This document shows positions 1 to 64,000 of a DNA stretch of 64,000 nucleotides, piece after piece. Numbering within the stretch: the stretch's first letter is position 1; every line of letters begins with the position of its first letter. Position numbers and translations under genes: made by a program. Source of the stretch: Flavivirga eckloniae (lineage in GTDB: Bacteria > Bacteroidota > Bacteroidia > Flavobacteriales > Flavobacteriaceae); contig NZ_CP025791.1 of the NCBI RefSeq assembly GCF_002886045.1, positions 1,999,001 through 2,063,000 on the forward strand, written 5' to 3'. The notes below the pieces were generated by a model. The model had not been told where the DNA came from. It did no database searches and saw nothing but the letters and a program-made list of their open reading frames with translations.

Positions 1-491
1 AGCGTCCAACCCTCGCGAGAAAGAATACCATCTTCCAGAGGTGTTGCTCCATCAATTTGATCTAAAGTTCTGGTAGTTCCTTTTAGGTTTCCATTATTTT
101 TTTGTCCAGGAGACCAAGCTATTTTTTTTGTTCCGGTCTGTCCTTCTATAGCTAAATTTGATTTTTTAAACGACCCTGTCCCTATTTTATATTTCAAGGT
201 TAAGGCTTCAGTTTTAATCAACAACCAACCGTCTTGTTTGGTTACACTAAAATCCGGCACATCCAAATCTCGGTTTACAAATACCAATGACGCACGATCT
301 TCAAAAAGACCATCCTCTGTCCATTCCAATCGTATCATTCGCGGAGTAAGCACTGTAAACCTACAGTTATCTTGAACAACAGTAGCCTTTACCTCCTTTT
401 GGTTAACAGGTTTCCCAGTAACTTGGGCATTTAAATTAAAACTGATGATACAGCAACATGCCACTAAAAGCATTTTCGAAATTTTGGACAT
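1..491 (-). CDS. GH31-like glycoside hydrolase, N-terminal part (cut by window edge)
   Basis: The reading frame opens at ATG 491 and runs off the left edge, so only about 163 residues are visible. It begins with a signal peptide (MSKISKMLLVACCCIISFNLNAQ region, cleavage after NAQ). The rest resembles the N-terminal beta-sandwich of GH31 alpha-glucosidases/alpha-xylosidases: a TVLTPRMIRLEW stretch, FVNRDLDVPDF, and then LKGTTRTLDQIDG followed by LSREGW, which usually lies just before the catalytic barrel. The catalytic Asp residues are outside the window, so substrate cannot be judged. It is the last visible gene of the minus-strand glycan operon, 36 bases after the GH20 stop. The GH31 assignment is family-level recognition from the N-domain only. 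Confidence 0.75.
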   Translation of the reverse strand, partial: MSKISKMLLVACCCIISFNLNAQVTGKPVNQKEVKATVVQDNCRFTVLTPRMIRLEWTEDGLFEDRASLVFVNRDLDVPDFSVTKQDGWLLIKTEALTLKYKIGTGSFKKSNLAIEGQTGTKKIAWSPGQKNNGNLKGTTRTLDQIDGATPLEDGILSREGWT

Positions 492-527
492 GTTTATTGT
501 TTTTATAACACTACTACTCATTGCAAA

Positions 528-2813
528 CTATTTTAAGGGCAAAGCCAAATCTTCAAAAGGTTCAAAATCTTTCATTTCTGGGGTTTTGTACAAAATACTT
601 AGTTGATTCTGTATCTGCTTGTAAAAATATTTTATGGTTATTTTATGAGTACCTGCTGTTAATTTCAGATTAAATTCTTCAGGTTTGTTGCCAAAATTCT
701 CGCCTTTTGCAACTAATTTGTCATCTATGTAAAGTTCTGCCAAACCATCGTGGGTTTGCAACCTTAATTGATAGTCGTTGGTCTCTTTAATAGAAATATT
801 GCCTTTTAACTCTACGGCATATTGGTTATAAATTCCTTTAAATCGGGTTTCTATATGACCTTCTTTTTTAACTTTTGCGAAAAGCTCTCCGTTAATCTTT
901 TTTAAGCGTTCTGATGTCATTCTTCCGGAAACGCCTTCTCTAATACGCTGTAACTCCTCAAAATTTGGCATCTCGTTCCACCCTTTATTCGGAGCAGGAC
1001 CAAAAACTTTATATTGGTATATAGGCTCTATTTTGTAATAGTACTCTTGTATAGGAAACCCTATTTTATTACCATCTTTACCATAGTGTTGTGTGGTAAG
1101 AATGCCGCTTTTCTTAAGGGTTATTTTTTCGTTATAAACTGAAGCTTTATCCATATCTGGCATGTCCCAGGAATCTGAATAGGTATATTTTATTTGACCT
1201 TCTAAAGACGATTTTAAAGTAATATCCATAAACTCCGTGAAGGTTTGATCTTCTTCTTGAATTAGGCTATCGACAACAATTTCTACGGGGCTAAATAATT
1301 GCGAATACAACTGATTTTGTTTCTCGTATCTGTTTAAAAAACTGGTGTAGTCGTCAACTCTATTTTTATTCCACAAACGTTCTGCCATTACCGGAACTCG
1401 CTCCCGAAGCACTGGAATTACTTTGTAATGATTTTGTTCCCAAAAACATATTTGTGCTCCAAGTGTTGCTTGGTTGGCTTCTATTTTAATATCATCGATT
1501 TTATCGTCCCAATGGCTCCACATTTGGGCATCCCAGTTATAGGCATTTTCTGTTGAAGGCGCTAAATTCATAGCTCCAACCATATACCACGGAATCCATG
1601 CGGCATTAACTATTTTGTATCCGTTTGCTACTAAATTATCTGGTTTATTATACGTGGCATTCCAAACAATAACCGTAATATCTTTAGAAATGGTTTCTTT
1701 GCCTGCTCCTGTACCATGAAACCCTTCCCATATTAACGATTTTTTACCTTTGGCTTTAACCATAGCATCCATTCTATTTATAAAATGGCAAAACAATTCG
1801 TTTGCGTCTCCTTTAAGTGCCAACTCCAAATTATGCTCTTTACAATAGGTCTTGTATTCTGGTACGGTTTTAATCGCTTCTAAATAAACCTCATCGCCAC
1901 CAAAGTGAATGTAAGGGCTTGTATAGAAAACCTCACTTAACTTGTCTATTATGGTTTCGCAAGCCTTATAAGTTTCTTCTTTTGCCATGTTAACAACATA
2001 GAGCGCTTTGGCTTTCTTGGTTTTGGGGTCTATGCTTCCAAAAGTCTCAGGGTATTTAGACCAAAGTTCTGTTGAGTGTCCAGGTAGATCTATTTCGGGT
2101 ATAATGGTGATGCCTCGCTGTTTTGCGTATGCCACCAACTCCTTTAATTCTTCAATGGTATAATACTCCCTAGAGCCTTTCTCATCGAAACGCTGTAATT
2201 CCGGAAAGCCTTCTAAAGGAAATGTAAACCTTCTATTATCTGATAAATGTAAATGCAGGTATTTTATCTTGTATAACCACAATAGATCTATGGTTTCCTT
2301 TATCGTTTCCGTTGGATGCCAAAAACGGGCCAAATCCAACATAACCGATCGGTATTTATAATCCGGTTCATCTGATATTGAAATATTCGGTAAAATAACC
2401 TGCCCTTTCTTTACAGTTATTAACTGTAACAATGTAGCGGTTCCCATAGCTAAACTGTTATAGTTTGCTGCTTCTATAAAAGCCTTTTTCTTCTCTATAT
2501 TAAGATGATAAGCTTCTTCTTTTAGCGTTTTATTGTACCCTAGTACTATATTTCTTTTCTCATTACCTTCTGTAGCAACATCTAATGACAACCCAGATAC
2601 TTTATGTATTTGTTCTGATAAAAAATATGCTAAAGGTTTTAATGAATCGCTTAAGGCTATAATTTTGGTTTTATTATTGATCTTAAGTATGCCTTTATTT
2701 ATGGAATAGTTATGAGGTTCTGGAACCATATGCACATCGGGCATGGGTGCCTCCATACATTGTATAAATAAAAAGGGGATTAAAAGTATTAAGTATTTAT
2801 AGCTAAGCTTCAT
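528..2813 (-). CDS. GH20 beta-N-acetylhexosaminidase lipoprotein with PA14-like C-terminus
   Basis: It should remove terminal beta-linked GlcNAc or GalNAc from glycans by substrate-assisted catalysis. The catalytic Asp-Glu pair is in HFGGDEVYLEA near residue 307. The GH20b N-domain covers about residues 25-150 and the TIM barrel about 155-490. A C-terminal region (about 640-750: QLRLQTHDGLAELYID, then GTHKITIKYF) looks like a PA14/sugar-binding beta-domain. I place the start at ATG 2813, not at the longer frame opening at 2843, because it puts a lipoprotein signal with lipobox FIQC at the N-terminus. The protein is therefore probably anchored to a membrane by lipid. It is 31 bases downstream of a second GH20 gene, in the same operon. 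Linkage specificity (chitooligosaccharide, mucin-type or other) cannot be read from the sequence. Confidence 0.9.
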   Translation of the reverse strand: MKLSYKYLILLIPFLFIQCMEAPMPDVHMVPEPHNYSINKGILKINNKTKIIALSDSLKPLAYFLSEQIHKVSGLSLDVATEGNEKRNIVLGYNKTLKEEAYHLNIEKKKAFIEAANYNSLAMGTATLLQLITVKKGQVILPNISISDEPDYKYRSVMLDLARFWHPTETIKETIDLLWLYKIKYLHLHLSDNRRFTFPLEGFPELQRFDEKGSREYYTIEELKELVAYAKQRGITIIPEIDLPGHSTELWSKYPETFGSIDPKTKKAKALYVVNMAKEETYKACETIIDKLSEVFYTSPYIHFGGDEVYLEAIKTVPEYKTYCKEHNLELALKGDANELFCHFINRMDAMVKAKGKKSLIWEGFHGTGAGKETISKDITVIVWNATYNKPDNLVANGYKIVNAAWIPWYMVGAMNLAPSTENAYNWDAQMWSHWDDKIDDIKIEANQATLGAQICFWEQNHYKVIPVLRERVPVMAERLWNKNRVDDYTSFLNRYEKQNQLYSQLFSPVEIVVDSLIQEEDQTFTEFMDITLKSSLEGQIKYTYSDSWDMPDMDKASVYNEKITLKKSGILTTQHYGKDGNKIGFPIQEYYYKIEPIYQYKVFGPAPNKGWNEMPNFEELQRIREGVSGRMTSERLKKINGELFAKVKKEGHIETRFKGIYNQYAVELKGNISIKETNDYQLRLQTHDGLAELYIDDKLVAKGENFGNKPEEFNLKLTAGTHKITIKYFYKQIQNQLSILYKTPEMKDFEPFEDLALPLK

Positions 2814-2844
2814 TCGTAATATATTTTTATTGACTAATAGCAAT

Positions 2845-4404
2845 TTATTTTTTCTCTTCTTTAAAGTTATGGTTAAGTAGTAAACTGTCCTGTTTACTGT
2901 CTTTTATTAGTAAGGACAATTTCTCGTCCGTGCTATCAAGGTGTTTCATAAACACCTCGTAAGACACTTTTTTGGATGTATTCCAAATACGCTCATTAAG
3001 GGCTGGTAATCGTCTTCTTAAACTAGGGATTTCTACCTTATCCTGCTGTTCCCAGGAACACATTTGAGCACCTATAACTAAAGGCGTTTTTTCAAGTTGA
3101 ATCGGGACTATTGATGGAGCTTTTGAGAACCAGTTTTCCCATCGCCACATATTCCAGTTATAAATGGTTTTAGGTTCCCATTTCTTCTGGTTTACTACGT
3201 ATAACGGTTTCCAGGAAGTATTTACTACCGTATACCCATCTTCTACAAGATGATTGGGTAAATACTTATTGGTTTCAAACTCAAAAACAATAATGTCTTT
3301 CGGAATTTCTATGGTGCCTTCTCTTTTAAAACCTTCCCAAACACACATTTGCTTACCATATTTCTTTACTATTTTGTTTACACGTACAATAAAATGGCGA
3401 TACAATTCGTGCACATCTTCACCCAGCTCATGTTCTTTCATATATGCTTGTACCTTTGGGTCGTTTGTTACTTCATTAAAAATAGCTTCATCGCCACCTA
3501 TATGAAAATAAGGAGAGGCTTTAAAAACCGATGTTAATTCCCTTATAAGCACATCAATAGCTTCATAGGTTTTTTCATTACCCATGTTAATGATCCAAGG
3601 ATTTTTTTCAACGTCTTTAATGGCAAATATTTCAGGGTATTTTTTTACAAACGGACTTGAATGACCTGGTATATCAATTTCTGGTATAATGGTTACCCCT
3701 CGTGCTTGAGAATAGGCTTCCAATTCTTCCAACTCTTCAAAACTGTATGTTTTTTCAGGCGTTGATAATTTTGAATATTCTTTTGATGGTAATGTATAAG
3801 ATTGATAGTCTGTAAAATGCAAATGCACATAGTTAGACTTATAAAACGATGCCATCTGAATAAACTTCTTAACGGAAGCTACGGGATGCCACGCTCTGGC
3901 TAAATCTATCATAAGCCCCCTGTAATTGGCATCTGGATAATCTTTTATGGCAAGCACAGGAAATCCTAGTAAGCCATCTTGCACTGTTGCTAGTTGTAAA
4001 AGCGTTGTTCGCGCCATAGCAAGTGCTTGATAACTTCCTCCGGTAACTGCTATAACGTTATTAATAGTAAGACGATATTCCTCCTTAGCCAATTTAGTAT
4101 CAATATCAAAAAGGATATCTGTATTGCTATTTTTCTCTTTAGAAATCTTTAAATCGATCTTAGTAAGATCATGAATCTCTTCTTTAAATATTTTAAGTAA
4201 AGGTTTCACCTCTGTATTGGGCGCATATATTTCACTTTCGGCCGAAAGAAATACTTGATTTGGTGTTTCTATTATTTCTTTAGGTAAAGGAAGTATTTCC
4301 ACACTTCCTGAAAATGGTTTTATTTCCGTGCTTTCTTTGCATGATATTAATATTGTTACGACAATAAATAGTAATGCAAATTGTTTTAAAAAGATATGAC
4401 GCAT
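2845..4404 (-). CDS. GH20 beta-N-acetylhexosaminidase lipoprotein (second copy)
   Basis: This is a 519-residue GH20 enzyme with an N-terminal lipoprotein signal ending in ILISC. The catalytic pair is intact in HIGGDEAIFNE (near residue 303). The GH20b N-domain ends near GLMIDLARAWHP, the usual entry to the barrel. It is shorter than its neighbour at 528-2813 because it lacks the C-terminal PA14-like extension. The two proteins are clearly related but well diverged, so this is an old duplication or separate recruitment and suggests different linkages or subsites. The start ATG at 4404 lies 7 bases after the stop of the BNR_4-GH105 gene, so co-transcription and probably translational coupling are likely. 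Confidence 0.9.
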   Translation of the reverse strand: MRHIFLKQFALLFIVVTILISCKESTEIKPFSGSVEILPLPKEIIETPNQVFLSAESEIYAPNTEVKPLLKIFKEEIHDLTKIDLKISKEKNSNTDILFDIDTKLAKEEYRLTINNVIAVTGGSYQALAMARTTLLQLATVQDGLLGFPVLAIKDYPDANYRGLMIDLARAWHPVASVKKFIQMASFYKSNYVHLHFTDYQSYTLPSKEYSKLSTPEKTYSFEELEELEAYSQARGVTIIPEIDIPGHSSPFVKKYPEIFAIKDVEKNPWIINMGNEKTYEAIDVLIRELTSVFKASPYFHIGGDEAIFNEVTNDPKVQAYMKEHELGEDVHELYRHFIVRVNKIVKKYGKQMCVWEGFKREGTIEIPKDIIVFEFETNKYLPNHLVEDGYTVVNTSWKPLYVVNQKKWEPKTIYNWNMWRWENWFSKAPSIVPIQLEKTPLVIGAQMCSWEQQDKVEIPSLRRRLPALNERIWNTSKKVSYEVFMKHLDSTDEKLSLLIKDSKQDSLLLNHNFKEEKK

Positions 4405-4411
4405 CTCCTCT

Positions 4412-6874
4412 TTATTTTTTGTTTTTTGAGGCCGTAATCATTTTATGAGTCTCGCTGCCTGCCATTAAAAAAGCACCGGTACCGTATACATGCCAATTTT
4501 CTGGGGTGAATTTTCGTGGATCGATACCTTCTGGCTGTACATTTCCTAAGCGTCCATTTTTGTTTACGCTAGTACAGAGTGCTTTCCAACCTTTTAATAC
4601 TTGTGGTTTATACTTTTGGTCTATCAATCCATTATTAATTCCCCATGCCAGGGCATATATATAAAACGCACTTCCGCTTACTTCACCAACATCTTGATAT
4701 TCGGGATCTAAAAGACTAACACGCCACATGCCATCTTCGCTTTGTAGTTCTAATAACTTAGCAGCCATATCACTGTACAACTTTATATACTTGCTTCTGC
4801 TTGAATAGTCTTCTGGCATAGCTTCCAATATTCTTGCTATACCTGCCATAACCCAACCATTACCTCTACTCCAAAATATTTTCTTTCCATTTTCTGAGCG
4901 CTTTTTAAAATAACGATCGTCTCTGTATATTAAAGAATCTTCTTTTGAATAAAGATAATCTACAGTAACCCAGAACATGGTATTCATATAGTCCAAATAC
5001 TTCTTCTCTCCGGTTACTTTTGCCATTTGGGCAAAGGCAGGAGGTGCCATAAATAAGGCATCACACCAAGTCCACCATTCAACAAAGTACGGATTGTTGG
5101 CAAATCGAACATCTGCCATATATTTCCGTCTTGTTGATAAATGAATATCCATAGCCCATTTGCTATATTCTATCATTTTGGGGTCTTTGTCCAAATTATA
5201 CAACCACGCCCAATTAGAAATAATTTTTAATTGATCTGCATAAAAAATGTTATCGAGAGGTTTCCAATTAGCGTGCTGCCCAACATTCACCATTTCTTGT
5301 TTATAGCGATCTTCTCCCGTGAGTTCGTACAATTCTTGTACACCAACAAAATAAGTTCCCCAATGCCACTCAAGAAGTCTTTTAAGGTCGTATGGATTAG
5401 CAAATTGCCAATCTGCAGTTTGACGCATAATATCAACAATTTGATTAGGCTCTAATGGGTTTGTAATTGTTGGGGATTGTAACCCCATTTTTATGGAACT
5501 ATGATAACGGTCTTCCCATGGAATTTTGGTCCAAGACTGATGGCTGTAAAACTGATAACTTGTGTTTTGCATCCATAACACCTGTAAAGGGTTATCTTTT
5601 TTTGCACCTCTTACTGCAAAGGGACGTACATTATCTTTTTCTGATCCTTTGGTAATAAAGTCGACTTTCCATGATTTACCATCATTTTTAGTCACCCACT
5701 TTTCTATTTCAAATACAGAATCTCGTTTTACAGAAAGGTATACCTCATTGGTATTTTCATGATCAATGTTTATTCCTCCTGAATAATTGGGCTCCATTTC
5801 TTTTTTACCCTTAGCCGTTTTAGGGAACCATGCTCCAGAATTAATCAGGGTTCTATTCACCCAGTTTTTCCCTGTCCATTTGGCATAACAATAGTAATGT
5901 GCTGTATCTGTTGGGAATTTGGTATAGGCGATTACTGGATTTCCTTTTTCATCTTCTGCTATATCCCAGTTCCATGCTTTTGCGCCTCCTTTTTTGGCGT
6001 CGTATACCTTATCCAATTCTTCTGGTCTTAAAGGTAAATCTGCTATGTCTTTTATCTTATCTCCATTAGCCTTGTAGAACGCACCATTTTCATAGTACGT
6101 GTAATATATGCTATTGTCCTTTTCGTTTCTGGGATGACCATCGGTGAATGTAAAGTGTATTTTTTTATCGCCATTGGAGTATACTTTAGTATATGGACGT
6201 CTGAAACTGTAAATAGGGTCTGGCATCATTAGTATCCGCCCTTTTGCCCATGTATCGCCATTGTCATCACTTTGAGAATAACTTGGCTTACCATCTATAC
6301 CTCTCCAGAACAGGTAAATTCTTCCTTTTTCAGATTCTAAACGAATGGGGTGACTATAATCTTGAGAAAAGGACGAATTTGGTTTAGGCTTTAAATTTTC
6401 ATCATTTAAATATAATTCCTGGACCTTATTCCATTCTAATATATCTTCGGCATTTTTTGATTTAATTAAATATCCCGGAGGTGCTACTGATGAATTCCCA
6501 TAGCCGTGTCTGTTAAAAAAGACCAATAGTTTCCCTGCTTCATCAAACAAAATGGATGGATGATCATGATCGTCTACTTCCAGGTTTTTTTCAACTATAT
6601 GTGTTGTTATTTGTTTGGTATCATGATCGTAACTCCCTATAGTAATATTACCATAATTATCGATCCATCCAGAATAGGTGCGTTTGTGCTTCCCTTCAAA
6701 GTAAACGGCTCTAGGATCTGTAAACCAACACCAAGACCCATTAAATGTCATTGATTTATATGATTCGCTATGGTTACCAGTAGTTTTGTTAATTTTTGTC
6801 TTAACTAAGTTTTGCTGAGCACTTAATGTTAACATCGTCGCAAACAATATAAAAACGCTTATGTTTCTCTTCAT
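4412..6874 (-). CDS. BNR_4 propeller - GH105/GH88 unsaturated uronyl hydrolase fusion (copy A)
   Basis: This two-domain secreted protein (820 residues) has a signal peptide ending TLSAQQN. Residues about 40-430 form a BNR_4-type seven-bladed propeller, with SWCWFTDPRAVYFEG, then DDHDHPSILFDEAG and FFNRHG. Residues about 455-815 form an (alpha/alpha)6 barrel of the GH88/GH105 type: TADWQF, then WWTWCDALFMAPP near residue 600 (with the expected catalytic Asp) and FWSRGNGW near 670. The GH105/88 part should hydrolyse delta-4,5-unsaturated uronic acid from oligosaccharide ends. BNR_4 propellers include GH145 and the PL42 rhamnose-glucuronate lyases. A propeller that makes the unsaturated uronate, fused to the hydrolase that removes it, would be a logical pair; that role is inference. 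A close paralog lies directly upstream at 6977-9433. Confidence 0.85.
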   Translation of the reverse strand: MKRNISVFILFATMLTLSAQQNLVKTKINKTTGNHSESYKSMTFNGSWCWFTDPRAVYFEGKHKRTYSGWIDNYGNITIGSYDHDTKQITTHIVEKNLEVDDHDHPSILFDEAGKLLVFFNRHGYGNSSVAPPGYLIKSKNAEDILEWNKVQELYLNDENLKPKPNSSFSQDYSHPIRLESEKGRIYLFWRGIDGKPSYSQSDDNGDTWAKGRILMMPDPIYSFRRPYTKVYSNGDKKIHFTFTDGHPRNEKDNSIYYTYYENGAFYKANGDKIKDIADLPLRPEELDKVYDAKKGGAKAWNWDIAEDEKGNPVIAYTKFPTDTAHYYCYAKWTGKNWVNRTLINSGAWFPKTAKGKKEMEPNYSGGINIDHENTNEVYLSVKRDSVFEIEKWVTKNDGKSWKVDFITKGSEKDNVRPFAVRGAKKDNPLQVLWMQNTSYQFYSHQSWTKIPWEDRYHSSIKMGLQSPTITNPLEPNQIVDIMRQTADWQFANPYDLKRLLEWHWGTYFVGVQELYELTGEDRYKQEMVNVGQHANWKPLDNIFYADQLKIISNWAWLYNLDKDPKMIEYSKWAMDIHLSTRRKYMADVRFANNPYFVEWWTWCDALFMAPPAFAQMAKVTGEKKYLDYMNTMFWVTVDYLYSKEDSLIYRDDRYFKKRSENGKKIFWSRGNGWVMAGIARILEAMPEDYSSRSKYIKLYSDMAAKLLELQSEDGMWRVSLLDPEYQDVGEVSGSAFYIYALAWGINNGLIDQKYKPQVLKGWKALCTSVNKNGRLGNVQPEGIDPRKFTPENWHVYGTGAFLMAGSETHKMITASKNKK

Positions 6875-6976
6875 ACTATACTTAATTCCTTTTTATTTAT
6901 TGATATTTATCTTTATCTCTCTCTACCACCTTTTTAAAACAACCGTTAAGTTATTTTCAAAAGGTTTACTATTATT

Positions 6977-9433
6977 TTATTTACTACCTCCCATTAGCTG
7001 ATAAATTTCCTTTCCAGCCATTAAGAAGGCTCCTGTTCCGTAAACTTGCCAATCATCTTCTTTAAACTTATAAGGGTCTACACCATCATATTGCACACTG
7101 CCCAACCTACCATTTTTATTTACTTTATCACATAATGCAATCCAACCTTTTTCAACTGCGGGTCTGTGTTTCATATCTAAAATACCATTATTGAGCCCCC
7201 AAGCCATTGCATATATGTAAAATGCGCTACCGCTTGTTTCTCCTACATCAAAAAATTCAGGATCTAGTAAACTTGCTCTCCACATACCGTCCTCTTTATT
7301 TTGAAGTTCAAGAAGTTTAGCTGTCATTTCATTATACATTTCAATGTATTTTGGCCTACTTGGATAGTCTTGAGGCAAAAGATCCAGAATTCTAGTTACA
7401 GCAGCTATTACCCAGCCATTACCACGTCCCCAAAATATTTTTTTACCGTTTTCTGATCGTTTTTTGAAGTAGCGATCATCTCTAAACATCAAAGAGTCTT
7501 CTTTTGAATATAGATAGTCTTTTGAAATCCAGAACATCCTGTCCATATAGTCCAAATACTTTTTCTCACCAGTTACATCCCACATTTTAGCGAAAGCTGG
7601 CGGGGCAACAAAGAGTGCATCACACCAAGTCCACCATTCAGTAAAATAAGGGTTGCCCGCAAATCTAACATCTGCTTTTCTAGCAGTGCGTAAGCCTATA
7701 TGAGCATCCATAACCCATTTGCTGTGTTCAATCATTTTTGGGTCTTTATCCTCCTCATATAACCATGCCCAATTAGACATTACCGTGGCCTTATCTGCAT
7801 GAAAAATCTCGCCACCTATAGAATAGTTTGCGTGTTCCCCTACATTAATCATTTCTTGTTTATAACGGTCTTCCTTTGTTAATTCATAAAGCGCCTCAAC
7901 ACCAACATAGTATGTACCCCAATGCCAGTCGATAACTTGTTTAAGGTCAAACGGGTTGGCAAACTGCCAATCGGCAGTTTGGCGCATAACATCTATAATC
8001 TGTTTAGGCTCTAATGGGTTGGTGATTTCTGGAGATTGAACCCCAATTTTAATACTACTGTGAAAGCGTTCATCCCATGTGGTATTAGTCCAAGCGGCAT
8101 GACTGTAAACGATGTATTTAGTGTTTTGCATCCACAATACTTGTAAAGGGTTTCCTTTTTTTGCGCCTCTTACTGCAAATGGACGGATATTGTCTTTTTC
8201 AGAACCTTTAGTAATAGGTTCCACTTTCCATGAATTCCCATTGTTCTTTGTTGTCCATTTTTCAATTTCAAAGACAGCATTTCGTTTTACAGATAAATAG
8301 ATTTCGTTTGTGTTTTCATGATCGATATTCATGCCTCCAGAATAGTGAGGCGCCCATTCTTTTCTTCCCTCTTGTGTTTTAGGAAACCAACTACCTGCAT
8401 GAACAAGTGTTTTATTTATCCAATCCTTTCCAGACCATTTTGCATAACAATAATAATGTGTAGTATCTGTTGGAAACTTAGCATAGGCTATTACGGGATT
8501 CCCTTTTTCATCTTCGGCAATATCCCAGTTCCAAGCTTTTGCACCGCTTTTTTTGGCATCATAAACGATATCTAGTTCCTTTGTTTTTAAAGGTAAATCT
8601 TCTATGTTTTTTATTTTTTGGCCATTTGCTTTATAAAAAGCCCCATTTTCATAATAGGTATAATATATATTGTTATTTTTCTCTTTATCTGGATGGCCAT
8701 CTGTAAATGTAAAATGTATTTTGCTTTCACCATTGGAATACACTTTTGTATAAGGTCTGCGAAATGCATAAATAGGATCAGGCATATATACAAACTTACC
8801 TTTACTCCAAGTCTCACCGTTATCATTACTTATGGAATAAGTGGGTTTACCATCAATGCCTCTCCAAAAAAGATATAGTCTTCCTTGTTCTGCTTTTAAC
8901 TTAATGGGATGGCTGTAGTCTTGAGAAAAAGAAGCATTTCGTGATGGCTTAAGTTTTTCATCATTTAAATACAATTCCTGAACTTTTTTCCATTGCAAGA
9001 TATCCTCTGGATTCTCAGCACGAATTAAAAACCCTGGAGGAGCTATTGTATCTTCACCATAACCATGTCTATTGAAAAAAACAAGCAGTCTTCCTGCTTC
9101 ATCAAATAGTAATGATGGATGGTCATGATCATCTACCTCCAAATTTTCTTCCACGATATGAGTTGCAATTTCTTTTGTGTCATGATCATAAAAGCCTATG
9201 GTTATGTTCCCATAATTATCAATCCAACCAGAATAGGTGCGTTTGTACTTGCCTTCAAAATAAACAGCTCTTGGGTCTGTATACCAACACCAAGATCCAT
9301 TAAACGTAAATGATTTATAGGATTCACTGTGGTTACCAATCGTTCTGTTAACTTTTGTCTTAACTAAATTTTGTTGCGCATTTAATGTTAGCATAGACAC
9401 AAACAATACTAAAACACCTATACTTTTTTTCAT
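6977..9433 (-). CDS. BNR_4 propeller - GH105/GH88 fusion (copy B)
   Basis: This is a tandem paralog of the 4412-6874 gene, colinear along its whole length, with the same domain order and the same landmark motifs: SWCWYTDPRAVYFEG, DDHDHPSLLFDEAG, WWTWCDALFVAPP and FWGRGNGW. I start it at ATG 9433 (MKKSIGVLVLFVSMLTLNAQ), which gives a clean signal peptide. The longer frame to 9484 overlaps the GH89 gene. The clearest differences between the copies are around the helical-barrel entry and the stretch MSNWAWLYEEDKDPKMIEHSKWV, so they may act on different anomers or branch contexts. The intergenic gap to copy A is about 100 bases, long enough for an internal promoter or RNA-processing site, though I see no clear one. 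Confidence 0.85.
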   Translation of the reverse strand: MKKSIGVLVLFVSMLTLNAQQNLVKTKVNRTIGNHSESYKSFTFNGSWCWYTDPRAVYFEGKYKRTYSGWIDNYGNITIGFYDHDTKEIATHIVEENLEVDDHDHPSLLFDEAGRLLVFFNRHGYGEDTIAPPGFLIRAENPEDILQWKKVQELYLNDEKLKPSRNASFSQDYSHPIKLKAEQGRLYLFWRGIDGKPTYSISNDNGETWSKGKFVYMPDPIYAFRRPYTKVYSNGESKIHFTFTDGHPDKEKNNNIYYTYYENGAFYKANGQKIKNIEDLPLKTKELDIVYDAKKSGAKAWNWDIAEDEKGNPVIAYAKFPTDTTHYYCYAKWSGKDWINKTLVHAGSWFPKTQEGRKEWAPHYSGGMNIDHENTNEIYLSVKRNAVFEIEKWTTKNNGNSWKVEPITKGSEKDNIRPFAVRGAKKGNPLQVLWMQNTKYIVYSHAAWTNTTWDERFHSSIKIGVQSPEITNPLEPKQIIDVMRQTADWQFANPFDLKQVIDWHWGTYYVGVEALYELTKEDRYKQEMINVGEHANYSIGGEIFHADKATVMSNWAWLYEEDKDPKMIEHSKWVMDAHIGLRTARKADVRFAGNPYFTEWWTWCDALFVAPPAFAKMWDVTGEKKYLDYMDRMFWISKDYLYSKEDSLMFRDDRYFKKRSENGKKIFWGRGNGWVIAAVTRILDLLPQDYPSRPKYIEMYNEMTAKLLELQNKEDGMWRASLLDPEFFDVGETSGSAFYIYAMAWGLNNGILDMKHRPAVEKGWIALCDKVNKNGRLGSVQYDGVDPYKFKEDDWQVYGTGAFLMAGKEIYQLMGGSK

Positions 9434-9449
9434 TTTACAACTATAATTG

Positions 9450-11702
9450 TTAGTGGGCTTTATTAAAATACGATTGATATTCATTGATAATGCCGGGTGC
9501 TACTTCAAATATATTACCTGTTGGCTCAGTTGGATAAAGCTCGTTTGAATGTGTCCAATTATAATCAATTTCACGTACTGCACTATCATATGCTCTTGCA
9601 TCGAATACTGTATTTTTCTCAAGGCTTTCTTTTAATGTATTAATAAATAACTCCCAACGTGGTTTATAATACCCTGAGAATAGTCCATTCCAAGTTTTTC
9701 CTGCGTAGTCACGTAAACCACCTTCTTTCCATGGTTGCCATATGGTTATTATGGTACGTGCGTTATTTTCGAAATACGTTTTCTCTTCTGGAGTGTTACC
9801 CCATGATTTAGCATCTTCCAACCACTTTCCTAACAAAAAGTTTTCGTTGGTTCCTGTTACTGTTTCTAAATCATCTAATAACTTAAGTAGGTTATTCCCT
9901 GCTTTATTTAAAGCATTTATATCTTTATTTTGGTATGCCTCACTTATATCGTGTATAAATCGATGCGAAAACATATGCAGGTATTCTCTGTACACATGGG
10001 TCATATCAAACTTAAAGGTTTCACTATCTTGTAATTCTGGTGCTAATTCCAAAAAGAGCTTAGCGACTTCACTAAATTCGTATGTATCAAAATCCCAGGC
10101 AAAACGGTCTTCGTCTGTAATTGCTATTTTTTCTCTTACGTGCCTTATGTCTTCTTTAGATTTATCTATAGCCACCAATCGCGGGGTTGTTATTAATGGA
10201 GACCACATGGTACGCGTTCTGCCATAAACTGTTTTTAGCATTTTCTCCCAAGTTTGTTTTGCTTTAGGGCTTGTTGTATTATATCTGCGTAATGCGTAAT
10301 CCCCTATCCATTTCTCTAATTCAATAATATCTGTATCCCAAGCACGCTCGTAAATGAATTCTTGTATAACGGGATTAAAGCCTATACCTTCTGGAATTAC
10401 ACCAATACCTCTAAGGTTATTTTTTCCTTCGGCTTTGAATGCGGTTTGAAAGTTTTCTTGCATAACCTTCAAATCACCGCTTATATTTACTTTTTGGTCT
10501 TCATTACAAATTACATTCCAAATCCATGGCTGACCGTAAAATGATTCGGTTTTATCCCAAGTCGGGAACTTTTCGCCATATAAATCTAAAACAATGGCTT
10601 TATTTTTTGGTATGGCTTCCAAGAAAGCACGTCCTTGTTCTGGCTGCCAAAAATCTTTTTTGAAGAAGAAAAACCACCCTTGAATGACCCAAGTTGCTTC
10701 AGGGTCTGCTGACGCCATAGATTGGTAAACTGATTTGCTGACTTCTTTTAAAAATTCTGGGTCGTTAGACGGTGGATCAACCTCTATAAAACAATCTGCA
10801 TCATACAAATGATCTGTACCATACATTTCGGTTTGCTTTTCAATAAACAGTTTTCCTATTTTTTGAAATAAATCGTCTGTTGGATCTAGAAAATGGGTTC
10901 CTGGAATTCCTGCCCAAGGTTCAATTTGGGTTATTTTAGAGTTAGGGTATAATTCTTTTAGTGTTTCAGGTACATGTCCTGTAAAACCTTGTAACACTGG
11001 TTTCATTCCCAGTGAACGCATTCTTTTTAATATCTTTTTTTGTAATTCGGATCGTCGTGAAATCCAACTCTGCGGAAGCGGACCTCCTAACCCATCTATA
11101 TTACCCATCCATCCCCAAGGAAGATGCGCTGGACCTACAAAAAAATCTTCTAGCTGTTTGTCTGTTAGTCCTAATTCGTTATAAACTTCTTTCCATACGG
11201 CTTCTTGACCAATCATCGCCAATGGCATATTAACACCCTGTAATGCCATATAATCTATCATTTGCTCCCAACGTTCCCAGTCCCACCAAGGCATTGAGTA
11301 ACCGTATGTACAATAATTAAATATATAACGATATTCAAAAGGGGTTTCTACTTTTATAGCCTCGGTAAGGGCTGGTAATGTTTTAGGAAGATCAACCTGA
11401 TTGTAATTTAAAGAGATCTGAGCATTACAGTAATTTTTTAAATACCAATACAGCCCCGAACTCATTGAAACAGCATTGTTCCCTTTAATGAGGATTTTTT
11501 CATCTACACTGCTTATTTCAAAAACATCCTTGTTGCTTTTTAAATCTGAAAACTCTTGAAAAATAAATTTATCCTTATGATTAGGGACAATTCTCTCTAA
11601 AAGATCATATGACTCTTTTTCAAAAGAGGTAAGATTTCTTTTTTCTTTACAACCTACTAGGGTTGCTATAAACAAAATAGGGATTAGAAATTTTAATTTC
11701 AT
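9450..11702 (-). CDS. GH89 alpha-N-acetylglucosaminidase lipoprotein
   Basis: It should cleave terminal alpha-linked GlcNAc, as human NAGLU and clostridial GH89 enzymes do. Both catalytic glutamates can be located by motif: YDADCFIEVDPPSNDP (near residue 306, matching the FNEMQPPS motif of NAGLU) and GVIPEGIGFNPV (near 437, matching APEGISQN). The aromatic YWWYL-like substrate region is present as YSMPWWDWERWEQMIDYMALQGVNMPL. A lipoprotein signal ending LVGCK puts it on a membrane. The start is ATG 11702; the frame can also open at TTG 11705, which is less likely. It appears to be the first gene of the hydrolase operon, followed after 16 bases by the BNR_4-GH105 copy B. Confidence 0.92.
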   Translation of the reverse strand: MKLKFLIPILFIATLVGCKEKRNLTSFEKESYDLLERIVPNHKDKFIFQEFSDLKSNKDVFEISSVDEKILIKGNNAVSMSSGLYWYLKNYCNAQISLNYNQVDLPKTLPALTEAIKVETPFEYRYIFNYCTYGYSMPWWDWERWEQMIDYMALQGVNMPLAMIGQEAVWKEVYNELGLTDKQLEDFFVGPAHLPWGWMGNIDGLGGPLPQSWISRRSELQKKILKRMRSLGMKPVLQGFTGHVPETLKELYPNSKITQIEPWAGIPGTHFLDPTDDLFQKIGKLFIEKQTEMYGTDHLYDADCFIEVDPPSNDPEFLKEVSKSVYQSMASADPEATWVIQGWFFFFKKDFWQPEQGRAFLEAIPKNKAIVLDLYGEKFPTWDKTESFYGQPWIWNVICNEDQKVNISGDLKVMQENFQTAFKAEGKNNLRGIGVIPEGIGFNPVIQEFIYERAWDTDIIELEKWIGDYALRRYNTTSPKAKQTWEKMLKTVYGRTRTMWSPLITTPRLVAIDKSKEDIRHVREKIAITDEDRFAWDFDTYEFSEVAKLFLELAPELQDSETFKFDMTHVYREYLHMFSHRFIHDISEAYQNKDINALNKAGNNLLKLLDDLETVTGTNENFLLGKWLEDAKSWGNTPEEKTYFENNARTIITIWQPWKEGGLRDYAGKTWNGLFSGYYKPRWELFINTLKESLEKNTVFDARAYDSAVREIDYNWTHSNELYPTEPTGNIFEVAPGIINEYQSYFNKAH

Positions 11703-12344
11703 CAATATTTTTTCTTTTTAAGTTTTTAAATTACACTATATATTCGGTTATTCAGCACTACTTTAAAAAATAAGATTTATCACTCTAACATAAAACCTTT
11801 AAGAGTTTATTTACCATAGCATTTTGCACATACGGTCATCTACAAAATTATCTTAAGAGCTTTCACTATAATGATATGAGAGTTCCAAATTCATGTAAAA
11901 TCATACTAAAACACCCTGAAGCCATTGCTTCATAAACTTCTAACTAAAACAACATTAATTGCTTTAATAAGCATCTTTAAACTCTTTTTTATAACACAAA
12001 ACGCTATCATTTCGACTCACATTTTTGTATTGCAACTTGAACTTTATATTCGTTAAGTATCAAATCTTGTGTATTTGTATTTTGAAGTATTCAAAAAAAA
12101 CATGTTATCAAAAACATGCGCGTTAATAATAATGGTGAGGTTATAACTAGTCCTTTACTAGCAACATCTATTTTAAGGATTATAAAAATTATAGACTTAA
12201 AAAACACCAAAACTACCGTAGTTTTTTCGTTAATAAGACCTGCCACATGTTCTTATCTAAATGCATAGAAAAAAACACCGTGACATGGTCTTGACTAACT
12301 CAAACTAAACTTAAACTAAACTTAAATAAACAAACTTAATTTAC
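11703..12344. other. Intergenic region between the nagB-like gene and GH89
   Basis: These 640 AT-rich bases separate the deaminase gene from the hydrolase operon. On the minus strand a perfect Bacteroidota -7 element, TAATTTTG, is read from 11850-11843, about 140 bases before the GH89 start. No TTTG is visible at the expected -33 position, so it is only a candidate promoter. A short inverted repeat near 12205-12227 may be the terminator of the upstream deaminase transcript. A second one around 12098-12118 (AACATG with CATG arms) has no clear role. I see no coding region. Confidence 0.4.
12205..12227 (-). terminator. Possible rho-independent terminator after the nagB-like gene
   Basis: The arms AAAACTA and TAGTTTT flank a three-base centre, and on the minus strand a T-rich tract follows shortly after. 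It lies about 120 bases downstream of the stop at 12345. The stem is short and AT-rich, so the call is weak. Confidence 0.35.
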
Positions 12345-14273
12345 TTAATATCTTAATCTAACAAAGGCTTCCATAGCTGCATATCTGGATAATCCCAATT
12401 GGTTATACAGTTCTGCTGTTTCTCTATTTCTATCTTCTGCTCTTTGCCAAAATTCTCTAGTATCTGATCCTTGAAATACGACACCGTCTTTTTGGGATTG
12501 GTGCTTAAATATTCCTTTTCGTTTTTCCAATACCTGATCCGGGCTCATTGGTACAGCCATTTCTATTTCGTCTATCTCCCATTCTTGCCAAGCGCCTCTG
12601 TATAGCCACACCCAACAGTCTTGCATGTACTTTTCCGATTTTAATTCTGATAGTGCCGCTTTTACAGCATCCAGACACACTTTATGAGTACCGTTGGGGT
12701 CTGCCAAATCGCCAGCCACATATATTTGATGAGGCTTGATCTGTTTGATTAAATCTACGGTTACCTGAATGTCCGCTGCCCCTAATGGTTTTTTCTCTAT
12801 GGTGCCTGTTTCATAGAACGGAAGTTCCATGAAATGAATCTGGTTATCTGGAATACCCACAAATTGACAGGTAGCCCGAGCTTCTCCTTTTCTTATGAGC
12901 CCTTTAATGTGCCTTACTTCGGAGATATCTATCTCGCTGGCCTTTTTGTTCTTTAGAAACTTTAATGATTTTTTATAAATGTCTACTGCCTCTTTACTTT
13001 CTATTTGGAAATGGTCATTATAATCGCATACAAAGCTGGCAAAACGGAGTGCTTCACTGTCTAAAACAGCTATGTTTCCAGAAGTTTGGTAGCCTACATG
13101 TACTTCGTGTCCTTGTTCTTGCAGGCGCTTAAAGGTACCTCCCATGCTAATAATATCGTCGTCGGGATGCGGACTGAATATAAGCACACGCTTTTTTGAA
13201 GGTTCTGCTCTTTCTGGGCGATGAGTATCTTCTGCATTGGGTTTACCTCCCGGCCAACCAGTGATGGTATGTTGGAGCTTATTAAAGATTTTTATGTTGA
13301 TATCGTATGCAGGTCCAGAATCGGCTAACAAATCGCTCATTCCGTTTTCTATATAGTCTGCATCGGTTAGCATTAAAATGGGCTTTTTTAAGTGTAGCGC
13401 CAAACCTAGTACCGCTTTGTGAATTAGTTTCTCCGTCCACTTTATTTTTTCTACCAACCAGGGCGTGTTTATACGGGTAAGTTTGGAGGCTGCTTCTTTA
13501 TCCAGTATGAAGGTTGCATTATTATGCTCTTGTAGGTATGATGCAGGCACTTGAGAGACTACAGCGCCTTCCACAGATTTTTTTATGATATTGGACTTAC
13601 TCTCACCCCAAGCCATAAGGATAACGCGCTTGGCTTCCATTATTTTTTTTACACCTAGGGTAATAGCGGTTCTTGGCGTATTATTTAACCCTAAAAAATC
13701 TTTACTAGCCGCTACTCTTGTGGTATGATCTAAGGCGACCAATCGGGTTTTTGAGTTTTGTAGTGAGCCAGATTCGTTAAAACCAATGTGGCCATTACCT
13801 CCTATACCTAATATTTGTAAATCGATACCACCTAATACCTCTATTTTTGCCTCATATTGACTACAGTATTGGGCGATTTCTGCTTTAGTAAGGGTACCAT
13901 CGGGAATATGGGTGTTTTCTGGGAGAATATCTACTTGATCAAACAACAGTTCTTTCATGAAACGTACATAACTGTTAACAGAATCTGGTTCCATAGGGTA
14001 ATATTCGTCCAAGTTAAAAGTTACAACATTCTTAAAACTAAGACCTTCTTCTTTATGCAAGTGTACCAACTCTGCGTATAGTCCTTTTGGAGATGAGCCC
14101 GTCGCTAAGCCTAATATGCAAGGTTGTTTTTGAGATTGCTTCACTTTTATGAGATCGGCTATTTCTTTGGCTACTGCTTTCGAGGCGGTCACTGAATTTT
14201 CATAAACTACAGTTTCAATGTTTTCAAAACGTTTTTCGAAACCGGTGGCTTTATCAATTGGACTCTTTAACAT
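12345..14273 (-). CDS. nagB: Glucosamine-6-phosphate deaminase fused to a PIG-L-type deacetylase domain
   Basis: Residues about 20-270 are a NagB/SOL-fold deaminase that turns GlcN-6-P into fructose-6-P and ammonia: LGLATGSSPKGLY phosphate loop, FNLDEYYPM, and GIGGNGHIGFNESGS carrying the His-Glu catalytic relay. Residues about 365-640 are a PIG-L/LmbE-like domain with FSPHPDDDIISMGG (near 369), whose HPDD motif normally binds zinc and removes N-acetyl groups. The fusion could in principle couple deacetylation with deamination, but the substrate of the second domain is unproven. This long architecture of about 640 residues occurs in Bacteroidota. The start is ATG 14273 (TTG 14276 is the alternative). 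It lies 53 bases after the sugar permease and is probably co-transcribed with it. Confidence 0.88.
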   Translation of the reverse strand: MLKSPIDKATGFEKRFENIETVVYENSVTASKAVAKEIADLIKVKQSQKQPCILGLATGSSPKGLYAELVHLHKEEGLSFKNVVTFNLDEYYPMEPDSVNSYVRFMKELLFDQVDILPENTHIPDGTLTKAEIAQYCSQYEAKIEVLGGIDLQILGIGGNGHIGFNESGSLQNSKTRLVALDHTTRVAASKDFLGLNNTPRTAITLGVKKIMEAKRVILMAWGESKSNIIKKSVEGAVVSQVPASYLQEHNNATFILDKEAASKLTRINTPWLVEKIKWTEKLIHKAVLGLALHLKKPILMLTDADYIENGMSDLLADSGPAYDINIKIFNKLQHTITGWPGGKPNAEDTHRPERAEPSKKRVLIFSPHPDDDIISMGGTFKRLQEQGHEVHVGYQTSGNIAVLDSEALRFASFVCDYNDHFQIESKEAVDIYKKSLKFLKNKKASEIDISEVRHIKGLIRKGEARATCQFVGIPDNQIHFMELPFYETGTIEKKPLGAADIQVTVDLIKQIKPHQIYVAGDLADPNGTHKVCLDAVKAALSELKSEKYMQDCWVWLYRGAWQEWEIDEIEMAVPMSPDQVLEKRKGIFKHQSQKDGVVFQGSDTREFWQRAEDRNRETAELYNQLGLSRYAAMEAFVRLRY

Positions 14274-14326
14274 CAATTTTATTTTTTGGGTTGTATTTAT
14301 TAATGATTTTCTAATTCAATTATTCT

Positions 14327-15652
14327 TTAGCTTCTACCCCAACTTTTGTATTTGTATCCCCAGATGGCAAAAAACAGAATTAATGCATAACAGGGTATCA
14401 AAATCCAATAACTACTTGTTGAGGCTTCAGATAATGCTTTTGATTCTTCTATGCCGTTACTTATTAACTCCAGCTTTTTTGAGTCTACTATTCTCCCATA
14501 TAAAGGGGGAATTATTGCTCCTCCAGATATAGCCATAATCAATAAAGCTGATGCTGTTTTTGTAAATTTCCCTAACCCTTCCAAAGTCAATGGCCATATA
14601 GCCGGCCAAACCAATGCATTCGAAATTCCTAAACAGGCTACGAACAAAACAGATGTAAAGCCCGTTGTTAGTAAGATCAATATGCTAAAAATAATTCCCA
14701 ATGCTGCACTTATTTTCAATGCTGCGCCTTGTTTTAAGTATTTGGGTATTAATAGAACTCCTAATGCATAGGTTATAACCATGGCTAAAAGGGTTAGAGT
14801 TGTAAAGAATTTTGCGTCTGAGGCAGGAAAGCCTAATGAAATACCGTAAGCTATTATGGTATCTCCGGCTATAACCTCAGCTCCTACGTATACGAAAAGT
14901 GCCAGCACTCCTATCCACAAATGCGGAAATTGAAAAATATTCGTCTTTGTGGTGGCTCCTGCTTCTGTGTCTTCTGCTTCTGCCGCTTCTACATGCGGAA
15001 GATGTGCTTTTCTAATAAGCAAACCTAAAATCAGTAATACAACTGCCATGATAACATACGGCATAAAAACACTATCGGCCATCGTGTCTAAAAGAAGGCT
15101 TTTTTCTTCTGCAGAAGCATTTGTTAATTGATCTTTAACTTTGTCGATACCAGACAACAACAGCGCCCCGAATATAAGAGAACCCAATGCTCCTGCTATT
15201 TTATTGGCTATACCCATAATAGCTATACGCCTAGCACCACTTTCTATGGGACCTAATATTGTAATGTATGGATTGGCTGCGGTTTGTAATAAGGTCATAC
15301 CAATACCCTGAATAAAAATTCCTGTTAGGAATACCCAATAAGTTCTTGCCTCTGCTGCCGGAATAAAAACAAGCGCCCCAACAGCCATTATTATTAGTCC
15401 AAGGGACATCCCCTTTCTATAGCCTATTTTATTTAGTATATAGGAAGCTGGCAAAGCCATCACTACAAAGGATATATATGATGCCGAAGCCACCAAATAA
15501 GATTGTGCATCTGTTAATTCGTTTATCGTTTTCATAAAAGGAATAAGCGCCCCGTTGATCCAGGTAACAAATCCTAAAATAAAAAACAGACCCGCTATAA
15601 TTAATATGGGTACTAAATGATTTTTTGGCGACACGCTTGGTGATGCTGTCAT
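14327..15652 (-). CDS. nagP: MFS sugar permease (FucP/NagP-like), probably for GlcNAc
   Basis: This 441-residue inner-membrane protein has about 12 hydrophobic segments and the look of the fucose/glucose-galactose/NagP branch of the major facilitator superfamily: FILGFVTWINGALIPFMK near the N-terminus, SYLVASASYISFVVMALPASYIL, TLLQTAANPYITILGP, and AISGGAIIPPLYGRIVD near the C-terminus. Proteins of this branch import free hexoses or N-acetylhexosamines with protons. Because it is followed immediately by a GlcN-6-P deaminase and then by hexosaminidases, GlcNAc is the best substrate guess. The family call is solid; the substrate, and so the symbol, is inferred from context. Confidence 0.75.
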   Translation of the reverse strand: MTASPSVSPKNHLVPILIIAGLFFILGFVTWINGALIPFMKTINELTDAQSYLVASASYISFVVMALPASYILNKIGYRKGMSLGLIIMAVGALVFIPAAEARTYWVFLTGIFIQGIGMTLLQTAANPYITILGPIESGARRIAIMGIANKIAGALGSLIFGALLLSGIDKVKDQLTNASAEEKSLLLDTMADSVFMPYVIMAVVLLILGLLIRKAHLPHVEAAEAEDTEAGATTKTNIFQFPHLWIGVLALFVYVGAEVIAGDTIIAYGISLGFPASDAKFFTTLTLLAMVITYALGVLLIPKYLKQGAALKISAALGIIFSILILLTTGFTSVLFVACLGISNALVWPAIWPLTLEGLGKFTKTASALLIMAISGGAIIPPLYGRIVDSKKLELISNGIEESKALSEASTSSYWILIPCYALILFFAIWGYKYKSWGRS

Positions 15653-15720
15653 ATTTTAATGTTTTAAACGAAATATTACACTTCTTAATAAAACACTAAG
15701 AAGTCGTAAACAAAAATAGA
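15653..15720 (-). promoter_or_regulatory. Candidate promoter and palindromic operator of the permease-deaminase operon
   Basis: On the minus strand a perfect TATTTTTG (matching TAnnTTTG) is read from 15718-15711. Downstream of it, an 8-bp perfect inverted repeat, ACTTCTTA and TAAGAAGT (15680-15687 and 15697-15704), sits in the predicted leader before the ATG at 15652. A dyad just after a promoter is a typical repressor site. No -33 TTTG is seen at the standard distance. Confidence 0.45.
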
Positions 15721-15978
15721 ACAGACCTCTTGCCGCTACTTATAATGCTGTACCATTTACTTATAAAATCGTACTTGAAACTATTTTATAAGAAATTTAA
15801 ACCAACTTCGCCACATGTGATTACCGCTATAAAAAACCAACATAAAACACTCTATTACAAAATATTAAAAGAATATCACTCTTACTTTTTTATTTAAAAC
15901 AGCATCTTTACAATCGGAAAATCTTAACCGTTTTTAAAACTCGTCCAATGCCCCCAGCTTATATTTTGGAAATAAAAA

Positions 15979-16137
15979 AGAGGCTGTCTAAAAAGTTCTT
16001 GAATTGTCATTTTGAGCACTTCGTCTGCGCTCAGCATAAACTAAAGTCGAAAAATCTCAATATCCTAATAAACAGATATTTAATTTTTAAGAGATTCTTC
16101 ACTATGTTCTGAATGACACTTTTTTAGACAGCCTCTT
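15979..16137. repeat. MITE-like element with 18-bp terminal inverted repeats
   Basis: This is a 159-base noncoding unit bounded by AAGAGGCTGTCTAAAAAG and its near-exact reverse complement ending AGACAGCCTCTT. A second, inner pair of complementary stretches (GTCATTTTGAGCACTTCG, and later TTCTGAATGACA) resembles the dispersed flavobacterial hairpin repeats also seen at 22.3 and 25.7-27.3 kb. It lies between the permease and the PLP-enzyme gene and encodes nothing. It could be a miniature element mobilised in trans, or a long transcription-terminating hairpin. Confidence 0.6.
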
Positions 16138-16249
16138 CGATTTAAATTTACTTTTTGGGTAGTCTTATAACAATGGCATTTTTAAAACAGAACTAGGCTG
16201 TTTAACCATCTGGAAGTACCTCTCAAGACAATAATTAATATAACACTAA

Positions 16250-18670
16250 TTACTTATTTTGCATGACGCCCATCAACTCTAAAGAAAAGTTGTCCTTGGC
16301 TTGTATATAAGACGTTTTCGGGATAATTGTAGCACCTACTTTTTTCTTTTCGAAAGATGCTGTCATACCAAAATCAATCTGTTTAAATCCAAGCTCTGTA
16401 GCACGTTTAACTGTTTGGTATAACAATTGTCTATAAACCTGATGTTCGTCTGTGTAATCATAATCCATACCAATAAAGGCTGGCGTATACGTATGTTCTA
16501 AATTTTTATAACAAAACATAACACCTACCGGAATATGTGATCGTCCAACGTTATATTCCTTTTTTAAGTAGAGCACTAAAAATTCCCAATTAGGGTGCTT
16601 AGCCATCATAGTAAACAGCTTTTTGGGCAGAGGAAACATGTTTAGAGCGAGATTGTTTTTATTTACATTGCTATATAGCTCATAAAATTGATCTATTTGT
16701 TTAGGTGTAGACTTGTTGTTATATACTACCTTGAAACGCTCCTCGTAGGGCTGAATATCTTTCTTGAAATGTTTCCTGGAACGTGTAGACAATGCTTCTG
16801 GGTACTCTTCTATTGTTTTCCAATGAAGATCCAGTATTTGACAAGAATCTGGCATTACAGTTTTAATAAATCCTTGTTGGTGGAATAACTGGCTTAGTTT
16901 CTCTTCGTTTTCAAAATCTCTCAACACCACCCAATTTGAATTAAACTGTTGCTCTAACTCTTCAACTTTATCCAACATCTGCTTTATTGCCAATTCCCAA
17001 TATGGGTGCGACTTATCTAAATACAGGTGTTCTCCCTCTGTAAAAGGCGACCCCATACCTAGCACCTTTGAGGTAAGGTAATAGGGATCTTCTTTTCGTA
17101 TTTCCTCTAATTTAATTGAAACAGAAATCGGGGCAAGCATATCTTCTTTCCATAGAGCATATGTAAAAAATGTAGCCAATATGGGTACACTTTTTGCATC
17201 TTTAATAATGATATAGTGAAAGTCCCAATTGTTTTCTGGGCGTTTGTTATTCTTAAAAACATTTTCGAGAAAAAGCAAGCCATCCCAATCGAAAGCTCCT
17301 TTTTTACCCATAAGATTATTCCATTCTTCCTTGCCTATATTCTGAATAGTCTCCTCGTATACTATATGAAAATCGTCAACAATTTTCTTCTTTGGTAACT
17401 CATTTAAAACAGGCATTTTAAACATCTTCCTTACTTGATCAGGTGTAGCATGTGTGTCTTCTAGAGCTTTCTGATAATGATACACCATAGCATCTACTAA
17501 GCCTTTCATTTCTTCAACCTGATTATGTCGTGAAATAGTTACTCTTATCCCAGTATTCTTCACTGGTACTGCTGGAAATATTCCTAAATTCACAAAAAAG
17601 CCTTCCTTCATCAACCTATTTACAAAATTGTATCCGGTAACTGGCATGCCTGTCCCTATGTAAAATACAGGAGAATTATTCTTTTCAACCAAAGGTAAAT
17701 CTGTTTCCTCTAATAATGTATTAAACAAAGTGACACGCTCTAAAAGTTCGTTTTGGAGCATATAAATCTCTGGGGAAAGGTGAATATCGGCTGATGCAAT
17801 GGCAGCAGCTACAGAGGCCGGTTCTAATTGCGCCGAAAAAGTTAAGGGCCCTCCAAAAGTTTTAATTTTATGATGCCTTTTTTTATGGTTACACACCGCT
17901 ACTGCTCCACTAGCTCCAAAAGTTTTACTTAATGTAGTAATTAACAGTACATTTTCAGGCAATTCGTTTAGTTTACTAAGCACATAACCTGTTCCATTTT
18001 TTCCTGACCAACTCATACCATGAACATCATCCAGATATAAATGCAACTGCGGGTATTTATCGCATAACGCCATAAGCTCTCCCAAAGGAGCAACATCGCC
18101 ATACATGGAATACACACCATCTGCCATATACCAAATCCGCTTACATTTAGTTGATAGTTTTTTAATCTTATCTTCCAACATATCAAGATTATTGTGCCTG
18201 ATCATCTCTACAGGCACACTACGAGTTTTAAGCATATTTGCTGCACTTTGCACAGTCCAATGCACCTGATGATCTAGAATTATAGCATCTCCGTCTTCAA
18301 CAGCGCTGGGAATAACCCCAATATGCCCGAGGGTACTATTTTTTGTTATAATAGTGGGTGCATTAAATAATTCGGTAATCTTTTCTTCAAGTTTACGGTA
18401 TAATGGATGTGAAATATAGGCTTTTGAAAGCGGAAACTGTGTTCCGTACTTATCAATAGCATTCATTGCAGCTCCCTTTAAACGCTTATCTTGCTCCAAA
18501 CCTAAGTATCCGGTTGTTCCAAAATGAAAAAGATCTTTTTGTTTAACTCTTATTTTTCTTCCTGTAAAGCTGTCTCCTTCTGCATATAAATGCAGTACTC
18601 CCTGCTCTTTAGCATCTGTAAAAACCTCATTCACAGTGTCTAGAAAATTATTGTGTTTAATTTTTGCCAT
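16250..18670 (-). CDS. Alpha-oxoamine-synthase-like PLP enzyme fused to BioF2/GNAT-like acyltransferase
   Basis: The N-terminal half (about residues 40-420) is a fold-type I PLP enzyme of the BioF/KBL/serine-palmitoyltransferase group: YLGLEQDKRLKGAAM, IILDHQVHWT, LYLDDVHGMSWSG (Asp and His that hold PLP, near 215) and TTLSKTFGASGA with the Schiff-base Lys near 247. These enzymes usually condense an amino acid with an acyl-CoA or acyl-ACP, releasing CO2. The C-terminal half (about 430-800) looks like the acetyltransferase_6/BioF2-like GNAT fold: STRSRKHFKKDIQPYEERF, and CYKNLEHTYTPAFIGMDYDY. A condensation followed by N- or O-acylation, for example of a sphingoid or sulfonolipid-like base, is a reasonable guess and no more. 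It is monocistronic. It has no signal peptide, so it should be cytoplasmic. Confidence 0.75.
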   Translation of the reverse strand: MAKIKHNNFLDTVNEVFTDAKEQGVLHLYAEGDSFTGRKIRVKQKDLFHFGTTGYLGLEQDKRLKGAAMNAIDKYGTQFPLSKAYISHPLYRKLEEKITELFNAPTIITKNSTLGHIGVIPSAVEDGDAIILDHQVHWTVQSAANMLKTRSVPVEMIRHNNLDMLEDKIKKLSTKCKRIWYMADGVYSMYGDVAPLGELMALCDKYPQLHLYLDDVHGMSWSGKNGTGYVLSKLNELPENVLLITTLSKTFGASGAVAVCNHKKRHHKIKTFGGPLTFSAQLEPASVAAAIASADIHLSPEIYMLQNELLERVTLFNTLLEETDLPLVEKNNSPVFYIGTGMPVTGYNFVNRLMKEGFFVNLGIFPAVPVKNTGIRVTISRHNQVEEMKGLVDAMVYHYQKALEDTHATPDQVRKMFKMPVLNELPKKKIVDDFHIVYEETIQNIGKEEWNNLMGKKGAFDWDGLLFLENVFKNNKRPENNWDFHYIIIKDAKSVPILATFFTYALWKEDMLAPISVSIKLEEIRKEDPYYLTSKVLGMGSPFTEGEHLYLDKSHPYWELAIKQMLDKVEELEQQFNSNWVVLRDFENEEKLSQLFHQQGFIKTVMPDSCQILDLHWKTIEEYPEALSTRSRKHFKKDIQPYEERFKVVYNNKSTPKQIDQFYELYSNVNKNNLALNMFPLPKKLFTMMAKHPNWEFLVLYLKKEYNVGRSHIPVGVMFCYKNLEHTYTPAFIGMDYDYTDEHQVYRQLLYQTVKRATELGFKQIDFGMTASFEKKKVGATIIPKTSYIQAKDNFSLELMGVMQNK

Positions 18671-19210
18671 TTTGAAATTTGTTAGTAGTTAGTAATGATT
18701 TATAGAGGGGCTAGTCTAACTATAAAAAATATGTATGAACATAAAGCTATGAAAATTCAGCGATCAAATCTCATAACAATTCTCATGTCTCAATAAAAAA
18801 TCCCTTTCAGGCAAGTTTTTATCCTTTTAAGACAAGTTTTATACCAATAAAAAGATGCATTTTGAAATAATAAAGAAAAAAACAAAACACCGTAAAAAGC
18901 TTAATTACAAATAATTAACACCTTACAAAGTGAAAACACACACCTCCAAGTTAGGGAAACAAAAAATTAAACACAATATGTATCCAAATTATACTTGCGG
19001 TATCAAAAAGTACGGTTTTACCCCAGTTACATTAAAATAATTGTAATTATATTTGTTTTGTTCTAATATATTTTGTTCTAATTTGTTTCACTTTATAAAA
19101 GACAAATCTCTCCCCTAGTAAATTAAATTGATACAAAAAAGTTAATGACGACGCATGTATTATTAGATTTAAACAAGTAAAATTTTTAAACCCCTAAATT
19201 TTAAAATAAC
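18671..19210. other. Divergent intergenic region with operator copy A
   Basis: These 540 AT-rich bases lie between the minus-strand PLP-enzyme gene and the plus-strand STAS-like genes. They contain the first operator-promoter copy (18800-18854, listed separately) and a TTTG-rich stretch at 19050-19090 that could supply a second, closer promoter for the gene at 19211. I see no open frame of note. Confidence 0.5.
18800..18854 (+). promoter_or_regulatory. Tandem 21-bp direct-repeat operator, copy A
   Basis: ATCC at 18800 is followed by AGGCAAGTTTTTATCC and then AAGACAAGTTTTATACC: two full 21-bp units plus part of a third. The CAAGTTTT cores start at 18812 and 18833. The -7 position (18847-18854) reads ATAAAAAG, which does not match TAnnTTTG, so this copy may be a weak promoter or an operator only. 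It points at the STAS-like/AraC gene cluster beginning at 19211, about 355 bases away. Confidence 0.7.
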
Positions 19211-19588
19211 TTGATAGACTATATAGAAAATGAGTATGCAAAATACTGGATTGAAAAAAACATTCTTTATTTTGTTTATAAAGATGGTCTTTCTATTGAT
19301 TTATCTATAGCTATAAAAGTTGTAGAAGACCGGCTTTTTTTGCAACAAGGAGAGGCCTTTTTAATTCTTTGTGATATGAGAGGAATAAAAAGTATAAACA
19401 AAAGCGCGAGAAATTATTTAGCTGTAGAAGGCTCCGTGCTAATTAAGGCAGTTGCCCTATTAATTAACACCCCATTAACTAACGCGATATCTGGTTTTTA
19501 TATCAAGACGAGCAACCCTACTATTGTAACTAAAGCATTTACTGAAAAAGAAGATGCTCTAAAATTTTTAAATTCGGAAAACCCCTAA
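19211..19588 (+). CDS. Small STAS/SpoIIAA-like protein, tandem copy 1
   Basis: This is a 125-residue soluble protein without a signal peptide. An alternating beta/alpha pattern (KYWIEKNILYFVYKDG, AFLILCDMRGIKSINKSAR, AVEGSVLIKAVALLINTP, FTEKEDALKFLN) resembles the STAS/SpoIIAA-like proteins common in Bacteroidota (I think annotated as DUF7793 or STAS/SEC14). The fold is inferred from pattern only. The start must be TTG 19211, because an in-frame stop lies six bases upstream of it and the first ATG would remove half the protein. Directly downstream is a paralog with the same TTG start and a matching 'acccctaaattt' stretch before it. Position next to PAS-AraC genes suggests a sensing or partner-switch role. 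Confidence 0.7.
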   Translation: MIDYIENEYAKYWIEKNILYFVYKDGLSIDLSIAIKVVEDRLFLQQGEAFLILCDMRGIKSINKSARNYLAVEGSVLIKAVALLINTPLTNAISGFYIKTSNPTIVTKAFTEKEDALKFLNSENP

Positions 19589-19601
19589 ATTTATAATAGT
19601 T

Positions 19602-19985
19602 TTGATTGATCATATAGAAAATAAATTTGTTAAATATTGGATTGAAGACGACATTCTTTATACTGTTTATAAGGACGGGGCTTCAATAGATTTATCCGGA
19701 GCGATAAAAATCGTAAAAGATCGGCTTTTTTTACAGCAAGGAAAAGACTTCCTAATCTATTGCGATTTGAGAGGCGTTAAAAGTGTAAACAAAAGCGCAA
19801 GAAATTATTTTGCCTTAGAAGGTTCTGTTCTAATTAAAGCCGTTGCTTTATTAGTAAACCCTCCTTTGACCAGTGCCATATCTGGATTTTTTCTTAAAGC
19901 CAATAATCCCGCTTTTAAAATTCAAATATTTACAGAAAAAGAGGATGCCATTGAATTCTTAAATAATATAAAGACAATTGATTAA
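19602..19985 (+). CDS. Small STAS/SpoIIAA-like protein, tandem copy 2
   Basis: This 127-residue paralog of the preceding gene is colinear with it from end to end and clearly more than half identical (for example RLFLQQGKDFLIYCDLRGVKS against RLFLQQGEAFLILCDMRGIKS). It also starts at TTG, 13 bases after the stop of copy 1, so the pair is probably one transcript. Conserved features in both copies are the DxRGxKSxNKSARNY segment and the EGSVLIKAVALL helix. There is no transmembrane segment or DNA-binding motif. The function is unknown; the tandem arrangement mirrors the tandem AraC pair directly downstream. Confidence 0.7.
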   Translation: MIDHIENKFVKYWIEDDILYTVYKDGASIDLSGAIKIVKDRLFLQQGKDFLIYCDLRGVKSVNKSARNYFALEGSVLIKAVALLVNPPLTSAISGFFLKANNPAFKIQIFTEKEDAIEFLNNIKTID

Positions 19986-20097
19986 AACCCCAAAACTCAT
20001 GTATCCTTTACTTTTCAAAAAAAATAATCTTTAATTTTTTCTATTTTTAACCGTATCCAAGTTTCCCTAACATTATACAAATCTAAACTAACTACTT

Positions 20098-21084
20098 ATG
20101 AACGATGATGAGATTAATAAAGAAAGAATCAGGCAAATACACACTATGCTTTTGGAGTTTGCAAGTGGAAATTTTGCTTATAAGATTGAAAGATCTGACT
20201 TGAATGATGATATAGAAGCGCTCACTGCATTAGTTAATATGACCCTTGAAGAAATAAAAGACTCCTTTCTGCACCAGGGGTATGTAAACCTAAATGAAAC
20301 GTACAAGCATCTGGTTCAAATGTTCTTTGTATTAGATATGGAGAACTCCATAGTAACATTTAACTCTCGTGTAAAACAGATGTTACTTTTTAACGACAAT
20401 GAATTACAGGAAAAAGATTTTTCTACATTTCTAACTGAAGATTCTAAACTAGCCTGGAAGGGTTTAAAATCAAAGATAATGCATACAAACATGGATTCTC
20501 ATGAAGAGTTTATTATGCTATCTTTTAAAACGAATCAAAAGTTAATCTTAACAGCTAATTGCCTGGTAAGCAAATTTATAGACCATATTAATCAATCGGA
20601 AAGAATAGTCATTACCTCTATCGAGATCATTAAAAGCAGTAAAGAAAGAGAAATTGAATTACAGAAAATTGTAAATTCTGGAAAGAACAAAAATGAAACG
20701 ATTAAGCCCAGAACGGTCGTTAACAAAAATAAACAGTTAAACCTAAGCTTTTCTGATATAAGAAAAATTAGAAAAGTTCACGATCATATTATAAACAACT
20801 TAGATAAACCACTTTCACCTTTAATAGAACTAGCCCATACTTTTGGCACTAATGAATACAAATTAAAGTATGGATTTAAACAACTATATGGAGAAACCGT
20901 ATTCCGGTTTTTAATTAATGAAAGGTTGAGAAAAGCTTGTGTTTTAATTCAGCATACGGACACATCCATAAAAGAAGTGGCGCATTTAACAGGATTTATT
21001 AGTGCTCCCCATTTTTCTAAAGCTTTTAAAGAAAAATATGGGTTCACACCTAGAGACCTGAGAAGGCAATCCAATGACAATTAA
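20098..21084 (+). CDS. PAS-AraC family transcriptional regulator, tandem copy 1
   Basis: This is a 328-residue cytoplasmic regulator. Residues about 1-50 form a helical, HAMP-like lead (LEFASGNFAYKIERSDLNDDIEAL). Residues about 55-170 look like a PAS sensor (MFFVLDMENSIVTFNSRVKQML, then LILTANCLVSKFID). Residues about 225-325 are an AraC DNA-binding domain with two HTH units (SPLIELAHTFGTNEYKLKYGFKQLYGE and the signature IKEVAHLTGFISAPHFSKAFKEKYGFTPRDLR region). No transmembrane segment is seen, so the signal is internal. It lies between operator copies A and B of the repeated promoter and is the best candidate for the protein that binds them; that is inference. A short promoter-like stretch ending ATACAAATCTAAACTAACT precedes the ATG and is repeated before copy 2. 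Confidence 0.88.
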   Translation: MNDDEINKERIRQIHTMLLEFASGNFAYKIERSDLNDDIEALTALVNMTLEEIKDSFLHQGYVNLNETYKHLVQMFFVLDMENSIVTFNSRVKQMLLFNDNELQEKDFSTFLTEDSKLAWKGLKSKIMHTNMDSHEEFIMLSFKTNQKLILTANCLVSKFIDHINQSERIVITSIEIIKSSKEREIELQKIVNSGKNKNETIKPRTVVNKNKQLNLSFSDIRKIRKVHDHIINNLDKPLSPLIELAHTFGTNEYKLKYGFKQLYGETVFRFLINERLRKACVLIQHTDTSIKEVAHLTGFISAPHFSKAFKEKYGFTPRDLRRQSNDN

Positions 21085-21205
21085 CCAGTTATAAAAACAG
21101 GATTTACAACCCCTTGTGTCTTTTTGAATAAAATAATCTTTAGTTTTTTCTGTTTATATTTATATTAAGTCTCTCAAATATTAACAAATCTAAACTTACT
21201 TATTT

Positions 21206-22198
21206 ATGAACGATGATGAGATTAATAAAGAAAGAATTAAGCAAATACACACTATGCTTTTAGAGTTTGCTAGTGGGAATTTTGCTTACAAACTTGAACG
21301 ATCAGACTTAAATGATGATATTGAAGCGCTTACCGCACTTGTTAATATGACTTTTGAGGAAATTAAAGGTTCTTTTCTGCATCAAGGCTATGTAAATCTA
21401 AATGAAACATATAAGCATTTGGTGCAAATGTTCTTTGTTCTGGATACTGAAGGCACTATTGTTGCCTTTAATTCCAGAATAAAACAAATGTTGTTTTTTG
21501 ACGATGATGAATTACAGGGAGAATCTTTTTCTAAATTTCTAACTAAAGATTCTAAATTAGCCTGGGAAGAACTAAAATCTAAAATAGCTCACACAAATCT
21601 AGACTCGTACGAAGAGTTTATTGTGCTATCTTTTAAAACCAAACAAAAACTAATTTTAATGACTAATTGTTTGGTTAGTAAATTCGTAGACCACATCCAT
21701 CAATCTGAAAGAATTGTTATAACCTCTATCGAAATTATTAAAAGTAGCCAAGAAAGAGAAAACAAACTGCAGAAAATAATAAACTCTGCTAAGGACAAAA
21801 ATAAGATGGCTATCCCTGATTTATCAAACACAAAAAGTAAACAACTCAACCTTAGCTTTTCCGACATAAGAAAAATTCGAAAAGTTCATGATCATATAAT
21901 AAACAACTTAGACAAACCTCTTTCTCCACTAATAGAATTAGCACATACCTTTGGAACTAATGAATACAAATTAAAGTATGGTTTTAAACAATTGTATGGA
22001 GAAACTGTTTTTCGATTTTTAATTAACGAAAGGTTGAGAAAGGCCAGTCTTTTAATTCAACATACAGACACCTCAATAAAAGAAGTAGCGCATCTTACTG
22101 GGTTTGTTAGTGCCCCTCACTTTTCTAAAGCCTTTAAGGAAAAATATGGTTTTACACCAAGGGATCTGAGAAAACAAACCAATAAAAATCAGCCGTAA
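21206..22198 (+). CDS. PAS-AraC family transcriptional regulator, tandem copy 2
   Basis: This 330-residue paralog of the preceding gene has the same domain order. The DNA-binding halves are almost identical (the stretch from NLSFSDIRKIRKVHD to the end differs at only a few positions), while the PAS parts and the linker near residues 195-215 differ more. Two regulators that read the same DNA sites but sense different inputs, or that form heterodimers, would fit this pattern. The upstream 60 bases repeat those of copy 1 (AAAATAATCTTTA, then ACAAATCTAAACT), so gene and promoter were duplicated together. A 10-bp stem terminator follows at 22240-22274. Confidence 0.88.
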   Translation: MNDDEINKERIKQIHTMLLEFASGNFAYKLERSDLNDDIEALTALVNMTFEEIKGSFLHQGYVNLNETYKHLVQMFFVLDTEGTIVAFNSRIKQMLFFDDDELQGESFSKFLTKDSKLAWEELKSKIAHTNLDSYEEFIVLSFKTKQKLILMTNCLVSKFVDHIHQSERIVITSIEIIKSSQERENKLQKIINSAKDKNKMAIPDLSNTKSKQLNLSFSDIRKIRKVHDHIINNLDKPLSPLIELAHTFGTNEYKLKYGFKQLYGETVFRFLINERLRKASLLIQHTDTSIKEVAHLTGFVSAPHFSKAFKEKYGFTPRDLRKQTNKNQP

Positions 22199-22239
22199 TC
22201 AAGTAAAAAAAGAGCTGGCACAAATACAATGAAGTATTG

Positions 22240-22274
22240 ACCAAGCATCGAAAGTTATATTCTTGATGCTTGGT
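22240..22274 (+). terminator. Rho-independent terminator after the second AraC gene
   Basis: The perfect stem ACCAAGCATC/GATGCTTGGT with a 15-base loop is followed by TTCGTTTC. It lies 42 bases after the AraC stop codon and should close the STAS-AraC transcription unit. Confidence 0.7.
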
Positions 22275-22585
22275 TTCGTTTCTACAAACTCAGCGTGATA
22301 TACTTGGTATAACATCTCTTTTAATTTAATATTAACCTTTTTTTAGCAAGACAATTTAATTACGAGATTGTCTGTCGGAGCTTGTCGAGGACTCTTAATA
22401 AATTCATTTTGCTTTAACCTACACTCAACAGACCGAGCGTGACAAGCGAACCACCTTTTGTCTTTTGATTTATCACACAAAAATCTACTATTAAACTCAT
22501 TTTAAGATTCATTTTCAATATATTAATTAAAATTTAGCATGATAATCTCTCAAAATAACTGCTATAATTTCCTTAGCTGCATTAC

Positions 22586-22640
22586 ATCCTTTTCAGACAA
22601 GTTTTAATCCATTTGAGTTAAGTTTTATCCTCGATATTTG
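22586..22640 (+). promoter_or_regulatory. Tandem direct-repeat operator-promoter, copy B
   Basis: ATCC at 22586 and 22607, with CAAGTTTTAATCC (core from 22598) and TAAGTTTTATCC (core from 22619), are spaced exactly 21 bases apart. The -7 element GATATTTG is at 22633-22640. It faces the outer-membrane receptor gene at 22996. An imperfect RNA hairpin follows at 22677-22730. Confidence 0.8.
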
Positions 22641-22676
22641 TTTCATAGTTGTTAGTTAGTTAGTTGTCTTTTCAAC

Positions 22677-22730
22677 TTCGGTTGCGCCCGGTCACCTTTA
22701 TTGGGATTTTGGAGATTGAGCGTAGCTGGA
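22677..22730 (+). repeat. Leader hairpin shared by cassettes B, C and D
   Basis: TTCGGTTGCGCCCGGTC pairs with GATTGAGCGTAGCTGGA across a 20-base loop when G-U pairs are allowed, with one C-A mismatch. The same hairpin stands at nearly the same distance after the promoters of cassette C (25938-25992) and cassette D (26911-26965). It belongs to the dispersed ACTACGCTCA-type repeats of flavobacteria but is fixed here relative to the promoter. In RNA it would lie about 30 bases after the transcription start. Confidence 0.6.
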
Positions 22731-22995
22731 TTTGAAAAGGACACATTTAATGAATAGTCAATTTATAACACCAATTGGTAATCATTCTCTTAGTATTAAC
22801 AAAACAGCTTACTCTTAAGAGCTTAAGCTTAATGTATGAATAAAAAAATACACACTTATACGAATATAAGACAGAAAGCCTAAAAGAAATCTTCAAGGAA
22901 TTCTTTTGGATAGAATGTATCATTTGATAAAAACGGGTTCGAGGAACCTCTTAATATTATAATTGAGCCACATAAGCTAACTAAAATGTAAACGT

Positions 22996-25659
22996 GTGAA
23001 ATATTGTGTTTTTATATTTGCAATTCTTTGGGCAACTGGAACTTTCGCACAAACTAAACCTTTTAAAATTTCTGGAACTTTAACTACCGAAGCCGATAAA
23101 ATGGCTCTAGAAGCCGCCACTGTTTATTTACAACGTGTTCAAGATAGTAGCCTAGTTACTTATACTATTTCAGATAAAAACGGTAAGTTTTCTTTAGAAG
23201 GTAAAATAGCAGACAAACGACTAAACCTTTTTATTTCTTATGTAGGCTATAAAACCCATTTTCAATCTATTAACCTAGACAAAGAATCAACCGATTTGGG
23301 TACGATTAATTTAAAAACAGACCTCGACGCTCTGGATGAAGTCCTTATAAAAGTAACTCCGCCGGTTGTTATAAAAAAAGATACTCTAAAATTTAATGCT
23401 ACATCTTTCAAAACTAGAAAAGATGCCAATGTTGAGGAATTATTAAAACAATTGCCCGGGGTTGAAGTTTCCGAGGTAGGAAAGATTACCATAAATGGTA
23501 AAGATGTAGATAACATTTTGGTAAACGGGAAACCCTTTTTTAGTAACGACCCAACCATAACAACCAGGTATTTAAAAAAAGAAATTATTGAAAACGTTGA
23601 AATTACAGATACAAAAACAAAAGCAGAAGCTTTTGCCGGAGACGAGGGTAAAAAAGAAAAAAAAACAATCAACCTTGTTATAAAAGAAGAAAATAACGAC
23701 GGTACTTTTGGACAAATAGCAGCTGGTACTGGAACTAATAAGCGTTACGAACTTGCTGGTATGCTCAATCTTTTTGATAACGACCAACGTATAAGTATAC
23801 TGGCAGGAGGAAATAATGTTAATTCTCCCGGATTTAGTTTTGGAAGAGGGCTTACAAGCGGACAAGGCATTATTACCTCCCAAAACTACGGAGCCAATTA
23901 TGCAGATAAACTGAAAAAGAACAGTGATATTTCTGCTAACTATTTCTTTTCTAATACTCGTACAGAAAATGACAATATAACGAATCGAGAAAACATCCTC
24001 CCCGACTCCAGATATTTTACCAATTCAACTTCAAACTCTTATAGTGAAAACAATAATCACAATGCTAATTTGGGCTTTAATATTGAAATTGACTCTACGC
24101 TTTTAATCAATATACGCCCATCATTTACTCTTACTAATAATAAAATAGAAACATCTACCGGTGAAGTATCCAAAGATGATACGAACACCATAACAAATCA
24201 ATCCGATGTATCCTCATTTTCAGAAACTACAAATAAAAACTTTAACAACTACATGGACATCACAAAACGGATTGGAAAAAAAGGGGCCTATATTAAATTC
24301 AACCTCTCAAATAGACACGAGGCCTCTGAATCTGACAAGTTTATAAATTCCGAAACCTTAATTTTTGGAACAACACCCGAAACCATTAGTCGAAATCAGT
24401 TAACTGATGGCGATAGGAAATCGCAAGGTATAAATACAACCGCATCATTTAGATGGCCACTAAAAGCAAACCTTTTCTTTTTAGATTTTAAATACAACTA
24501 TAGAAATGATAAACAAGACAATATAAATAGCACTTATGATTTTGATGAAAACACACAAAGTTTTACAGTATTTAATAAAGACCTAAGTACAGATTTTGAG
24601 TATAAAAACAAAAGAAGCACCCCCACTTTAAAACTTACTTACAAAAAAGAAAAGTGGTCTATTGGTTCCGAAGTAGGATATGTATTTAGAACCATGCAAA
24701 ATACCGACCTTTTAAGACCAGATTTAAGTCTCACCAGAGATTTTGAAACCGTAGAATTGAGATCGTATCTTCACTATCAATTTAATCCAAAATCGTATTT
24801 ATATGCTAGTTATGGGCTAGATAACATTCCGCCTCAATTATCACAATTACAGCCTTTTCAAGATGTCTCCAACCCTTTAAACACTATAAAGGGAAACCCC
24901 AATTTAAAACCTACAAACACACATAGCTTTTACTTTGGTTATAATACTTTTAACTTTCAAAAACGTAACGGTTTCTTTAGCCATATATATGCCAACTTAA
25001 GCAACAATCAGGTAGTTACTAAAACAACTATTGACGAAAATTTTGTGAGAAATACCAGTTATGACAATGTAGACGGAGGCTATAGTCTGAATGCCAGCGC
25101 AAGCTATAACAAAACCGTAAAAATAGACAGCTTGAAAACACTTAAATATAATGTTGGTCTATCTACTGGAGTAAATAGAACCGTAAACTTTAATAATGAT
25201 GTACAATATGTTTCGGATAATATATCTTTAACGCCTTATGCCGACATCACCTTTACATGGGACAACGTGATGATGGTTGTCCCTAATTATAGGTTATCTT
25301 TTAACAAAACGACATTCGATCTAGACGATTTTGAAAATCAGGAATTTATCAATCATTCAGCAGGGATACAAATAACGACATTCGTACCTAAACGATTTGA
25401 ATGGCAACACAACATTAGCTTTAATTATAACCCAAACGTAGCCGAAGGTTTTCAAAAAAGCGCTTGGTTTTGGAATACAACTTTGGCTTATGATATGTTT
25501 AAAGACCGTGGCACTTTAACTTTGAAGGTCTACGATTTGTTAAATCAAAATACCAATGCCAGACGTATTGCTACCCAAAATTATATCCAAGATTCTCAAA
25601 GCACCGTTCTTAAGCAATACTTCATGTTAAGTTTTAGTTGGAAATTCAACAACTTTTGA
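22996..25659 (+). CDS. TonB-dependent receptor-like outer-membrane beta-barrel protein
   Basis: This 887-residue outer-membrane protein has a signal peptide (ILWATGTFAQ), a carboxypeptidase-regulatory-like beta-sandwich (about 22-110: SGTLTTEADKMALEAATVYLQ), a plug-like domain (about 120-235: NVEELLKQLPGVEVSE, ITINGKDVDNILVNGKPFF) and a long beta-barrel of the OMP_b-brl_3 type ending in YFMLSFSWKFNNF with a terminal aromatic residue. Such proteins import or bind small peptides, metal chelates or glycans, or export material. It is not a SusC, and no SusD is next to it. It starts at GTG 22996; the ATG just upstream is out of frame and followed by a stop. Operator copy B lies about 350 bases upstream, so it probably belongs to the AraC regulon. 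Confidence 0.85.
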   Translation: MKYCVFIFAILWATGTFAQTKPFKISGTLTTEADKMALEAATVYLQRVQDSSLVTYTISDKNGKFSLEGKIADKRLNLFISYVGYKTHFQSINLDKESTDLGTINLKTDLDALDEVLIKVTPPVVIKKDTLKFNATSFKTRKDANVEELLKQLPGVEVSEVGKITINGKDVDNILVNGKPFFSNDPTITTRYLKKEIIENVEITDTKTKAEAFAGDEGKKEKKTINLVIKEENNDGTFGQIAAGTGTNKRYELAGMLNLFDNDQRISILAGGNNVNSPGFSFGRGLTSGQGIITSQNYGANYADKLKKNSDISANYFFSNTRTENDNITNRENILPDSRYFTNSTSNSYSENNNHNANLGFNIEIDSTLLINIRPSFTLTNNKIETSTGEVSKDDTNTITNQSDVSSFSETTNKNFNNYMDITKRIGKKGAYIKFNLSNRHEASESDKFINSETLIFGTTPETISRNQLTDGDRKSQGINTTASFRWPLKANLFFLDFKYNYRNDKQDNINSTYDFDENTQSFTVFNKDLSTDFEYKNKRSTPTLKLTYKKEKWSIGSEVGYVFRTMQNTDLLRPDLSLTRDFETVELRSYLHYQFNPKSYLYASYGLDNIPPQLSQLQPFQDVSNPLNTIKGNPNLKPTNTHSFYFGYNTFNFQKRNGFFSHIYANLSNNQVVTKTTIDENFVRNTSYDNVDGGYSLNASASYNKTVKIDSLKTLKYNVGLSTGVNRTVNFNNDVQYVSDNISLTPYADITFTWDNVMMVVPNYRLSFNKTTFDLDDFENQEFINHSAGIQITTFVPKRFEWQHNISFNYNPNVAEGFQKSAWFWNTTLAYDMFKDRGTLTLKVYDLLNQNTNARRIATQNYIQDSQSTVLKQYFMLSFSWKFNNF

Positions 25660-25738
25660 AGTTAAGTTAACTTGTCATTCAGAACGAAGTGAAGAATCTT
25701 TTGAAATAATTCTAAAATTAAACAAATTGCTACACTTC

Positions 25739-25793
25739 GACTACGCTCAGTGGGCACGACTACGCTCAGTGGGCACGACTACGCTCAGTGGGC
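25739..25793. repeat. Short tandem repeat of a CTACGCTCAGTGGGC unit, three copies
   Basis: The unit CGACTACGCTCAGTGGGCA is repeated three times in a row, inside a block that starts with GTCATTCAGAACGAAGTG and ends with CGCAATGAC. It is a locally expanded version of the dispersed repeats found elsewhere in the window and is noncoding. Confidence 0.7.
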
Positions 25794-25854
25794 GCTACTT
25801 CGCAATGACAATACGTGTTTTTAAGCCTCATATATGTCCAAATTATAATGTAAA

Positions 25855-25909
25855 ATCCTTTTAAGACAAGTTTTAATCCATTTGAGTTAAACTTTATACT
25901 CGATATTTG
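25855..25909 (+). promoter_or_regulatory. Tandem direct-repeat operator-promoter, copy C (orphan)
   Basis: ATCC lies at 25855 and 25876, the CAAGTTTTAATCC core starts at 25867, and the second core TAAACTTTAT starts at 25888. The -7 element GATATTTG is at 25902-25909. The leader hairpin follows at 25938-25992. No intact gene lies downstream; only a 23-codon signal-peptide-like frame at 26121 does. Confidence 0.75.
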
Positions 25910-25937
25910 TAATGGTTAGTAATTTTTGTCTTTTGAC

Positions 25938-25992
25938 TTCGGTTGCGCCCAATCACCATTTATTGGAATTCTACAGATTGAGCGTAGCCGAA
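25938..25992 (+). repeat. Leader hairpin of cassette C
   Basis: TTCGGTTGCGCCCAATC pairs with GATTGAGCGTAGCCGAA; 16 of 17 positions pair when G-U is allowed. Compared with cassettes B and D, several paired positions differ but still pair, which hints that the structure has been kept. Confidence 0.6.
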
Positions 25993-26120
25993 TAAAAGAT
26001 TTATAAATCACAAATTATCTTCTGAAGTTTAAAGTTTTATTTCTTCTCTAAAAACAAATCCAAAGTATTTAAACAGGGTCTAGTTTTATAAATTGTCTTT
26101 AAAAGAAAATTATTAGGTTA

Positions 26121-26192
26121 ATGAGAATTCGATTTAAAAATAGGTATATTTTAACGATAAGCATTTTAATTTTGTTATTTGCCTCCTTATAA
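26121..26192 (+). pseudogene. Possible remnant of an exported protein gene (signal peptide only)
   Basis: This 23-codon frame reads MRIRFKNRYILTISILILLF followed by ASL and a stop. That is a basic start and a hydrophobic core like a signal peptide or membrane anchor, with nothing after it. The sequence right behind the stop (AACTAAAGTCGAAAA) also occurs inside the MITE-like element at 16.04 kb, so a repeat may have replaced the rest of the gene. It lies about 210 bases after promoter C. A chance frame is possible. Confidence 0.25.
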
Positions 26193-26837
26193 ACTAAAGT
26201 CGAAAAGTTATTAAAACTTGTAAGTTTAAATAGGTTTTGACTATCCTCAGGTATAGAAGGTTAATATATTCAAATTAAAACTAAGTCTCAATAAGATGCT
26301 TCGACAAGCTCAGCATGACAAGTAACTTCAATTTGTCTTTCCGATTCGATAATACTTTTCATTTAGTTAGGTTGACAATTGAATAACGTCATGTCAATCC
26401 GAGCTTGTCGAGGATTATACTTATTTATCCTCAAAACAAGCTTTTCTTTAAAACCGTTTAATAATATAACTTGAATCTTGTTTAAAAGTTCAAGATGTCA
26501 CTTCGAGTGAAATTCTGGAAGAATTTAGCACTTCGACTACGCTCAGCGGAGCTATCGAGAAGCTTTTGTTGACGAAAATTTATTGGTTTTCGATACGATC
26601 CCGAAGAAAATCGGGATCACTCAAACTGACATAAATTTTCTTATGCAAGTTTTTCACGTTAATATAATAGGAATAAACCTAATATAAGACATAGATAACC
26701 AGTCAAAATGTTAAAAGCCTGCTATAAACAAATCTCTATTCTTAACCCTTAAAGCAAAGCGATATTTGTTCTTATTTACACATAACAAACACCAATTTCT
26801 AACTTCGTATATGCCAACAATTTGAGCATCATAAGAT

Positions 26838-26892
26838 ATCCCTTTTAGATAAGTTTTAATCCTTTAAAATTAAATCATATCGTCGATATTTG
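26838..26892 (+). promoter_or_regulatory. Tandem direct-repeat operator-promoter, copy D (orphan)
   Basis: ATCC lies at 26838 and 26859, TAAGTTTTAATCC starts at 26850, and the second, weaker core TAAATCATAT starts at 26871. The -7 element GATATTTG is at 26885-26892. The leader hairpin follows at 26911-26965. No gene can be recognised downstream before cassette E. Confidence 0.75.
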
Positions 26893-26910
26893 TTTTGTCT
26901 GATACACAAT

Positions 26911-26965
26911 TTCGGTTGCGCCCGATCACCTTTCATAGGGATTTTGGAGATTGAGCGTAGCTGAA
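26911..26965 (+). repeat. Leader hairpin of cassette D
   Basis: TTCGGTTGCGCCCGATC pairs with GATTGAGCGTAGCTGAA with G-U pairs and one mismatch. It is the same element as in cassettes B and C. Confidence 0.6.
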
Positions 26966-27464
26966 ATTTATATGTAAACCAACCCATTGTATATTTAACG
27001 GACTTTGTCATTCCTGCGCAGGCAGGAATCCACCGAAACACTTGAAAGTATAAAATTAATGTGGACTTAAATAAAAAAAGGTTAATAATATTTATATTGT
27101 TAACAAACAACGATTTAACAATATAAACAAAGCAAAGTATGAATCCATCGACTTCATTCCTTTAGATTTTATTTGTGAAGTATAGAAAACATTAAATGAT
27201 ACATTACCGTATAGAGTGTTGCGTAAACAAGTAGATTCCTGCCTTCGCAGGAATGACAAACAACAAGCTTCTTTTCTAAGTTTTCATAGGATCATTCGTA
27301 CAAATCTATAAACAGTAATGTTTCCTACCAACTACAAACAAGTTTTTATCTTTGTTCTTACATTGAAGCGGTCTTAGTTCTACAACACAGCAATCAATAA
27401 TTAAATCGAATCTTAAATTGACAAAATCGAATAACACTAAATTTAAAACATTATACCTTTTTTA

Positions 27465-27519
27465 ATCCCTCTCAGACAATTTTTACTCCGCTTAAGCAAA
27501 CTCTCATTAGCTAAATTTG
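27465..27519 (+). promoter_or_regulatory. Tandem direct-repeat operator-promoter, copy E
   Basis: ATCC at 27465 (its second copy is changed to CTCC), CAATTTTTACTCC from 27477, a degenerate second core near 27497, and a perfect -7 element TAAATTTG at 27512-27519. This is the best -7 of the eight copies combined with the poorest second core. Downstream is a short region that ends in an 11-bp stem and a T-run, not a coding frame. Confidence 0.75.
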
Positions 27520-27525
27520 TAATTG

Positions 27526-27619
27526 ATTTAAATTTACTTATAATACCCCTCTAAACTGGGTAGTCCGAATTTGTGGTTGTCCTAAAAATCGTTTCTCAAA
27601 TGAACCTACCCAGTTTTTA
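27526..27619 (+). ncRNA. Candidate small RNA from promoter E
   Basis: A transcript starting about 7 bases after the -7 element would run about 95 bases. It would end in the perfect 11-bp pairing of AAACTGGGTAG (27553-27563) with CTACCCAGTTT (27606-27616), followed by TT and A-rich sequence. There is no ATG-started frame of useful size inside. The long loop (42 bases) is unusual for a terminator, so this could also be a remnant of an inverted-repeat element. Confidence 0.35.
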
Positions 27620-27832
27620 AAATATTACTAACCAAAACTTTAAACTTAAAAATCAATCTCTCCTTTTTTATATAATTAAAATACATAAATAAGATAAAAA
27701 CCTACAAGATTTCCAACAGTTCCAGAATCAACCTACAGAAATAAATTAAAAGATTTTTCTTTAAACTTTAAGTATATCTTTTAATTTTTTGAGATACTGA
27801 AACAAGTTCAGTATTTACAGTTTCACCAAGGA

Positions 27833-27887
27833 ATCCCTCTCGGGTAAGTTTTCATCCTTTTAGAATAAGTTTTATTACCGAATTTTA
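27833..27887 (+). promoter_or_regulatory. Tandem direct-repeat operator-promoter, copy F
   Basis: ATCC lies at 27833 and 27854, TAAGTTTTCATCC starts at 27845 and TAAGTTTTATTACC at 27866. The -7 position reads GAATTTTA (27880-27887). It is 41 bases before the ATG of the 204-residue protein gene. Confidence 0.75.
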
Positions 27888-27928
27888 TTCGCTCATTAGA
27901 TGAGGTCACCCCATAATCTAAAAAAGTA

Positions 27929-28543
27929 ATGACACAACGCATATACACACATAAGAAAACAAAAAAGGAATACATCATGTTTGATGATAGAGAGTTTGAA
28001 AAAGAAAATCCCATCAAACAGTATGGGAATGACATTATAGTAAAACAGATGATACTAAATGGCGTACCCAAAGATGAAATGACTGGCAAAAAACCTTTCA
28101 CTTCTAAAAGTCAAGATATATTTAAAAATGCTTATGAGCATTGGTTAAACCTAAAAAAAGATTTTCAAAGAATAAAAGTTCCTAAAAACTTAATTAAACT
28201 TTTAAAAACCAAAAGAAAAAAGGACCAGGAAAAATTACTTAATGGTTATTTTCTACCTCTTGAAACACTCACATCTTTTATATTTAAAGCTTACCATGAG
28301 TTTGGATACACTTTAAGTCAATACGTTTCTGAGTTTTCCCAAAAAGGATATAGATCGGTTGCTAAAATTATCGACTCTGGAGAACACTGGCATTGCTTTC
28401 TTACGACGTCTAATCGTTTAGAAGGAGAAAACCAGGTTCATTACCTGTCCAGTGATTTTGGCATAGACAGATCTGAGCTTATTGAACAAATAAAGTCAAA
28501 TGAACTCGCAAAACTAAATAAGCTACCATATGTTACCCTATAA
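27929..28543 (+). CDS. Unknown protein, 204 residues, in the AraC-type regulon
   Basis: I do not recognise this protein. It is Lys-rich and soluble, with no signal peptide or membrane segment. The N-terminal half is strongly basic (residues about 85-125: LKKDFQRIKVPKNLIKLLKTKRKKDQEKLL). The C-terminal half contains GYRSVAKIIDSGEHWHCFLTTSNRLEGE, and YLSSDFGIDRSELIEQI looks helical. A basic stretch plus an acidic, globular end could mean nucleic-acid binding, but that is a guess. ATG 27929 fits the predicted transcript start of operator copy F; ATG 27977, with AAAAAGGAA before it, is an alternative giving 188 residues. A stem with a T-run follows at 28593-28660. Confidence 0.6.
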   Translation: MTQRIYTHKKTKKEYIMFDDREFEKENPIKQYGNDIIVKQMILNGVPKDEMTGKKPFTSKSQDIFKNAYEHWLNLKKDFQRIKVPKNLIKLLKTKRKKDQEKLLNGYFLPLETLTSFIFKAYHEFGYTLSQYVSEFSQKGYRSVAKIIDSGEHWHCFLTTSNRLEGENQVHYLSSDFGIDRSELIEQIKSNELAKLNKLPYVTL

Positions 28544-28592
28544 GTAGCTTTTGAGTAAAATCAAGAGTTTACTATAAACAATCCCCCAAAAG

Positions 28593-28660
28593 ACCAGAGC
28601 AGCATCCACTTTTCTTAAATTTTAGAATTCTTTTCAAAAACAGTTCGCTCTGGTTTTTTC
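28593..28660 (+). terminator. Possible long-loop terminator after the 204-residue gene
   Basis: ACCAGAGC (28593-28600) pairs with GCTCTGGT (28647-28654), followed by a run of T. The 46-base loop is long for a classic terminator but resembles the structure after promoter E. Confidence 0.45.
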
Positions 28661-28802
28661 TATATATTTTTAACTTTTTATGCTCAACTTATAATAGTCA
28701 CTCTTTGGGCTTTTAGTTCACACAAATAAGCACCCAAAAAAACTTCAAAAGAGCTATCAATTGATATTTATTAAAATTTACTTAAGCCACACCTTTTCAA
28801 AA

Positions 28803-28857
28803 ATCCGTATCAGGCAAGTTTTTATCCTCCACAAACAATTCCTATTATGTAACTTTA
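28803..28857 (+). promoter_or_regulatory. Tandem direct-repeat operator-promoter, copy G
   Basis: ATCC lies at 28803 and 28824, the CAAGTTTTTATCC core starts at 28815, and a degenerate second core CAATTCCTAT starts at 28836. The -7 position reads TAACTTTA (28850-28857), one base from TAnnTTTG. It faces the first DUF6520-like gene at 29043. Confidence 0.75.
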
Positions 28858-28992
28858 GTCATATCTCAATAAAGGTAATTGAATAAATATAATTTCTTCT
28901 TTTCCATTGCTATAAAGAACTTTATTCAAACCCTGAAAATGTTTTAGCTTAAATGCTCAAAATGTTCTTACACTACTATCCCAGGAAGAAGG

Positions 28993-29042
28993 CCGAAAAC
29001 CTGTACAATAAAGTAAGCCATTAATGTTTAAATATCCGTATT
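28993..29042 (+). promoter_or_regulatory. Conserved 48-base leader before DUF6520-like gene 1
   Basis: The motif GAAAACCTGTA, then an AGTA/GAGTA element and CATTAAT with a TTTAAATAT tail, stands at a fixed distance from the start. The GAAAACC core begins 48, 48 and 49 bases before the start codons at 29043, 31429 and 32230. It could be an RNA control element, a protein site, or simply duplicated sequence. Confidence 0.55.
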
Positions 29043-29327
29043 ATGAAATCTATTTTTTTTAAATTCGCTTTACCTGTTTTTGCTTTAATTATTGCTATCA
29101 CTACTTCACTTGCTTTTGCACCAAATGTATCTGAAGAGGCTCCCATCGATGTTTATTATAAAGATAAAGACACTGATGAATGTATATGCGTAACTATTGA
29201 TGACTCATTCATACCTAATTGTAATGTTATAAATACAGGCCCTGTATGTACTATATTTGTTTTTGGACAAGGTGCGGCATTCCTTTTTGCAGACGCTAAT
29301 TGCACTTTACATTTAAGAAAACCTTAA
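29043..29327 (+). CDS. Exported Cys-containing DUF6520-like peptide 1
   Basis: This is a 94-residue secreted peptide. It has the typical DUF6520 N-terminus (KFALPVFALIIAITTSLAFA), which works as a signal sequence and is followed by PNVSEEAP. The mature part of about 65 residues has five Cys (CICVTIDD, PNCNVI, GPVCTIFVFG, ANCTL) and a conserved DVYYKD start. The same spacing of CxxI, NC, VCTxFVFG and late C is seen in the paralogs at 31429 and 32230. Disulfides are likely after export. The biochemical role of DUF6520 proteins is not known to me. It is driven by operator copy G and followed by a strong terminator. Confidence 0.8.
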   Translation: MKSIFFKFALPVFALIIAITTSLAFAPNVSEEAPIDVYYKDKDTDECICVTIDDSFIPNCNVINTGPVCTIFVFGQGAAFLFADANCTLHLRKP

Positions 29328-29336
29328 TGAGTAATT

Positions 29337-29370
29337 AGAAAAAGGAGCCTAAATAATCTCCTTTTTCTTA
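29337..29370 (+). terminator. Terminator after DUF6520-like gene 1
   Basis: AGAAAAAGGAG pairs with CTCCTTTTTCT over a 10-base loop, followed by TT. The stem sequence and the trailing TTAAAACCAACTG match the terminator region after the second DUF6520-like gene, showing that gene, leader and terminator were duplicated as one cassette. Confidence 0.75.
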
Positions 29371-29690
29371 AAACCAACTGTATTTAAAAGTAAAGCCAAT
29401 CACTTATAAACATCATACAAACTTGTATATGACCCTATATCTTCAAATTGTTAATTAAATCCTGGTTTTCCAATTTATAATTCTTCATTTGTTATCAGTT
29501 ATACACATCCACTTCGTTGGTTTTGGCTAATGCCTTTTATAAGCTCCTAAATATTAAAATGCCTACTGAAATTTGCTCTTCATAAACAAATCAAATATTC
29601 ATATCCCTCCCAAGGCGGGATTAGTTCAACTTACAATTTTGACTGCTCTCGATATAAATCGGAATTCTCAAAATTGAGTTTCACTAACAA
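29371..29690. other. Short noncoding stretch before operator copy H
   Basis: These 320 AT-rich bases hold no recognised gene. Small dyads (AATTTTGA, then TCAAAATT, near 29634-29677) occur just before operator copy H. Confidence 0.4.
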
Positions 29691-29745
29691 ATCCCTCTAA
29701 GGCAACTATTTATCCATTTAAAATAAGTTTTATCTCTCATCTTTG
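29691..29745 (+). promoter_or_regulatory. Tandem direct-repeat operator-promoter, copy H
   Basis: ATCC lies at 29691 and 29712, the first core reads CAACTATTTATCC from 29703 and the second TAAGTTTTATC from 29724. The -7 position reads CATCTTTG (29738-29745). The ATG of the MauE/DoxX-like gene is only 27 bases further, so the leader is about 20 bases. Confidence 0.78.
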
Positions 29746-29771
29746 TATTGTCAAATAACAATCATTAATTT

Positions 29772-30227
29772 ATGAAAATTCATAATAGATACAAAAGCAT
29801 TTTATTAGAACTAATTTGTTTTCTATATATCCTCTTATTTGTATATGCAGCCTTAAGCAAATTACTGATTTTTGATACGTTTAAAGCCCAGATTGAACAA
29901 TCCCAAATGCTCACTCATTTTGCAGGCATTATAGTCTGGATTATACCACCCCTAGAAATTCTAATTGCTCTACTAATAATTTTTCCAAGATTTAGGCAGC
30001 TTGGTATGTATGCTGCATTTAATCTCATGGTTATGTTTACTGCCTATATCTTTATTGTTTTAAATTTTAGTGACGACATCCCTTGCTCCTGTGGAGGAAT
30101 TATAGAAAAACTTGGATGGACTGAACATTTAATCTTTAATATCTTTTTTGTGATTTTAGGGTTTATGGGAATACTTTTAATAAACGAAAAAAGAAATCAC
30201 ACACCCCTGAAATACGCCTCTTTATGA
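29772..30227 (+). CDS. MauE/DoxX-like four-helix membrane protein
   Basis: This 151-residue inner-membrane protein has four hydrophobic helices (ICFLYILLFVYAALSKLL; FAGIIVWIIPPLEILIALLI; MYAAFNLMVMFTAYIFIVL; LIFNIFFVILGFMGILLI). Before the last helix it carries DDIPCSCGGIIEKLGWTEHL. The CSCGG motif and the layout match the MauE/DoxX redox-associated family; MauE itself is needed for maturation of disulfide-rich methylamine dehydrogenase. It is flanked by exported Cys peptides, so a role in forming or transferring disulfides to them is a plausible inference. It is controlled by operator H, and its stop codon overlaps the ATG of the next gene (ATGA). Confidence 0.82.
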   Translation: MKIHNRYKSILLELICFLYILLFVYAALSKLLIFDTFKAQIEQSQMLTHFAGIIVWIIPPLEILIALLIIFPRFRQLGMYAAFNLMVMFTAYIFIVLNFSDDIPCSCGGIIEKLGWTEHLIFNIFFVILGFMGILLINEKRNHTPLKYASL

Positions 30228-31321
30228 CACTTAAAAACTCATATAAATCGATTCTAATCTGTACTATAGCCAGTATAGGGTTTATGGTTCTTTTGTTTGC
30301 TTTTACAAAGAAAAAGCTACCAATAGATACAAGTTTTCGTCGTTTCTATCAGCATATCTCCCCAGCTAAAATTCAGAAATTAGATCTCGAATCTAATCGG
30401 TATTATATTGCTGGAGCTGCTGAGGATAAAATTTATCTAGGGCACCCAAGTTCTCCCTTAAGTCTTACTGTAGTAGACTCAGCTCTTCAAAAGAAGCAAA
30501 TTATTCGTTTGAGTATAGACCAGGATAGCTTACTTATACGCAATCCGCAGCTACGAGTGATACCTCCTTATTTCTTTTTAATGGATGGTACTGTTCCTTA
30601 TATCCTTAGAGGAAACACCAAAGACTGGAAAGCATATTCCATATCGGAAACTATACCTTATTTTACTGATGTACAAGCCATAGATTCGATTTCATTGGCT
30701 GTAAGTGCCATGAGTAGTAAAACTAGAGAACTTGCCTTGGGAACTATACACCTTTCAGACTCAGCTACAATAACCCTATCTCATAAACTTTTACAAAAAC
30801 AAGTGGATGGTATTTTTGACGTAGATGGAAAACTTCTGTACAATAGACAACGAAAACAATTAATATATACCTATTTTTATCGTAACCAATACATCGTTGT
30901 TAACGATAATCTCCAATTACAACTACGAGGAAAAACTATTGATTCCATTAGTCAGGCTCAAATAAAAGTGATTACCACTAAAAAAGAAAAAAAATTGGCT
31001 CCTTCGTTGATGGTAAATAGGTATAGTGCAACCTCCGGAGACCATCTTTTTATAAACTCTCAAATATTAGGACGAAAAGAACATCTGGTCTCTTGGAAAA
31101 AATCTACTACCATTGATGTGTATAATATCGAGAAAAAAAAATATAAATTCAGCTTTTATGTTAAGGATATTGGAGAAAATAAACTTAAAGCATTTTACAT
31201 GCTTGATAATAAATTAATAGGGCTTATTGGCAATAACATCATTTCATATCAACTAAATGATCGTTATTTTGATGAATCATCTCCCCCAATAGAGCCCCAA
31301 AACCTAAATAAGAATATCTAA
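30224..31321 (+). CDS. Membrane-anchored protein, predicted propeller-like, co-translated with the MauE-like gene
   Basis: This 365-residue protein has one N-terminal membrane segment (ILICTIASIGFMVLLFAFTKK); the remainder should face the periplasm. The body is beta-rich, with repeated short strands and turns (IYLGHPSSPLSLTVVDS, LRVIPPYFFLMDGTVPYILRG, GIFDVDGKLLYNRQRKQLIYTYFYRNQYIVV, HLFINSQILGRKE), which suggests a beta-propeller. I do not recognise a named family beyond a frequent association with MauE/DoxX-DUF6520 loci. It overlaps the upstream gene by four bases (ATGA), so translation is coupled. No Cys pairs or catalytic motif stand out. It may hold or recognise the exported peptides. 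Confidence 0.65.
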   Translation: MTLKNSYKSILICTIASIGFMVLLFAFTKKKLPIDTSFRRFYQHISPAKIQKLDLESNRYYIAGAAEDKIYLGHPSSPLSLTVVDSALQKKQIIRLSIDQDSLLIRNPQLRVIPPYFFLMDGTVPYILRGNTKDWKAYSISETIPYFTDVQAIDSISLAVSAMSSKTRELALGTIHLSDSATITLSHKLLQKQVDGIFDVDGKLLYNRQRKQLIYTYFYRNQYIVVNDNLQLQLRGKTIDSISQAQIKVITTKKEKKLAPSLMVNRYSATSGDHLFINSQILGRKEHLVSWKKSTTIDVYNIEKKKYKFSFYVKDIGENKLKAFYMLDNKLIGLIGNNIISYQLNDRYFDESSPPIEPQNLNKNI

Positions 31322-31378
31322 AATTTAAAAAAACAAATACAGAGATATCTGTTAACAAAACTGCAGTCAGGGATAAGA

Positions 31379-31428
31379 CCGAAAACCTGTAAAATAGAGT
31401 AGGTCATTAATTTTTAAATATCTATATT
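31379..31428 (+). promoter_or_regulatory. Conserved leader before DUF6520-like gene 2
   Basis: The GAAAACCTGTA core begins at 31381, 48 bases before the start codon, followed by CATTAATTTTTAAATAT as in the other two leaders. No copy of the 21-bp operator lies upstream, so this gene may be read through from the MauE-like operon. Confidence 0.55.
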
Positions 31429-31737
31429 ATGAAAAATCTTTTTAAAATCGCTTTACCAGCTTTAGCGTTAATGTTAGCAATTACTGCTTCTCTAGCTTTT
31501 ACAACCAATGCAAGTGATGAAGCTCCCCAAGACGCATACTACATTGACACAACCAATAATAATTTGTGTACACTAATTACGCTTGATGACATAACAGAAA
31601 TACCAGACTGTAAAACAATCAATGATGGTGAAATATGTACAACTTTTGTATTTGGGCTTGGCACTGTTAGTCTATACGATACAGATGATTGTGCTACTAT
31701 TCCAGATAATCTATTAAAAAAACCAAAGAATCCATAA
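31429..31737 (+). CDS. Exported Cys-containing DUF6520-like peptide 2
   Basis: This 102-residue paralog of the gene at 29043 has the signal FKIALPALALMLAITASLAF followed by TTNASDEAP. The mature part has four Cys (NLCTLITLDD, PDCKTI, GEICTTFVFG, DDCATI), at positions equivalent to four of the five in peptide 1, and a conserved DAYYID start. The tail LLKKPKNP is short and basic. It lies 107 bases after the propeller-like gene and has a strong terminator at 31757-31786. Its divergence from peptide 1 is large in the loops but not around Cys, which suggests selection on the disulfide frame. Confidence 0.8.
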   Translation: MKNLFKIALPALALMLAITASLAFTTNASDEAPQDAYYIDTTNNNLCTLITLDDITEIPDCKTINDGEICTTFVFGLGTVSLYDTDDCATIPDNLLKKPKNP

Positions 31738-31756
31738 TATAAGGTTCAAATGGTAA

Positions 31757-31786
31757 GGAAAAGGCATCTTAACAGATGCCTTTTCC
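31757..31786 (+). terminator. Strong terminator after DUF6520-like gene 2
   Basis: A perfect 13-bp stem GGAAAAGGCATCT/AGATGCCTTTTCC with a four-base loop lies 20 bases after the stop codon. It is followed by ATTAAAACCAACTG, as after gene 1. Confidence 0.8.
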
Positions 31787-32229
31787 ATTAAAACCAACTG
31801 ATTTTTCAAGTTAAATTAAATCCATGGTAAACAATCTAGCCTTATTATTTATTAAAAAATGAACATTTACATTTGTATTTAGATTCTTATTTTATGGATT
31901 ATATAGTATTTTGTCATAATGAATTCAACATAACCTTTTAATGATTCTTTTATGGCTATATTAAAGTGTTACATTATCCTCGCCTCTGACATACGAGCAA
32001 TTGCCCCATATCATATTGATTTTGTTTGAACTTTGAAATTAGAGTATGTCCAATAAATCACATCGTTTTTGTTATTAATTAAACAAAACTTTTAACGAAT
32101 TATGATCTTAAGGCATCCCCTCGATTAACATATCCAAAATTCAAAAAAAGAAGCAGAAATGTCTATAAACCCTTCTGACTGAAAACCTATAAAACTGAGC
32201 AAATCATTAATTTTTAAAACATTAATATT
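31787..32229. other. Intergenic region before DUF6520-like gene 3
   Basis: These 440 AT-rich bases contain no 21-bp operator that I can find. The last 50 bases (32180-32229) hold the conserved leader with GAAAACCTATA and CATTAATTTTTAAAA. No coding frame is recognised. Confidence 0.5.
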
Positions 32230-32535
32230 GTGAAGATTTTTACTAAAATTGTTTTACCCACTATAGCCTCAATTATAGCCATCGCTTTTTCGCTTGCCTT
32301 TACTTCTAAAGCAAGTGGCAATGTAATTAATGTTTATTACAAAGATGCAAATAATAATAATGCCTGTACAGCTATAACCGTTCATGAGACTAAAATAATT
32401 AATTGTACAACCCATGGAGGTATTGTGTGTACAGTATACATATTAGGACAACCTAATGCTGCCAATGTGGCATTGTACGAAGACAGCCCATGTATAAGTT
32501 TTGAATACACTAATTTATTAACAAAACCTCTATAA
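32230..32535 (+). CDS. Exported Cys-containing DUF6520-like peptide 3
   Basis: This 101-residue paralog of the two preceding peptide genes starts with GTG at 32230, where the others use ATG. The signal is KIVLPTIASIIAIAFSLAFT. The mature part has DVYYKD-like NVYYKDANNN and four Cys (NACTAITV, INCTTHG, GIVCTVYILG, SPCISF) in register with the family. It has lost the hairpin terminator found after copies 1 and 2; instead an A-run and eight G follow at 32557-32571. The weaker start and missing terminator suggest it is less expressed or decaying. Confidence 0.75.
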   Translation: MKIFTKIVLPTIASIIAIAFSLAFTSKASGNVINVYYKDANNNNACTAITVHETKIINCTTHGGIVCTVYILGQPNAANVALYEDSPCISFEYTNLLTKPL

Positions 32536-32746
32536 TTAGAAAAAGAGATTTAATTTAAAAAAAGGGGGGGGTAGTGAAATTTAAACTAGTTCATAAGCCC
32601 CTATTAGGTTTTTTATAGATTATAATTATTAAATATTTTTACTTGTTTTTAATATAAGAAACTCTATTAAATTAAAATCAGTTTCATTCCATTTATTCCT
32701 AGAATTACATAGTTAATTTTTTTAAATAAAGTTAATTCTGAACATT

Positions 32747-32953
32747 ATGGAAACAACGTACATTATATTTGAACACAAAAGCGGAATAATTTATAATAAT
32801 GAATTTCGGACCTTGTCTTTGTCTGTTGCTGTGCTCATAACTTTAGTTAGTTTCTCTTTTATATTTTTATTTACAGTTCCTTGGACAAAAAAAGTAAACA
32901 AAGAAATGCCACTTCAAAGGAATATATTCTCTAACTCTTTGAGATATGCCTAG
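32747..32953 (+). CDS. Possible small membrane protein, 68 residues
   Basis: An ATG-started frame with one strongly hydrophobic segment (LSLSVAVLITLVSFSFIFLFTVPW, shown in parts: residues about 24-47) flanked by charged ends. I do not recognise it. It follows the DUF6520 group on the same strand but has no operator, leader or clear terminator of its own. It could be a chance frame. Confidence 0.3.
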   Translation: METTYIIFEHKSGIIYNNEFRTLSLSVAVLITLVSFSFIFLFTVPWTKKVNKEMPLQRNIFSNSLRYA

Positions 32954-33340
32954 TCTTAATTGCATCCCTTAATTGTTTTATCTATTACTTCGTAGCTGGT
33001 TTTTGAATTTTCACATTTTTATTCTTATAAATAACGTGATTTACCGATAACCCGTTCTTAAGATTATTATTAAGTTTTTGTTTTTTTAATCCTTAATAAA
33101 ATGTTCATACTTGTGGATACACCATACAAAAAACAGACAAGCTTTCAATAAATATTAAAATTGATATCAATTTATTTAAAAAGGTGTGATAAAGATTAAA
33201 TTAACAAGTTTACACAAACTGGACTTATTTTATTTGGTTAATCTCTCATTCAAATACATTATTTAACAAAACTAATCTCACATCCATACGCTTATTAATT
33301 TGGACTTCATGTTCCGAATTCCTTGTTAACCTCTTTCAAA
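32954..33340. other. Convergent intergenic region
   Basis: These 390 bases, strongly AT-rich, lie between the plus-strand peptide cluster and the minus-strand transport operon. I see no gene, clear terminator or promoter. Confidence 0.5.
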
Positions 33341-34075
33341 TTAATAACTGTTTACCCTACTAAAACCTTGAATAAGTGATGCAAAAGCTATTTTATCGTG
33401 TATAACAAGGGTTAAATTCTTTTTAACAGAGACATTATTACTTTCTGTAGGATTTAATGTAAAACTAGATAACAGCTCTCCGGTAGCATTTCTAGATTCA
33501 AATACATAACTCTCATCTTGTACTTTTGCAGGAAACTCTATAAAATCTGTTGCCGAATTTTGATCTAACCCTGTTACAATTGATTCTCCCCCCGCAACAT
33601 TAATAGTTATTGAACCAGCCAGTTGAGAGAGGTTTACAAACCTAACCCCCACTAGACTATCTGTAAATTGTTTTGGTTTATCCTCAATTAATAGGGTATT
33701 TGAAGCATCCCGATCTCCAATAAAAAACAATGAATGTATCCCCTCTAAATTCAATGATTCTGAAAAAATTGAGGTTAAGGTATCACTTAACGATACAATC
33801 TCCAATTGTGTTGTAACATTCTGGGCAATAGAAAAATTTTCTGGTTGTTCGAAAGTAACAACAGCCTTTGTTGTGGCATAATTGATCGGGTTACTCCCTA
33901 ATTTTACTAAAAGAGAATCGGAATCTTCTCCACTCATTAAATTGACTACTTTTACTGTTGCTGCTTTTACGAAATCATTATCATTTTCACTACACGATAT
34001 GAACATACCTGCTAACAAACATATTAGTAAGTATTGTTGTTGTATTGGTTTCTTAATCATTTTTTTAAAATCCAT
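33341..34075 (-). CDS. DUF4397-like lipoprotein
   Basis: This 244-residue lipoprotein has a signal ending GMFISC (Cys near residue 28). The body is beta-rich and contains two Ig-like or DUF4397-like halves (VKVVNLMSGEDSDSLLVKLG, then VGVRFVNLSQLAGSITINV, and a stretch ending LTLVIHD). Proteins of this kind are often surface lipoproteins next to SusC/SusD pairs, where they may help bind cargo. It is the last gene of the minus-strand operon, one base after the thioredoxin gene. The family call rests on pattern only. Confidence 0.65.
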   Translation of the reverse strand: MDFKKMIKKPIQQQYLLICLLAGMFISCSENDNDFVKAATVKVVNLMSGEDSDSLLVKLGSNPINYATTKAVVTFEQPENFSIAQNVTTQLEIVSLSDTLTSIFSESLNLEGIHSLFFIGDRDASNTLLIEDKPKQFTDSLVGVRFVNLSQLAGSITINVAGGESIVTGLDQNSATDFIEFPAKVQDESYVFESRNATGELLSSFTLNPTESNNVSVKKNLTLVIHDKIAFASLIQGFSRVNSY

Positions 34076-34076
34076 T

Positions 34077-35282
34077 TTAACTGTGGTTTTCTATTTTCTT
34101 TATTAAGTCCATTGTACTATTAGTATCTGAGCCTGATTCTTTTGATTTTTTTATGGCTCGTTTGGCAAACAGAAGTGCTTCTTCTTTTTTACCTAACTTA
34201 TATAGTATACTTGCTTTGGTATCCAGGTAATGGCAATAATTATGATGGTTTTTATTTGTTATGTCCAATGCTGTATTGATCCAACTTAATGCTATATTCA
34301 AGGCACTCTCGTCATTTATATTATTTTTATAAAACAGGTAGGCGCACTCATTCAATGTTAAAGCATTGGGTTTTTTAAAGCTATCAACGTAACCAACAAC
34401 GACCTCTACATAGCTTTTCCAATTTTTATCTCTACTAAAAATGACTCTTTTTGCAATAAAAGTTAAGTAGTCAGCTTCATTGGGATAAAAATTCAAACTA
34501 ATATGAGATAATAGTAATGCATCATTTTCTTTATTATTCTTTCTTTTAGAAATTGTTGTGTTTATATAGTTCTTATACACGTAAAAAAGAGTATAATACA
34601 CTGAATTTAGTGTTGCTTGAACTCTAACTGGCTCCTTGTTCTTTGCTAAATATCCTACAACAGAACTAAAAGGATTATTCAAATATGCTTTAATTAACTT
34701 TAGATTCTCTAAAGATGTCCAGTTTTCTTTTTCAATCATTGTAAAATACCATAATGCGATTTCCTCTGTTGGTAGCCCCCTCCCTTTTAATAAAGAAAGA
34801 TACTTCAGGATAAATTCTGGTTCTCTATTCCCATTATTATATGCAGACATTAATGATACAAAGTCCTTTTCTGAATTTAATGTTTTCTCCCCAAGTTTTA
34901 GAAATTCTTCCCTTTCCAAAGCCCCCGTTTTTCTATTTATTTGCTTTCCGTTATTATCTATAAATAAAAAAGAGGGGTAACTATTAACCTCATATATTTT
35001 TGTAAAATCTACACCTTCTTCTTTTTCAGCATCAATTTTAAAAGAAATAAAGTTAGTATTATAAAAAGCCCCCACTTTTTTATCCTTAAAGACATATTTA
35101 TCCATCTTTTTACATGGACCACACCAAGTAGTATAGACATCTACAAAAATCAGCTTGTTTTCAGCTTTAGCTCTGGTCTTAACCACTTCCCAATCACCTA
35201 CTTTAAATTCAATTCCTTGTGCCTTAATGCTCCCATAGATTAGAGACAACAATATACCAATTAATAACCTGTTTATTTTCAT
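34077..35282 (-). CDS. Secreted thioredoxin-fold protein with helical repeat tail
   Basis: A signal peptide (LIYGSIKAQG) is followed by a thioredoxin domain (about 25-150) with the redox motif TTWCGPCKKMDKYVF near residue 54, typical of DUF255/DsbD-gamma-like thioredoxins. The C-terminal 240 residues are helical with a TPR-like end (DTKASILYKLGKKEEALLFAKRAIKKS). It should act in the periplasm, perhaps reducing or forming disulfides in imported or secreted proteins. It lies in the SusC-SusD-peptidase operon, where such thioredoxins are often found next to peptide-uptake systems. Confidence 0.85.
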   Translation of the reverse strand: MKINRLLIGILLSLIYGSIKAQGIEFKVGDWEVVKTRAKAENKLIFVDVYTTWCGPCKKMDKYVFKDKKVGAFYNTNFISFKIDAEKEEGVDFTKIYEVNSYPSFLFIDNNGKQINRKTGALEREEFLKLGEKTLNSEKDFVSLMSAYNNGNREPEFILKYLSLLKGRGLPTEEIALWYFTMIEKENWTSLENLKLIKAYLNNPFSSVVGYLAKNKEPVRVQATLNSVYYTLFYVYKNYINTTISKRKNNKENDALLLSHISLNFYPNEADYLTFIAKRVIFSRDKNWKSYVEVVVGYVDSFKKPNALTLNECAYLFYKNNINDESALNIALSWINTALDITNKNHHNYCHYLDTKASILYKLGKKEEALLFAKRAIKKSKESGSDTNSTMDLIKKIENHS

Positions 35283-35409
35283 ACGTTTATTTTTATTACT
35301 TTTTTCTAATTACCATAGTCTCATGTCTTTGATCTTTCATATTTTGCAAACATCCATTGGATGAATCCCCTTCTTTCAAACAACTTTTAACAGCTGTAAG
35401 TAGGAAGAG

Positions 35410-38076
35410 TTAATCAAGTTTTAAATATTTATCAAACCACATCTTGATACGCCTAGTTAAATCTAATTGATTTTCTGCTTTCATCAAGTTATGCTCATCA
35501 TTTTGATATAATAACAATTCGCAGGTCTTGTTTAAACGACGAAGTCCGAAATACATTTCAAGACTCTGTCTGTAATCCACAGTACTATCTTTTTTCCCTG
35601 CCCATAGCAGTAAAGGAGTGCTCACATTCCTTAGATGATATATGGGAGAATTATATATGTAGGCTTTTGGGTTTTCATAAAAAGAATCTTTAAAATTATA
35701 TTGCCAATCTTCAAACTTCTTCATGTTATCTAGATGATAATAACTTACTAAATCAGATACTGCTGCCCCAGCAACAGCTGCAGAAAAAAGATTACTCTGA
35801 GAAATTATGAAATTGGTTTCATAGCCTCCAAAGGAATGACCAGCGAGACCGATATGATCTGCATCCACAACTCCTTTTTTGACAACTGCCTTAACACCAG
35901 CTTCTACACAACGCACTGCGGACATTCCCACATTATTAAATACAGGAACAATATCAGGATAAAACATAAAATAGCCAGCTGTGGTATAATTAGAAGTATT
36001 TAATCTATCGCTACTGTATTCTGAAGGGTTTTGATATAGGTGTAATTTATCAGAAAGTTTTTCATAAACCTCCACAATCATCGGGTATTTTTTTTGGGGA
36101 TCATAATTTGCAGGATAACATAGAGCGCCTTTTAGATCTTCTTCGTTAGGTCCTTTATAACGTACCTGTTCGGAATGCCCCCAATAAAATTGTTTTTGGT
36201 GTGTATTGCTCTCTACTAAAACTTTTGAACTAGAAGTTTTATCACTTAAATACATGATTCGAGGTGAAATGTTGAAAGACTGTTCTACATAAGTGTAGCT
36301 TTTTCCCTTATGGGCCTTCCTTAGATCACTAATATGCTTATGTTCATATACCAAAACTCTGATTCCCTTTCCTGGCTCCCAAACAGAATATCCTGACGCC
36401 TTATCTGCACCTTTTATATAGAATGTCAAACCTTCTGAAAGGTCAATTTCCTGTGTTGTCTTTATAATGCTGCTCACTCCACTAACGCCATAAGCAGATG
36501 ATTTAATTTGACCTTTATACAATATGGAATTACTATAAACACGATGCTTGATTTGAGATGATCTCCCTTGAGTGATTTTTTGGGCTTTTCCTTTTGGAGA
36601 AATTAGCCAAACATCATATTTATCATAAACAATTAATTGTTTATCACCTTTGGTCCATCCTGGTGCCCCATAAGGTTTTACTCCATTCTTATGAGGATGC
36701 TTTGGGAAATCCTTATGCCACGCTATCGGTATACCTTTAGTAATATTGGTATGGGTTTTCGTCTCTAAATCATAAACCCACCAGTGCTTATCCTTAAAAT
36801 AATTAATATATTTACTATTAGGAGATATATGAGCAATCCCACCAAATTGTCTTAAAAACAAATTAGATTTTTTTGTTTTCAAATTCATCAGGTATAGGTC
36901 ATTATTCTCTTTTACTGCAAAACTAGGCTCATATGTTAAAGGATTATATGACAGCATATACTTTTCATTATTCGTAATAACAGCCTTAGGAAGAAGATTT
37001 GTCTCTAAAACAGTTACCTTCCCTGTCTCTGGAAACCAAGACACCAATCTTGCTCCATAGTTCTTCGAATTTTGGTTTCTTTTACGGGTTGGATATAACT
37101 CTTTATCACTTGCCTTCCATTCCTCTACTCCGACACCCTTATTACTAATAGATTTTGGCACATTTTCCAATCTAGAAACATTAAAATAGAGTCCTGCCCC
37201 GGCTGGAGCAAATTTCAGTTTGAATCGGTGATATATTATGCGCCTTCCAATAAATAAGTTATTATCCGAAAAAGTATCCAAACTATACAATTTCGATTTA
37301 TTTTTTAAGGTTTTATAACAATAGATTTTATAAGCATTTTGAATCTTTGTAGCACCAAGTTTTTCTTGTAAAAACGCTAAAGCCATTCCTTCTAAGTTCC
37401 AAGTCAATCCTTTATAATTGTGTAAATTATTTTCAGCAATAGTTGTTGTAGATACTGTTGAACCTAGAAATAGAATTTTAACCGCCTTTTTCTCTTTTGT
37501 ACTTTGAATATAAGCCAATTGATTTGAGTACGGGTTTGCCAAATAATCATTTACGTTTGCTATGGCATCTACTTTTCCTGTTTTTAAATTACGAATTATT
37601 AAACTTGACACCTTATTGACATCGTCCGTTTTTATATACATTAAATAATTCCCATCTGAAGAAAATTCAAATTTAGTTACGTTTGAAATCCATTGCGTAT
37701 TTCCTATTTCTAAATTCAGCAATCCCAGACCTTTTTTTGCGACCAAACAAGCAAACCATTTACTTCCAACATTAAATTGGTGGATTCCTCCTGATGAAAA
37801 ACTATACTTTAAAGCGTTTTTAGTAGATTGAAGAAACAAGGTGCTTTCATCTTTTTTATACTTAACATATGTAAGCCAGTCACCGTTATCAGATATGAAA
37901 TAATTCTTTATGTTTTCCCATAACTTGTAATCTTCAGGAGTTAAATGCCTTTTTTGTATTGTTTTAATTTGCTGAGATGCCTCACTATCACTATTTCTTT
38001 TTATAAGCGACTGTGCATTTATTTGTAAACTTAAACCAAGTATATATGATAATAATATTATGGTTGTTTTTTTCAT
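35410..38076 (-). CDS. S9-family prolyl-oligopeptidase-like serine peptidase, secreted
   Basis: An 888-residue protein with a signal peptide ending LQINAQ. The N-terminal two thirds form a beta-propeller-like region (repeated KGKAQKITQG and YDLETKTHTNITKG-type blades). The C-terminal alpha/beta hydrolase carries the S9 catalytic triad: Ser in GLAGHSFGGYETN (near 746), Asp in WAGKKDSTVDY (near 829) and His in YQNDEHNL (near 863). It should cleave short peptides in the periplasm. The operon neighbours (SusC/SusD upstream, thioredoxin downstream) suggest that peptides brought in by the SusCD pair are trimmed here. Confidence 0.88.
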   Translation of the reverse strand: MKKTTIILLSYILGLSLQINAQSLIKRNSDSEASQQIKTIQKRHLTPEDYKLWENIKNYFISDNGDWLTYVKYKKDESTLFLQSTKNALKYSFSSGGIHQFNVGSKWFACLVAKKGLGLLNLEIGNTQWISNVTKFEFSSDGNYLMYIKTDDVNKVSSLIIRNLKTGKVDAIANVNDYLANPYSNQLAYIQSTKEKKAVKILFLGSTVSTTTIAENNLHNYKGLTWNLEGMALAFLQEKLGATKIQNAYKIYCYKTLKNKSKLYSLDTFSDNNLFIGRRIIYHRFKLKFAPAGAGLYFNVSRLENVPKSISNKGVGVEEWKASDKELYPTRKRNQNSKNYGARLVSWFPETGKVTVLETNLLPKAVITNNEKYMLSYNPLTYEPSFAVKENNDLYLMNLKTKKSNLFLRQFGGIAHISPNSKYINYFKDKHWWVYDLETKTHTNITKGIPIAWHKDFPKHPHKNGVKPYGAPGWTKGDKQLIVYDKYDVWLISPKGKAQKITQGRSSQIKHRVYSNSILYKGQIKSSAYGVSGVSSIIKTTQEIDLSEGLTFYIKGADKASGYSVWEPGKGIRVLVYEHKHISDLRKAHKGKSYTYVEQSFNISPRIMYLSDKTSSSKVLVESNTHQKQFYWGHSEQVRYKGPNEEDLKGALCYPANYDPQKKYPMIVEVYEKLSDKLHLYQNPSEYSSDRLNTSNYTTAGYFMFYPDIVPVFNNVGMSAVRCVEAGVKAVVKKGVVDADHIGLAGHSFGGYETNFIISQSNLFSAAVAGAAVSDLVSYYHLDNMKKFEDWQYNFKDSFYENPKAYIYNSPIYHLRNVSTPLLLWAGKKDSTVDYRQSLEMYFGLRRLNKTCELLLYQNDEHNLMKAENQLDLTRRIKMWFDKYLKLD

Positions 38077-38205
38077 AGAAAACTTTTTATGATTATTTCC
38101 TAAAACAGAATATAACTAGGTGTTATTTTTCTGTTTGTTATTATTATTCAAGCTTTTTGAAAGTTCATTATGCCCGCATCTATATAGGAATGGAAAATAG
38201 GCTTA

Positions 38206-39681
38206 TTAATATCCATTATTTTGAGGCAATAAATTGGGGTTCAATAAGATTTCGGGTTGAGGAACAGGAAATAAAATATCTCTGTCCTGCCAATTGGGTT
38301 TTATTGGTGCCAAGACTTCTGCTGCATGTCCTGCCCTTCCCAATTCAAACCAACGTTTTAAATCGAACCATCGATGCCCTTGTTCTGTAAAGAATTCTAC
38401 ACGGCGTTCCTGAAGAATAGCTTCTAACAATTCATTAGTAGTAGCTGCCGTTGTATTAGGCAATCCTGCCCGGTTTCTAATTACATTTAAATCTGACTGT
38501 GCTCCAGGTATATCACCAAGTTCTAGCCTTGCTTCTGCCCTTATTAAATACTGTTCTGCCAAGCGAAATATGACGGGATATTCAAATGATGTAGGCACTT
38601 CTTCATTATTACTATTTAAGATAAATGTATCACCCGCTTCTTTGTATTTATAGGCATGGTAAAACGTTTCTGTCCCAATTACGACGCCTTTTACCCAGCT
38701 AAATTCCCAATTAGATTCACTTGAGGACCGTAAATCATTAGGTTCAAAAACACCTTCAACTAAGACTCTAGATAATGAAGGCCTAGTACCAGGAGTAGTT
38801 GTAAAAATGAAATTAAGTCCATCCCTTGTATTTTCTCCTTCCAGTTCTGATTTCAATTGCCAAATAGTGCCTGATGAATTTTTTAAGAATACCTTAGCGA
38901 TATCTGATTCCAACACGAACGAATTAATAACATTAGATGCCATATCTGCTGCATTATTCCAATCTTGTTTGTACAAGTAAACTCTGGATAGCAATGCTTC
39001 TGACACTTTTTTATAAACTCGTGTTCGTTCTCCTGAAATATCATCTCCTAACAAATTAGAAGCCTTTATTAAATCATTAATTATATTATTATACACCTCA
39101 CTTACAGGGGTACGCGATACTGTTGTATTTGTTATATAGTCGGTTGTTGCGACATAGGGAACCGGACCATAAAGTTGTACCAACAAAAAGTGTGAATACG
39201 CCCTTATAAACCGTGCTTCTCCTAATAATTGATCTCTATCTTCTGCGCTTATACCTATTGACCCCTCAACACCTTCTATAATTGTATTTGCTGCATAGAT
39301 CACATTATAAGAATAACTCCACCAACTTGCTGATCCGCCACTTGATGATATGGTATGCTCATAAAACGTATTACTGATGAGAGAGATATCCAATTCGTCA
39401 GCATATAGTCCTAAATTCCTTGAGAAGCCACTATTACTATTTAGCACCCCTCCATCTCGCATTTTGGCATAGACACTTCTTATAGCAGAAGTTGCGGTAT
39501 TTATATCATTAAAAACTGTTTCTGAAGTTAGTTGGGTTTTAGGAAGGTCTACATCGACAAAACCACTACAGCCAAATAACAAAAAAAATGCTAAACTTTT
39601 TATTGTGATAAGCCTAATAATTATCTTATTTATTGAGCAGTGTAAAATGTTCTTATGTTTTATATTTCTTTTAATTCCCAT
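38206..39681 (-). CDS. SusD/RagB-family surface lipoprotein
   Basis: A 491-residue lipoprotein with a long basic lead and lipobox at LLFGC. Typical SusD/RagB features are seen: DVDLPKTQLTSETVFND near the start, TPR-like helices (SHFLLVQLYGPVPYV; EALLSRVYLYKQDWNNAADMA) and the C-terminal QYLIRAEARLELGD, then ILQERRVEFFTEQGHRWFDLKRW. It caps the partner SusC barrel and binds cargo at the cell surface. The start is ATG 39681, the only Met before the signal. Cargo cannot be read from the sequence; the peptidase next to it argues for peptides. Confidence 0.93.
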   Translation of the reverse strand: MGIKRNIKHKNILHCSINKIIIRLITIKSLAFFLLFGCSGFVDVDLPKTQLTSETVFNDINTATSAIRSVYAKMRDGGVLNSNSGFSRNLGLYADELDISLISNTFYEHTISSSGGSASWWSYSYNVIYAANTIIEGVEGSIGISAEDRDQLLGEARFIRAYSHFLLVQLYGPVPYVATTDYITNTTVSRTPVSEVYNNIINDLIKASNLLGDDISGERTRVYKKVSEALLSRVYLYKQDWNNAADMASNVINSFVLESDIAKVFLKNSSGTIWQLKSELEGENTRDGLNFIFTTTPGTRPSLSRVLVEGVFEPNDLRSSSESNWEFSWVKGVVIGTETFYHAYKYKEAGDTFILNSNNEEVPTSFEYPVIFRLAEQYLIRAEARLELGDIPGAQSDLNVIRNRAGLPNTTAATTNELLEAILQERRVEFFTEQGHRWFDLKRWFELGRAGHAAEVLAPIKPNWQDRDILFPVPQPEILLNPNLLPQNNGY

Positions 39682-39693
39682 TATTGTATTTTT

Positions 39694-42600
39694 TTAAAAC
39701 CCCAAATTAAAACCCAAAGTAAATTGTTGTAATGGTGGTAATGTATTTAACCCCATATCTGGTTCTGGTCCATCATACGATGTGATAGTAAATAAATTTT
39801 GACCTTGCAAATAAATATTTAAATCCAATCCGTTGGTCACCGTTTTGGGTACCCTATAGTTTAGTAATACACTTTGTAATCGAATATAAGAAGCGTCTAT
39901 TACGGTTGCATTGCTGTTTCTATATCTAGATCCTGCATCAAACACCTGACTGTCAGTTATAGAATAGCGTTGTATTGGATTCTGATCACCAGCTTGACGC
40001 CAGCGATTTAATATTGCTACAGGAACATTCAATGGTGCTCTTCCAGGGTCAGTTCGCGTCAGTCGCTCTAACAAGCTTGATGTTTTTTGTTTCTTAAATT
40101 GAAAAAACACATTCAATTGAAAGTTTTTATACTCTAACGTATTACCTAACCCTCCAAAATATTTAGGTGTAAAATCTACAATCCTTAAAAGGTCACGACC
40201 ATTTATAACTCCATCATTGTTATAATCTTCAAATTGAGCTATCCCAGTTTCTGAATCTACACCAATGAAATGATAACGTTTTCCTATACTCAACGATTTT
40301 CCAATAACATACTGATTATTATAGACCGAATTTTCAAGATTAGGAAATGCTACTAGTTTGTTTCTGTTGGCAGAAATATTAAACGTGGTCTGCCATTTAA
40401 GATGATTGTTTTTAATATTGGTTGAATTGAAGTCTATCTCAATACCTGAATTTTCTACAATAGCATCTAAGTTATCATTTATACCATTAAAACCAGTAGT
40501 TGTAGGTAAAGGTCTTTCTATTAACTGATTAGATGATCGGTTACGATACCAGGATGTGCTTATAGAAAAACGTCCTTTAAAAAACCCAAGTTCCAAAGCG
40601 GCTTCTAATTTCTTAGTCTCCCCCCAAACAACATTTGGATTATATAGCCGCGTAGGTTCTAATCCTGAACCATTGTAGCTGCTACCGTCCAACTCAAAAG
40701 TATCTAAAAAAGCATAATCTGGAGACGTATCACTTCCTGCAATGCCATAACTAGCGCGCAATTTACCAAAGCTTAAGACGGTATTATCTTTAAGAAAACC
40801 CTCTTCAGAAAATATCCATAAAGCACCTATAGCTCCAAAATTACCAAATCTTTTATTAGGTCCAAAACGAGAAGAACCATCACGACGCCCTGTTAGGTTG
40901 ATAATATATCTATCTTTCCAATCAAAATTCAGTCTACCAAATATGGAATGAAATTTGTACTCAGACTCTCGATCTATTCCTATTTTAATAAAATTAGCTG
41001 CACTTAAACTCAATAGCAAATCATTACTTGGGAAATCTCTTGCGAATAGAGCTAATTGCTCATTTTTATCCTGTTGAAAAGTCCCTCCAATTAATAGTTT
41101 TAATTTGGCGTTATCCCAATGCTGTTTCCAGTTCATTTGTGGTTCTATAATCCAAGATTTACGATTTCCCTCATTTCTTTTAATGGATGAAAAGCTGATA
41201 TCTTGCCCTTGAATTATATTGGGATCCCAAGCAGTTGTTGGTTCGGTTAAATAAGATTTCAAACGATAATCTGTATATCCCATACTGACTTTAAACTCCA
41301 ACGAAGATATTGGACTATAAGACAAAACTGTATTTGCGATAAGGCTACGTGTTACCGCGTTATATTTTGTTTCCAAAATAGCTAAAGGATTTAGCCAAGT
41401 AGAATTTTCCCAGTTTAAGTTTCCTTGATCATCATAAAGTGCCGGAGCATTTGGTGGCAAAATTCTAGCCTGCGCAGTCAAATCAGTACCCGGCAAATTG
41501 TTGGTATCCCCACTATAATTTACGGATACGTTTAACTTAAATCTTTCATTTTTAGACTGATGATTTGTATTTAATTGAACTGAAGCTTTGTTATACATAA
41601 AATCTCCTGGAAAAACTGTGGATTGGCTTACATAACCACCACTTAACAAAAATTGGGTTTGTGCACTTCCTCCTGACAAGGATAACTGAGCATTTTGTCT
41701 ATACCCTGTACCTCCAATTAGTACCTTCTGCCAATCTGTATACCGACTTTGATCCCATATAAATAAATCTGGATAATCTGACTTATCCTCCGTTGCTACA
41801 GGCCACAAATTATCATTAATCAATGCTTCTTGGCGCATTCCCAAATATTGTTCGGTATTTAATAGATTCACAAAACGGGGAACATGACTTAAAGTGGTGC
41901 TAACATCAAGCTTGACTTTTGTTTTTCCTACTTGCCCCTTTTTAGTTGTAATCAAAACTACACCATTGGCACCACGAGACCCATAAATAGCTGTGGCATC
42001 AGCATCCTTTAATACCTCTATACTTTTTATATTTGCAGGATTAATACTATTGAGAGGGCTTACTCTTTGACCAATAATATGATCAGTTATAAAAGTACTT
42101 TCCAATGTAGCTGAACTATACGGAATCCCATCAATAACATATAAAGGATCATTATCTATATTTCCACTACTCACTCTGCGATCCAAAAAATTCTGTCCTC
42201 TAATTTGGATGCGTAAATTTGCCCCTGGGAGCCCCGTGTTTTGTGAAATATTAACCCCTGATAGGTGTCCTTGCATAGCAGCTAAGGGATTATCAACTGG
42301 TTGTTTTTCGATAGTTTTTGCTGTTATACTAGCCACACTCCCCGTTTCCTTTCTTTTTGTAGACTTGTAATACCCTTTTATAACTACTTCATCTAATTCA
42401 CTTAAGCTTTCATTAAGACTTACATTTATTGTAGTCTGGTTTCCTACGGTGATCTCTTGAGACTCAAAGCCCATGGATGAAAACACCAGTACATTGGCTG
42501 GGTCCTGCACTAAAATTTCATACAATCCATCAAAATCGGTAACGACTCCTTTATTCGTACCTTTTATTAAAACAGTTACACCAGCCACAGGAACCCCATT

Positions 42601-42960
42601 TTGGTCCTTAACACTACCTGAAACAGAGTGTTGTTGTGCTTTGGAATGATGAATCTTCTCCTTTATAATAATTGTATTGTTAGATGAAAAAATCACGTTT
42701 ATATTCTTTCCTGACAAACTATTACTTAGCAATTTGTTTAACCGAATAACACCCTTTTTAAGATGTACATTTGGAAACCCTTTAAACATATCGCGACGAT
42801 ATACAAACATATAATCTGTTTGCTTTTTAACTATTTGGAATATTTCATCAATAGATATAACTTTATCTTCAGTTATCCTGATTTTGTCATTTTGGGAAAC
42901 CCCATGCCTAGGAGCCAAACCAAATAGTGTTGTACAAAACAATAAAATAAAAGTTCGCAT
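39694..42960 (-). CDS. SusC/RagA-family TonB-linked receptor with STN signalling domain
   Basis: An outer-membrane transporter of about 1090 residues. I start it at ATG 42960 (MRTFILLFCTTLFGLAP), giving a signal peptide; the frame is open to 43020. Next come an STN domain (about 30-95: ISIDEIFQIVKKQTDYMFVYRRDMF), a carboxypeptidase-like domain (VSGSVKDQNGVPVAGVTVLIKG), the plug (VKDADATAIYGSRGANGVVLITT, given in part) and the barrel ending FTLGFNLGF. An STN domain usually touches a FecR anti-sigma factor in the periplasm, so this receptor is expected to signal. The nearest FecI/FecR pair lies at 58.2-60.6 kb, about 15 kb away on the same strand. Confidence 0.93.
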   Translation of the reverse strand: MRTFILLFCTTLFGLAPRHGVSQNDKIRITEDKVISIDEIFQIVKKQTDYMFVYRRDMFKGFPNVHLKKGVIRLNKLLSNSLSGKNINVIFSSNNTIIIKEKIHHSKAQQHSVSGSVKDQNGVPVAGVTVLIKGTNKGVVTDFDGLYEILVQDPANVLVFSSMGFESQEITVGNQTTINVSLNESLSELDEVVIKGYYKSTKRKETGSVASITAKTIEKQPVDNPLAAMQGHLSGVNISQNTGLPGANLRIQIRGQNFLDRRVSSGNIDNDPLYVIDGIPYSSATLESTFITDHIIGQRVSPLNSINPANIKSIEVLKDADATAIYGSRGANGVVLITTKKGQVGKTKVKLDVSTTLSHVPRFVNLLNTEQYLGMRQEALINDNLWPVATEDKSDYPDLFIWDQSRYTDWQKVLIGGTGYRQNAQLSLSGGSAQTQFLLSGGYVSQSTVFPGDFMYNKASVQLNTNHQSKNERFKLNVSVNYSGDTNNLPGTDLTAQARILPPNAPALYDDQGNLNWENSTWLNPLAILETKYNAVTRSLIANTVLSYSPISSLEFKVSMGYTDYRLKSYLTEPTTAWDPNIIQGQDISFSSIKRNEGNRKSWIIEPQMNWKQHWDNAKLKLLIGGTFQQDKNEQLALFARDFPSNDLLLSLSAANFIKIGIDRESEYKFHSIFGRLNFDWKDRYIINLTGRRDGSSRFGPNKRFGNFGAIGALWIFSEEGFLKDNTVLSFGKLRASYGIAGSDTSPDYAFLDTFELDGSSYNGSGLEPTRLYNPNVVWGETKKLEAALELGFFKGRFSISTSWYRNRSSNQLIERPLPTTTGFNGINDNLDAIVENSGIEIDFNSTNIKNNHLKWQTTFNISANRNKLVAFPNLENSVYNNQYVIGKSLSIGKRYHFIGVDSETGIAQFEDYNNDGVINGRDLLRIVDFTPKYFGGLGNTLEYKNFQLNVFFQFKKQKTSSLLERLTRTDPGRAPLNVPVAILNRWRQAGDQNPIQRYSITDSQVFDAGSRYRNSNATVIDASYIRLQSVLLNYRVPKTVTNGLDLNIYLQGQNLFTITSYDGPEPDMGLNTLPPLQQFTLGFNLGF

Positions 42961-43378
42961 AATGACCTTTAAAAATGCTTCCTCAAAACAGAAAAGCACG
43001 CGGATTAATTCAAATTTCATAAATTTACATGTAATTTGTTAATTCATTTTTATAATTAATGAATGCATCTTAAAGGGATTACAGTTTCTTACTTACCAGG
43101 TGTGAACTGTTTTCCTTTTTTGTTTATTATCTTAACCACTAACTACAATTCAATGGCTATCCTTTTATTTTATTATTAATTTTACTTTGGGTGAAAATCG
43201 AAATTCATCCTTAAATCATGAAGACTATCTCATTTTTCATGAAAAAGAATTGTTTTTCTTTTTGTGTTTGTCATCATCATTTTTTATTGAAGCTCACTAA
43301 ATTATATAGATGCCATTCTTATATACTTTACTTGAGACAGACAAACTTTTTGCAATCTTTTATCAATTAAAATAAATA
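42961..43378. other. Upstream region of the SusC operon
   Basis: These 418 AT-rich bases should contain the promoter of the SusC-SusD operon. I cannot pick out a convincing -33/-7 pair, as expected if an ECF sigma factor is used. No gene is seen. Confidence 0.45.
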
Positions 43379-44539
43379 TCACTTTTTAATGATTCTTTTA
43401 ACCTGCACACCCTCATCGGCATGTACTTGTAAAAAGTATACACCTTTCGACAGGTGCCCTACGTCTATACTTTCATCTTTACTTTGTAACACCCTTTGTC
43501 CTAAACTATTATATACATTTGTGAATTTTAGATTCAAAATATTTTTAATATAAATTACGTTTCTTACGGGGTTAGGAGACACTATTATTTTTGATAATGT
43601 ATCATTTTGAACGGATAATGTAATAGGATTTACCGAAATATCATCAAACCCAAAATTTGCCGATCCTGTGGACGAGGTTACAGTTATAGTGGTTACATTG
43701 GTCCAATTCAAATCAACAGGGCTTTCACCTGGAGCCGATCCACTTGTTAATACTACCATTTCTGGCGATCCGCCTCCATCTGGTGTAAGGGTATAGGTTA
43801 ATGACTGAGCCGAAGCTGAAAACGGCAGTATCGAATTTACATTCACCGCTTCACTAAAGGTAATTGTTAATGAAGTCGGCGCTATGGTCGTCATTGCGGC
43901 ATCTCCCGATGTTCCAAATGCTCCCCCTCCATTTACTAGCCTTAAGTCCGATGCACCAGATAAGGTCATCGTGATTCCATCTATTGTCTCGGTGATATTA
44001 TCTCCGTTATCTGTAGCATTTGTATCAAAATCAAATACGGTAGCTGGTGGGCTACTAATGGCACTCACCGAAATATCATCAAATCCAAAATTTGCCGATC
44101 CTGTGGACGAGGTTACAGTTATAGTGGTTACATTGGTCCAATTCAAATCAACAGGGCTTTCTCCTGGAGACGATCCACTTGTTAATACTACCATATCTGG
44201 CGACCCACCTCCATCTGGTGTAAGGGTATAGGTTAATGACTGAGCCGAAGCTGAAAACGGCAGTATCGAATTTACATTCACCGCTTCACTAAAGGTAATT
44301 GTTAATGAAGTCGGCGCTATGGTCGTCATTGCGGCATCTCCCGATGTTCCAAATGCTCCCCCTCCATTTACTAGCCTTAAGTCCGATGCACCAGATAAGG
44401 TCATCGTGATTCCATCTATTGTCTCGGTGATATTATCTCCGTTATCTGTAGCATTTGTGTCAAAATCAAATACCGTTTGTGCATTAACGGTATTAAAAAC
44501 AATTGTTAAAACAACTAGTAAGAATGTAGTTTTTTTCAT
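43379..44539 (-). CDS. T9SS-secreted protein with two copies of a 145-residue beta-domain
   Basis: A 386-residue secreted protein. After the signal (TIVFNTVNAQ) come two nearly identical domains, each starting VFDFDTNATDNGDNITETID and ending SSTGSANFGFDDISV, then a type IX sorting domain (SKIIVSPNPVRNVIYIK, LSKGVYFLQVHADEG, ending RIIKK). I do not recognise the domain; it looks like an all-beta module. The same domain occurs three times in the protein at 53224-56064. The DNA copies are also very similar (435-base periodicity), so recent duplication is clear. The protein is probably attached to the cell surface or released. Confidence 0.85.
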   Translation of the reverse strand: MKKTTFLLVVLTIVFNTVNAQTVFDFDTNATDNGDNITETIDGITMTLSGASDLRLVNGGGAFGTSGDAAMTTIAPTSLTITFSEAVNVNSILPFSASAQSLTYTLTPDGGGSPDMVVLTSGSSPGESPVDLNWTNVTTITVTSSTGSANFGFDDISVSAISSPPATVFDFDTNATDNGDNITETIDGITMTLSGASDLRLVNGGGAFGTSGDAAMTTIAPTSLTITFSEAVNVNSILPFSASAQSLTYTLTPDGGGSPEMVVLTSGSAPGESPVDLNWTNVTTITVTSSTGSANFGFDDISVNPITLSVQNDTLSKIIVSPNPVRNVIYIKNILNLKFTNVYNSLGQRVLQSKDESIDVGHLSKGVYFLQVHADEGVQVKRIIKK

Positions 44540-45316
44540 GAATTTTAGGATTATTTAATATTTATTTTTAACGATCTAATCAATATAATGGTAAACTCTT
44601 TAAAAGAAATTTTTGGTTTTACAAAAATGGCCTATTAATTGTCAACTAACTGTAACATCCATAGTTCAATTACTTACATTTCGTTTATCCACAACAACTA
44701 ATCATTTTCATTCTTTTCACCATAGTACAATAACACTATTTATGTTCTAATAATGGAGATTATGGGACTGAAAGTATTATTCTTATTTTTGATTTGAGAG
44801 TAACAATTATGAATTTTTTAATTAACACAACAAAAATTAAAAGAAGAGTGGGAAAACTAGCGGGAAATTTCCCGAAAAACCACAATGCTTTAGTTTTCAA
44901 TAAATTAAAAATAAAAATCACAAGTAATCCCTTACGTATTTACATTCATGACGACTATAATAGCGTAAGAAAAGTTACAACATACAATATTAAAACAAAA
45001 ACTACTTAAAAAAGGAAAGTATATAGTTTTAGCTTTTAAATGTCGTAAAAGTTAAGTTAACTGTATGATGTTTTAGGTTTATTAAAAGACAACAATCTTC
45101 ACTTTTCATAAATCATAGAATATAAAAAAGCCCAATCTTTACGATTAGGCTTCTTTTTTTGGTTAACTCTTTGCTTCTAACTTAGAGTTCAACCTCTTTG
45201 TTTTCTTTACTTTTAATTTTACATTTTTTATTGTTAAGTCATTTTCATTTTTTATACAGGTATACTTCTAACTAATTTGATTTATTAATTGGTTAGAAGG
45301 AAATAACTGGAGATTA
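44540..45316. other. Intergenic region between two secreted-protein genes
   Basis: It contains the terminator of the giant gene at 45128-45160 and otherwise AT-rich sequence. A 71-codon plus-strand frame at 44794 is not supported as a gene. Confidence 0.5.
45128..45160 (-). terminator. Terminator downstream of the giant secreted-protein gene
   Basis: AAGCCCAATC and GATTAGGCTT pair around a five-base loop with one mismatch. There are T-runs on either strand, so it can work in both directions. On the minus strand it lies about 160 bases after the stop at 45317. Confidence 0.65.
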
Positions 45317-48300
45317 TCAATATTTCACTAATCTCATAGATTGTTGTTTTCCTGCTTGTATAACTTTAACTAAATAAACACCACCTTCAAGTTCTTCTCC
45401 AAATTGATATACCTTAGTGGCATCAAATCTGTTGTAATGTACTTGTCTACCGTTAACATCGAAAACATATATCTCTGCTTTATCAATGGTATTACTTGTT
45501 TTAATTTTAACATTAAAATAATAATTTGATGGATTTGGCCAAGATTTCACATCTATATTATAGATTTCAACATCATCATTTGCTTCTAATATGGCATTAG
45601 AGTCACTAGGTGTTTTTCCACTTTCTTTAGAACTAGATACAATTCCACAAGCGTTAATAACTACATCATCAATATAAACATAATCTTTATTGCCAGAAGC
45701 ATCGCAACGGAAACGTAAAACAGTTTCATCTGTAAAGTTTATTCCACTTATTGTCACTGTTTCATTGTACCTTGTATTGTTAACAAATTCGGTTCCGGAG
45801 TTCCATTCTTCTATAATGCTATAACTACTACCTCCATCTGTTGAAACTTCAAGAAAGAAATCTTCATTGTATTCCATGCTGAGTGCAGTGAATGAGAAAC
45901 TTACATCCAAACTCGAATATGCACTCAAGTCCAAGTCGTCTGTATATATAGAAGATGCTTGTCCAGAATTGTCTCTTAACCTAACGGTATAGATTCCAGT
46001 ATTGGCATAATAGAAATCTTTTGATGATCTACGAGCGTCACTACCTCCGTCATTCCAAATGCCCCATCCGCTTTCGAAATCGTTAGTATCAAAAACAGTA
46101 CATGGGTTGTTGGTATCGTCACAAACGTCTCCTATGCCATCAGCATCCATATCAGCCTGATCAGCATTTGGTATTAGCGGACAATTGTCACTTCCATCGG
46201 GCACACCATCACCATCTGAATCTGAAGCCGCTCCACATGTTTTAATAACAATATCATCTATAAATATCATATCATAATTTGATGACGCATCACAACGAAT
46301 TCTTAAAACAGTATTGTCCGTAAAGGTTATTCCGTTTATAGTAAATGCTTCGTCATATTGAACTCCATTTATAAATTCTGTTCCAGAATTCCACTCTTTT
46401 ACAATTGAATACGAATGACCTCCATCTGTTGAAACTTCGAAAAAGAAATCCTCATTATATTCCATGCTAAGTGTAATAAATGAAAAACTTATATCTAGAC
46501 TTGAATAGTCACTCAAATCCAAATCATCTGTATACATGGAAGATGCTTCTCCTGAATTGTCTCTTAATCTAACGGCATAATATCCAGAATTAGCGTAATA
46601 ATAATCATAAGACGACCTTCTGGCATCACTACCTCCATCATTCCAAATACCCCATCCACTTTCGAAATCGTTAGTATTAAAAGTATGACATGGGTTATTG
46701 TTATCATCACAAACATCACCTATACCATCGTTATCGGTATCTAATTGGTCTGGGTTTGCAATAAATGGGCAATTATCTGTATTATTTGTGACATAACCCG
46801 CCGGTGCCGAACATGCTTCTTGGGTGCTGTTAGCATCCCCGAAACCGTCGCCGTCAGCATCCGCATAGAACGTCGTGGTCACCCCTTCGTCTATCGTGCC
46901 GTCACAGTTGTTGTCCAGTCCGTCGCATACTTCTGGTGCGTTAGGGTATACCGCGTTGTTCGTATCGTCGCAGTCGTCGGCCAAGGGCTCTGTTGTCGTG
47001 TAGCCTGCCCCCGGTGAGGTACATTGTACCGTCGAGATCGTGCTCCCGAAGGAACCGTCTCCGTCCGTGTCCACGCCTGCATACCATACCGTATTCGGGT
47101 TGATCCCCGCATCGGTATCGTCACAGTCCGTATTGTCCGTTACATAGCCCGCTGGTGCTGAACACGCTTCTTGGGTGTTGTTCGCATCTCCGAAGCCGTC
47201 ACCGTCCGCATCGGCATAGAACGTCGTGGTTACCCCTTCGTCTATCGTACCGTCACAGTTATTGTCCAGTCCGTCGCAGATTTCTGTAGCGCCCGGATAT
47301 ACCGTATTGTTCGTGTCGTCGCAGTCATCGGCCAAGGGCGCTGTTGTCGTGTATCCTACACCCGGTGAGGTACATTGTACGCTCGAGATCGCGCTGCCGA
47401 AGGAACCGTCTCCGTCCGTGTCCACACCTGCATACCATACCGTATTCGGGCTGATCGCCGCATCGGTATCGTCACAGTCTGTATTGTCCGTTACATAGCC
47501 CGCCGGTGCCGAACACGCTTCTTGGGTGCTGTTAGCATCCCCGAAACCGTCGCCGTCAGCATCCGCATAGAACGTCGTGGTTACCCCTTCGTCTATCGTG
47601 CCGTCACAGTTGTTGTCCAGTCCGTCGCAGATTTCTGTAGCGCCCGGATATACCGTATTGTTCGTATCGTCGCAGTCGTCGGCCAAGGGCTCTGTTGTCG
47701 TGTAGCCTGCCCCCGGTGAGGTACATTGTACGCTCGAGATCGTGCTCCCGAAGGAACCGTCTCCGTCCGTGTCCACGCCTGCATACCATACCGTATTCGG
47801 GTTGATCCCCGCATCGGTATCGTCACAGTCCGTATTGTCCGTTACATAGCCCGCTGGTGCTGAACACGCTTCTTGGGTGTTGTTCGCATCTCCGAAGCCG
47901 TCACCGTCCGCATCGGCATAGAACGTCGTGGTTACCCCTTCGTCTATCGTACCGTCACAGTTATTGTCCAGTCCGTCGCAGATTTCTGTAGCGCCCGGAT
48001 ATACCGTATTGTTCGTGTCGTCGCAGTCATCGGCCAAGGGCGCTGTTGTCGTGTATCCTACACCCGGTGAGGTACATTGTACCGTCGAGATCGCGCTGCC
48101 GAAGGAACCGTCTCCGTCCGTGTCCACACCTGCATACCATACCGTATTCGGGCTGATCGCCGCATCGGTATCGTCACAGTCCGTATTGTCCGTTACATAG
48201 CCCGCCGGTGCCGAACACGCTTCTTGGGTGCTGTTAGCATCACCGAAGCCGTCGCCGTCAGCATCTGCATAGAACGTCGTGGTTACACCTTCGTCTATCG

Positions 48301-51300
48301 TGCCGTCACAGTTGTTGTCCAGTCCGTCGCAGATTTCTGGTGCGTTAGGGTATACCGTATTGTTCGTATCGTCGCAGTCGTCGGCCAAGGGAGCTGTTGT
48401 CGTGTATCCTACACCCGGTGAGGTACATTGTACGCTCGAGATCGTGCTGCCGAAGGAACCGTCTCCGTCCGTGTCCACACCTGCATACCATACCGTGTTA
48501 GGGTTGATCCCCGCATCGGTATCGTCACAGTCCGTATTGTCCGTTACATAACCCGATGGTGCTGAACACGCTTCTTGGGTGTTGTTCGCATCTCCGAAGC
48601 CGTCACCGTCCGCATCGGCATAGAACGTCGTGGTTACCCCTTCGTCTATCGTGCCGTCACAGTTATTGTCCAGTCCGTCGCAGATTTCTGTAGCGCCCGG
48701 ATATACCGTATTGTTCGTGTCGTCGCAGTCATCGGCCAAGGGCGCTGTTGTCGTGTATCCTACACCCGGTGAGGTACATTGTACCGTCGAGATCGTGCTC
48801 CCGAAGGAACCGTCTCCGTCCGTGTCCACACCTGCATACCATACCGTATTCGGGTTGATCCCCGCATCGGTATCGTCACAGTCCGTATTGTCCGTTACAT
48901 AGCCCGCTGGTGCTGAACACGCTTCTTGGGTGTTGTTCGCATCTCCGAAGCCGTCACCGTCCGCATCGGCATAGAACGTCGTGGTTACCCCTTCGTCTAT
49001 CGTGCCGTCACAGTTATTGTCCAGTCCGTCGCAGATTTCTGGTGCGTTAGGGTATACCGTATTGTTCGTATCGTCGCAGTCGTCGGCCAAGGGCTCTGTT
49101 GTCGTGTAGCCTGCCCCCGGTGAGGTACATTGTACGCTCGAGATCGTGCTCCCGAAGGAACCGTCTCCGTCCGTGTCCACACCTGCATACCATACCGTAT
49201 TCGGGCTGATCGCCGCATCGGTATCGTCACAGTCCGTATTGTCCGTTACGTAGCCAGCCGGTGCTGAACAGGACTCCTGTGTATTGTTTGCATCCCCGAA
49301 ACCGTCGCCGTCAGCATCCGCATAGAACGTCGTGGTTGGAATCCCTTCGTCTATACTCCCGTCACAGTTGTTGTCAATCCCGTCGCATACTTCCGCTGCG
49401 CCAGGATATACCGTATTGTTCGTATCGTCGCAATCCGTATTGTCCGATACATAACCCGCCGGTTGATTAGCAGCCTGTAGACTTACATTGATGTTTCCAT
49501 AGGTATCACCGTCCTGATCCTCGTACCATGTAGTAGAAGGCAGTGCAGCTCCGCTACAGTCAAAGCTGTCGTTAAGTAACTGTATGCCAGGGTTGTTTGA
49601 ACAGTCAGGAAAACCTGATATATTCGGTCCGCATGCCGTGAAGAACTGGTCGAGGAAACTGGGCGATGTCTCGAAACAGATCATCGGGTCCTCGTTTACA
49701 TTGGTATATTCTATCTTGATGTGGCACAGCAACTTCGCCGTGGTGGTTACGTTGTTCGACGTTATCGTCCCAGAACTTACGCCCTGTTGGAAGGAAAGCG
49801 ATACTCGGGAGCCCGTGTTGTCGTTCTGTACAAAATCCTTGTACGCAGGAAATCCATAGGTCTCTGCCAGTATGGATCCTGATGGCTGGCTGTACTCTAT
49901 TTTGCCGCTGGCCGATACGTTCGTGCCAAAGGCAGCCGTGTTATAATTGAGGTAGAACTGGCCCGATCCCAATTTGAAGTCTGCCGTGCTCTCTATAAAT
50001 ACGTCCACTTCATAGAAATCGTTTGACCCGTCGTTTGTTACCACTGCATTGGCAAAGGTGATGTTGATCCCCGGAACTACACCGTTGTCCACAACGCCGT
50101 CACAGTCATTGTCCTGACCGTCGAAAATCTCCGGTGCGCCTGGGTTCACCGCCGCATCGATATCGTTACAGTCCGTATTGTCCGTTACATAGCCCGCCGG
50201 TGCTGAACAGGACTCCTGTGTATTGTTTGCATCCCCGAAACCGTCGCCGTCAGCATCCGCATAGAACGTCGTGGTTGGAATCCCTTCGTCTATACTCCCG
50301 TCACAGTTGTTGTCAATCCCGTCGCATACTTCCGCTGCGCCAGGATATACCGTATTGTTCGTATCGTCGCAATCCGTATTGTCCGATACATAACCCGCCG
50401 GTTGATTAGCAGCCTGTAGACTTACATTGATGTTTCCATAGGTATCACCGTCCTGATCCTCGTACCATGTAGTAGAAGGCAGTGCAGCTCCGCTACAGTC
50501 AAAGCTGTCGTTAAGTAACTGTATGCCAGGGTTGTTTGAACAGTCAGGAAAACCTGATATATTCGGTCCGCATGCCGTGAAGAACTGGTCGAGGAAACTG
50601 GGCGATGTCTCGAAACAGATCATCGGGTCCTCGTTTACATTGGTATATTCTATCTTGATGTGGCACAGCAACTTCGCCGTGGTGGTTACGTTGTTCGACG
50701 TTATCGTCCCAGAACTTACGCCCTGTTGGAAGGAAAGCGATACTCGGGAGCCCGTGTTGTCGTTCTGTACAAAATCCTTGTACGCAGGAAATCCATAGGT
50801 CTCTGCCAGTATGGATCCTGATGGCTGGCTGTACTCTATTTTGCCGCTGGCCGATACGTTCGTGCCAAAGGCAGCCGTGTTATAATTGAGGTAGAACTGG
50901 CCCGATCCCAATTTGAAGTCTGCCGTGCTCTCTATAAATACGTCCACTTCATAGAAATCGTTTGACCCGTCGTTTGTTACCACTGCATTGGCAAAGGTGA
51001 TGTTGATCCCCGGAACTACACCGTTGTCCACAACGCCGTCACAGTCATTGTCCTGACCGTCGAAAATCTCCGGTGCGCCTGGGTTCACCGCCGCATCGAT
51101 ATCGTTACAGTCCGTATTGTCCGTTACATAGCCCGCCGGTGCTGAACAGGACTCCTGTGTATTGTTTGCATCCCCGAAACCGTCGCCGTCAGCATCCGCA
51201 TAGAACGTCGTGGTTGGAATCCCTTCGTCTATACTCCCGTCACAGTTGTTGTCAATCCCGTCGCATACTTCCGCTGCGCCAGGATATACCGTATTGTTCG

Positions 51301-52957
51301 TATCGTCGCAATCCGTATTGTCCGATACATAACCCGCCGGTTGATTAGCAGCCTGTAGACTTACATTGATGTTTCCATAGGTATCACCGTCCTGATCCTC
51401 GTACCATGTAGTAGAAGGCAGTGCAGCTCCGCTACAGTCAAAGCTGTCGTTAAGTAACTGTATGCCAGGGTTGTTTGAACAGTCAGGAAAACCTGATATA
51501 TTCGGTCCGCATGCCGTGAAGAACTGGTCGAGGAAACTGGGCGATGTCTCGAAACAGATCATCGGGTCCTCGTTTACATTGGTATATTCTATCTTGATGT
51601 GGCACAGCAACTTCGCCGTGGTGGTTACGTTGTTCGACGTTATCGTCCCAGAACTTACGCCCTGTTGGAAGGAAAGCGATACTCGGGAGCCCGTGTTGTC
51701 GTTCTGTACAAAATCCTTGTACGCAGGAAATCCATAGGTCTCTGCCAGTATGGATCCTGATGGCTGGCTGTACTCTATTTTGCCGCTGGCCGATACGTTC
51801 GTGCCAAAGGCAGCCGTGTTATAATTGAGGTAGAACTGGCCCGATCCCAATTTGAAGTCTGCCGTGCTCTCTATAAATACGTCCACTTCATAGAAATCGT
51901 TTGACCCGTCGTTTGTTACCACTGCATTGGCAAAGGTGATGTTGATCCCCGGAACTACACCGTTGTCCACAACGCCGTCACAGTCATTGTCCTGACCGTC
52001 GAAAATCTCCGGTGCGCCTGGGTTCACCGCCGCATCGATATCGTTACAGTCCGTATTGTCCGTTACATAGCCCGCCGGTGCTGAACAGGACTCCTGTGTA
52101 TTGTTTGCATCCCCGAAACCGTCGCCGTCAGCATCCGCATAGAACGTCGTGGTTGGAATCCCTTCGTCTATACTCCCGTCACAGTTGTTGTCAATCCCGT
52201 CGCATACTTCCGCTGCGCCAGGATATACCGTATTGTTCGTATCGTCGCAATCCGTATTGTCCGATACATAACCCGCCGGTTGATTAGCAGCCTGTAGACT
52301 TACATTGATGTTTCCATAGGTATCACCGTCCTGATCCTCGTACCATGTAGTAGAAGGCAGTGCAGCTCCGCTACAGTCAAAGCTGTCGTTAAGTAACTGT
52401 ATGCCAGGGTTGTTTGAACAGTCAGGAAAACCTGATATATTCGGTCCGCATGCCGTGAAGAACTGGTCGAGGAAACTGGGCGATGTCTCGAAACAGATCA
52501 TCGGGTCCTCGTTTACATTGGTATATTCTATCTTGATGTGGCACAGCAACTTCGCCGTGGTGGTTACGTTGTTCGACGTTATCGTCCCAGAACTTACGCC
52601 CTGTTGGAAGGAAAGCGATACTCGGGAGCCCGTGTTGTCGTTCTGTACAAAATCCTTGTACGCAGGAAATCCATAGGTCTCTGCCAGTATGGATCCTGAT
52701 GGCTGGCTGTACTCTATTTTGCCGCTGGCCGATACGTTCGTGCCAAAGGCAGCCGTGTTATAATTGAGGTAGAACTGGCCCGATCCCAATTTGAAGTCTG
52801 CCGTGCTCTCTATAAATACGTCCACTTCATAGAAATCGTTTGACCCGTCGTTTGTTACCACTGCATTGGCAAAGGTGATGTTGATATCTTGAGCATTAAC
52901 ACTCCCAAATCCTATTGCAATAGCAAATGCAATAAATAAAATAATCTTATTCATCAT
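45317..52957 (-). CDS. Giant T9SS-secreted repeat protein with cohesin-like and MopE-type modules
   Basis: About 2546 residues, starting at ATG 52957 (MMNKIILFIAFAIAIGFG signal). Residues about 25-1235 are nearly four copies of a 313-residue unit. Each unit has a cohesin-like beta-domain (DVFIESTADFKLGSGQFYLN, DQFFTACGPNISGFPDC) and MopE-type metal-binding motifs (DCDDTNNTVYPGAAEVCDG, DNNCDGSIDEG). Residues about 1236-2055 are seven copies of a 117-residue unit with Asp-rich loops (YAGVDTDGDGSFGS, YADADGDGFGDAN). Thrombospondin-3-like Ca-binding loops (DTDNDGIGDVCDD) and two MAM/jelly-roll-like domains (NDFESGWGIWNDGG) follow, then a T9SS sorting domain (VKSWPNPSNYYFNV). It is probably a long, Ca-stiffened surface adhesin or scaffold. 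The repeat core is much richer in GC than its flanks. Confidence 0.85.
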   Translation of the reverse strand: MMNKIILFIAFAIAIGFGSVNAQDINITFANAVVTNDGSNDFYEVDVFIESTADFKLGSGQFYLNYNTAAFGTNVSASGKIEYSQPSGSILAETYGFPAYKDFVQNDNTGSRVSLSFQQGVSSGTITSNNVTTTAKLLCHIKIEYTNVNEDPMICFETSPSFLDQFFTACGPNISGFPDCSNNPGIQLLNDSFDCSGAALPSTTWYEDQDGDTYGNINVSLQAANQPAGYVSDNTDCDDTNNTVYPGAAEVCDGIDNNCDGSIDEGIPTTTFYADADGDGFGDANNTQESCSAPAGYVTDNTDCNDIDAAVNPGAPEIFDGQDNDCDGVVDNGVVPGINITFANAVVTNDGSNDFYEVDVFIESTADFKLGSGQFYLNYNTAAFGTNVSASGKIEYSQPSGSILAETYGFPAYKDFVQNDNTGSRVSLSFQQGVSSGTITSNNVTTTAKLLCHIKIEYTNVNEDPMICFETSPSFLDQFFTACGPNISGFPDCSNNPGIQLLNDSFDCSGAALPSTTWYEDQDGDTYGNINVSLQAANQPAGYVSDNTDCDDTNNTVYPGAAEVCDGIDNNCDGSIDEGIPTTTFYADADGDGFGDANNTQESCSAPAGYVTDNTDCNDIDAAVNPGAPEIFDGQDNDCDGVVDNGVVPGINITFANAVVTNDGSNDFYEVDVFIESTADFKLGSGQFYLNYNTAAFGTNVSASGKIEYSQPSGSILAETYGFPAYKDFVQNDNTGSRVSLSFQQGVSSGTITSNNVTTTAKLLCHIKIEYTNVNEDPMICFETSPSFLDQFFTACGPNISGFPDCSNNPGIQLLNDSFDCSGAALPSTTWYEDQDGDTYGNINVSLQAANQPAGYVSDNTDCDDTNNTVYPGAAEVCDGIDNNCDGSIDEGIPTTTFYADADGDGFGDANNTQESCSAPAGYVTDNTDCNDIDAAVNPGAPEIFDGQDNDCDGVVDNGVVPGINITFANAVVTNDGSNDFYEVDVFIESTADFKLGSGQFYLNYNTAAFGTNVSASGKIEYSQPSGSILAETYGFPAYKDFVQNDNTGSRVSLSFQQGVSSGTITSNNVTTTAKLLCHIKIEYTNVNEDPMICFETSPSFLDQFFTACGPNISGFPDCSNNPGIQLLNDSFDCSGAALPSTTWYEDQDGDTYGNINVSLQAANQPAGYVSDNTDCDDTNNTVYPGAAEVCDGIDNNCDGSIDEGIPTTTFYADADGDGFGDANNTQESCSAPAGYVTDNTDCDDTDAAISPNTVWYAGVDTDGDGSFGSTISSVQCTSPGAGYTTTEPLADDCDDTNNTVYPNAPEICDGLDNNCDGTIDEGVTTTFYADADGDGFGDANNTQEACSAPAGYVTDNTDCDDTDAGINPNTVWYAGVDTDGDGSFGSTISTVQCTSPGVGYTTTAPLADDCDDTNNTVYPGATEICDGLDNNCDGTIDEGVTTTFYADADGDGFGDANNTQEACSAPSGYVTDNTDCDDTDAGINPNTVWYAGVDTDGDGSFGSTISSVQCTSPGVGYTTTAPLADDCDDTNNTVYPNAPEICDGLDNNCDGTIDEGVTTTFYADADGDGFGDANSTQEACSAPAGYVTDNTDCDDTDAAISPNTVWYAGVDTDGDGSFGSAISTVQCTSPGVGYTTTAPLADDCDDTNNTVYPGATEICDGLDNNCDGTIDEGVTTTFYADADGDGFGDANNTQEACSAPAGYVTDNTDCDDTDAGINPNTVWYAGVDTDGDGSFGSTISSVQCTSPGAGYTTTEPLADDCDDTNNTVYPGATEICDGLDNNCDGTIDEGVTTTFYADADGDGFGDANSTQEACSAPAGYVTDNTDCDDTDAAISPNTVWYAGVDTDGDGSFGSAISSVQCTSPGVGYTTTAPLADDCDDTNNTVYPGATEICDGLDNNCDGTIDEGVTTTFYADADGDGFGDANNTQEACSAPAGYVTDNTDCDDTDAGINPNTVWYAGVDTDGDGSFGSTISTVQCTSPGAGYTTTEPLADDCDDTNNAVYPNAPEVCDGLDNNCDGTIDEGVTTTFYADADGDGFGDANSTQEACSAPAGYVTNNTDNCPFIANPDQLDTDNDGIGDVCDDNNNPCHTFNTNDFESGWGIWNDGGSDARRSSYDYYYANSGYYAVRLRDNSGEASSMYTDDLDLSDYSSLDISFSFITLSMEYNEDFFFEVSTDGGHSYSIVKEWNSGTEFINGVQYDEAFTINGITFTDNTVLRIRCDASSNYDMIFIDDIVIKTCGAASDSDGDGVPDGSDNCPLIPNADQADMDADGIGDVCDDTNNPCTVFDTNDFESGWGIWNDGGSDARRSSKDFYYANTGIYTVRLRDNSGQASSIYTDDLDLSAYSSLDVSFSFTALSMEYNEDFFLEVSTDGGSSYSIIEEWNSGTEFVNNTRYNETVTISGINFTDETVLRFRCDASGNKDYVYIDDVVINACGIVSSSKESGKTPSDSNAILEANDDVEIYNIDVKSWPNPSNYYFNVKIKTSNTIDKAEIYVFDVNGRQVHYNRFDATKVYQFGEELEGGVYLVKVIQAGKQQSMRLVKY
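46790..49250 (-). repeat. Seven tandem 351-bp coding repeats (117 residues each)
   Basis: The unit is counted by its start TVWYAGVDTDGDGSFGS, which occurs seven times. Sub-types alternate (AGINPN against AAISPN; YPNAPE against YPGATE; GAGYTTTEP against GVGYTTTAP), giving some 702-bp higher-order repeats. The array is entirely in frame within the giant gene. Confidence 0.9.
49250..52885 (-). repeat. Nearly four tandem 939-bp coding repeats (313 residues each)
   Basis: Junctions fall at 52885, 51946, 51007 and 50068, exactly 939 bases apart. Wherever I compared them the copies agree base for base, with changes only near the end of the fourth (about 49250-49260) where it enters the 351-bp array. 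Such identity implies very recent amplification or ongoing gene conversion, and assembly may have collapsed or expanded the count. Confidence 0.92.
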
Positions 52958-53067
52958 ATGAATTGTTTTTAAATACCAAATAAACCTCAAAACCATTGAC
53001 GATACATTTTGAATTCTATTTGATATAAGTTTAAACTGTATTTTACTTTTCATTTGAAGCAATAACA

Positions 53068-53131
53068 TATCAGGCAAGAACTTTTTATATGGTTGGTACA
53101 CATAAAATTCTTGCTGAATTCTTGCCTGATA
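53068..53131. repeat. 13-bp inverted repeat in the giant gene's leader
   Basis: TATCAGGCAAGAA (53068-53080) and TTCTTGCCTGATA (53119-53131) are perfect complements with 38 bases between them. They lie 110-175 bases before the start at 52957, so in RNA they could form a leader hairpin. Confidence 0.6.
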
Positions 53132-53194
53132 CGTTAATAAGATTTGGGTGAGCGCATTATTGTTGTTTAAGAAAACTCCACGCTCTTAAGCCGT

Positions 53195-53212
53195 TGTGTG
53201 TGTGTGTGTGTG
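53195..53212. repeat. TG dinucleotide microsatellite, nine units
   Basis: A run of TG sits 12 bases beyond the stop codon of the next gene and about 240 bases upstream of the giant gene's start. Such runs change length by slippage. Confidence 0.85.
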
Positions 53213-53223
53213 GTTGGGTTGTG

Positions 53224-56064
53224 TTATCGCTTTATTAAGCGTTTTACTCTAACTCCTTGGCTATTCTCGATTTTAACAAGGTATAAGCCTGACTTTAATG
53301 GCGTAACTTCTACTGGAGTATTTAAATAATTATCTTGTTTCAGTATTAATTTCCCTTGAATATCATATATACTCAAGTTTACTTTTTCCCGTAAACCTTC
53401 TATATGGAACACACTATTGGTAGGGTTTGGATACATAACAAGCTCCATAAACTCATTATTACCATCAATACTTAATGTGGAATCAAAAGTATCATCGGTT
53501 ATTTGTTCTCCTGCTTCATCATTACTAGTACAATCAGGGAAACCAGCCGTATTTGGACCACAGGCTGTATAAAATTGATCTAAAAAGATATCGGCTATTT
53601 CAAAATTTATCATTGGCTCCTCATTAGTATCTATGTACTCAAACTTAAGATGTGCTAACAACTTCTTTGTAGTTGTTACATTATTAGCTGTAATAGACCC
53701 TGAACTCACACCTTGTTGGAAAGAGAAGGATACCCTTGAATCGGTATTATCGTTCTGGATAAAATCTTTATATGCCGGAAAGCCATATACTTCTCCTAAA
53801 ATAGAACCTCCAGGTTGTGTATATTCAATTTTATTATTAGCAAAAATATTCGTACCAAAGGCCGCCGTATTATAATTGATGTAGAATTGTCCTGAACCTA
53901 ACTTAAAATCTTCGGTACCTTCTATAAATACATCTACTTCATAAAAATCATTAGCACCATCATTTGTATTCTGTGCATTTTCAAAAGTAACGGTTATGCC
54001 CGGTGCAGCTAAATTAATAAATGTACTTTTAGCTTTCGTTGCTATTTTTGAAAATTGTTCTCCTTTACCGATATTTGGGTTTATAAGATTTTGCAAATCT
54101 GTATTTTGTACTTGGTCATTGATATCGATATCGGCATCTGAATATCCTGAACCTCCTATTAATAATGTTACTCCAGAAGCATCCGTGTTTTGTACTTGTG
54201 CATTAGCATCATAATCACCCGCATATATGGCAAAAATACCATTTCCTAAATCTGTCAAGGCATTTGCTCCTCCTTCTGCAGAAGCACTGCTTGCAGTAAA
54301 ATCTACTGTCGCTACTGTACTGGAAAGCGCTATTGCTGATGACGAAACCACACCTAAATGGTTACGATGATTTATTGAGACAAAATAATTACCTGCTGAA
54401 CTGCTAAATGATGGCGCTGAATCTCCATCTACACCTACCACATCGCCATCGCGCTGCAATAATGCTGATTGCGATTCAATTACAACACTGTTATCATTTT
54501 CATCACGTAGTTCTACAAATACCCAATCTACTATAGCATCGCTTCCTGTGATTGCGAATACTGAAGCATCGCAAGTTAATGCATCTGCATAAGGGCTTGT
54601 CGTTGGTATATTTCCTGCTACACGTAAATCGTCTCGCATTAATGTTTCTTCTCCTGTGTTAGGGTTTATACTTGCTCCTTGTAAATATGCTATAAGCTCT
54701 AATCGTAATAATTGTGGGTTAGCGGTCACTGAAATATCATCAAACCCAAAATTTGCCGATCCTGTGGACGAGGTTACAGTTATAGTGGTTACATTGGTCC
54801 AATTCAAATCAACAGGGCTATCTCCCGGAGGCGCTCCGTTTGTTATTACTACCATTTCTGGCGACCCACCTCCATCTGGTGTAAGGGTATAGGTTAATGA
54901 CTGAGCCGAAGCTGAAAACGGCAGTATCGAATTTACATTCACCGCTTCACTAAAGGTAATTGTTAATGAAGTCGGCGCTATGGTCGTCATTGCGGCATCT
55001 CCCGATGTTCCAAATGCTCCCCCTCCATTTACTAGCCTTAAGTCCGATGCACCAGATAAGGTCATCGTGATTCCATCTATTGTCTCGGTGATATTATCTC
55101 CGTTATCTGTCGCATTTGTATCAAAATCAAATACGGTAGCTGGTGGGCTAATACTCACCGAAATATCATCAAACCCAAAATTTGCCGATCCTGTGGACGA
55201 GGTTACTGTTATAGTGGTTACATTTGTCCAATTCAAATCAACAGAGTTATTTCCCGGAGGCGCCCCGCTTGTTATTACAACCATTTCTGGCGACCCGCCT
55301 CCATCCGGCGTAAGTGTATAGGTTAATGACTGAGCCGAAGCTGAAAACGGCAGTATCGAATTTACATTCACCGCTTCACTAAAGGTAATTGTTAATGAAG
55401 TCGGCGCTATGGTCGTCATTGCGGCATCTCCCGATGTTCCAAATGCTCCCCCTCCATTTACTAGCCTTAAGTCCGATGCACCAGATAAGGTCATCGTGAT
55501 TCCATCTATTGTCTCGGTGATATTATCTCCGTTGTCAGTGGCATTCGTATCGAAATTAAATACGGTAGCTGGTGGGCTACTAATGGCACTCACCGAAATA
55601 TCGTCAAATCCAAAATTTGCCGATCCTGTGGACGAGGTTACAGTTATAGTGGTTACATTGGTCCAATTCAAATCAACAGGGTTATTTCCCGGAGGCGCCC
55701 CGCTTGTTATTACAACCATTTCAGGCGACCCGCCTCCATCCGGCGTAAGTGTATAGGTTAATGACTGAGCCGAAGCTGAAAACGGCAGTATCGAATTTAC
55801 ATTCACCGCTTCACTGAAGATTATTGTTAATGAAGTCGGCGCTATGGTCGTCATTGCGGCATCTCCCGATGTTCCAAATGCCCCCCCTCCATTTACTAGC
55901 CTTAAGTCCGATGCACCAGATAAGGTCATCGTGATTCCATCTATTGTCTCGGTGATATTATCTCCGTTGTCAGTGGCATTCGTATCGAAATTAAATACGG
56001 TTTGGGATCTAGCCATATTAAAAACTAATGATAAAATCGCAAACAAGATTGTAATTCTTTTCAT
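53224..56064 (-). CDS. T9SS-secreted protein: three 145-residue domains, dockerin-like segment, cohesin-like domain
   Basis: A 946-residue protein. Signal (LVFNMARSQ), three copies of the module found in the 43379-44539 gene (about 20-450), an unknown region (about 455-620: LELIAYLQGASINPNTGE), a dockerin-like pair of loops (about 625-670: GDYDANAQVQNTDASG and DIDINDQVQNTDLQNL), a cohesin-like domain (about 695-860) closely matching the repeat unit of the giant protein, and a T9SS sorting domain (LVMYPNPTNSVFHIE). Dockerin- and cohesin-like pieces in one protein, next to a protein with four more cohesin-like copies, could allow surface assembly. Those two names rest on pattern only. The cohesin-like part here is AT-rich, unlike the GC-rich copies in the giant gene. 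Confidence 0.82.
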   Translation of the reverse strand: MKRITILFAILSLVFNMARSQTVFNFDTNATDNGDNITETIDGITMTLSGASDLRLVNGGGAFGTSGDAAMTTIAPTSLTIIFSEAVNVNSILPFSASAQSLTYTLTPDGGGSPEMVVITSGAPPGNNPVDLNWTNVTTITVTSSTGSANFGFDDISVSAISSPPATVFNFDTNATDNGDNITETIDGITMTLSGASDLRLVNGGGAFGTSGDAAMTTIAPTSLTITFSEAVNVNSILPFSASAQSLTYTLTPDGGGSPEMVVITSGAPPGNNSVDLNWTNVTTITVTSSTGSANFGFDDISVSISPPATVFDFDTNATDNGDNITETIDGITMTLSGASDLRLVNGGGAFGTSGDAAMTTIAPTSLTITFSEAVNVNSILPFSASAQSLTYTLTPDGGGSPEMVVITNGAPPGDSPVDLNWTNVTTITVTSSTGSANFGFDDISVTANPQLLRLELIAYLQGASINPNTGEETLMRDDLRVAGNIPTTSPYADALTCDASVFAITGSDAIVDWVFVELRDENDNSVVIESQSALLQRDGDVVGVDGDSAPSFSSSAGNYFVSINHRNHLGVVSSSAIALSSTVATVDFTASSASAEGGANALTDLGNGIFAIYAGDYDANAQVQNTDASGVTLLIGGSGYSDADIDINDQVQNTDLQNLINPNIGKGEQFSKIATKAKSTFINLAAPGITVTFENAQNTNDGANDFYEVDVFIEGTEDFKLGSGQFYINYNTAAFGTNIFANNKIEYTQPGGSILGEVYGFPAYKDFIQNDNTDSRVSFSFQQGVSSGSITANNVTTTKKLLAHLKFEYIDTNEEPMINFEIADIFLDQFYTACGPNTAGFPDCTSNDEAGEQITDDTFDSTLSIDGNNEFMELVMYPNPTNSVFHIEGLREKVNLSIYDIQGKLILKQDNYLNTPVEVTPLKSGLYLVKIENSQGVRVKRLIKR
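54720..56030 (-). repeat. Three tandem coding repeats of about 435 bp, also present twice at 43.6-44.5 kb
   Basis: Periods are 429 and 435 bases. Long stretches are the same, base for base, as in the gene at 43379-44539 (for example the segment around GTCGTCATTGCGGCATCTCC). Direct repeats in the same orientation 10-12 kb apart could recombine and delete the giant gene between them. Confidence 0.85.
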
Positions 56065-58210
56065 AATATGATTATTTAGTTAGTAATTAAATTAATTGTT
56101 GGTTTTGCTGTCTTCTATTTATATTTAAATTCTTTTAAAAGTATCTTTTTGTAACAAACACAATTTCAATTTTTTAATTCGAAAAATCCTTACCTATAAC
56201 ACTTACAAGTATTTTAGTTAATTATTTACAGAATATATTCTGTCCCATAATCATCGTCATCAGAGGTCTTAATTCTAGCTTGTTTAAAGAATTGAGTGCT
56301 CACTTTCTTTTATACTTGAGAGATTTGGCACTTTAGCTATAAATCACCGGTAGGTAGTTTATTTTTAATTTGAGAGGCGGAAATATTTAAAGCGGTTTAA
56401 CTTTATTTGTATAATCGCTTAGAGTTAGAGAATATATTGATAGATTCACCCCCGTTTCTCTATTTTGAATCAAAACAATATTACAGACAATTCTTAATTT
56501 CACCTTTTCATAATTAGAAGATAAAATCTATGTCTAGATACTGTCCTTTTGTTTAATTCAAAAACATGAAGAAGATGAGTTTATATAGTAATAACAACAA
56601 AAACTTAAATGGGGTGGGTGCATTAAAAAAAATATTGAATTATTAGTAAATTACAAATAATCATATTTATACGTTTAAACTACAAAACAACTATCTCACA
56701 CTCAAAAAAACCTCTAGTTTTTTGCTGAATTTTGAACTTTCATACAAACAAATTTGTATAGATATTGATGTTCAAAAGTGATAATGAATTGCCTTAAAAT
56801 ATGAAACTAGTAATATCAAAGCATCTTAAAAAAGATCATCACTAAAAAGCTGTATGCGAATTAAAATGTAGTTTGATTTTCACAAAAAATAAAAACATCG
56901 GAACTACTCCTTAGGCCTACTAAAATTCATTTTGTTAAAATCACTTGTTGACTATTTCGACATTACCATCATTAGTACAGAATAAAGAAACGTTGTCCAT
57001 GCTTTCAAGAAAAAAAGATATTCTGATAATATACTAATGGCCTTCTAAAACTACCATAAAGAAATTACAATATAAACTATTGATGATTTTCATAATATTG
57101 ACTGTACAAAACTACTATCCAGCATAGAAAAACCGATTAAGTGATTTTAAACAAACTAAAGTTAAAGAAATCAAACCAGATAAGGTCTGCGCCATGAAGT
57201 TATTACTGAGAAACATTTTTTTAAGCCCATACAGGTTTAAGATTCTTTCAATTCACAAAAGCTAATTCTGAAAGCCTTGTCAGAGAGTAAGAAAATGAAA
57301 TGATTAAACATGTTAAAACAAACAGCTATACTTTAAGTTAGACATCTTTAATAATGAGACAGTCAAATAAACGACTCCTTGTTAAAAGTAAAATGCTTGC
57401 TGCAAAAGCAATAAATAATTGTACTCAAAACCAATATAATAAAGCTAATACTCTTTTGAACTATGTCCTGATAAAAGGTCTTTAACCTAGTTCAAGAACG
57501 CAGGATAATATTCAATACAGCTACTTCTATTGGAATGGCCTACACAAAACTGGCGCATTGGTACAAAGATGTAGAACAAACAGGTTTTAAAGCTTTCAAT
57601 ACTATTGCTAACACTATAACCATAACTATAGATAGATTTTAAATTACTTTATTAACAGGAGTACCAATGCTTCGGCGGAATCCTTCAATGCTAAAATTAA
57701 AGCCTTCAGGGCTCAGTTCAGAGGTGTCGAAATGTAGAATTCTTTTTATTCAGATTAACTAGAATTTTTGCCTAAACACAACTTTTGAGCATGATCCCTT
57801 TTAAATAATGTTCTAATACGATCTAAAAAATTATTGCAAAACTAATTTTCGAAGAACCTTTCCATTCAAAAAATAATCATAAACAAAAATGGACAACCAA
57901 ACTACAATAGCGGGTTGTCCGTATTCAAATCAAAATATTGTTTCTAGAGTGACTAATTCAAAAAACAACCTATATAAAGATATCTAGGATTTACTAATAC
58001 TAATGTTTGAGCTTTTATTTTACAATGGCTATTGTAAAATTCTTTTTTTAATAACCAAGCAAAGTAGGTATACTATTGGCGTATATTTTCACTTACCATT
58101 CTAAGTCTTTTTATAAAGGGGAAAGTTCAAGTTTAAATTCTTAACCACTCTAACCTAATTAATCTAAAAACCGTTCCCTATTCCCCTTTATTCTAATATT
58201 ACTTGCTTTA
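56065..58210. other. 2.1-kb gene-free region with transposase remains
   Basis: The first kilobase is AT-rich with no recognised gene. A decayed plus-strand transposase covers about 57170-57770. A hairpin with arms GGACAACC and GGTTGTCC (57891-57920) follows and may be an end of the old element or a terminator. The last 200 bases precede the FecR gene's stop. Confidence 0.6.
57170..57770 (+). pseudogene. Decayed ISAon1/ISL3-like transposase
   Basis: Pieces of the C-terminal half of an ISAon1-type DDE transposase can be read in different frames: AYTKLAHWYKDVEQTGFKAF from 57538, and after stops and a frameshift SAESFNAKIKAFRAQFRGV from 57672 to 57728. Further upstream, KSKMLAAKAINNCTQNQYNK resembles the matching part of the family. 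The last part of the family motif (RNxxFFLFRLTKI) is also broken. The change of frame between the two clear pieces and several stop codons show that it is not functional. The N-terminal part may extend to about 56.8 kb but is too worn to call. Confidence 0.72.
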
Positions 58211-59380
58211 TTATTTAATAACTAATGTTTTATCATTTATCTCATAACTGGAGATAACATTGGTACTCTTTATGGCTAATAGTATGTCTTCAATTCTATT
58301 GGTTTTATTGAATGTACCGATAAATCGTTCTTCCTTTTTCACCACATTATCGATATTTACATCCATATCGTACCAACGGGATAATACTGTCATAATATCT
58401 TTTAAAGGCATATTTTCAAAACTAAAGATACCATTTTTCCATGAAACTTCATTATATACGTCAATCGTAGTTGTATTTACGCTATTAGTTTCAAGATTTA
58501 AGTTTAATTGTTGATTCGGTACAAGTTTATGTTTTTTGCCTGCTGAACTAACTGCTACTTTACCTTCAACTAATGTCGTATAAATATTCGTTTCGTTCTT
58601 ATAAGCTTTGATATTAAATTCAGTCCCTAACACTTCTACTTCTTGCGATTGGTGGAGCACCTTAAATCTAGCTCCCTTATGAGCTGTACTTGGCGAAACA
58701 TCAAAATAGGCTTCTCCGTAAATAAGTTCAACTTCACGCGTTTCACCGTCATTAAAAGCTTTTGGGTATTTTAATTGAGACTCGGAATTCAACCAAATTT
58801 TAGTACCATCTGACAATACCATATGAAATTGTCCTCCTCTCGGAATGGTTAACGTGTTATAAGCTATTTCGGCATTAGCCTGCTTGCCTGATTTACCGGA
58901 CTGGTATATAATCTCTTCTCCATTACTAGTAATATTACTAGATTCGTAAACCTGACCTTTTTCTAAAGCAACCTGTGAGCCATCTTCCAATGTTAAAGTG
59001 GCTTTGTCTGTCCCTATTTCGATATTATTATTTACAATAGTAGGTGTATCATCACCAACACTTTGATCTGTTTTATTGAGAACAAAAGCTACCGAAACTA
59101 AAAGCACTACAGATGCCGCAACACCATAAGGCCAATATTTAAATGACTTTTTTGAACGCTCGGAAGCTTGTATTTTCTTTTTTAAGATCTCCCAATCTTT
59201 TTCTGTATCTATCTTTTTTAAAAGATCTAAACGGTCTCCATCTTTAATATCCATAAGTATCTTCGCTTTTGTTGTTTGATCGAAAATCTCAGATTTTTCT
59301 AAATCGCTAGATGTTTCATTCTTAATTAGCGAGGCAGCTAATCTTTTTGAAAGTGATTTAATTTTATTGGAATTACCCAT
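58211..59380 (-). CDS. FecR-family anti-sigma factor
   Basis: A 389-residue inner-membrane protein. A cytoplasmic helical N-domain (about 1-78) should hold the sigma factor; one membrane segment (YWPYGVAASVVLLVSVAFVL, about 82-101) follows. Next is the periplasmic FecR domain (LTIPRGGQFHMVLSDGTKIW, LIYGEAYFDVSPS, VLGTEFNIKAY) and a C-terminal DUF4974 domain (SWKNGIFSFENMPLKDIMTV, ending DKTLVIK). It transmits a signal from an STN-bearing SusC receptor to its sigma factor. Its gene follows the FecI-like gene after 714 bases, longer than usual. The best STN partner in the window is the SusC at 39694-42960. Confidence 0.92.
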   Translation of the reverse strand: MGNSNKIKSLSKRLAASLIKNETSSDLEKSEIFDQTTKAKILMDIKDGDRLDLLKKIDTEKDWEILKKKIQASERSKKSFKYWPYGVAASVVLLVSVAFVLNKTDQSVGDDTPTIVNNNIEIGTDKATLTLEDGSQVALEKGQVYESSNITSNGEEIIYQSGKSGKQANAEIAYNTLTIPRGGQFHMVLSDGTKIWLNSESQLKYPKAFNDGETREVELIYGEAYFDVSPSTAHKGARFKVLHQSQEVEVLGTEFNIKAYKNETNIYTTLVEGKVAVSSAGKKHKLVPNQQLNLNLETNSVNTTTIDVYNEVSWKNGIFSFENMPLKDIMTVLSRWYDMDVNIDNVVKKEERFIGTFNKTNRIEDILLAIKSTNVISSYEINDKTLVIK

Positions 59381-60094
59381 TTAGATTATTATTTATTAGT
59401 TTGAAATTTACCTTGCACTTTTTCCATGAGTTAAAATGATCCTACTTGCCTACCGACAACCCTTTTATCTTGTTTCAGCTTTTCACTTCATAGCTATAGC
59501 AATCACTATGAAGTTAAATTACAAGGTAAAATTAATACTAGTGGGTTATCACTTTACTTCAATAAAAAAAGTGCAAGATAACTTCTAGCTGTAGTTAATA
59601 CAACAAAAATATATAAGGGGGTGGGTTTTACTTTTAAAAACTTGTTTATTTCCGCCTAACTTTTCTTTAGGAAAATACACTAGAAACAAATCGCCCTTCT
59701 GTATTTCTTTTCCTTCAAAAAAAATAAAACAACTTATATAATCATGTTGAAACCTTTATAGAACTTCTTTAATCGTTTCTTCTTTGATTTCCGTTCTACT
59801 GAAACAAGCTCAACACATACGTAGGAATGTCAAGTCAACTTTGGTTTTAATTTTTACTTTTGATCTTGTTCTGTCAATTTGCCAACTTATACTTAATGGC
59901 ATATTTACCCAAAACTATTTTGCATAGTACATTTATGTTAGTTAATTCTTTTTTAAAATCGTTAGTTTTTCTAGTGTGTAATGCCTAGACCTAAACAAAA
60001 TAATGGTTATCGGTCGTAAAAATCACACAGTAAGTATAATGCTTTATGAAAACTTAACATGATAAACTAACTTTAATTTGTCTTTTATATTTTA
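59381..60094. other. Long gap between sigma and anti-sigma genes
   Basis: These 714 bases contain a small dyad (TTCATAGCTATAGCAATCACTATGAA, given in part: arms TTCATAG and CTATGAA, near 59484-59510) and a dispersed-repeat fragment near 59795-59835 (CTACTGAAACAAGCTCAACA). No gene is seen. In most FecI-FecR pairs the gap is much shorter. Confidence 0.5.
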
Positions 60095-60622
60095 TCATCT
60101 AACCGTTAAAAAACTAAGAAGACTTCTTAATTTACGATAGGCTACTTTTTTATGGTCTTTTACGGTATTTATAGATATAGATAATTCGTCTGCTATTTGA
60201 TTATTAGTATAGTCTTCTATACTTAATCTAATAACTTTTGCTGCTTTTTCAGGCAAAGTACTAATAGCATTTTCTATTACAGCCGAGGTTTCTATAACCA
60301 CGGCTTCAGACATGTAGAACTCTTCCGTTTCATAAGCCTCCATATTGGCAAGTTCGTACCGTTCTGTAGATTTATATTGTTTACTTTTAAGGTAATTGAG
60401 AGATTTATTCTTTACAGATTTATAAAAGAAACCTGTTGCATGGCTTTCGTTTTCGAAAGCAATCTTATCTTCCCAAACTTTAAGAAAAACTTCCTGAACT
60501 ATATCTTTCGATAAATCCAGATCGTTTAAATACTTATACGCAAATACACAAAGCTGCGGATATAAGCTCTCAAAAAGCTTTTTATAACTCTTTAATGTAA
60601 ATTGGTTGTTGCCTCCCCTCAT
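60095..60622 (-). CDS. FecI-like ECF sigma-70 factor
   Basis: A 175-residue ECF sigma factor. Region 2 (LFESLYPQLCVFAYKYLNDLDLSKDIVQEVFLKVW, shown in part: residues about 16-50) and region 4 (TLPEKAAKVIRLSIEDYTNN, QIADELSISINTVKDHKKVAY, about 118-165) are both intact. It belongs to the Bacteroidota FecI-like group that works with FecR and STN-SusC. Start ATG 60622 (MRGGNNQFTL). Its target promoter should be upstream of a SusC operon, most likely the one starting at 42960. Confidence 0.92.
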   Translation of the reverse strand: MRGGNNQFTLKSYKKLFESLYPQLCVFAYKYLNDLDLSKDIVQEVFLKVWEDKIAFENESHATGFFYKSVKNKSLNYLKSKQYKSTERYELANMEAYETEEFYMSEAVVIETSAVIENAISTLPEKAAKVIRLSIEDYTNNQIADELSISINTVKDHKKVAYRKLRSLLSFLTVR

Positions 60623-61213
60623 GGCTTAGTAAGAATAATATTCGCTAAAACTAAGTAATTATTTGAAAAATATTGTAAAAATATACGCAATTATTAGCGA
60701 ATTTCATAAAAAACAAAATAATTTCATGCTCTAAATTTATTTTAATTGTAATTAAAATAATCGATCATTGAACAGAAAGACATTACTTATTTTTAAACTA
60801 AACCTATTTATTTACAACTACTTGACGAATTTTAAGATAGTATTTACCAAGCCAAATCCAACCAACCAAAAAGTTATTTAAATTTATTTTTATCGCAACG
60901 TTAATTTATTGTAAAAAAAGCCCATTTTTAATCTTAGAATTAAAAAATTACGGGATTCCCACATTTTTATAACAGTAAAATTCCTACAAAAAAAATTGAT
61001 TTCTTCTTATTTTTAAAATTAGTCCCAAAAAGCTTATTCATTTTGATTATAATTTAATACAAATTATCTTCTAAATTTTAATTCAAATAAAACTCTGAAG
61101 TAGACAAATAATTTCAAGAAAAGCTTAAATTAATGTGAAAACGATTAATTAAATAAGTACAGTATAGAATTAAAAAAGAAAAAGCCAGCAAAATGCTGAC
61201 TTGTCTTCTCTAG
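60623..61213. other. AT-rich intergenic region
   Basis: 590 bases, very AT-rich, between the sigma gene and the tRNA. I see no gene, repeat or clear promoter. Confidence 0.5.
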
Positions 61214-61286
<73 letters not shown>

Positions 61287-61345
61287 ATATTGGATTGCAA
61301 ATATACAATCCTTTTTTACTTTAGCAAGCATAAAAATAAAAAAAA

Positions 61346-61528
61346 TTATTGCTCAATGCTAGCTGCCTGAAAATCTATTAATTCTGAATTTAAAAATTGA
61401 ATGTTCAGCTGGATTGGATTACAACATACCTCACAATCTTCTATATAAGATTGCTTTGAAATGGAATTATCTACTAGCATAGAAATGGTTTCCCAACAAT
61501 ATGGACATGTAAAAAAGTGCTCAAGCAT
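61346..61528 (-). CDS. CPXCG-motif Cys-rich small protein
   Basis: A 60-residue protein with two Cys pairs, FTCPYCWETISMLVD and IEDCEVCCNPIQL, as in the CPXCG-motif family (Cys_rich_CPXG), which probably binds zinc. The usual Gly after the second Cys is Trp here (CPYCWE), a common variant. It is cytoplasmic with unknown role. It stands alone between the tRNA and the LRR gene on the same strand. Confidence 0.85.
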   Translation of the reverse strand: MLEHFFTCPYCWETISMLVDNSISKQSYIEDCEVCCNPIQLNIQFLNSELIDFQAASIEQ

Positions 61529-61591
61529 AGTATAAAACTAAAAAAAGTCAGCAATTTTGCCGACTTTTAAAGTTAAAACTAGTAAAATTAA

Positions 61592-62422
61592 TTATTCTTT
61601 TTCAATGTCCATAGTCGCAGTCGCAGTAGCACTTTGCATTTCTAAGTGCATTAGACTAGGTGGATTCTTTCCAGAAACACTTATGTATTCCTGATTTAAA
61701 TTGTTATCGCTTACCATTACAGTATTTAATTTAGTTAAGTTCATAAACTCAATTGGCAAATCACCTGTAAATTGGTTTGTGGATAATAATAATTCTTCTA
61801 AATCTGTTAATTGGGCTATTTCAACTGGAATTTCACCATCCATTTTATTATCCATAAGACTTAGCTTTTGTAATTTCGACAAAGCATAAATCTCGCTTGG
61901 AATGTGACCAGTTAAAAAGTTACTTCCTAATAAAAGTTCTTTTAAATTGGTTAGGCCCATTAACGTATCTGGGATTTCTCCTGTAAATTTATTACTGTAT
62001 AGCTTTAAAGCTTCAAGTTTCTTTAGTTCACCTAATTCCGAAGGAATGTTTCCTTCAAAACCATTCATAAATAATTCTAAAGACACTAATTCTTTTAAAT
62101 TCTTTATAGTCGATGGTAACTTTCCTGTTAGCTTATTAAAACCTAAATTGATTCTTTTCAAATGTTTTAAATCGCCTATTTCTTTAGGTAGCTCCCCTTG
62201 AAGGTTATTAAATGGTAAGTTAATTTCAATAATCTTATTACCTTCTACTTTAACACCGAACCATGTATCTATAGAAGCATTTAAGTCCCAAGTAGCATTC
62301 CACTCGGTTCCTTTGGTTGCTTTGTGCAAAGCAATTAAGGCGTCTTTTTCTGTTGTAGAAACATTAGCAAACGAATAGGTCGTTAAAAAAAAGCTTACTG
62401 CTAAAAGTCTTAAGATCTTCAT
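61592..62422 (-). CDS. Secreted leucine-rich-repeat protein
   Basis: A 276-residue protein with signal peptide (LAVSFFLTTYSFA) and an N-cap resembling plant-type LRR proteins (EKDALIALHKATKGTEWNATW, shown in part). About eight repeats of the plant-like type follow (LPKEIGDLKHLKRINLGFNKLTG; IPDTLMGLTNLKELLLGSNFLTG, each given in part). The tail TATATMDIEKE is short; there is no sorting domain or membrane anchor. It should be exported and act in binding, with unknown partner. Confidence 0.88.
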   Translation of the reverse strand: MKILRLLAVSFFLTTYSFANVSTTEKDALIALHKATKGTEWNATWDLNASIDTWFGVKVEGNKIIEINLPFNNLQGELPKEIGDLKHLKRINLGFNKLTGKLPSTIKNLKELVSLELFMNGFEGNIPSELGELKKLEALKLYSNKFTGEIPDTLMGLTNLKELLLGSNFLTGHIPSEIYALSKLQKLSLMDNKMDGEIPVEIAQLTDLEELLLSTNQFTGDLPIEFMNLTKLNTVMVSDNNLNQEYISVSGKNPPSLMHLEMQSATATATMDIEKE

Positions 62423-62517
62423 GTTTCGTGTGATTAGGGATTAATTCACTTACAAAATTACATGAATATCGATAAAAAACTATTTTATTCGATGAAATGC
62501 ATAAAATTTTAACAAAA

Positions 62518-64000
62518 CTACTCAGAGAACTGTTCAATTTCTAATTGAATCTCCTCCCATTTATCCATAAAGTTCTGTAAATCGGTTTTCTTTTTTTGAT
62601 AGTTATCGAAAAAGTCTGGTTTGGAAGTCACTTCCTCGTAATTGATTTCAAGCTCTAAATCTATAGCTTTTATATCTTGCTCTAACTGATTAATTTGAGC
62701 TTCAACATTGCTTAATTTATTATTTAAGGATTTTAGCTTTTTCTGATCTTCGTAGGACTGGTGCTTCTTTTCCTTAGGCGTTTCTTTTACTACAGTTCTT
62801 TTTTCAACCTCTCGAAGACTTTCAACCTTACGCTGTTCCAAATAATAATCTATATCGCCTAAATACTCTTTTATTTTGTGGTCTTTAAACTCATAAACAA
62901 TATTGGTTAAACCTTGAAGAAAGTCCCTGTCGTGAGATACCAAAATTAAAGTTCCTTCAAATCGTTTTAGGGCTTCTTTTAGCACATTTTTAGATTTTAT
63001 ATCTAAGTGGTTAGTTGGCTCATCCATTATTAAAACATTAAATGGTTGTAACATTAACTTCGCCAATGCTAAACGGTTTCGTTCTCCTCCCGAAAGTACA
63101 CGTACATATTTCTCAACTTCATCTCCACGGAACAAGAAGGATCCTAAAATATCTCGCACTTTACTTCTATTTGTTTCGTTAGCAGCATCAATCATAGTAT
63201 CCAGCACGGTTTTATTACCATCTAAATATTCTGCCTGATTTTGAGCAAAGTAGCCTATCTGCACATTATGCCCTAGTTTTAAATGACCGTCATGCTTAAT
63301 ATCTCCAACTATAATCTTAGCCAGTGTAGATTTACCTTGTCCGTTTTGCCCAACAAAAGCTGTTTTACTATCTCGTTCTATAAGCAACTCGATATGTTTT
63401 AAAACCTGATTATCTCCATAGTTTTTAGAAATGTTCTCTGCTTCTACTACAACTTTCCCTGGAGTTATCGATACAGGAAAATTAAGTGTCATAACACTGT
63501 TATCGTCTTCATCAACTTCAATTCTATCAATTTTATCGAGTTTTTTAATTAACGACTGAGCCATAGTAGCTTTTGATGCCTTGGCACGAAACTTCTCGAT
63601 AAGCTTCTCTGTTTGCTCAATCTGTTTTTGCTGATTTTTTTGAGAAGCCAACTGTTGCTCTCTTAACTCCTTGCGTAATATTAAATATTTTGAATAGGGC
63701 TTAGGGTAATCGTAAATTCTACCTAAAGAAATTTCAATCGTTCTATTAGTAATATTATCTAAAAACATTTTATCGTGAGATACTATAACTACCGCACCGG
63801 GATAACTCTTTAAAAAGCCTTCTAACCAGATAATAGATTCTATATCCAGGTGGTTTGTTGGCTCATCCAGCAAAAGAATATCATTATTCTGAAGAAGTAA
63901 TTTAGCTAATTCTATTCGCATACGCCATCCACCGGAAAAGGTGTCGGTTAGCATATTAAAATCTGATCGTTTGAATCCTAATCCCTGAAGAATTTTTTCA
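62518..64000 (-). CDS. ABC-F family ATPase (cut by window edge)
   Basis: The frame stays open to the right edge, so the N-terminus (first Walker A) lies outside. Visible are the first ABC signature TFSGGWRMRIELAKLLL with Walker B ILLLDEPTNHLD, the interdomain linker (LREQQLASQKNQQKQIEQTE, about 50 residues further on), the second Walker A FVGQNGQGKSTLAKII, signature VLSGGERNRLALAKLML and Walker B VLIMDEPTNHLD. A C-terminal coiled coil (SLNNKLSNVEAQINQLEQ) ends the protein. No membrane domain is present. ABC-F proteins act on the ribosome in translation or antibiotic protection. The Uup-like coiled-coil tail suggests a housekeeping type, but the exact subgroup is open. Confidence 0.92.
   Translation of the reverse strand, partial: EKILQGLGFKRSDFNMLTDTFSGGWRMRIELAKLLLQNNDILLLDEPTNHLDIESIIWLEGFLKSYPGAVVIVSHDKMFLDNITNRTIEISLGRIYDYPKPYSKYLILRKELREQQLASQKNQQKQIEQTEKLIEKFRAKASKATMAQSLIKKLDKIDRIEVDEDDNSVMTLNFPVSITPGKVVVEAENISKNYGDNQVLKHIELLIERDSKTAFVGQNGQGKSTLAKIIVGDIKHDGHLKLGHNVQIGYFAQNQAEYLDGNKTVLDTMIDAANETNRSKVRDILGSFLFRGDEVEKYVRVLSGGERNRLALAKLMLQPFNVLIMDEPTNHLDIKSKNVLKEALKRFEGTLILVSHDRDFLQGLTNIVYEFKDHKIKEYLGDIDYYLEQRKVESLREVEKRTVVKETPKEKKHQSYEDQKKLKSLNNKLSNVEAQINQLEQDIKAIDLELEINYEEVTSKPDFFDNYQKKKTDLQNFMDKWEEIQLEIEQFSE

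What the first reader, a model, noticed from the sequence alone, without database searches (positions are those of the whole stretch)
18800..29745. Eight copies of a rigid 55-bp tandem operator-promoter: a local, unnamed regulon
At 18800, 22586, 25855, 26838, 27465, 27833, 28803 and 29691 the same layout occurs. ATCC is followed 12 bases later by a C/T-AAG-TTTT-like core, ATCC and the core recur after 21 bases, and the -7 octamer lies exactly 47 bases after the first ATCC. In six copies the second core also starts with a clear AAG/AAA; in copies E and G it is degraded. The -7 octamers are GATATTTG (three times), TAAATTTG, TAACTTTA, CATCTTTG, GAATTTTA and one non-match. All face the plus strand and all lie between 18.8 and 29.8 kb. 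Direct repeats two helical turns apart and abutting the -33 region are typical of AraC-type activators, and two AraC genes lie inside the cluster. I found no minus-strand or distant copies by eye.
Basis: partly seen in the sequence, partly recalled or inferred. Interest (0 to 1): 0.9.

Follow-up and report, generated by a model that had tools for sequence, protein, structure and literature searches.

The report
AraC-type regulon with noncoding-RNA array
Eight near-identical gene switches in a marine bacterium (a Flavivirga) are real and belong to a genome-wide set of about 23, probably worked by the regulator encoded beside them; several of them appear to drive small structured RNAs rather than protein genes.

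Summary
The eight tandem operator-promoters are real, exactly where stated and far above chance. They are not local: a model of them finds 15 more copies at E<=1e-3 elsewhere in the 5.67-Mb genome, on both strands; 11 of the 15 precede DUF6520, MauE, SusC-type or type-IX-sorted genes. All 12 genomes of the genus carry 8-28 copies; 2 of 87 others carry any. The PAS-AraC protein encoded between sites A and B is very probably the regulator: it occurs in those 12 genomes and, full length, in four distant ones. In three of these four the genome's best motif match lies beside the AraC gene; in the fourth, weak matches flank it. New: sites B-E each precede a conserved structured RNA, present in 12/12 genus genomes (B, C, D) or 11/12 (E), without an Rfam family, and absent from nine other genomes searched. 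Targets are unknown, transcription is unproven and covariation is weak. An alpha-oxoamine-synthase/GNAT gene is the regulator's constant divergent neighbour, which suggests, without proof, a synthase-receptor pair.

The parts
16250..18670 (-). alpha-oxoamine-synthase-like + GNAT fusion, 806 aa; constant divergent neighbour of the regulator
   Evidence: Pfam Aminotran_1_2 + Acetyltransf_6; in 16 of 60 relatives: the 15 with the AraC protein plus G065
18800..18855 (+). site A: tandem operator without a -7 box; probably autoregulatory
   Evidence: a site at this place also lacks the box in the six genus genomes printed (G001-G005, G008)
19211..19588 (+). DUF7793 protein (first copy)
   Evidence: Pfam PF25056, 5.2e-45
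19602..19985 (+). DUF7793 protein (second copy)
   Evidence: Pfam PF25056, 9.3e-44
20098..21084 (+). AraC-type regulator, copy 1
   Evidence: HTH_18 2.8e-19; 85% identical to copy 2
21206..22198 (+). PAS + AraC-type regulator, copy 2
   Evidence: HTH_18 2.2e-19, PAS_4 6.7e-5; co-occurs with the motif
22586..22641 (+). site B operator-promoter
22645..22745 (+). RNA B: conserved hairpin at the start of the leader of the outer-membrane gene
   Evidence: 12/12 genomes; fold z -3.6
22996..25659 (+). outer-membrane beta-barrel protein
   Evidence: Pfam OMP_b-brl_3 7.4e-28
25855..25910 (+). site C operator-promoter
25914..26002 (+). RNA C: conserved linear 5' end + hairpin
   Evidence: 21 copies in 12/12 genomes; fold z -5.3
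26838..26893 (+). site D operator-promoter
26897..26969 (+). RNA D: conserved hairpin
   Evidence: 12/12 genomes; fold z -3.5
27465..27520 (+). site E operator-promoter
27524..27620 (+). RNA E: conserved RNA closed by a terminator-like stem and T run
   Evidence: 11/12 genomes; one compensatory pair; fold z -2.9
27833..27888 (+). site F operator-promoter
27929..28543 (+). 204-aa protein without a Pfam family
   Evidence: no family; aligned with 9 orthologues of the genus, 58-72% identity
28803..28858 (+). site G operator-promoter
29043..29327 (+). DUF6520 small protein
   Evidence: Pfam PF20130 1.1e-7
29691..29746 (+). site H operator-promoter
29772..30227 (+). MauE-type membrane protein
   Evidence: Pfam PF07291 7.7e-32
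30224..31321 (+). 365-aa protein without a Pfam family, next to MauE
   Evidence: no family; at three distant places the MauE ORF continues to 512-531 aa, about the sum of both
31429..31737 (+). DUF6520 small protein
   Evidence: Pfam 9.3e-11
32230..32535 (+). DUF6520 small protein
   Evidence: Pfam 3.7e-10

Best explanation
The repeats are operator-promoters of one regulon. Site A has no -7 box and is probably autoregulatory (inferred). F, G and H serve the 204-aa gene, a DUF6520 gene and the MauE operon. B, C, D and E serve conserved structured RNAs: three related hairpin RNAs and one RNA closed by a terminator. Some 15 further sites in the genome serve mostly DUF6520, MauE, SusC-type and type-IX-sorted genes. 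The RNAs most likely act in trans as regulatory RNAs whose dose is set by several promoters (inferred; no target found).
For: Sites and spacing. Genome-wide set: 23 matches at E<=1e-3, 8 of them these; 9 of 11 DUF6520 genes lie downstream of a site, 5 as the first gene and 4 behind MauE. Regulator: R1 matches in 12/12 genus genomes and 2/87 others; AraC protein in the same 12 plus G018, G028, G031, G059 at 39-43%; the best R1 match of G028, G031 and G018 lies within 632 bases of the AraC gene. RNAs: B 12/12, C 21 copies in 12/12, D 12/12, E 11/12 genomes; models R2 and R3 find them in 12 and 11 of 12 genus genomes and 0 of 9 others; six folds z -2.9 to -5.3; plus strand, the promoter strand, the more stable in 43/45; consensus pairs formed in 97.9% of cells; conservation rises at the predicted +1 in C and D. 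G004 lacks both site E and RNA E.
Against: No transcript or binding data. Covariation of the B/C/D hairpin does not exceed shuffles (339, 146, 193 and 82 of 500 reach it; pairing percentage 8 of 500). B, C and D show no terminator. C copies were recognised by their 5' letters, so their invariance from +1 is partly by construction. R1 matches beside the AraC gene are weak outside G028 (E 0.0096-0.68), and in G059 they are not the best of the genome. No convincing target among 21 start regions; one candidate was not conserved. The arm of the B/C/D hairpin resembles a dispersed palindrome.
Confidence: 0.7

Rival explanations
1. The operators are as described, but the B/C/D hairpins are copies of a dispersed REP-like palindrome that sits downstream of duplicated promoters and has no function as RNA.
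For: The arm TGAGCGTAGYCGAA has 29 exact copies in the own genome and 9-15 in three other genus genomes; the two further R2 matches of the own genome are such palindromes; covariation is weak.
Against: B, C and D stand at a fixed place after the promoter in 12/12 genomes with conserved linear 5' ends; the pairs with G-U as commonest type favour the promoter strand, 43/45; E is unrelated to the palindrome; the dispersed arm is absent from G028 and G031, so it cannot be judged there.
Confidence: 0.15
2. The RNAs are cis elements (leaders, attenuators or processing hairpins) of longer transcripts, not independent RNAs.
For: No terminator after B, C or D; B lies in the 351-base leader of the outer-membrane gene.
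Against: No plus-strand ORF of 25 aa or more that starts between site C and 27929 exceeds 34 aa; in G002 the next promoter follows site C and site D after 224 and 276 bases; E ends in a terminator before F.
Confidence: 0.25
3. Another AraC-family protein, or a different class of regulator, binds the repeats; the linked AraC genes are only neighbours.
For: The genome has 34 stretches matching the AraC query at E<=1e-3, most over the HTH part only; binding is untested.
Against: The motif follows this AraC family across genera and to its gene; a second module in G008 with a 43%-identical AraC protein again has sites beside it.
Confidence: 0.1

Closest known systems
AraC/XylS activator on araI1-araI2 half-sites (E. 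coli; layout recalled, not from a call)
   Same: direct half-sites 21 bp apart, the proximal one at the -33/-35 region, AraC-type HTH regulator
   Different: sensor part is PAS, not a sugar-binding cupin; about 23 copies genome-wide; Bacteroidetes -7 box; binding untested
Bacteroidetes sigma-A promoter TAnnTTTG (PMC7366714 and PMC9723704, passages only)
   Same: -7 box of this consensus, at -12 to -5
   Different: only 12 of 122 sites match all six letters and 73 match five at offset 47; the activator site replaces a clear -33 TTTG
Trans-acting sRNAs of Bacteroidetes such as GibS (PMC7366714, passages) and Rfp18 (PMC9723704, passages)
   Same: promoter of its own, conserved linear 5' part followed by structure (GibS)
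   Different: several related copies under one activator; unrelated in sequence as far as Rfam shows; no target known
Vibrio CqsA-CqsS-Qrr circuit (recalled)
   Same: alpha-oxoamine-synthase-family gene next to a sensor gene; several related RNAs under the circuit
   Different: enzyme scores 73.7 against a cut-off of 428 for the autoinducer-synthase model and carries a GNAT domain; sensor is a one-component AraC protein; no signal known
DUF805b RNA, Rfam RF02914 (for the DUF6520 leader)
   Same: layout CAGG..CC GAAAA CCU..AGAGUAGG in register
   Different: 19.6-22.1 bits against a gathering score of 35.6

Membership tests
AraC/XylS-activated promoter | direct half-sites about 21 bp apart | tested here: met
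AraC/XylS-activated promoter | proximal half-site at the -33/-35 region | tested here: met
   second ATCC falls at -38 to -35 when the octamer is at -12 to -5 (positions)
AraC/XylS-activated promoter | linked regulator with AraC HTH that follows the motif | tested here: met
   G059 weak
AraC/XylS-activated promoter | binding and activation | not testable with these tools
   needs footprint and deletion
Bacteroidetes sigma-A promoter | TAnnTTTG -7 box at fixed place | tested here: met
   85 of 122 sites with 5-6 of 6 letters at offset 47; site A fails
Bacteroidetes sigma-A promoter | -33 TTTG | tested here: inconclusive
   T-rich at positions 27-29, no clear TTTG
Trans-acting sRNA (RNAs B-E) | own promoter and conserved structure | tested here: met
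Trans-acting sRNA (RNAs B-E) | terminator | tested here: inconclusive
   present in E; none seen by reading after B, C, D
Trans-acting sRNA (RNAs B-E) | conserved target pairing | tested here: inconclusive
   no conserved pairing in the start regions looked at; whole genomes not searched
Trans-acting sRNA (RNAs B-E) | expression as a short RNA | not testable with these tools
   needs RNA-seq
REP-like dispersed palindrome (hairpins B/C/D) | dispersed over the genome | tested here: not met
   strong R2 matches only in the cluster; own genome 3 there, others 45.2 and 29.8 bits
DUF805b RNA (DUF6520 leader pseudoknot) | Rfam gathering score | tested here: not met
   19.6-22.1 against 35.6 bits
CqsA-type autoinducer synthase (gene 16250-18670) | score over the NCBIfam cut-off | tested here: not met
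   NF005526 73.7 against 428 bits
CqsA-type autoinducer synthase (gene 16250-18670) | gene next to a sensor gene | tested here: met
   beside DUF7793 and a PAS sensor in G018, G028, G031, G059 and G065
CqsA-type autoinducer synthase (gene 16250-18670) | makes a diffusible signal | not testable with these tools
   needs chemistry

The most novel reading that the evidence does not exclude
The locus is a one-component signalling circuit. The alpha-oxoamine-synthase/GNAT enzyme makes an acylated amino-ketone or lipid signal; the PAS-AraC protein is its intracellular receptor and, on binding it, fires some 20 operator-promoters at once, among them an array of dose-setting regulatory RNAs, partly built from a domesticated repetitive palindrome. 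It would be a flavobacterial, AraC-based counterpart of the Vibrio CqsA-to-Qrr circuit; in another family (G065) the same synthase and DUF7793 sit beside a PAS histidine kinase and a LuxR-type response regulator.
Probability: 0.15. Interest if true: 0.85.

Novelty: new variant of a known kind. Interest (0 to 1): 0.62.

Why it matters
It gives a bounded regulon (operator, spacing rule, likely regulator, target list) in a phylum whose AraC operators are, to my knowledge, little defined, and two candidate RNA families whose promoter, start and regulator are all predicted, so that one RNA-seq experiment with a regulator deletion tests them. DUF6520, MauE and DUF7793 genes, of unknown role here, become parts of one system, and a synthase-receptor pair becomes a concrete hypothesis.

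Tried and rejected
Loose pattern with 2 mismatches over the genome: hits are at background (60+47 against 69+80 for the reversed pattern), so counts rest on model R1.

Target of RNA C in the synthase leader: 9 bases of complementarity in this genome; not seen in the other leaders listed; rejected. Duplex test of five RNA segments against 21 start regions of the window: best z -3.47, not checked for conservation, taken as noise.

Peptide reading of sites C-E: short ORFs of up to 34 aa start there, but the ATG near the start of C is in some copies only; rejected.

204-aa protein: AlphaFold2 mean pLDDT 66.4, no PDB match at E<=0.001; no function assigned.

Rfam over 18.5-33 kb, E<=10: 11 matches, none at its gathering score. 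Papers, held library only: 'DUF6520' 0, 'DUF805b' 0. Searches gave, in their capped listings (6 of 6, 4 of 4, 8 of 28,875, 8 of 765, 8 of 3,491), no title on this system. One search (12 of 620 listed) gave the two papers of which passages were read. ('Flavivirga', 12 of 24 listed): no regulatory work by title.

Cautions. C copies were sorted by a 5' pattern, so the invariance of +1 to +14 in 21/21 is partly by construction; but no printed segment was left over, every one being B, C, D, E or one of 12 F promoters. In D, sorted by its stem, conservation at +1 to +8 is 0.75-0.92 against 0.58-0.67 at -4 to -1; in E the rise is at +2. The output was cut in the middle; G028 and G059 were listed again.
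Full report
Observation. The eight sites lie at the stated coordinates on the plus strand. The first ATCC is present in 8 of 8, the core starts 12 bases after it, the second half-site lies 21 bases on, and the octamer starts at offset 47. With a 56-bp matrix made from them the eight score 50.2-68.7 and the next places in the window 17.8 and 10.5.

Not local. A sequence-only profile of the eight (R1; its E-values are rough) finds 23 matches at E<=1e-3 in the 5,665,358-bp genome: the eight and 15 others, seven on the plus and eight on the minus strand. Downstream of the 15: a DUF6520 gene first in 4; MauE first in 2; a SusC-type receptor in 3; a protein with a type-IX sorting tail in 2 (one of them 604 bases away); a phosphate transporter 463 bases away in 1; proteins without a Pfam family in 2; only a very short ORF in 1. 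Of 11 DUF6520 genes, 9 lie downstream of a site, 5 as first gene and 4 behind MauE; 2 do not. So 'local' is wrong, and so is 'spread at random'.

Spread and regulator. Among 99 genomes, own included, R1 matches at E<=1e-3 occur in all 12 of the genus (8-28 each, 183 in all) and in 2 of 87 others (3 matches). Eight named records with the AraC gene at 76-83% identity are five Flavivirga and three uncultured Flavobacteriaceae; that the window is a Flavivirga is an inference, its genome being unnamed. The AraC protein is found at E<=1e-20 in the same 12, nearly full length at 39-43% in G018, G028, G031 and G059, and over the HTH part in G087 and G095. The best R1 match of G028 (E 2.7e-4) lies 43 bases after the matched AraC stretch; that of G031 (E 0.0096) 632 bases upstream of it, with another (0.075) 31 bases behind; that of G018 (E 0.066) 575 bases upstream. 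In G059 the best match is elsewhere, and weaker ones (0.244 and 0.68) flank the AraC gene. The 43-bp matrix over 20 kb agrees for G028, G031 and G018; in G059 its best place (19.4) lies away from the AraC gene, with 17.4 and 11.4 beside it; the place after AraC in G018 scores 2.5 only.

Locus. In G018, G028, G031 and G059 the order is synthase (minus), DUF7793, AraC, MauE, a small gene, then SusD and SusC (minus). The small gene matches DUF6520 by BLAST in G028 and G059; in G018 and G031 it is alike only by eye. In Flavivirga the block B-OMP-C-D-E-F-204aa stands between AraC and MauE; in G007 it is inverted, and in G008 it is on another contig. The genus genomes show one to three AraC matches.

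Promoter rule. Sites found by the 43-bp operator part alone in the window and 29 fetched loci: 122 distinct; TAnnTTTG (at least 5 of 6) at offset 47 in 85, at any other offset in at most 8. With the box at -12 to -5 (PMC9723704, passage) the start falls on position 60 of the site.

RNAs. No plus-strand ORF that starts between site C and 27929 exceeds 34 aa (minimum 25 aa). Reading what follows each site in 12 genomes shows four conserved RNAs: B 12/12, C 21 copies in 12/12, D 12/12, E 11/12; G004 lacks both site E and RNA E. B, C and D share a 15-pair hairpin in which three pairs have G-U as the commonest type, one of them in 45 of 45. Six single folds have z -2.9 to -5.3. The plus strand is the more stable in 43 of 45. 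Pairing holds in 97.9% of cells, against at most 44.6% for slid partners, but covariation does not exceed shuffles. Lower arms pair at -8.88 (B), -4.97 (C) and -2.68 (D) kcal/mol against shuffled -3.88, -3.07 and -1.65 (SD 0.58, 0.34, 0.49): strong for B and C, weak for D; C 5' arms pair as well with B 3' arms (-6.08), so that exchange does not tell B and C apart. R2 and R3 find the RNAs in 12 and 11 of 12 genus genomes and in 0 of 9 others. Weaker R2 matches are complementary-strand echoes of the same hairpins, two dispersed palindromes in the own genome, and places in G004, G007, G010 and G011 that were not examined.

Origin of the hairpin. The arm TGAGCGTAGYCGAA has 29 exact copies in the own genome (one of them RNA C), 9-15 in three other genus genomes and none in G028 and G031. 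The RNA hairpins look like such a palindrome whose left arm changed by transitions to G-U pairing (inference).

Synthase. The 806-aa fusion is in 16 of 60 relatives: the 15 of these that have the AraC protein, and G065; by genus 4 of 4 against 1 of 41, Fisher p 3.4e-5. G059, outside the 60, has it beside AraC too. In G065 its neighbours are DUF7793, a PAS-HisKA_3 kinase and a LuxR-type response regulator; the kinase's N-terminal half resembles that of the AraC protein (62.8 bits, without composition correction). Nearest solved structures are 8-amino-7-oxononanoate synthases, then 2-amino-3-ketobutyrate CoA ligase and serine palmitoyltransferases; no NCBIfam cut-off is reached. A signal role is a hypothesis.

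Verdict. Observation confirmed; the AraC reading supported by comparison; locality wrong; the array of conserved RNAs behind sites B-E is the unexpected part. Nothing was shown at the bench.

Noticed in passing
28982-29019 and 31368-31409; L009, L015, L042, L043, L063, L161, L162, L224 and others: Leaders of DUF6520 genes carry an H-type pseudoknot (CAGG..GACC-GAAAA-CCTG..AGAGTA-GGTC), clear in 9 of 11 own DUF6520 genes. In 27 distinct copies the second stem is fully paired in 26 and varies in step (GACC/GGTC, GATC/GATC, GGCT/AGCC; 0 of 2000 shuffles as good, counted with one chance row and one double). Rfam DUF805b matches below threshold.
   Followed up: partly
25738-25803 and 26534-26561; L222, L223: Dispersed palindrome CTTCGAYTACGCTCAG..CTGAGCGTAGYCGAAG, single and in short tandem.
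   Followed up: partly
G000:C1:4005320-4005377 (L061): A strong distant site (49.6 bits) followed by no near ORF but by a terminator-like stretch that by eye resembles the one after the 204-aa gene; perhaps the remnant of a lost copy.
   Followed up: no
L238:5408-10242 (G065): Synthase + DUF7793 beside a PAS histidine kinase and LuxR-type response regulator: same input genes, other output.
   Followed up: partly
G008:C70:138000-157900 (L189): A second, paralogous module (AraC 43%, MauE 48%, small genes, SusD/SusC) with its own tandem sites.
   Followed up: no
G006:C13:34796-35775: A further AraC copy broken into two pieces; left as found.
   Followed up: no
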